Of a stretch of DNA of 23,682 bases, positions 1 to 23,682 are shown piece by piece. The position numbers were made by a program, and so were the translations under genes. A model generated the notes under the pieces. It worked only from the letters and a program-made list of their open reading frames with translations. It ran no database searches and was not told the DNA's origin. Source of the stretch: a virus; the IMG/VR virus record IMGVR_UViG_3300037011_000791, positions 1 through 23,682 of that record. One strand, 5' to 3'. The stretch's first letter is position 1. The number at the start of each line of letters is the position of its first letter.

Positions 1-198
1 GATGACCAGGCCGACACCGGCGGTGGCCTCGGCCTCGGTCAGGAAGAGGACCATGTCCGTGGTCTCATCCTGGTTCTGGATGATCACGTGGTTGGTCACG
101 CCGCCGCTGAACCGGAAGCGCGCCGGGTACGACGCAACCCCCGGGGCCGAGCCAGAAAGCAGAGTGGGGATTCCCCCACGGATGTACATGGCGCCCAT
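1..198 (-). CDS. Small phage structural-type protein, 3' part missing
   Basis: An open frame begins with ATG at 198 (MGAMYIRGG...) and stays open for 66 codons to the window edge, so the C-terminus is missing. It starts 13 bases after the stop codon of the preceding gene (212-544), as in the rest of the operon. Only a weak GGCGGGG-type ribosome binding site precedes it. The visible protein is rich in beta-branched and small residues (FSGGVTNHVIIQNQDE, DMVLFLTEAEATAGVG) with no transmembrane segment, as expected of a beta-structured virion component. I do not recognise the family. Its place after the capsid gene suggests a head-completion, decoration or tail-proximal protein, which is inference from position only. 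Confidence 0.6.
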   Translation of the reverse strand, partial: MGAMYIRGGIPTLLSGSAPGVASYPARFRFSGGVTNHVIIQNQDETTDMVLFLTEAEATAGVGLVI

Positions 199-211
199 GG
201 TCGCGCCCCGC

Positions 212-544
212 CTAGGCCGTGGGCATCCCGGCGAAACGGCCGTACACCAGGACGTTCCCGACCTCGTTGTTCCCGAGGCCGATAACGGAGAACCCAGTGA
301 TGGCCTTGGTTGCCGCGCTCACACTCACCTTCGCCCCCGCGATCTCTCCGTTGACCAGCACCTGGTAGTCGGCGGTGGCCATGTTCGGCAGGCCGTAGGT
401 GGAGAACAGGACCGCGTCCGTGGCCGTCCCCCCGCCGGTGACATTGAACCCGTGAAGCCCTCGAGCTGGCTGGGCGCAGGCCACCACCCAGTCGAAGGCC
501 ATCATCTTGAACTCTTTGAACAGCTTGCTGAGCTTGACCAGCAT
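212..544 (-). CDS. Small beta-rich phage structural-type protein, unknown family
   Basis: A 110-residue protein starting MLVKLSKLFKEF. The ATG at 544 follows an AAGGAG-type site within a GAAGGAGTAGCCG leader, and only three bases separate it from the stop of the upstream gene, so translation is probably coupled. After a short basic amphipathic start the protein is Gly/Ala/Val/Thr-rich with alternating hydrophobics (YQVLVNGEIAG, ITGFSVIGLGNNEVGNVLVY), suggesting a beta-sandwich. There is no signal peptide or membrane helix. It lies two genes downstream of the capsid gene, where head decoration, head-tail joining or early tail genes are common. The ending resembles the small protein at 6965-7372 in style (VIGxxNxxVxNV), but I would not claim homology. 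The function is not recognised. Confidence 0.7.
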   Translation of the reverse strand: MLVKLSKLFKEFKMMAFDWVVACAQPARGLHGFNVTGGGTATDAVLFSTYGLPNMATADYQVLVNGEIAGAKVSVSAATKAITGFSVIGLGNNEVGNVLVYGRFAGMPTA

Positions 545-547
545 CGG

Positions 548-1003
548 CTACTCCTTCGCCCCGCGGATGGCGAGGATGATCCCCTCATTCGACGCCTTCC
601 GCAGAGTCCGCAAGTCAACGCCGAGAGAGCTCGCGAGCTCCAGCAGCGACGACCGGTTCAGGTTCTCGAGGTTCTCCGGAATCTGCACGGCCTTCTTCGT
701 CTTGACCTCCGGCGCCGGGGATGGTGATGGTGCGGCCGGAGTCTGTTGCTTCTCCTCGGCCTTCACCTCCGGCGCCGGCGGGTACGGAGACTTCTCCGGG
801 CTGGCCTTCTTCTCTTCGGTGACCACCACCTCGGCCACCACCGGCTTCGGTGCTTCCCACTTCTCCCAGCCCGCGCTTGGCACACTCAGCACGATCGCCG
901 CGTGGTCCTCGGACATCTCCGCAAACCCCTGGGCGTTGATGGCATAGACGGTCGAGCAGACCGTCTGCGTGCCCTTCCGGAAGGTCTTGTGATGGACGAT
1001 CAT
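548..1003 (-). CDS. Phage protein with Pro/Glu-rich linker and HeH/LEM-like C-terminus
   Basis: I place the start at ATG 1003 (MIVHHKTFRKG, 151 residues). It has a strong AAGGAG site six bases upstream, whereas the longer in-frame start at 1033 falls at the edge of the terminator tail. The first 50 residues form a compact region (VCSTVYAINAQGFAEMSEDH). Next comes a long low-complexity linker rich in Pro, Glu, Lys and Ala (about residues 55-110). The final ~40 residues (SSLLELASSLGVDLRTLRK...) resemble the helix-extended-loop-helix (HeH/LEM, SAP-like) fold found at the ends of several phage proteins, which is thought to bind nucleic acid or protein. It is the first gene after the intrinsic terminator behind the capsid gene, so its expression probably depends on readthrough or an unseen promoter. 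A head-associated role is inferred from position. Confidence 0.75.
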   Translation of the reverse strand: MIVHHKTFRKGTQTVCSTVYAINAQGFAEMSEDHAAIVLSVPSAGWEKWEAPKPVVAEVVVTEEKKASPEKSPYPPAPEVKAEEKQQTPAAPSPSPAPEVKTKKAVQIPENLENLNRSSLLELASSLGVDLRTLRKASNEGIILAIRGAKE

Positions 1004-1009
1004 GCTGTT

Positions 1010-1015
1010 CTCCTT
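1010..1015 (-). promoter_or_regulatory. Ribosome binding site deciding the start at 1003
   Basis: On the minus strand AAGGAG lies six bases before the ATG at 1003. This favours that start over the upstream in-frame ATG at 1033, which abuts the U-tract side of the terminator hairpin and lacks a comparable site. Confidence 0.7.
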
Positions 1016-1031
1016 GTCACCCACACCGCAC

Positions 1032-1082
1032 AATCAAAAGGGGCGAGCAGCGGCCGATGGCGGACAACCGCCGCTCGCCCCT
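1032..1082 (-). terminator. Intrinsic terminator after the major capsid gene
   Basis: Read on the minus strand, the arm AGGGGCGAGCGGCGG (1082-1068) pairs with CCGCTGCTCGCCCCT (1053-1039) over 15 base pairs with a single G-T mismatch that is a G-U wobble in RNA. The loop is 14 bases, and TTTTGATT follows directly. A GC-rich stem with a short U-run is the classic rho-independent terminator. It starts 13 bases past the capsid stop codon and sits in the only long gap on this side of the module, so it probably separates abundant capsid expression from the genes downstream. The U-run is only four bases before interruption, so partial readthrough is likely. Confidence 0.82.
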
Positions 1083-1095
1083 GGGGCATCACCTA

Positions 1096-2553
1096 CTAGG
1101 CGACGTTGGCGTCCAGGCCCACCGACGCCGGCGCACGCCCGACGTTCTTGAAAATCATCCCCCGGCCGGGCGTGTAAACCGCGAGCGCGCCGTACAACGC
1201 CTGAGCCCAGCGGATGCTGAGATCGACGGTGGCGAATGGGATCTTCATGAACGGCGCGAGCTGCTTGAACGAGAAGAACTCGAGGTTCTGCTGGATGAAG
1301 TAGGCGTTGCAGGTCCCCGGAAGATCCGCATTGAGGTCGGTGATCACCGTGGTCGCTCCCCCGCGGGCGACGGTCTTGATCAACCTCCGCACGGTCCCAC
1401 CGACGCCGGTACGGTAGACCTCGAAGGCCGTGCCGGCAGTGGCTCCGTCGGCGACGGTCATGGTCACGCCCACTCCGGCAACGACCATCAGCGGCCCGGT
1501 CATGACCAGCGGCGCGCTGCGACCATAGCGGTTGATCGCGCAGACGTTCCAGTAGTAGTTCCCGACGTCGCTGGCGATGAACAGCGGAGCGCTTCCTCCG
1601 CCCAATGCCGAGGGCACGGCGTTCTCAGTCGGAGGAGACGGCCTCTGAGCGGCGTTCCCCACCCCACCCACGGGGCACACGGGACCGAACTGGAGGAACG
1701 TGTTGGGATTGAAGCGCACGGGCCCAAACTGGCTGTAGAAGCCCTGGATGTTCAGCCCGACCATCCCGTTCTGGAACCCACTGGGGGCCAGGGGGATGCG
1801 CACGGACGGGTAGAACTGCTTGGCCAGGTCCGCATAGGCGCCGTCGGGAAGATGCAGGTCGGTGCCCTTGCCGTAGTTGGGCTCGGACTTGAGGATCAAC
1901 CCCCCGTCGTTGATCGCGTCTTCGGTCATCGGCTGTCCACGCATGTCCACGACGTTCAGCGTCGGGTTCGGGGCGCCGTTGGTGATCTGGTACTTGAGGC
2001 CGTCGAACTGCACGGGGATCATCGTGTGGTCGCCCGTGAACAGCGCCCGCTCCACCTGCCGCAGGAGCCAGGCGGTGCCGTTGATGGTCTCCTGGCTGAT
2101 GATGTTGCCGATGGGGGTTCGCATGAGGGTCATGACGTGGGTCACGGCCCGGAGGGTCCCCATGAGCTTGATCGTCACGTACTGACGGCTGTAGGTGCTG
2201 TCATCGGCGCTGGGCGCTTCGCCTTCGGCCATGAACGCCGCGACCCCCGTGCCGTAGGAGTCCAAACGGTTGAACTCCTCGATCGTGTTCCAGGCGGGCA
2301 GCTTGGTCACGGCCGGCCAGAGCTTGAGATCGTCCATCTTGTAGGTCGTGACCTTCAGGGTCTTCTCCAGGCTCTCCATCCGCAGGGCGAACCCTTCGCC
2401 CGGTACGAACGCCGGGGCGTTGATGCTCGCTCCGGCGGTGAGGGCCTTGCGCAGGTCCTGCATCTGGTTCTGATCCATCGATCCGAATCCCTGCAGCCCC
2501 TGGTAGTCCTTCCAGGACACGAAATTGCCGCTTCCGGTCATTCCGGTGAACAT
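1096..2553 (-). CDS. Major capsid protein with Ig/FN3-like insertion
   Basis: A 485-residue protein that I call the major capsid protein from its place after protease and scaffold, its HK97-like look, and the strongest ribosome binding site in the window. The N-terminal part (about 1-70) includes a segment (33-70) that is also found in the protease. Residues about 71-290 have features usual for phage capsid proteins, such as DDLKLWPAVTKLPAWNTIEE and an acidic AFMAEGEAPSADD turn followed by a conserved beta segment. Residues about 303-412 look like an inserted Ig/FN3 domain (YYWNVCAINRYGRSAP). The chain then returns to the capsid core (FFSFKQLAPFMKIPFATVDL, ending near YTPGRGMIFKN). An intrinsic terminator follows. 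The exact capsid subfamily is not determined, and the N-terminus may be cleaved on maturation (inference). Confidence 0.88.
   Translation of the reverse strand: MFTGMTGSGNFVSWKDYQGLQGFGSMDQNQMQDLRKALTAGASINAPAFVPGEGFALRMESLEKTLKVTTYKMDDLKLWPAVTKLPAWNTIEEFNRLDSYGTGVAAFMAEGEAPSADDSTYSRQYVTIKLMGTLRAVTHVMTLMRTPIGNIISQETINGTAWLLRQVERALFTGDHTMIPVQFDGLKYQITNGAPNPTLNVVDMRGQPMTEDAINDGGLILKSEPNYGKGTDLHLPDGAYADLAKQFYPSVRIPLAPSGFQNGMVGLNIQGFYSQFGPVRFNPNTFLQFGPVCPVGGVGNAAQRPSPPTENAVPSALGGGSAPLFIASDVGNYYWNVCAINRYGRSAPLVMTGPLMVVAGVGVTMTVADGATAGTAFEVYRTGVGGTVRRLIKTVARGGATTVITDLNADLPGTCNAYFIQQNLEFFSFKQLAPFMKIPFATVDLSIRWAQALYGALAVYTPGRGMIFKNVGRAPASVGLDANVA
1318..1647 (-). other. Ig/FN3-like domain inserted in the capsid protein (approximate limits)
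   Basis: Residues about 303-412 of the capsid protein interrupt the core fold. They begin with a Pro-rich stretch (AAQRPSPPTENAVPS), then show the FN3-style strand YYWNVCAINRYGRSAP, a beta hairpin (GVTMTVADGATAGTAFEVYRT) and TTVITDLNADLPGT, where FN3 domains end. Such insertions or fusions in tailed-phage capsids are known to form surface protrusions that can bind carbohydrate or cell surfaces. The boundaries are judged by eye. Confidence 0.6.
2344..2457 (-). repeat. 38-residue segment shared with the prohead protease (copy in capsid protein)
   Basis: Capsid residues 33-70 align without gaps to protease residues 207-244. I count 23 identities in 38. Shared blocks include KAL-x-AG, GEGF-x-LR, ESLE-x-T and KVT. 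Similarity is also visible in the DNA, so this is a dispersed coding duplication rather than chance composition. Confidence 0.85.
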
Positions 2554-2559
2554 GATTTT

Positions 2560-2567
2560 CTCCTCCT
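2560..2567 (-). promoter_or_regulatory. Very strong ribosome binding site of the capsid gene
   Basis: AGGAGGAG ends six bases before the capsid ATG (AGGAGGAGAAAATCATG), and a second purine-rich AAGGAAC lies just upstream. It is the closest match to the 16S anti-Shine-Dalgarno in the window, as expected for the most abundant virion protein. The 49-base gap 2554-2602 otherwise holds only a four-pair GGGG-TAG-CCCC hairpin over the scaffold stop codon, without a U-run. Confidence 0.85.
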
Positions 2568-2602
2568 AGTTCCTTTCGGTGTCATCCGTTGTCGAAGGGG
2601 GG

Positions 2603-3979
2603 CTACCCCTGCAGAGCCTGTCTCACGTCGTTCACGAGCGCCTCGCTGATCAGATGCGCGCTCTCCCATCTCGGGATCTTCTCTCCGAGGTCTTCCCCGC
2701 ACGGGGCGATCATCCCACGGCCATCGGCCATGCTCTTGCTGAGCAGGGTCTCGAGGCCGTCACTGATCTGATCGGGCGTCAGATTCTCGCCCGAGGTGTT
2801 GCCGCTGAAGCTCTTGTTGAGCACCTTCGCCGATCGGCCATTGCCCTTGTAGGGCAACGGCGCTGCCTCGACCAGACCCAGGCGGTTGGAGAGCACGGCG
2901 TACTGCTGCTTGATGGCCGTGTTCTCTTCCTGCACGGATTTGATCAGTTCGTTCGAGGCCTGGACCACCCGGCCCACGCCCTGGAGGGCCTTGGCCAGGC
3001 CGACGTTGAAAGCTCGGCGAGAGGTCTCGCTCTTGCTCAAGTCGCTCTTGATTCCGTCGATGGCGTTCCCGAGGAGCTGGTTCATCTCCGCCAGGTACGG
3101 CGCGACCTCGTAGGCCTCGGCCACCTTCGGCTCCTGTCCCCAGGCGACGGCCGTTCCACCCTTGTTGAGCGGATCGACCTCGGCGCCCTGAACTTCGGGC
3201 TCTCCGCCCACGCGGGACTTGAGGAGGTCCAAGAGCTCCTGCTCCTCGCTCTTGCTCAGGTCTCCCTCGGCCATCTTCGCCCCGAGCTCTGCCCGACGGT
3301 CGGTGGCAGCCGCTTCCTGCCCGGCCGCCAGGGCCGCCAGGGCGTCCATGCTCTTCTCCAGAGCCTCCGCATCGACCACCGGCACTTCCGCCGGGGGAGT
3401 CGTCTGGCTCTTCATGAAGTCCACGAGTTCGTCCTGCTCGGCCTTGGAAAGCAACTCGCCCGCGGCCATCTTCGCCCCGAGCTCTGCCCGACGAGACTTC
3501 TCCGTCTTTTCCTCCCCCTCCTCCTCCCCTTCGCCCTCGGCCTCCTCCCCCTGCTTGCCCTCCTGGCCCTCCTGATCGTCGGACTCGTCTTCCTCGTCCT
3601 CGTCCTTCTTCTTGGCCTTCGACAGCAGGTCCACCAACTCCCGCTGTTCGCTCTTGCTCAGGTCTCCCTCGGCCATCTTCGCCCCGAGCTCCGCCCGGCG
3701 GGCGTCGATGGTCTCCTCCTGGCGCTGGCTCTTCATCCACTCGGCCAGCTCATCGCTCTCGGACTTGTTGAGCAACTCGCCCGCGGCCATCTTCGCCCCG
3801 AGCTCGCTGACCCGGGACTTGGTGATGGAGATCGGGCTGCCGCCGCCCTGGTCGGCCAGGCCTCCCTCGGGGTTCTCGGGCATCCCCCCGGCTCCCCCGG
3901 CGAGGTTGTTCTTGGCCCAGTCGGCCGCGGCGTCATCGGCGCTCTGGGGGATCGGCTTGGTCTTCGGCTTGGTCGCCAT
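2603..3979 (-). CDS. Scaffold-like head protein with four internal repeats
   Basis: A 458-residue, highly charged protein lying between the prohead protease and the major capsid protein, the usual place of a scaffolding gene. The ATG at 3979 follows an AAGGAG site and is three bases from the protease stop. Residues 1-56 are Ala/Gly/Pro-rich. Four copies of a ~27-residue helical unit (core ELGAKMA-x-G-x-L) lie at 57-84, 95-121, 164-191 and 229-255, split by an acidic stretch (DEDEEDESDDQEGQEGKQ, about 126-160). The C-terminal 180 residues are predicted helical with coiled-coil character (ASNELIKSVQEENTAIKQQY). It contains many K-S pairs in LSKSE or LLSKSM contexts. The scaffold role is inferred from position, composition and helical content. 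It could also be an internal head protein removed by the protease. Confidence 0.72.
   Translation of the reverse strand: MATKPKTKPIPQSADDAAADWAKNNLAGGAGGMPENPEGGLADQGGGSPISITKSRVSELGAKMAAGELLNKSESDELAEWMKSQRQEETIDARRAELGAKMAEGDLSKSEQRELVDLLSKAKKKDEDEEDESDDQEGQEGKQGEEAEGEGEEEGEEKTEKSRRAELGAKMAAGELLSKAEQDELVDFMKSQTTPPAEVPVVDAEALEKSMDALAALAAGQEAAATDRRAELGAKMAEGDLSKSEEQELLDLLKSRVGGEPEVQGAEVDPLNKGGTAVAWGQEPKVAEAYEVAPYLAEMNQLLGNAIDGIKSDLSKSETSRRAFNVGLAKALQGVGRVVQASNELIKSVQEENTAIKQQYAVLSNRLGLVEAAPLPYKGNGRSAKVLNKSFSGNTSGENLTPDQISDGLETLLSKSMADGRGMIAPCGEDLGEKIPRWESAHLISEALVNDVRQALQG
3215..3811 (-). repeat. Four-unit A-B-A-B coding repeat in the scaffold-like gene
   Basis: The units are at 3728-3811 (A), 3617-3697 (B), 3407-3490 (A) and 3215-3295 (B). 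A units read ELGAKMAAGELL-x-K with a DEL...MKSQ end. B units read ELGAKMAEGDLSKSE with an EL-x-DLL end. The two B units are nearly identical in DNA over about 50 bases, and the A units share the run GGCGAAGATGGCCGCGGGCG. The alternating order indicates that an A-B pair was duplicated fairly recently. Confidence 0.9.
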
Positions 3980-3982
3980 GGC

Positions 3983-4864
3983 TCATGCTCCTTGTGCTGC
4001 GGCGAGTTGGAAAATACGTTCGGCAGTCGTTCGAGGGAGAACCCCAAACCGGCCGCGGATCACCTCCAAGGCCTGGGCCTTGGTCAAGATCTTCCTGTTT
4101 CGCTTCTTCTTCCGCCTGGGCCGCGGTGGACCGGCCGTCACCTTCGGCGTCCCCTCCAGCGACTCCGGGCGCAAGGGGAATCCCTCTCCCGCGGCTACCC
4201 CGGGGTTGGAGATCGCGGACCCCGCCGACAGGGCCTTCACCAGGTCCTCACGGATCGAGTCCATGGCCGCTCCACAGGCTTGCAACACCGCCTGGGAAGT
4301 CCGTCGGCTGGTCTCACACTCGAGACTCTTGCTCAGGGTCTGGAGGGTGGTGTCGGTGTTCACGGGGATGGCCGTGATCGCGATGTGGTCCACTCGCGCC
4401 TCGGCCACGATCTTCCGATCTGGGCCTTCCCGACGCAGGACCTTCCCCTGGAGAGAGAATCCCAGCGGGCGCTTGGTCTTCTGCAGGGCCTTCGCCAGCT
4501 GGAACAGCTTCTCCGCCGGCTCGTATCCGGAGAGCAGCTCCCCCTCGACATACGTCGCGGGGTGGCCCTTGTAGGTCGTGCGCCGGATCGTGTCGGGGAT
4601 GCCGACAATGGCCGTGGTGTCCTTGCCGTGGTTATCGTTCAGCCAGCCCGTTTTCAGTAGGTTACTAAAGTCCAGACCATCCTGCTTGACCAGCTCATCG
4701 TCCAGGTCGGCCTCTCGGCGCTCGGTCGAGCAGATGCCCCCCACGCGCATCTTGCCATTGGCGGCTTTGTGGAAGACCGAGAACGGCACGTGCATGCGGA
4801 ACGGAACCTCCTGGGCTCCGCCGCACTTCGTGCATCCGTTCTTGGTCTGGCCGCAGCAGGGCAT
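3983..4864 (-). CDS. Prohead maturation protease with N-terminal Cys cluster
   Basis: A 293-residue serine protease of the phage prohead protease type. Such enzymes cleave scaffold and capsid protein during procapsid maturation. The core spans about residues 40-172: STERREADLDDE opening, LNDNHGK with the presumed catalytic His79, IVGIPDTI, YVEGELL, LGFSLQGKVL with presumed nucleophile Ser137, and the closing VDHIAITAIPVNTDT. Two parts are unusual. The N-terminus MPCCGQTKNGCTKCGG has four cysteines (3, 4, 11, 14) that could bind zinc. The C-terminal tail carries the segment shared with the capsid protein (207-244) and then a basic run (PRPRRKKKRNRK). The gene lies before the scaffold-like gene and behind the largest gap upstream of the capsid gene. 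Confidence 0.88.
   Translation of the reverse strand: MPCCGQTKNGCTKCGGAQEVPFRMHVPFSVFHKAANGKMRVGGICSTERREADLDDELVKQDGLDFSNLLKTGWLNDNHGKDTTAIVGIPDTIRRTTYKGHPATYVEGELLSGYEPAEKLFQLAKALQKTKRPLGFSLQGKVLRREGPDRKIVAEARVDHIAITAIPVNTDTTLQTLSKSLECETSRRTSQAVLQACGAAMDSIREDLVKALSAGSAISNPGVAAGEGFPLRPESLEGTPKVTAGPPRPRRKKKRNRKILTKAQALEVIRGRFGVLPRTTAERIFQLAAAQGA
4133..4246 (-). repeat. 38-residue segment shared with the capsid protein (copy in protease)
   Basis: Protease residues 207-244 (starting DLVKALSAG, ending PKVTA) match capsid residues 33-70 with 23 of 38 identical and no gap. It lies after the catalytic core and before the basic tail. A shared docking or cleavage segment is the simplest functional reading, but this is inference. 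Confidence 0.85.
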
Positions 4865-4929
4865 GGGGTCTCTCGACCGCCTGCCTCTGTTGGTGCGCTG
4901 GCACCGGGCCTCTTGGCTGGTACCTCACA

Positions 4930-4958
4930 CGCTATGGTTCCACGTTGGGCGATGTCAA
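4930..4958 (-). promoter_or_regulatory. Weak sigma70-like promoter candidate before the protease gene
   Basis: The minus strand holds a perfect -35 hexamer TTGACA (4958-4953), overlapping the stop codon of the zinc ribbon gene. CATAGC follows after 16 bases, or ATAGCG after 17, a poor match to TATAAT (three of six for CATAGC). It falls in the 90-base gap 4865-4954, which also has a small GGTGC/GCACC hairpin (4892-4905) and no ORF of its own. A separate promoter for protease, scaffold and capsid would make sense, but the -10 is weak. Confidence 0.3.
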
Positions 4959-5188
4959 GAATCTTTTGCGAGGATCAACCGGGCGGGTTTCCTCTGTCTT
5001 TCCACTTGGGCCGCCTCCAGGAGCTCGGGGGAGGCGGCCGCGGGGAGCGCCACGTCATTCCCGCAGTGGCGGCACACGACCGAGATCGCCCCGTGGTCAT
5101 CGAGGATCACCACCGGCGTCCGGAGCTTCACGCGACCGTCGGAGGCAGAGGCCTGCAGCAACCGACGGTGGCAGGTAGGACAGGTCAA
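4955..5188 (-). CDS. Small zinc ribbon protein
   Basis: A 77-residue protein with two CxxC pairs, CPTC (Cys3, Cys6) and CRHC (Cys39, Cys42), separated by a beta-rich stretch (VKLRTPVVILDDHGAISVV). This is the layout of a zinc ribbon, a fold used for nucleic acid or protein contact. The C-terminal third is helical and charged (SPELLEAAQVERQRKPARL). The start is a TTG at 5188 that overlaps the stop codon of the MuF-type gene (TTGA), so it is probably translated by coupling. Small zinc-binding proteins occur near Mu-like head genes (for example the translational activator Com of phage Mu), but I see no sequence evidence for that identity. Function unknown. Confidence 0.7.
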   Translation of the reverse strand: MTCPTCHRRLLQASASDGRVKLRTPVVILDDHGAISVVCRHCGNDVALPAAASPELLEAAQVERQRKPARLILAKDS

Positions 5189-6486
5189 CGTAGGTCCTGC
5201 GGCCGGAGTCCCGGCCGGGCCATGTTTTTCTGCCGATCCTGCTCCCGTTGGTCAAACCGCCGGCGGTTGTCCTCGGGCGTCGGCTCCAGCCGCTGGGGCA
5301 CGCAGGGCTTGTCCCTGACCATCCCCGGCTGGAAAGGCAGGGCCGACTGGATGTCCTTCGCATGGCGGGTCAGAACCAGTCTCCGCTTCTTCTTCTTTTG
5401 CAGCTTCGGGTCGGCGTAGCTCCCCTCTACCAGGTGGGCTGCGAAGTCCGATCGCTGCTTCGGCGGGTTTCCCACGGTGCCCATGGTTCCCACCGGGCGG
5501 TCAGTACCGACCAGGCCCACGACACCGCCGAAGCCCTGGGCCTTGATCAGCTGGCCCTTGCGGGTCTCGAGCTTCTTCTCCACTGTCGATCCCCGGCCGG
5601 CCATGCTCTTCTCGGTCGTCTCCTCCCCTTCTTCCACCGGCAGAGGCACGAGGTCCCAGCCGTCATCGAAGCCCCAGCCTGCGGGCACTGACACGGCAGC
5701 GCACCGGCACCATGGATGAACCGCGCCGGTGCATGCCTTCCATTCTTTCTGTTTCCTCCCGACGTTGTTGACCCCCTGGGCATCCCACCAGCTGATTGGG
5801 TGAACCGCCGGACGGCCGTTGCCGTCCAGGTACAGCTCCAAACACTTCGGGCAAGCGTCGTGGCTGGGGATCTTTGCCATCAGCGCCTCATCCCCGCCGC
5901 GCTTCCGGAGATGCTCGACATACCCCTGCTCGTGCGCCAGCTGAATCTCCGTTCTGGCGGTACGTTTCCAGTCCCTGTCCCAGTCTTCGGTCGCTTCCCT
6001 CAACTTGGTCGTGAGTTCCGAGGAGGTCTTGCGTTCGGCCACGGCCTCCGAGACCTCCTCTCGGATCACCGCCCGCATGTCCTCGGCCCTGGACTCACTG
6101 ACCTCGGTGATGATCGATGGAAGTTGCCCTTCCAGCTTGCTGCCTAGGCCCCGGCAGTAGGCCCCAGCCCTCTCGGAGGCGATCTCGTAGGACAGCTGCT
6201 CCTGGTCGGTCAGCTCCACCGGGTGGCGCTCCATCCACCCCTGGGCCTCGGGCCAGGTCATGGTGGTCACCTTCGGCAAGGCCGCCTGCAGCCGCCCGAG
6301 CTCGAAGGCCGTGCGAACCACGTTCTGCAGCCCCTGGAGGTCCTCGGGTCTCAGATAGCCCCCTCGCACCAGGCGGTCTAGTTCCTCCTTCGTCACCACC
6401 AGGCCCATGGTAGACACGGACAAGGCGGTTGAGCTGTCCCTGATGATCTTGAGGATGGCCTCTATCTGAGCGGCTGTGAGGATCAA
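5185..6486 (-). CDS. MuF/SPP1 gp7-type head morphogenesis protein
   Basis: A 433-residue protein with the hallmarks of the phage Mu F-like head morphogenesis domain. There is a long helical N-terminal region (about 1-175), the conserved TARTEIQLAHEQG segment (Arg178-Thr-Glu180), a CPKC pair (Cys212, Cys215) and the signature HPWCRC (His257 to Cys262). MuF-type proteins bind the portal, enter the capsid and help make infectious particles. The MuF domain ends near residue 268. The 165-residue extension behind it is basic and poorly conserved-looking (LQKKKKRRLVL) and contains an EKSMAGRG motif like one in the scaffold protein. The start is TTG at 6486 overlapping the upstream stop (TTGA); ATG at 6408 is a less likely alternative. 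Its gene lies a few genes after the portal, as is typical. Confidence 0.85.
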   Translation of the reverse strand: MILTAAQIEAILKIIRDSSTALSVSTMGLVVTKEELDRLVRGGYLRPEDLQGLQNVVRTAFELGRLQAALPKVTTMTWPEAQGWMERHPVELTDQEQLSYEIASERAGAYCRGLGSKLEGQLPSIITEVSESRAEDMRAVIREEVSEAVAERKTSSELTTKLREATEDWDRDWKRTARTEIQLAHEQGYVEHLRKRGGDEALMAKIPSHDACPKCLELYLDGNGRPAVHPISWWDAQGVNNVGRKQKEWKACTGAVHPWCRCAAVSVPAGWGFDDGWDLVPLPVEEGEETTEKSMAGRGSTVEKKLETRKGQLIKAQGFGGVVGLVGTDRPVGTMGTVGNPPKQRSDFAAHLVEGSYADPKLQKKKKRRLVLTRHAKDIQSALPFQPGMVRDKPCVPQRLEPTPEDNRRRFDQREQDRQKNMARPGLRPQDLR

Positions 6487-6677
6487 AGCCCGGCATCCTT
6501 CAGCGCGAGTTCGAGCCTGGAGACCTTCTCCCCCAGCTCGGTCGTTGCGCCCATCAGCGCGTTCAGGGCCTCGGCGTTCCGTATGACCTCGGCCTTGATC
6601 GTCCGCACGGTCGCCTTGAGTTCGTCCATGGCCACCACCCTGTGGGCGTGTAGCACCGCGTCCTCTGTCCGGTTCAT
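6483..6677 (-). CDS. Small coiled-coil protein, unknown function
   Basis: A 64-residue protein beginning MNRTEDAVLHAHRVV. Its start overlaps the stop of the upstream gene by four bases (ATGA), and its own stop overlaps the TTG start of the MuF-type gene, so all three are probably translated together. Residues about 18-62 show heptad spacing of Leu, Ile and Val (MDELKATVRTIKAEVI, LGEKVSRLELALKDAGL), indicating a coiled coil. No family is recognised. Its position between portal and MuF-type genes suggests a minor head or assembly factor. Confidence 0.6.
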   Translation of the reverse strand: MNRTEDAVLHAHRVVAMDELKATVRTIKAEVIRNAEALNALMGATTELGEKVSRLELALKDAGL

Positions 6678-6958
6678 GCGCGTCGCCCCCCGGCGATGAC
6701 CCAGGCGATCTCGGCCATCATCTTCGACCGCAGTCGTTCGACCACGGGCATGGCCGACAAGAACACCCCTTCCATCGCCTCCTGCTCAAAGGGCATGTCC
6801 ATCGCGGCCGGCCCACGATCATCCACGCGGGAGTGATCGTGATCCTTGGCCTTGTTCAGGTCGGCCCCTTCCCGCTCGGCCATGGTATCGATGGTCCGAT
6901 GCAGGTCCTCGAGCCGCTCCACCAGCTCGCCCGGCTGGGCCTCGAGCACGAAGCGCAT
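6674..6958 (-). CDS. Small helical protein, unknown function
   Basis: A 94-residue protein starting MRFVLEAQPGELVERLEDL, with ATG at 6958 six bases after the preceding stop and a GAGGG motif before it. It is mostly helical and charged, with a polar centre rich in Asp, His and Arg (KAKDHDHSRVDDRG) and a hydrophobic C-terminal helix (LRSKMMAEIAWVIAGGRRA). No signal peptide, clear motif or family can be named. It is retained as a gene because the spacing and the ATGA overlap with the next gene fit the operon. Confidence 0.6.
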   Translation of the reverse strand: MRFVLEAQPGELVERLEDLHRTIDTMAEREGADLNKAKDHDHSRVDDRGPAAMDMPFEQEAMEGVFLSAMPVVERLRSKMMAEIAWVIAGGRRA

Positions 6959-6964
6959 GGTCCC

Positions 6965-7372
6965 TCAGCCCACGAGGCAGTAGGTGACGTTGGCCGTGAC
7001 GGTCGTGCTGGAGTTGCCGATCACCAACGCCGTGAACTCCCCCTCGAACAGGAGCTTGCCCAGCTGACCCGTGGCCGGAGATAGCTTGAGCCCGGCGGCC
7101 GCGCCGTTGATCTTCAGGTACACCTCGGCGTCGGTCTCGACGTAGAGGAAACGGGCGGTGGTGATCAAGGTGAACGGGATGATCACCTCCAATGGAACCA
7201 GCGGCGGGCCCGGGGCGGCCACGCCGATGGTGATGGCCTTGCTGTCGTCCTTGGTCAGGTCATCGCGAAGGACGGTGGTCGTGACGTCCTCGGTCCGTCG
7301 GAAGTTGTTGCGACGTTCGTCGGTGTCGGCGGAAACAAGCAACTTCACCTGGTGGCGCACTCTCAAAGACAT
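6965..7372 (-). CDS. Small beta-rich structural-type protein after the portal gene
   Basis: A 135-residue protein starting MSLRVRHQVKLLVS. The ATG at 7372 has a good GGGAGAA site six bases upstream and follows the portal stop by 12 bases. The sequence alternates hydrophobic and polar residues (ITIGVAAPGPPLVPLEVIIP, RFLYVETDAEVYLKING, GEFTALVIGNSSTTVTANV), which fits a beta-sandwich such as a decoration, fibre or head-tail protein. There are no cysteines except one near the C-terminus and no membrane helix. I do not recognise the family. Confidence 0.68.
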   Translation of the reverse strand: MSLRVRHQVKLLVSADTDERRNNFRRTEDVTTTVLRDDLTKDDSKAITIGVAAPGPPLVPLEVIIPFTLITTARFLYVETDAEVYLKINGAAAGLKLSPATGQLGKLLFEGEFTALVIGNSSTTVTANVTYCLVG

Positions 7373-7384
7373 GGTCCGTTCTCC

Positions 7385-10300
7385 CTAGTCGAGATCCACT
7401 TCGTAGCGGATGATCTTGGCCTTGCGCGGCTGACCCCGTGACTTACCCATGGCCTCCGACCATGGGCTCTTTTTCTTTGCAGGCGCCGACGGTGGTTGTT
7501 GTTCTCGTTTTCCAGATTCTGGAACTTGAGTCTCCTGTCCCCCCTCATCCCCGGCGTCACCGTTCCCTTCTTCTCCCTCGCCCCCTCCGCCGCCCGGCTC
7601 TCCCTCCTGCCCCTGCCCTTGCTGTTCCTGCTGCTGGGCCTGCTGAGCCATCTGCGCCTGCTGGTCGATCATGCTCGCATGTTGAAGCCAGGTAGGGTCG
7701 AGAATGACCTCCCCCTTGCCGTCGGGTAGAGGCTCAAGATCTTCTTCCGCCCTCAGCTCATCGACGGTCTTGAGGAAGGTCACGACCTTCTTCTTGTTGT
7801 CGATGATCTCCGCCGCGTTCTTGATGTCCAACCCCGTGAACTGCAGGACGTAGTTGTCGTTGATCGGCCAGATGATGTGCCGGTTGAGCCACCCGGCCTT
7901 GCATCGAAGAATCGGACGTAGTCCTCGATCTCGCGAGGTCTTGATCCTCTGTTCCGCCGGAGTCTGTGACAGGGCCGCGGTCTGGCCGACGTTGCCGTAG
8001 AGGAAATTGAGTTCCGCCGGGTCACACAAGCACAGTGAGCAGAGGACCTTGATGTTGAAATTCATCCACTCCGAGAATTCCATGTCCCGGTTGGTCGAGT
8101 GCATGGAGATGTACTCCATCCCCTCGGGCACGTTGAACGCCGGCGTGCGGAACGCATTTGCCAAGCCGCTGATCTGCGCGTACCACTGGCGTCTGAACTC
8201 CTGTAGCCGATCTGGAGGGACGAAGCCCTTGAAGTTGATCAGCCCCTTCGCCACCGACCCCTGCGAGTTGTGGACAGCCACTCCGTTTGCCAGGAAGATG
8301 TGCTCATCGTCGAACACCTCGACGTCGAACATCAACTCATGGCCCACGGGGCCCGTATCAAGAACGTCTACTTCGACCTGGTGGTAGTAGAGCCAGTCAG
8401 GAACGTCCGCGCCGACGGCCTCCAGGAGATGCAGCGCCTTGGGGCGACTGATCATGCGGCGCCCCTTGGATGCTTCCCTGACGGTCATTTTCTGCCCCTC
8501 GTCCAGCCCCAGCCACTGGGGACCTGCTTTGATTCGAGATGCAATGTCCCTGGAAACGGCAGGGTGCAGCTTATCCCAGCGGTTACATGACCTATCCGAC
8601 CGTTCGATGCCTGCGTTCTTGTACTCCTGCAGGTAGCCAACGTGCTCCACAAACGCTCGAACGTTCTGGATGTTGATCGTAACTGCTCTTTCCCACCCTG
8701 TCCCAATCTCGTTCGCCGCGATCCCTGAGGCCCACAGCAGTTGCAGGATGTCCTGGCGAAACCGTTGATTGTAGGCAATAACCGATGGGGTCCTATAACC
8801 CTCGAGGTGGGTGATCGTACAGCCGTCCGCGCTAAACAGCCCCCGCAGGATCGCTCGACGGATCCAGAGGGGCATCTGGAACAGAACCGACGGAACGCGT
8901 TTTCCGTTCGTAGACGATTGGAACCCGATCTCCATCAACCACTCGACAAAGGCCTTGTGCTGGATCTGCACGCACGGGTATCCCCAAGCGCCGTCTGATC
9001 GCTGGTGATGTTTGTTGATGGTCCGCAGGTCGGCGTTGATTCCATGCTTGGCGGTCACAGCAAGGAACCGATCGAACAGCGCGGCGTCCTTCTCATGGTG
9101 CGGGTAAATTTGCAGCCACTGTGGATCGCCCTTCTTGGACAGATTGGGCCAGTATCCGTCACCAAGACTGAATCCAATCATCTCCCAGAAGTGGACGTCG
9201 TTGACCATTGCAGATGTCACAACAAATGTGGCTCCCCAAGAGCGCTGCGATTCATATGTCTTTCCCACGAGGAGCAATGATTCGTCCAGTTCCACATCCT
9301 GAACCTCTGCGCTTACCAAGGCCCAGTCACCGTTCTTCAATTCCAGTTGGCGTCTCCAGGTAGGCTCGCTGCCCTCGCGGGGGATGATGCGAAAACTATG
9401 CTCCGGGCTTGTTTTCAGCTCGATCCCATTCCATAGCTTTGTTCGGACAAGGGGGCGAACGCCGGTTTCAACGGCGCGTGCTGAACTCCATCGGCGACCG
9501 TTCCAGATCTCGAATTCCGTTCCGACAAGGTCCGCCAGCTGTGGAGCCCCTTTTCTGGTATCTACCCGGGTATCGCCCGTGGCACAGAAGAAGAGCTTAT
9601 TGTACGCGTGGCCATAGAGAAGGGCGGTGATGATGTCTACCGCCATCTCTCCTTCGGAATTTCCATATTGGTTCACCTGCAACCCCGACCGCGGGTTGCG
9701 CACGCCCCACATGAGCTCGTGGGGCATGAACTCGGCTATCACCTGCTCGTCGTAGATCTGGACATACCGGACGGTCTTCGGGTCCTCGTCGTCGAGCGGA
9801 ACGTCGGCCAACCGGATGGTTCCCGCATCGAGCGCCCGGAAGTCGCAGGGCTTGCCCAGGCGATTCCAGCGTAACTCAGTGCAGTTGTGGCTCACGAATC
9901 CGTTGGCTACAAAACTGTGGTCCTCCTCCACATCCAGGTTGTACACAGCAAGATCGGACACCTGCTCTTTGGTCACCTCGGAGATCTTGATGTAGTAGAA
10001 CTCTTCGTCCTGAATGAACCTGTTGAGTTTTCTGGATGGGGGCTCATAGGGCAATAATCCGCCCGTCTGGGCGATGGTTCGATACCCCTCGCCACCGCTT
10101 TGCCCATGGAAGATCTCTCCGTTGTTGCGAGAGTACGATTCGTACTCGTACCTCTTCGCCGGAGAATGCGAGAATCGCATGTAGCTTCCCAACGAAGCCA
10201 CAAGGAGTCTCATGCCCCCAAACAACTGCAGGGATGTCGTTCCGAAGGTGTTAGATGCGGCACCTCCTACTACGTGCCCATCTCCGCAGAGGTAGGCCGA

Positions 10301-11650
10301 GGCGAAAGCCGCCCTGACCGATTGGGAACATGAGAAGAGCCACTTGGGCAATCGCATCTCGGACCCGCGAGCGCCAAAGTTGTCTTCCATGAATCTCGCC
10401 AGGTCGGATGAGTTTCCGCACACTACTACCGCATGTCTTTCGGGGTCCGGATAGATCTTCGCGTCGATTCCCAGACGTTCAAGCTCTTCTCCGATGATCT
10501 CCACAAGGTCATCTTCATCTTCGGAAAGAGAAAACCTGATTCCGTTGTGCAAGTCTCTGACGCGTTGTACACAGCCCTCTGCCACATACAGCCCACACAG
10601 CCTGGCAAAGCCCTCGTCCACGATGACTCTCGAGGGATGCGGTCGCTTTTTTCTCTCAAACCCATATGCCGATGCTACCCGGAGTACTTCCTCGACGACC
10701 GGGCCGCTCTTCTTGTAGTAGCCACAAAGAATGGCCCGCACAGTTCCGACGTGCACCCCCACATCATCGGCAATAACAGCATAAGGAACCGTGGGGTAGT
10801 ACCTGGCATCGGACGTGAAGATGTCCAGCTCCACCGCCGTCTCTTCCAGTTGCGGCTTGGGGTAGACCAGGTAGTTGTCGCAGGTGAGTTCTTCGGCTTT
10901 CACCCACGATGGTTTGATCCCTTTCGACCTGGACTGGCTCAATCGGAACCATCTGTCAGTTACGGCAAGAAACGGGTGCGCCGCCGTGGCCTGAACTGTC
11001 TGACCACCGCTGCGGATTGTGACCAGCTGGCCCGTGTACTTCCTCTGCATCGGCGACAGGACAGGGCGAAGCCTCCCGGCGTGTGTTCTAACGAGCTCCC
11101 CGGAGACGACGTCTTCAATCTTTTTCTGTCCGCCGGACTCCCCCTCTACCAATGTCCCGCCGGGATGGCATTCCTGATCGAAAGTGAGGCTGTCACGGGT
11201 GGTCTTCTTGAGGTAGGCCTCGAAGTTGTCCTTCGTCATCCCATAGGTGACGCCGCAGTTCTCGATCATCTGCTGCAGCGCGCCGATGATGATCAGGTCC
11301 TTCCGGCCGGCCTTCTTCTTCCGATCGCGCATGGCGATCTTGAACCCGGCCTCCATGTCGTTTTCCTGGGGCACGGAGAAGTTGCTAAGGTCCGCCACCC
11401 GCAACTGGATGATCGCTCCCCAGATGGGCATCATCCTCGTCATCTGCTCGAGGATCGCGTAGGAGAGCCCCGTCTGGCGCTCACGGAACCCCAGTTGATC
11501 CAGGATCTGGAAGGGGTCGTAGTAGAGGCCCTTGAGGTCGGCGATGGTCTGCGGGTCGGGCATCCCCTGCTGGATCATCCCGGCCTCCCGCTTCTCTAGC
11601 GACGCCTGGGCGGCCATGGCGGGGTTGGTCATCTTGTCAAGAACGGACAT
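7385..11650 (-). CDS. Phage portal protein carrying two inteins
   Basis: A 1,421-codon gene made of three portal segments and two in-frame inteins. The exteins are residues 1-160, 590-688 and 1129-1421, which join to a 552-residue portal, near the usual length for the family. Portal-like features are PIWGAIIQLRVADLSNF, the junction FDQE-CTELRWNRLGKP, ALDAGTIRLADVP, FMPHELMWGVRNPRSG, the junction KLFF-SQGSVAKGLINF, and CDPAELNFLYG near the crown region. The portal forms the dodecameric DNA channel at one capsid vertex. The C-terminal ~120 residues are a low-complexity Gln/Gly/Glu-rich and then basic tail. GGGGAGG lies about seven bases before ATG 11650. The DUF5661-like gene ends 21 bases upstream. 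Both inteins sit in conserved portal motifs and have intact splice residues, so they must be removed for function. Confidence 0.9.
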   Translation of the reverse strand: MSVLDKMTNPAMAAQASLEKREAGMIQQGMPDPQTIADLKGLYYDPFQILDQLGFRERQTGLSYAILEQMTRMMPIWGAIIQLRVADLSNFSVPQENDMEAGFKIAMRDRKKKAGRKDLIIIGALQQMIENCGVTYGMTKDNFEAYLKKTTRDSLTFDQECHPGGTLVEGESGGQKKIEDVVSGELVRTHAGRLRPVLSPMQRKYTGQLVTIRSGGQTVQATAAHPFLAVTDRWFRLSQSRSKGIKPSWVKAEELTCDNYLVYPKPQLEETAVELDIFTSDARYYPTVPYAVIADDVGVHVGTVRAILCGYYKKSGPVVEEVLRVASAYGFERKKRPHPSRVIVDEGFARLCGLYVAEGCVQRVRDLHNGIRFSLSEDEDDLVEIIGEELERLGIDAKIYPDPERHAVVVCGNSSDLARFMEDNFGARGSEMRLPKWLFSCSQSVRAAFASAYLCGDGHVVGGAASNTFGTTSLQLFGGMRLLVASLGSYMRFSHSPAKRYEYESYSRNNGEIFHGQSGGEGYRTIAQTGGLLPYEPPSRKLNRFIQDEEFYYIKISEVTKEQVSDLAVYNLDVEEDHSFVANGFVSHNCTELRWNRLGKPCDFRALDAGTIRLADVPLDDEDPKTVRYVQIYDEQVIAEFMPHELMWGVRNPRSGLQVNQYGNSEGEMAVDIITALLYGHAYNKLFFCATGDTRVDTRKGAPQLADLVGTEFEIWNGRRWSSARAVETGVRPLVRTKLWNGIELKTSPEHSFRIIPREGSEPTWRRQLELKNGDWALVSAEVQDVELDESLLLVGKTYESQRSWGATFVVTSAMVNDVHFWEMIGFSLGDGYWPNLSKKGDPQWLQIYPHHEKDAALFDRFLAVTAKHGINADLRTINKHHQRSDGAWGYPCVQIQHKAFVEWLMEIGFQSSTNGKRVPSVLFQMPLWIRRAILRGLFSADGCTITHLEGYRTPSVIAYNQRFRQDILQLLWASGIAANEIGTGWERAVTINIQNVRAFVEHVGYLQEYKNAGIERSDRSCNRWDKLHPAVSRDIASRIKAGPQWLGLDEGQKMTVREASKGRRMISRPKALHLLEAVGADVPDWLYYHQVEVDVLDTGPVGHELMFDVEVFDDEHIFLANGVAVHNSQGSVAKGLINFKGFVPPDRLQEFRRQWYAQISGLANAFRTPAFNVPEGMEYISMHSTNRDMEFSEWMNFNIKVLCSLCLCDPAELNFLYGNVGQTAALSQTPAEQRIKTSRDRGLRPILRCKAGWLNRHIIWPINDNYVLQFTGLDIKNAAEIIDNKKKVVTFLKTVDELRAEEDLEPLPDGKGEVILDPTWLQHASMIDQQAQMAQQAQQQEQQGQGQEGEPGGGGGEGEEGNGDAGDEGGQETQVPESGKREQQPPSAPAKKKSPWSEAMGKSRGQPRKAKIIRYEVDLD
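8267..9586 (-). mobile_element. Intein 2 in the portal (440 residues, LAGLIDADG endonuclease)
   Basis: Residues 689-1128 of the portal gene product. It begins with Cys689 (CATGDTRVDT) and ends in VAVHN, and the first residue after it is Ser1129. Splicing block B is ELKTSPEHSFRI, and the C-terminal block is VEVFDDEHIFLANG. Two LAGLIDADG helices are visible, MIGFSLGDG (Asp831) and LRGLFSADG (Asp942), both with the catalytic acid, so the homing endonuclease may be active. The insertion splits KLFF-SQGS, a well conserved portal motif. Hand-counted 9181-9240 has 31 of 60 G or C, below most surrounding samples. Confidence 0.92.
9884..11170 (-). mobile_element. Intein 1 in the portal (429 residues, LAGLIDADG endonuclease plus HTH)
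   Basis: Residues 161-589 of the portal gene product. It starts with Cys161 (CHPGGTLVEG) and ends FVSHN, with Cys590 as the following nucleophile. Block B is TVQATAAHPFLAV with the TxxH histidine, and the C-terminal block is VYNLDVEEDHSFVANG. The endonuclease helices are LCGLYVAEG (Glu358 in the acid position) and AYLCGDG (Asp457). Between splicing and endonuclease parts lies a LacI-like helix-turn-helix (about 287-335). The insertion is at FDQE-CTEL in the portal. Hand-counted 10141-10200 has 33 of 60 G or C. Confidence 0.92.
10646..10792 (-). other. LacI-like helix-turn-helix inside intein 1
   Basis: Residues about 287-335 read TVPYAVIADDVGVHVGTVRA, then an ILCGYYKKSG turn, then VVEEVLRVASAYGFERKK. 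This follows the LacI-family DNA-binding headpiece pattern (helix, turn with GVS-x-xTV, RVLNG, then ERV-x-xAxxLGY). A DNA-binding accessory domain in an intein endonuclease would widen or sharpen target recognition. Family assignment is by eye. Confidence 0.6.
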
Positions 11651-11671
11651 CGTGGGGCCTCCCCGGGGGAC

Positions 11672-13684
11672 CTAGCGGTTTCGGATCTCGTCGCGGAGCT
11701 GCTGCTCAAGCACGAAGGGGTTGGTCTCCTCGATCACGTACCCCGCGGGCTGCATCGGCGGAAGTACTACCTCCCGGCGGCCCAGGTCCAGTTCGTGCCA
11801 CCACTCGTTCAGTCCCCCGTTGGCGTCCCCTTCCTGGGTGTCATCCATCTGGCCCCTGGGGAACCCCATGTCCGGCTGGTTCTCCGCCGGGAGCATCGAC
11901 AGCCGAGGGATCGTCGGCGAGAGCCCCAGGCCCACTTCGCCGGCCTCCATCGCCTTCGACAGCAACTCATCGCAGCCGTCGGTCATGAGCAGCAGACCAT
12001 CCTTGACCAGGGCCTCCCCGAGGGACTTGGACATGCACGGGGATTCGACGGCGCTGGCCTTCTTCATCTTTCCCTTACCCTTCTTCGGTTGGGGCTCACC
12101 GGTGGTTCCTCCGGCCCGGTGGTAGATCTTGGCCGCCACCGCCGCCGGGTCCGCCGCTCCTCCACCGCCACGGATCGCCGCCTCCACCTGGGCGAAGTGC
12201 TGCTCCTTCCCCTGCTTGGTCACCATGGTCTTGGAGAGCACGTCCCCGCCCGGTTCTTGCTGGATCGACTTCTTGACATCCGGGTCATAGGCGTCATCGG
12301 TGGCTTTGTGCGCTTTCTGTGCCGACTCGTGCGCTTGCTTCATGGTCGTGGTCGACGGTTGGGCGAACCGGCCTCCGCCGGCGGCGTAGAAGTCGTGCGA
12401 TGCCCGATCGTGGGCCTCGGCCGCCCGGGCGTGCTTGTCGCCCGCGACCGTGTCTCCCTGGAGGTAGTTCCGCGCCGCCCGATGGGCATGGGCCTCGGCA
12501 AGGGCCATGTGATGCTCTTCGTGGGCCGCCGGCGACTCGCCCTCGGCCGGGTGGGAGGTCTCATGGAAGGTCTTCGGCAAGGGGTTGTCCATGTGTCTCT
12601 GGGTGAGCTTCTCGCTTTCGGCCAGCCACTTGTGGCTGCTGTTGCCGATGGCATCCGACCGCGCATAGCCCTTGCCCGAAGCTGCTGCCCGGTGGTACTC
12701 GGAGATGTTCCCGTGCTCGGACGCCAGGAGCTTGTGTTCCTGGCTCAGGCTGTGCGGCATTCCCCGGACCGCCGCGGACTTCGCGTGGGCGGTCGCCAGG
12801 CCCTCATGCTTCTGCTGTTCTCCCGCGTGATGCTCGCGAAGGGCCTTGTCCCCTGGACCTTCACCTGGGGACCGAGAGGGAAGAGGATGTCCGGGTTGCC
12901 ATGATGTCGGTTCCGAGCCATGGGCAGCATCGGTCATGGCGTAGGCGTGCTGGGTGTCTTCCTTCCGCCCGGGCAAAACGTGGGCTCTGGAGTGCTCGGC
13001 CTGGTTGTGAGCCACAAAGGCCTCTTTGTGCTTGGCAGACGACTCCTTGTCTCCCGCGGCCTCTGCCGCCTCCGCCTGCTGCTTGTGGTAGGCCATATGC
13101 TGGCGATGGGCCATCTCATGTTCGATCTTTCGGGCGTCCTCTCCTGGCTGTTGCAGGCCCTCCCTTGCATAGATGGGATCGCCCCCCTTCGTATGACCCA
13201 CCACGTGCCCGCCCCGACTCCCCTCCCCCTTCTTCCCATGCCCTCCGCCTCCGCCACCCATCCCCGTAAGCCCCATCTGCTTGGCCTTGCTGAGGGTGTC
13301 TTCCTGCTCCGCGGACTTCACCAGGCTGTCCAGGTCGGTCATCATGCTGCTGCTGCTGCTCTTGCCCATGTTCTGCTCCATCCGCCGCAGGCGGTTGTAG
13401 TAGGTCGCGCTTTCACGAAGGTGGTCCTTGGCGATCTCCTTCGCCACCTTCGGGTCTTTCGTGTGTTCCATCTCCACCTTCACCCCCTGGGCCAGCGCCC
13501 GGGGATCAAAGTCCGAGTCCGGGAGACCATCGGCCCGGCCACCCACGAGCTTCTCACTTTTCTGCATCCCCGTCATGCGTTTGTAGATTACGGCGATGTA
13601 CGGCCAGTCCCGGGCATGCCCCTCTTTGGCTGCCTGCTTCTTCGCTTCCTTCCAGTGTTGCTCATCCTTAACCCACGCGGGCAT
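11672..13684 (-). CDS. His/Ala-rich phage protein with DUF5661-like N-terminal region
   Basis: A 670-residue protein starting at ATG 13684, three bases after the stop of the polyvalent gene, with GAGGTAG just upstream. Residues 1-40 (MPAWVKDEQHWKEAKK, then WPYIAVIYKRMTG) match a short N-terminal module common in phage proteins. Residues about 55-104 (DFDPRALAQGVKVEMEHT, then KEIAKDHLRESATYYNRL) resemble DUF5661. A Gly/Lys-rich spacer leads into a long Ala/His-rich helical region (about 170-470) with many AH-x-x-H and H-x-x-H pairs. Several K-S motifs follow (MSKSLGEALVKDG, LLSKAMEAG), and the end is conserved-looking (WWHELDLGRREVVLPP). It sits directly before the portal. Function is unknown. 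An internal virion or DNA-associated protein is plausible, and the histidines could bind metal. Confidence 0.75.
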   Translation of the reverse strand: MPAWVKDEQHWKEAKKQAAKEGHARDWPYIAVIYKRMTGMQKSEKLVGGRADGLPDSDFDPRALAQGVKVEMEHTKDPKVAKEIAKDHLRESATYYNRLRRMEQNMGKSSSSSMMTDLDSLVKSAEQEDTLSKAKQMGLTGMGGGGGGHGKKGEGSRGGHVVGHTKGGDPIYAREGLQQPGEDARKIEHEMAHRQHMAYHKQQAEAAEAAGDKESSAKHKEAFVAHNQAEHSRAHVLPGRKEDTQHAYAMTDAAHGSEPTSWQPGHPLPSRSPGEGPGDKALREHHAGEQQKHEGLATAHAKSAAVRGMPHSLSQEHKLLASEHGNISEYHRAAASGKGYARSDAIGNSSHKWLAESEKLTQRHMDNPLPKTFHETSHPAEGESPAAHEEHHMALAEAHAHRAARNYLQGDTVAGDKHARAAEAHDRASHDFYAAGGGRFAQPSTTTMKQAHESAQKAHKATDDAYDPDVKKSIQQEPGGDVLSKTMVTKQGKEQHFAQVEAAIRGGGGAADPAAVAAKIYHRAGGTTGEPQPKKGKGKMKKASAVESPCMSKSLGEALVKDGLLLMTDGCDELLSKAMEAGEVGLGLSPTIPRLSMLPAENQPDMGFPRGQMDDTQEGDANGGLNEWWHELDLGRREVVLPPMQPAGYVIEETNPFVLEQQLRDEIRNR

Positions 13685-13687
13685 GGT

Positions 13688-16600
13688 CTACCTCATGCGC
13701 AGCACGAGGCTGCGAGCCATGGACTTCGAGAAGTGATCATCCGCGTGCAGGGCCGTGACGAGCTGGTCCATGGCGGCGTTGATTCGTTTCCGGTGTTCGC
13801 CTGCAGGATAGAACCCAGGGACGGCCTCGAAGGGCTGTGCCCCGCGCACGAGGTAGGTGTTGACGCGCCCTTGGCCCTCGAGCTTGTCCGAGACCCAGGC
13901 CTCGAAGCACCGGGCGAACATCTCCGTCGGACGGTGCCAGTAGTCGCCCATCTTCGACGCGCCCTCGTAGAAAGCCGTGGGCTTCTTGAACCCGCCAGGG
14001 GCCTTAGTGGCGCGATTGAAGTCCTTGGCCATCGCGTTCACCTGTAGGCGCAGCTGCTCTTTCCGCTGGGGGTCTCGCTCGGCGTAGTAGCTGCGACGGA
14101 TGTCCTCGATCTTGACCTTCGCCTCGGCCTTGGCCTTCACCTGGTCGACCGGCTCATGGCGGATGGTGTCCATCACCCTCTCCATCGCCGACGCCAGGTC
14201 CGGCGATACGGGGGTCTTGCCCATGGGCAGGTCAAACCGACCGCCACTTGCAAACGGGTTCTTTCCCTTCTCCGGATCCTGCACGTGGAACATCATGTGG
14301 TCCAGGAAGTGCCCCCACTCGTGAGCCAGGGAGCCTTTTCCGAAGATCTTGGTGATGTTGATGGCCTTCACGTCCGGGTGGTAGGTGGCCTTGAAGTGTC
14401 CTGTGCCTCTTGACCCGAAGGCCATGGTCAACCGGCCATTCTGGCCGATCTTCGATGGCTCGGCCCCCATGAGCGTCGCGAGATCAAACAGTGCCGCGTG
14501 GGCGGCCTCGGTATGCCACTGCCGCTCGGCCTCGTCTGCCCAGTGGCCGTATTCCACCTCGTTCAGTCCGAGGGACTTCTTCATCTCCTCCGATCCCAGC
14601 CCGTTGTTCCCGGGGACCGGTGGTCCAACGCGCTTGGCCTCGCCGATGCGGGCCTGAGCCAGGATCGTGTGGTACTTGTCTCCCTGCTCCTCGTCCGTCC
14701 TCTTGGTGGCGGTGTCCTGGCGTTGCTTCTTCGTCGCTGTCTGCCCGAGCCACGCCCACGGGTCTCCCTTGCCCACCCCGAGCTGGGCGTTCTTGTGCTC
14801 GTCATTCAGCGCCGTGATCTCCTGCATCACCCCCCGCCGGAGATCGGACTTGTAGGCGCTCTCGATTCGAAACTGGTCGGGGTCGTGTCCCCAGAGTTTC
14901 GCGAGCTGTGCCCTCTTCGGATCTTTGTAGCGGTAGGGGTAGGTGATCTTCTTTCCCAGAATCGCCAGAAACCTCGGCCCGAGTTGCTCGAGGTTCTTCA
15001 CCTGATCCTTGTGGATCTCCGCCACCTGCTCTCCCATTGCCACATACCGGTCATCGTCGATCTTGCGGATGTTGCAGTGGCCGTTGTAGTGATCGAGGAT
15101 CTTGCTGTTGGCCTCGTACCGCGCATCTCTCCATGCGCGCATGTCCTCTTTGTTGTTCGGGTCCCTCGGCATCGGAGCGAACATCCCGCCCCATCCGCGA
15201 CGCTTGATCTCTTCCAGAGTAAGCTCTTCCTTGGGGGCCACCCCCTCGAGCTGGTCAGTGAGTTCGCGGACCATGGTGTTCATGTCGGCCATGGTCCGGC
15301 ATTCGGACAGACTCGCCTGGACCACCCCAATGGTCTCGGTGAACCTCTGGCGGGCGTCTGGGCTGTCATCCGGTCTGGCCTGGATCGCCTGCATGAGCCG
15401 GTACTTCAGGTACGCCGCCGCGGGCTCAGTGCCAGCCTCGCGCTCGGCCAGGAACGAACCTGGCTCAACCTTCCCCCCGAGGACCGCGTCCTTGGTCACG
15501 AGCTTGTACGCCACGGCCGGGTCTTTCTCGAGCTCCCCCGAGTTGCGCAAGGACCACAGCTCGGCCCGGCTGCCGAAGACATAGCCGGTAGTCTCGTACT
15601 TCCCGGGCTCAGACTCCTTCCCCTCCGCCGGCGCCGCGGGCGTCAGCACCAGCTTCGGCTCGCTCGGATTGGGAGCCACTTTGGGTTCCACTTTGGGAGC
15701 CGGTGATGGTTCGATCTTCCCACTTTCTTCCGCTGGTTTCGCTGGGTGCTGCTCTTGTTTGGGCTCCGCCTTTGGGGTCACCCCGGGTACCACCGGCTCT
15801 TCCTTCCCCGTCTGGGGGTTCACCCGCACCACCAGGACCTTGCTCGGCTGTCCCTGCGGTTCGTCGGCTGGGTGGGGCTTGTCCGTCATGCCCTTGTCGG
15901 GGTACCAGTATTCGTAGTCGGCACCCTTCCGCCGGCGGAACCCCCCGTGCCTGCCCGAGGGGATGGATTCCCACCCGGCACCCGGGGCCTTGGCCGCCCC
16001 AGCGAAAGGCTGGCTGTGGCCGAAGAGCCCCAGCTGCACGGCCTTCAGAAGGTCATCCAGGCAACCGATGCCCCGGCGCCCGAGGTCGAAGACCAGTCGG
16101 ATGGCCTTGGTGATGTCGCTCCCCGTCAGCTTCCGGACCACCTCCGCCAGGTGCTCATGGGGCACGTGCCACCCGCGGCGATCCGGGTCATACCCTCGGC
16201 CACCGACCACGCGCTTGATCTTCTCCTTGTGGGTGTAGGTGTTTCCCAGGAGGAGATGAACGGGCTTGCCCGTGGTGGAAGGCCTGACCGAGGGGGACAT
16301 GCGGATGCCCAGGGCATCCAGCTCATGGGCCGCCTTCGCCCGTTCGGCCTCGGTGCCAGTGCCCGCAGGTGATGGTGGTGGAGGAGCAGGCGCCGTCTCA
16401 GGCTTTGCCGCCTCAGCCACGGCCGCCTGCTTCTTCACCTCCGCCAAGTTAACCTTCACGACCGCGGCCCCGTAGTGCTTGGCGAGCTCGGTCATGGCAC
16501 TCGCGGGCATCATGAACCCCGTGTGCATCGCCGGACCGGGAAGCCGCGTGGTGGTCCCGCCGAGTCGCCGGAACAACTTGTTCGACGCCGGGTCGAACCC

Positions 16601-19600
16601 GCTCCAGTCTACGAAGAACCCCCGCCCTGGTACGTGCTCGATATACCAGTGGCGATGCTGGCGCAGTTGCTCCGCCGCCCGGTGGGCCTCTCGCTCGGAC
16701 TCGCGCTTCTGCCGTTCGATCTTCTCCGCATGCCCCTCGGCCAGCACGTCGTGACCGGCCTTGCGGGCTTCGGCGTACTGGTGGAAGTACCGGCGGAGAT
16801 CCTCGGCCCCAGCGATCTCCTCCGCGCTCCCTCCATTGTCGATCTCCTCCTGGGCCGCCTCGAGCTGGCTGATCGCCTCCGCCGGGTCATCGCTGCCTGC
16901 AGCAAAGTCGATGCCGGCCTCGAACTCCGAGAGTTCGCTCGCGCCCTCGTGGGCCTCGATGTCCCCGCTGGTCAGAGCGCCCATGGAGCGCAGCCGCTTG
17001 GCGACCTTCCCCGCGTTGTGCCGCTCGCTGTCGTCATCCCCCAGGATCCAGTGCATCTCCGTCTCGGACTTCGATCCCAAACGATGGGACCGCCCGGCAA
17101 CCTGTGTGAACTCCCGGCCGGACCATGGGACCCCGAGGTTGATCTGTGTCCGAGGGCTCTCGCCGGTCTTATCATGGAGGCTGATGCCGGTTCCGCCACG
17201 GGCCATGGTGCAGACCACGACCTTCTTCTTCCCCTCCTGGTAGGCCCGCTGCTCGTCCGCGGGTTTCCGGTTGGTCGCCCCATGAATCTGGGCCACCAGT
17301 TTCGGACCACCCAGGGCCTCGGTCAGGTCCTTGACGATGCTCCCGCCGGGGGGGAGGGTGGCGATCAGGCTGTCGATGTCATGCGCCAGGCCCATGTACG
17401 CCTCGGCCTGGGCATCGGCCCCGGGCTTGTCGCTGTTGGAGGCCCGCTCGGCCTTGCGCATGAGCATCCGGGGTAGGGCCCGCAGGTGATTGTGGTCGGA
17501 CTCCTTGTAGCAGGTGAAGAGCGCCACCTGCCGGCCACGTGCGAGCTCGGCCTTCGCCAGGTCCACCGCCTTCTGTAGCTTTAGCGTCTCCCAGTATTGT
17601 TTGGACCAGCCGATGTTCAGCGCCCGGAGGATAGATGGATGGAACACCTCCTCCACCCGCTTCATGATCTCCGACACCGTCCCGAAGGCCGCTCGATGGT
17701 GCTCATCGAGCTCGTCCGAGTTCAACTGACTGAACGTGGAATGCACCCCCTCGAGACGGGCCGTGCGCAGGACCGACAGACCATCGACGTGGAGAGTGGC
17801 GGCGATGCGGGCCATGGGCTTGAGCGCGGCCGTGGGGTTGTTGACCTTCGACGCCGAGTTCTTGCCCCGGCCTTTCTTGACGTCCGCCCCAGCGATCTCG
17901 GCCCACCTGGCAAAGCTCTCGGGGTCACCCGTGAACCACGGGCCGCCCTTTGGCAGCTCCCGGCCGTTGGCCCCACCCTCTCGCCCGAGCTTGACCAGGT
18001 AGTGCATGTCCGTGACGTGGGTGAAGGGGGTCGCCGAGAGATAGGCCACCTTGGCCTGGGTGGACCTCGCCTGGAGCTCCACCGCCGCCTGGGCTCGGAT
18101 GGAGTCGGCGTTGTTCATGTTGTGGGCTTCGTCGAAGACGATCGTGTCCCACTGGCCATGAAAGAGCGCGGGGTTGCGCATCCGACGTTGTTTCCCATCG
18201 ACGTCCAACACGGGCTCGCCTTGGGCATCGACCATCGGCACCAGGAGGTCATCGTAGCTGACCATGTACGTCCCGTCGGCCGTCGCTGAGAACGCGGGGT
18301 CACGGCTGATGCTGATGCCATAGAGCCCGGCGTTCTCCGGGCCCTCCCACTGTTGCTTGAGACCTTCTTTCCCCGAGACCGGGACGACGATCAGGTTCTT
18401 TCGCCCTCCGCGGGAGTGAATGGCCCCGAGGGCCGTGACGGTGTTGTGAGTCAAGATGCAGTGCTCGGTCGTGTAGAGCTGATCCTCAGCTTCGACGGCA
18501 ATACACACGGATTCCATGTTGCGCGTAAACTGGATAGCTGTCAGCGTCCGGACCGGCAGAGCGTGTCTGCCAGGGTTATATCGCCGTGCCTTTCGTTCCA
18601 CCGTGAAAGGTTTTAGCCACGCCGGCACTCTGATACGCACCTGGTACTCGACCGGCTTGTCCTCATCGGCCCGGTCGTACTCGCGAATCGATGCGATACC
18701 GCCCATGCCCTCGACGAGTTCCTGGACATCCTGCGCCAGTCCCACGCTGGTCGTGTGATAGGTGAGCCGGTTGCGCGTCTTCGAGACAGAGCCATCGGCA
18801 TCCATCATGCCCTGTAAGAGAGCCACACGGTCTGCTTCCCGAGCCTGGAGGTAAAGTAGCGGGATACGCTTTTCTCCACTCAGTACGGCTAGACCTAGCT
18901 CACGGATGCGTCCGCCCATCCCGGACCCGCCGAAGCGTGAACGGCGGCACCCTGGTTTGTCGTCCCCTCCGCTTGGAACACATCCTTCGTCCGCCAGTCG
19001 TTCACGCACCTCTGGCCAATCCAGCGCGTTGGTCGTAAGTGCCGGAGTCGGTTGCGTACAAGAACCATTGGCGATGAGCTGGCCCAGCATGTATGCCGGT
19101 ATGGGCAGATCGCCTCCCTCGAATTCTGCCGGTCCAGAGAGCATCGGTAGCCAGAGGTTCGCCTTTCCCAGGTCGAGCTTGCTGGTCCTGCCCGGCTGTT
19201 GTACTTCAATGATCTTCCCGTCTCGCAGGTCCGCCGTGGTGACTGTGATGTCCTGCCATCGTTTGCCCCCGGCCCTATAATAGAACGTCCAAAGGTGATC
19301 TTCTCCAGCCTCCACTTCCGCACCATCAGAGAAGCGAACCAGATAGGTTGGTAGTTCACCACGTGGATATACACCTTTCACCCGTACTGGCTTCCCGTCG
19401 GAACCGATCACCATGTCTCCGACGCGCAGCGAACCAATCTCGCGCCACCCGGTAGGGGTGAGCGTTGGCGTGTGTACAGGCTGGCATTTACCCAAACCAG
19501 CGGAGTCCTGCAGGACCACGCCATCCCCTTCTTCCCACGCCGCCAGGATCCGCTCAGCCCCTTCTTTCTGATGCTGGCGCAGCGCTTCGATCTTCCCAGT

Positions 19601-22600
19601 GACCGTACCGGTCGAATCCTTGAGCTCCGCGGGGTAGGGGAAGGCGATGATGTTCTCGGTCAGGCGCAGGTGCTCGGGGACGTCCGGCAGGAGCTCGGCG
19701 GCAAAAGTATCGCAGTCGCGCTGGACGTCTACTTCGGGGATCGGCCGCGGGTCTACGACCGCCGGCGGCGGAAGCGCGCCCTCAAGCTCTAGGGCTTCGG
19801 ACGGTCCTTCATCGGGGATTTCAGTGCCGGCTGTACCGGTCGCTCTGCCGGCTTCGTCGGTTCTTTCTTCCTCTCTCGCATGAACTCCAGCATCTCCTCC
19901 CGCTCCTCCTTCGGCAGGCGCCAGTAGCCCGGGATCTCCGTGATGACTTCCTTCTCCTGCTCCTGCTTGCCCTTGTCCATGTTCTTCTGTCTCCTGCTTT
20001 GATGTTAGCACCGCGGCGGTGCCTTGGCCAGAGGTTTGTACGTGTTGTCCCCATTCCTCTGCCGCCTGGGCCGCCGCATGGGCCGCGTGTATTTCCAGCG
20101 GCTCTCCCGGGTGGGGCGTGTTCACGTGCCCCACCTCCGGATACCAGTAGTAGCGCTTGTTGCCCACGACCTTCACGTACCCCCCGTGGCGGGTGTTGGT
20201 GATGGCCATGTACCCCGCGGGAGGTTTCTGGGCCCCGCTGCCGCCGAAGAGGGACATCTGCGCGGCCTTCAGGAGGTCCCAGTGATCCAACCTGGCCTTG
20301 GCCAGCTTCTGCCCGTGCATGGTGACGAACGCCTCGACCAGCCCCTGGATCGCCTCGGGGGTGATTGGGTGCCTGCCGAAGTCGTAGGCAAGCTCCTTGT
20401 CGGTCAGGAACGCATGCCGCACGTCCTTCATCACCATCCCCGCGATCTTCTTCCCGTCCACCTTCGCCGGACCGCCCTCGGAGGTACTGGCGGTGATCGC
20501 CTCGTCTACCAGCTGTTCGATCAGCCAGATGGCCCTGTTCATGAGGCGGTTCTGTGCTGGTTTCTTCTGCTCTGGCTCGTTCTTCTTGGCTTTCATCAGG
20601 TCCTGGACATCCTTGCCACGGCTGGCCGCCAGTTCCTGCTGCTCGCCCTTGGTCTTGCCCCCGAGCTCGAACTCCGTCCGCAGGGCCTCCAGGGGGGTCG
20701 TGGGCTCGCCACCAAACCCGGGGATCCGAAAGGACCCACTGTCATGCTGCGCCTGCTTAGCTCGCAGGGCAAACCCGCGGAACCGCTGGGGCAGGGCGTT
20801 CTTTTGGTCTCCGCGCTCGATCAGCACCTCCAGCAACGCCTGGCCCATCTCATCCTTCTTCACCGCCCCCTGGGGAGACTGTCCGGTCTCCTTCAGCTCC
20901 TCCTGCGCCAAGTATTTCTTCATCCCCCGGGTGGTCGAGGGGAACCCCCGCTCGCGCATGTCAATCCCGGCCTTGACCGCCGTCATCAGTGACGGTCGGA
21001 TGTCCCACCCGTTCTCTTCGGCCGAGATCAGCGCCGAGGTCGCCCGGGCGATGTTGGCCCTGTGAGAGGGCATCATCCGGTCCAGCACGCTCGCGTCGGG
21101 CAAGCTCCGGGCAGCCAGAATCCGCTCCACCCGCCCGCGGCCCTCTTCGTTCAGAAGCCCCGTGTCCTGGGTCACGTACTGGGCCCGGTTGTACTGGTCA
21201 AGGATCCCCGAGCGCTCCAGGGCATTCACCAGGGGCTTGCTGGAGGAGGAGGACAGGTAGTCCCCGAGGGTCTGATCGTCGCCCATGGTCTCGGCCAGGG
21301 TCGACAGGACGTCCTTGTTGACGAACGCCTTGCCCATGGAGACCTCTTCCGACCGTGGGTCCAGCCCCTGGGTCAGGGCTTCGTTCATGCGGCGCCCGAG
21401 CTTGTGCAGCTCCTTCTCATCCTTCCCGACCTTGACCTTCCGCACGAGGATCGGGTTCTTCATCGCCCGCACGTCCGCGGCGGTGAATCCATAGCCGCGG
21501 GCGGTCGCCGCGAGGTAGTCCTTCAGGGCCTGTCCCTGGTCGGGGTAGAGCTTGTAGGCCCGTTGCATGGCCATGGTCCGGCCGTTTCCCCCCAGGACCA
21601 CCCCCTGGTCGGTGAGGATCGGCGTGCCGTTGACGGCGTCGGGGTTGTTGTTCACGGCCATCGCCGGCTTGATCGCCCGGGCGATCCGGTCTACCTTTTC
21701 CCGCTCGGACTCGATCTCGTGGTACCGACGCTCTTGGACCCCCTTGGGATAGTCCTCGCGCTCGGTCATCTTCTCCGGATCGTGGGAGGCGATGATGTCC
21801 TCGGCCTCCATCAGCCCCCATTGGGCGTCGAGCTCGGTGATCCCCTTACCGGTGTTGTCCCGCAGGAAGACCTTGGTCGGCTCTCCCTCGAGCTTCCGCT
21901 CTCCACCCCCGGCCTTCTTCGACCGGCTCACCAGGACGTACCCGCTGGGCTGCTGGATCACCGCCCATTGCTTGCCCATCCCCTGGGCATGCGCCTGCTC
22001 CTCGAGTTCCGTGGGATCGGCCGAGAACCCTTCGATGTCCATCCACTCGCCCTTGGCCAGTTCCCCCATGCTCACCCGCGGAAGCGCCGGTGCCGAGCCC
22101 TTGGTGGCCTTCGTCGCGGGCTTGGTGGCCGCCGCCTTCGTACCCTTGCCGGGCCCGGGGGCCTCGGCGGTCTTTCGTGCGTGATAGCTGGAAAGCATCC
22201 GGCGGAGATCGTGCTCCCGGATGTGAACCGTGCGCTTGCTCTCGTCGTGCCGAACGTGAACAAGGCCTTTCTCGCGATCGTGGGCCAAGATCTCAAAATG
22301 GCCCTCCATCCCCGCGTGGGAGCCCTTGAACTTGGCCCCGGCCACCAGGTGCTCGTCTTCCACCATCCCCTTCCTCCCGGGCAGCTTGTAGATGTACTTC
22401 CACCGTGGTCGGTCTTTGCCCGTGGGAAGACGGCGAATGTACTTGTGCGTGGCGCCCTTGGTCAGGTCATCCCCAGTCTCTTCACAGCAGAACACGAGCT
22501 CCGGCGGGTTCCCCCGACCTTCGCGCATGGGGCTCATGAGCAGCTGGAGATCCACCGGCGCTGGGGCCATCCAATACTCGCACCCTCCGTCCACCTGGCG

Positions 22601-23221
22601 CTTGAACGCCCCCTCGCACCGCTCGCCCAGTGGCTCCCATCCATCACCCTCTGGCCGGGGGGGGGACATGGACTTCTGAATCACCACCTCCCCCGCCCGG
22701 GGCCTGTAGGGCTGCGTCTCCCGGTTGGCCCGCCATAGGGCCTTGCAGCGGCTGTAGAGCTCGGACCTCCTGGTGGGATCGTCGGGGAAGACCGCCTGGG
22801 CCCCGCGCACCACCTGCTGGCTGTAGCCGATGGGGTTGCCCGAGGACATCCAGTCGCGGACCTTCTGCGTCAGGTTCTGCTCGGTCTCGAGCGGCAGACC
22901 GAGGCCGGTGGCCACTTGATCGGGCGTGCGGACCATCCGCGACCCGGGGATCACCATCGGCATCTGCTGTAGCGGTGGGGCCGTCAGCTGGCTGAGGGCC
23001 GAGGTGTTGGTCCTCATGCGCTCTCCCAGCTCTCTGCGTCCCAGCAACAGCTTCGGAGCCTGCCCGGGGATCCCCCCGCTTGCCCTCAGACCGATCATGC
23101 CCCACTTGGACGACACGTCCTTGGGCGCAACCACCCCGTAGCTGGCGGACATGCCCCGCGTCGTGGGAGACGACGATCCCCATCCCCCGGTAACTAGCGA
23201 CTTTCTTATGATCAACTTCAT
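13688..23221 (-). CDS. Giant polyvalent protein: ddrB/ParB-like, SNO-like helicase (intein-split), zincin
   Basis: I choose ATG 23221 (MKLIIRKSLVTGG) because AAGGTG lies upstream and the longer frame from 23311 would overlap the preceding gene. The product is 3,177 residues, or 2,829 after intein removal. Domains in order: uncharacterised region (1-~200); a module with YIRRLPTGKD and WKYIYKLPG, then an SH3-like stretch (to ~370); ddrB/ParB-like domain (~460-600) with GGNGRTM around Asn546; repeat module with QMSLF (988); SF2 helicase with Walker A GLGK/T split by an intein after Lys1245, DEAH 1697-1700, SAT 1729-1731 and QVAGRSHRLG from 2040, whose end (RLRSMGALTSGD) resembles strawberry-notch helicases; two DUF5710-like modules (~2190-2365); repeat module with QLGLF (2396); Pro-rich linker; C-terminal region with HEWGH zincin motif (2967-2971). 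Polyvalent proteins of phages and conjugative elements are thought to be delivered with DNA to act early in a new host. Confidence 0.85.
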   Translation of the reverse strand: MKLIIRKSLVTGGWGSSSPTTRGMSASYGVVAPKDVSSKWGMIGLRASGGIPGQAPKLLLGRRELGERMRTNTSALSQLTAPPLQQMPMVIPGSRMVRTPDQVATGLGLPLETEQNLTQKVRDWMSSGNPIGYSQQVVRGAQAVFPDDPTRRSELYSRCKALWRANRETQPYRPRAGEVVIQKSMSPPRPEGDGWEPLGERCEGAFKRQVDGGCEYWMAPAPVDLQLLMSPMREGRGNPPELVFCCEETGDDLTKGATHKYIRRLPTGKDRPRWKYIYKLPGRKGMVEDEHLVAGAKFKGSHAGMEGHFEILAHDREKGLVHVRHDESKRTVHIREHDLRRMLSSYHARKTAEAPGPGKGTKAAATKPATKATKGSAPALPRVSMGELAKGEWMDIEGFSADPTELEEQAHAQGMGKQWAVIQQPSGYVLVSRSKKAGGGERKLEGEPTKVFLRDNTGKGITELDAQWGLMEAEDIIASHDPEKMTEREDYPKGVQERRYHEIESEREKVDRIARAIKPAMAVNNNPDAVNGTPILTDQGVVLGGNGRTMAMQRAYKLYPDQGQALKDYLAATARGYGFTAADVRAMKNPILVRKVKVGKDEKELHKLGRRMNEALTQGLDPRSEEVSMGKAFVNKDVLSTLAETMGDDQTLGDYLSSSSSKPLVNALERSGILDQYNRAQYVTQDTGLLNEEGRGRVERILAARSLPDASVLDRMMPSHRANIARATSALISAEENGWDIRPSLMTAVKAGIDMRERGFPSTTRGMKKYLAQEELKETGQSPQGAVKKDEMGQALLEVLIERGDQKNALPQRFRGFALRAKQAQHDSGSFRIPGFGGEPTTPLEALRTEFELGGKTKGEQQELAASRGKDVQDLMKAKKNEPEQKKPAQNRLMNRAIWLIEQLVDEAITASTSEGGPAKVDGKKIAGMVMKDVRHAFLTDKELAYDFGRHPITPEAIQGLVEAFVTMHGQKLAKARLDHWDLLKAAQMSLFGGSGAQKPPAGYMAITNTRHGGYVKVVGNKRYYWYPEVGHVNTPHPGEPLEIHAAHAAAQAAEEWGQHVQTSGQGTAAVLTSKQETEEHGQGQAGAGEGSHHGDPGLLAPAEGGAGGDAGVHAREEERTDEAGRATGTAGTEIPDEGPSEALELEGALPPPAVVDPRPIPEVDVQRDCDTFAAELLPDVPEHLRLTENIIAFPYPAELKDSTGTVTGKIEALRQHQKEGAERILAAWEEGDGVVLQDSAGLGKCQPVHTPTLTPTGWREIGSLRVGDMVIGSDGKPVRVKGVYPRGELPTYLVRFSDGAEVEAGEDHLWTFYYRAGGKRWQDITVTTADLRDGKIIEVQQPGRTSKLDLGKANLWLPMLSGPAEFEGGDLPIPAYMLGQLIANGSCTQPTPALTTNALDWPEVRERLADEGCVPSGGDDKPGCRRSRFGGSGMGGRIRELGLAVLSGEKRIPLLYLQAREADRVALLQGMMDADGSVSKTRNRLTYHTTSVGLAQDVQELVEGMGGIASIREYDRADEDKPVEYQVRIRVPAWLKPFTVERKARRYNPGRHALPVRTLTAIQFTRNMESVCIAVEAEDQLYTTEHCILTHNTVTALGAIHSRGGRKNLIVVPVSGKEGLKQQWEGPENAGLYGISISRDPAFSATADGTYMVSYDDLLVPMVDAQGEPVLDVDGKQRRMRNPALFHGQWDTIVFDEAHNMNNADSIRAQAAVELQARSTQAKVAYLSATPFTHVTDMHYLVKLGREGGANGRELPKGGPWFTGDPESFARWAEIAGADVKKGRGKNSASKVNNPTAALKPMARIAATLHVDGLSVLRTARLEGVHSTFSQLNSDELDEHHRAAFGTVSEIMKRVEEVFHPSILRALNIGWSKQYWETLKLQKAVDLAKAELARGRQVALFTCYKESDHNHLRALPRMLMRKAERASNSDKPGADAQAEAYMGLAHDIDSLIATLPPGGSIVKDLTEALGGPKLVAQIHGATNRKPADEQRAYQEGKKKVVVCTMARGGTGISLHDKTGESPRTQINLGVPWSGREFTQVAGRSHRLGSKSETEMHWILGDDDSERHNAGKVAKRLRSMGALTSGDIEAHEGASELSEFEAGIDFAAGSDDPAEAISQLEAAQEEIDNGGSAEEIAGAEDLRRYFHQYAEARKAGHDVLAEGHAEKIERQKRESEREAHRAAEQLRQHRHWYIEHVPGRGFFVDWSGFDPASNKLFRRLGGTTTRLPGPAMHTGFMMPASAMTELAKHYGAAVVKVNLAEVKKQAAVAEAAKPETAPAPPPPSPAGTGTEAERAKAAHELDALGIRMSPSVRPSTTGKPVHLLLGNTYTHKEKIKRVVGGRGYDPDRRGWHVPHEHLAEVVRKLTGSDITKAIRLVFDLGRRGIGCLDDLLKAVQLGLFGHSQPFAGAAKAPGAGWESIPSGRHGGFRRRKGADYEYWYPDKGMTDKPHPADEPQGQPSKVLVVRVNPQTGKEEPVVPGVTPKAEPKQEQHPAKPAEESGKIEPSPAPKVEPKVAPNPSEPKLVLTPAAPAEGKESEPGKYETTGYVFGSRAELWSLRNSGELEKDPAVAYKLVTKDAVLGGKVEPGSFLAEREAGTEPAAAYLKYRLMQAIQARPDDSPDARQRFTETIGVVQASLSECRTMADMNTMVRELTDQLEGVAPKEELTLEEIKRRGWGGMFAPMPRDPNNKEDMRAWRDARYEANSKILDHYNGHCNIRKIDDDRYVAMGEQVAEIHKDQVKNLEQLGPRFLAILGKKITYPYRYKDPKRAQLAKLWGHDPDQFRIESAYKSDLRRGVMQEITALNDEHKNAQLGVGKGDPWAWLGQTATKKQRQDTATKRTDEEQGDKYHTILAQARIGEAKRVGPPVPGNNGLGSEEMKKSLGLNEVEYGHWADEAERQWHTEAAHAALFDLATLMGAEPSKIGQNGRLTMAFGSRGTGHFKATYHPDVKAINITKIFGKGSLAHEWGHFLDHMMFHVQDPEKGKNPFASGGRFDLPMGKTPVSPDLASAMERVMDTIRHEPVDQVKAKAEAKVKIEDIRRSYYAERDPQRKEQLRLQVNAMAKDFNRATKAPGGFKKPTAFYEGASKMGDYWHRPTEMFARCFEAWVSDKLEGQGRVNTYLVRGAQPFEAVPGFYPAGEHRKRINAAMDQLVTALHADDHFSKSMARSLVLRMR
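13895..14380 (-). other. Zincin-like metallopeptidase region of the polyvalent protein (approximate)
   Basis: SLAHEWGHFLDHMMF gives HExxH with His2967, Glu2968 and His2971. About 130 residues later, RPTEMFARCFEAWV offers Glu3100 or Glu3107 as third zinc ligand. The arrangement resembles LPD1-type domains of large polyvalent proteins. The target is unknown; self-processing or cleavage of a host protein are both possible. Confidence 0.7.
15858..16057 (-). repeat. Second copy of the QxxLF / YWYP module in the polyvalent protein
   Basis: The copy reads LLKAVQLGLFG, then GRHGGFRRRKG, YEYWYPDKG and finally PHPADEP. It corresponds block by block to the first copy at 20095-20278. QLGLF (16022-16036, residues 2396-2400) fits the bacterial clamp-binding consensus QL[SD]LF except for Gly. 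Confidence 0.75.
16950..19560 (-). other. SNO-like SF2 helicase domain, interrupted by intein 3 (approximate limits)
   Basis: Motif I is GLGK-T (split by the intein), motif II DEAH (18122-18133), motif III SAT (18029-18037). The C-terminal RecA-like lobe carries VVCTMARGGTGISLHDK and QVAGRSHRLG (near 17104). The lobe ends with ERHNAGKVAKRLRSMGALTS, a close likeness to strawberry-notch family C-terminal domains. ATP-driven DNA translocation or remodelling is expected from the family. Confidence 0.8.
18443..19486 (-). mobile_element. Intein 3 in the helicase Walker A motif (348 residues)
   Basis: Residues 1246-1593 of the polyvalent protein. It starts CQPVHTPTLTPTGWREIG, contains the VGDMVIGSDG turn and the block B equivalent AEVEAGEDHLWTF, and ends YTTEHCILTHN, followed by Thr1594. 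The splice rejoins GLGK with TVTALGA, restoring the P-loop. The LAGLIDADG helices are YMLGQLIANG and LLQGMMDADG. The first has Asn where the catalytic acid normally is, so homing activity may be reduced or lost while splicing residues (Cys1, His-Asn, +1 Thr) are intact. A 60-base sample (19261-19320) has 33 G or C, against 39 of 60 in flanking helicase DNA at 18001-18060. Confidence 0.93.
20095..20278 (-). repeat. First copy of the QxxLF / YWYP module in the polyvalent protein
   Basis: The copy reads LLKAAQMSLFG, then TRHGGYVKVVGNKR, YYWYPEVG and PHPGEP. QMSLF (20246-20260, residues 988-992) fits the clamp-binding consensus except for Met at the second position. It immediately precedes the linker to the helicase, and the second copy follows the DUF5710-like module. 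Confidence 0.75.
21400..21850 (-). other. ddrB/ParB-like domain of the polyvalent protein (approximate limits)
   Basis: The order of motifs is WGLMEAEDIIASHDPEK, DYPKGVQERRYHEIESE, AMAVNNNPDAVNGTPIL, then GVVLGGNGRTMAMQRAY around Asn546. This is the pattern of the ddrB-ParB domain common in polyvalent proteins and related to ParB-type domains. In phage P1 the Ddr proteins are co-injected antirestriction factors. Protection of incoming DNA is therefore a reasonable guess here, not a demonstration. Confidence 0.75.
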
Positions 23222-23235
23222 CAGCGACACCTTGC

Positions 23236-23682
23236 CTAGGCCGGCGTTCGTCTTGCTGGCGATCCATCGGGGACGATAATGGCAGAACCGCCCGGGGCCG
23301 TCACGTGCCACCGCTGCATCGGGGTAAGCTTGTCATCCGCATACAGCACCCAGTTGTTTGTCGATCCATCTTGTAACTCCAGCCGGTTGAACAGCGCCTG
23401 CCGGGCCTGCCGGGCGTCTGCGCCAGCGTCTGCCAAGGAATCCAGGATGGCCAAACGCGCTGGGGTGAGAATATCCGCCAAATCCTCTGACGTCATCCCC
23501 CCCTCCCAGCTTCCTCCCCCGTGAAGCTCGGCCAGCTTTGACTCGATGTTTTCCGCCGTCACGTTGTAGTGGGTCAGGACTTGGCAAGTGCTACCAGGTG
23601 GCCGCTGGTCGATGACCTTGATTCCGACGCCGCTGGCAATGACCTTGCCCGCCGTGCAAGTGCTCCCGACGATCAAAACCCC
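23236..23682 (-). CDS. Phage structural-type protein, 5' part missing
   Basis: The frame is open to the right edge (in frame GGG GTT precedes a TTG at 23676), so the gene most likely starts outside the window and 149 codons are visible. The visible part has a Thr/Gly-rich beginning, a helical middle (SEDLADILTPARLAILDSL) and the C-terminal pattern LFNRLELQDGSTNNWVLYAD, then LTPMQRWHVTAPGGSAIIVP and PARRT. Endings of the type W-x-LY-x-DD...TP...V...G...PARR recur in phage structural proteins of unknown exact role. It ends at TAG 23236, 14 bases before the polyvalent gene, in the same operon. Confidence 0.65.
   Translation of the reverse strand, partial: GVLIVGSTCTAGKVIASGVGIKVIDQRPPGSTCQVLTHYNVTAENIESKLAELHGGGSWEGGMTSEDLADILTPARLAILDSLADAGADARQARQALFNRLELQDGSTNNWVLYADDKLTPMQRWHVTAPGGSAIIVPDGSPARRTPA

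Follow-up and report, generated by a model that had tools for sequence, protein, structure and literature searches.

Head module of the window

The window, by which the whole 23,682-nucleotide stretch analysed is meant, carries a phage head module on its minus strand; the genes follow the order portal, protease, scaffold and capsid, as in SPO1, with extra small genes sitting between the portal and the protease. The major capsid protein (1096-2553, minus strand) is a 485 aa protein with an HK97 fold of the SPO1 type (PHROG 752, E 5.8e-82); it aligns with the solved SPO1 capsid 9vel at Z 37.6 and with 5lii at Z 28. Based on homology to the start site of the capsid chain 9row, residues 1-36 (2446-2553, minus strand) are predicted to be a propeptide that is removed after K36. 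They are followed by the N-arm of the mature protein, residues 37-69 (2347-2445, minus strand), which is the segment copied in the protease; the arm is disordered when modelled alone.

Between the protease and the capsid genes lies an acidic, scaffold-like protein of 458 aa (2603-3979, minus strand), placed like gp3.3 of SPO1. It contains 14 K-S dipeptides against 2.8 expected, an enrichment of about 5-fold, and the same dipeptide is enriched in the scaffolds of most relatives. The protein also features four repeats of about 30 residues with the pattern ELGAKMAxGxLxxKSExxELxxxxKS, with K-S sites in each; the ELGAKMA repeat looks like a repeated cleavable unit. The portal gene (7385-11650, minus strand) is interrupted by inteins: one with a LAGLIDADG domain spans residues 197-589 (Pfam Intein_splicing), and a second, recognised by eye, lies at about residues 694-1129 of the same protein. 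Elsewhere in the window, 13688-23311 encodes a giant polyvalent protein of 3207 aa with a ddrB-like ParB domain and an LPD1 domain; its strawberry-notch type helicase is interrupted by a LAGLIDADG intein. The matches to PHROG 1028, PHROG 752 and 9vel together with the gene order show that the head module is of the SPO1/Herelleviridae-like kind. The capsid protein and the protease encoded by this 23.7-kb fragment are at most 37% identical to those of isolates, and the window is therefore considered to derive from a distant environmental member of the SPO1-type lineage.

The prohead (head maturation) protease (3983-4864, minus strand) is a 293 aa protein matching PHROG 1028 (E 3.4e-33); no Pfam family matches it up to E 0.1, the prohead-protease profile included, and Pfam and NCBIfam together provide no usable protease family. 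Its catalytic core is placed at residues 22-183 (4316-4801, minus strand); the PHROG 1028 match covers residues 22-191, and AlphaFold models residues 40-180, approximately, with a pLDDT above 85. H79 and S137 are invariant among 57 relatives, so that the catalytic His and Ser of the herpesvirus-assemblin clan are present, and Foldseek matches the core model to the proteases of HCMV and EBV (E 7e-4, probability 1.0); the resemblance of prohead protease cores to the herpesvirus maturational protease fold is already known for the clan. The copy of the capsid arm, identified through 23/38 identity, BLASTP and co-variation, occupies residues 207-244 (4133-4246, minus strand), outside the core as the preliminary description had stated, and its family-wide part is limited to residues 210-243 (4136-4237, minus strand). 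A self-cleavage site is predicted at K210|A211 (4232-4237, minus strand), opposite the K|S/A site of the capsid protein in the alignment. AlphaFold predicts the copy to be disordered when the protease is modelled alone. Behind it follow a K/R-rich linker, RPRRKKKRNRK, at residues 248-258 (4091-4123, minus strand), which is recognised by its sequence and also found in many relatives, and a C-terminal helical pair at residues 262-292 (3989-4081, minus strand; pLDDT of about 95).

Extent of the shared segment

Residues 207-244 of the protease align without a gap to residues 33-70 of the capsid protein, 23/38 positions being identical, exactly as first reported; the two copies map to 4133-4246 and 2344-2457 of the window, respectively. 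The next best diagonal between the two proteins reaches 9/38, and the highest value among 300 protease shuffles is 13/38; BLASTP of the protease against the capsid protein aligns 26/50 identical residues (E 2e-10). Chance likeness is ruled out by the BLASTP result and the shuffles. A scan of the entire 23.7-kb record with the capsid arm gives matches in two places only, the capsid gene and the protease tail.

Across the family the shared element has a sharp upstream limit; it begins at a lysine, K210 in the protease and K36 in the capsid protein, and nothing upstream is shared. The eight positions that precede the lysine each show an identity of 0-0.38 between the two copies, against 0.86 at the lysine itself (P1) and 0.58, 0.70, 0.42, 1.0 and 0.98 at the five positions that follow; the LRxESL positions later in the arm are the most conserved in both copies. 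The solved capsid chain of the phage 812 type, 9row, starts exactly one residue after the homologous lysine. SPO1 capsid chain 9vel_B has 445 modelled residues, which equals 468 minus the 23 residues up to the lysine; these residue counts fit an SPO1 capsid arm that is ordered from A24 on. The likeness on the P' side and the starts of 9row and 9vel point to the copied element being the retained mature arm and to the lysine being the maturation cut; cleavage of a capsid protein after lysine is known from gp5 of HK97 (K103|S104). As judged from the sequences, roughly the first 35 residues of the mature capsid protein recur within the protease tail. The segment had been placed in the region that capsid proteins often lose on maturation; it is instead found just downstream of the predicted cut, at the start of the retained arm. 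The shared feature is also not a cleavage motif alone, as the likeness extends about 30 residues downstream of the lysine and is absent at the scaffold sites.

Occurrence and co-variation among relatives

The same pairing of protease tail and capsid arm, which the preliminary description proposed to seek in related phages, was found widely. In the Herelleviridae-type phages that were read first (LysYB1, Exiguobacterium phage 132, SPO1, LfeInf, P100, phiSA_BS1, Revolver and Goe26) the beginning of the capsid protein recurs in the protease tail of the same phage in 8/8; the Herelleviridae pairing covers SPO1, P100 and Twort-like phages, and the lineage includes the phage K/812 type. It extends to Thermus, Pseudomonas, Bordetella and Yersinia phages with SPO1-type capsids: Thermus phage phiMa and Pseudomonas phage Touem01 each carry a tail copy of their own capsid start, PHB04, Dolphis and fHe-Yen8-01 carry the arm copy, and Mecenats66 is borderline. 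The likeness is striking in phiMa, with TAGDPHALDPKSGLTGVPAIRRESLE in the protease and TAGDPHALDFKAGLTGVPAIRLESIE in the capsid protein; a search of 50,697 phage records with the phiMa tail finds it in phiMa itself and in the closely related Cumys only, at two places each. Occurrence in relatives rules out a private feature of one phage. Single window proteins retrieved only one near-identical contig from IMG/VR, so alignments were used for the search; 105 loci with both genes, IMG/VR relatives included, gave 78 non-redundant protease/capsid pairs, of which 60 score above all 300 shuffles.

The copy appears to be confined to the two genes and to this lineage. An HMM of the segment run over 9694 ORFs matches protease and capsid genes only, apart from one weak match that is a capsid fragment, and the arm segment occurs at two places only in the whole SPO1 genome; an arm copy in the scaffold or other head genes is ruled out by these two scans. 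Nor is the copy general to all prohead proteases, since it was sought in HK97, T4 and D3 and found in none of them (for T4, in comparison with the first 185 aa of gp23 only); the best HK97 match lies in the protease core, and its score is reached by 7/500 shuffles. The Bacteroidota phages DAC19 and MA9V-3 show no clear arm copy. In the latter, a Chryseobacterium phage (L008), the protease and the scaffold are seemingly fused into one 532-aa protein (2836-4434).

Co-variation of the two copies was compared by exchanging partners in 78 unselected phages, the own tail with the own arm being scored against swapped pairs. Were the copies the product of a single old split followed by drift, a tail should fit its own capsid protein no better than that of a relative; this is not what is observed. 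For capsids less than 30% identical the own pair scores 86.0 and the swapped pair 36.2, the own partner being preferred in 99% of 740 pairs; the scores are 87.7 and 43.8 for capsids 30-40% identical, and 74.7 and 71.8 for those 70-90% identical. Tail and arm of one phage also resemble each other more (105-109) than the tails of distant phages do (32-39) in 856/856 pairs, and parallel residue changes outnumber crossed ones by 1968:39 and 2700:34 in distant pairs and by 31:12 in the closest class; these two comparisons cover only the 52 phages with an own score of at least 60, a choice that favours own pairs. The outcome is strongly positive: independent variation of the two copies, which had been named as the result that would speak against mimicry, is refuted, and with the pairing and co-variation in relatives the segment does look like a mimic of the capsid arm, as had been proposed.

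At 1186 identical residues the codons of the two copies agree in 500 cases, with 525 expected from codon usage; as there is no excess, selection at the protein level, rather than recent gene conversion, is considered to keep the copies alike, and recent gene conversion is ruled out as a general account. A small excess of identical codons is seen at loci L010, L029 and L032, where recent gene conversion has possibly occurred, to judge from the codons. A different arm type, GPLxLENLD, is present at L114, L124, L130 and L141, and the protease tails follow that type; the cores of these proteases are 41-55% identical to SPO1-type cores, while the capsid proteins are only 25-33% identical. In the Gram-negative group an arginine of the arm has been lost jointly from both copies. 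With the identity of core and capsid body removed, a partial Mantel correlation is weak (r 0.085, reached by 15/500 permutations), which indicates that the co-variation largely tracks lineage; the power of this comparison is low because core and capsid identities are near collinear, with a correlation of 0.85.

The full copy is not retained everywhere. Absence of the segment from the proteases of close relatives had been named as evidence against a role, and this is found in part; one clade has an eroded copy, and its capsid proteins are 70-82% identical to those of relatives in which the copy is intact. The protease tails concerned (L038, L039, L047, L053, L071, L076 and L082) contain a Gly/Pro/Ala-rich spacer in place of the middle, but AKS(L) is kept, in many cases together with (P)EALEG at the end. 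The full arm copy is thus not indispensable, and it is this clade that speaks most strongly against the copy being strictly required.

Possible roles of the tail and comparison with known proteases

The sequences suggest that the arm copy plugs the protease into the shell that it is to trim and is then cut off. On balance, the tail is considered a self-cleavable docking element that copies the mature capsid N-arm, an assignment held with a confidence slightly better than even. During prohead assembly, the copied arm would take the site on the inner shell that normally receives the capsid arm; some protease molecules would thereby be fixed in the lattice, with the core beside the K|S and K|A motifs in the capsid and scaffold proteins. 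Once active, the enzyme would cleave the capsid protein and the scaffold, and would cut its own tail as well, in each case after a lysine of the same kind; the tail cut would free the core, and the arm copy would either stay behind or leave with the fragments. Since the tail must fit the site of its own arm, the two sequences would be expected to evolve together. Putative self-cleavage, docking in the shell's arm site and release of the core are thus read from the sequences, whereas specificity of the protease for K|S/A is very probable on the same kind of evidence and is supported by the K-S enrichment of the scaffold; as these scaffold sites lack the arm copy, cutting itself appears not to need the arm. 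Disorder of both the arm copy and the capsid arm, each modelled alone, is what would be expected of segments that fold on binding. Of the earlier suggestion that the segment is a self-cleavage site inactivating the enzyme, the first half is consistent with the K|A/S at the upstream edge of the copy; inactivation is not supported, and a cut at this place would separate the core from its tail. A more general form of the docking hypothesis is an exchange of arms, in which, across the SPO1-type lineage, the protease would pose as a capsid subunit, insert its copy of the mature arm into the lattice and so gain entry to the procapsid, the loading site and the substrate site being locked together by co-evolution, and the same cut that matures the shell also sets the protease loose; this broader proposal is tentative, and is given somewhat less than an even chance.

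The tail may instead be a substrate mimic acting in cis: an exosite of the protease would recognise the 30 or so residues after the capsid cut, and the enzyme's own tail would fill it, which would silence the enzyme before assembly or synchronise self-cleavage with capsid cleavage. The start of the copy at a P1 lysine with the same K|A/S agrees with this, and a single exosite for both copies would also yield co-variation; however, the downstream element is missing at the scaffold K-S sites, the tails track the capsid type while the cores remain similar, and an autocleaved tail would make a poor lasting inhibitor. The AlphaFold model, in which the tail is disordered and not bound to the core, may hint in the same direction, and the cis substrate is on the whole thought unlikely. 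Slightly less likely again is a common third partner, scaffold or portal, that would bind both the capsid arm and the protease tail and gather the two proteins during assembly. A precedent exists in the T4 targeting sequences that bind the scaffold core (PMC9026906), and the scaffold gene adjoins the protease gene; against this, scaffolding is usually tied to the N-terminal propeptide, which is the unshared P side here, and the arm remains on the mature shell once the scaffold has gone.

It is also conceivable, at a low probability, that the cleaved C-terminal fragment, comprising the arm copy and the helices, is itself built into the head as a minor structural component, at the portal vertex for instance. 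Bc431v3 virions contain the prohead protease by mass spectrometry, at 12% coverage (PMC3601020), and the prohead protease of fHe-Yen8-01 is annotated as particle-associated, but the catalytic part may simply stay inside the virion. A functionless remnant of an ancient gene duplication or fusion, or the product of recent gene conversion, is very improbable; the slight excess of identical codons at the three loci named above is in its favour, while the lack of an overall excess, the thousands of parallel changes against few crossed ones and the likeness of tail and arm beyond that of orthologues in every distant pair oppose it. As a general account it is refuted by the swap test, the codon comparison and the parallel changes.

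The proposed self-cleavable docking tail has parallels in known head systems. SPN3US gp245 carries a C-terminal propeptide that is autocleaved, and a role in directing the enzyme to the prohead has been proposed for it (PMC7411985, PMC10052503). SPN3US gp245 and phiKZ gp175 share with the window protease a C-terminal extension behind the core for which prohead targeting is proposed (PMC7411985, PMC10052503), and in the window, as in the gp245 class, this extension starts with the predicted cleavage motif of the enzyme. These proteases cut themselves at their normal motif, after A-X-E, whereas K|A/S is predicted for the window; their propeptide has no reported likeness to the capsid protein, unlike the window tail with its co-evolving copy of the mature arm. 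In HK97 the protease is packaged in the prohead at about 60 copies (PMC12749128). The tail of HK97 gp4 shares an LTKxQA helix with the window protease, a weak likeness whose score is reached by 20/2000 shuffles, but in contrast to the window it contains no capsid-arm copy.

For T4, the targeting sequences of IPI-III and Alt are removed propeptides that bind the scaffold core, an autocleaved packaging tail is suspected for gp21, and the processing of that tail and the entry of the protease into proheads have been called a major gap (PMC9026906). As in the window, a short element tied to the protease site is common to different head proteins, and in T4 it serves targeting; the T4 element is the removed propeptide, whereas in the window the P side is unshared and the shared element, located on the P' side, is retained by the capsid, which sets it apart from a capsid targeting sequence of the T4 type. 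T4 gp21 contains no copy of the gp23 N-terminus within the first 185 aa of gp23 compared. The herpesvirus protease precursor enters by an MCP-binding C-terminal part that is cut off at maturation (PMC12474303); UL26/UL26.5 resemble the window in the homologous protease fold, but there it is the scaffold that carries the MCP-binding tail, and this tail does not copy the capsid protein.

A C-terminal packaging propeptide of the protease is therefore already known or proposed, while a propeptide that copies the capsid arm and co-evolves with it is apparently new; no description of such mimicry was found in the open literature, subscription papers (Duda 2013 on HK97 gp4; those on the SPO1/812 capsids) lying outside this scope. 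The arm copy provides a candidate packaging signal for the SPO1, P100 and phage K/812 lineage that is defined by sequence, co-evolves with the capsid and has an exact start residue; if proven, it could serve directly as a tag that carries cargo into these capsids, and also as a marker by which proteases are matched to capsids in metagenomes.

The P1 residue of the predicted tail cut is itself variable; it is K in 43/51 proteases of relatives and R in 6/51, and the proteases with R count against the docking model. The six with R (L020, L022, L024, L028, L029 and L030) belong to phages whose capsid proteins retain K, and these proteases may cleave themselves more slowly or may accept R.
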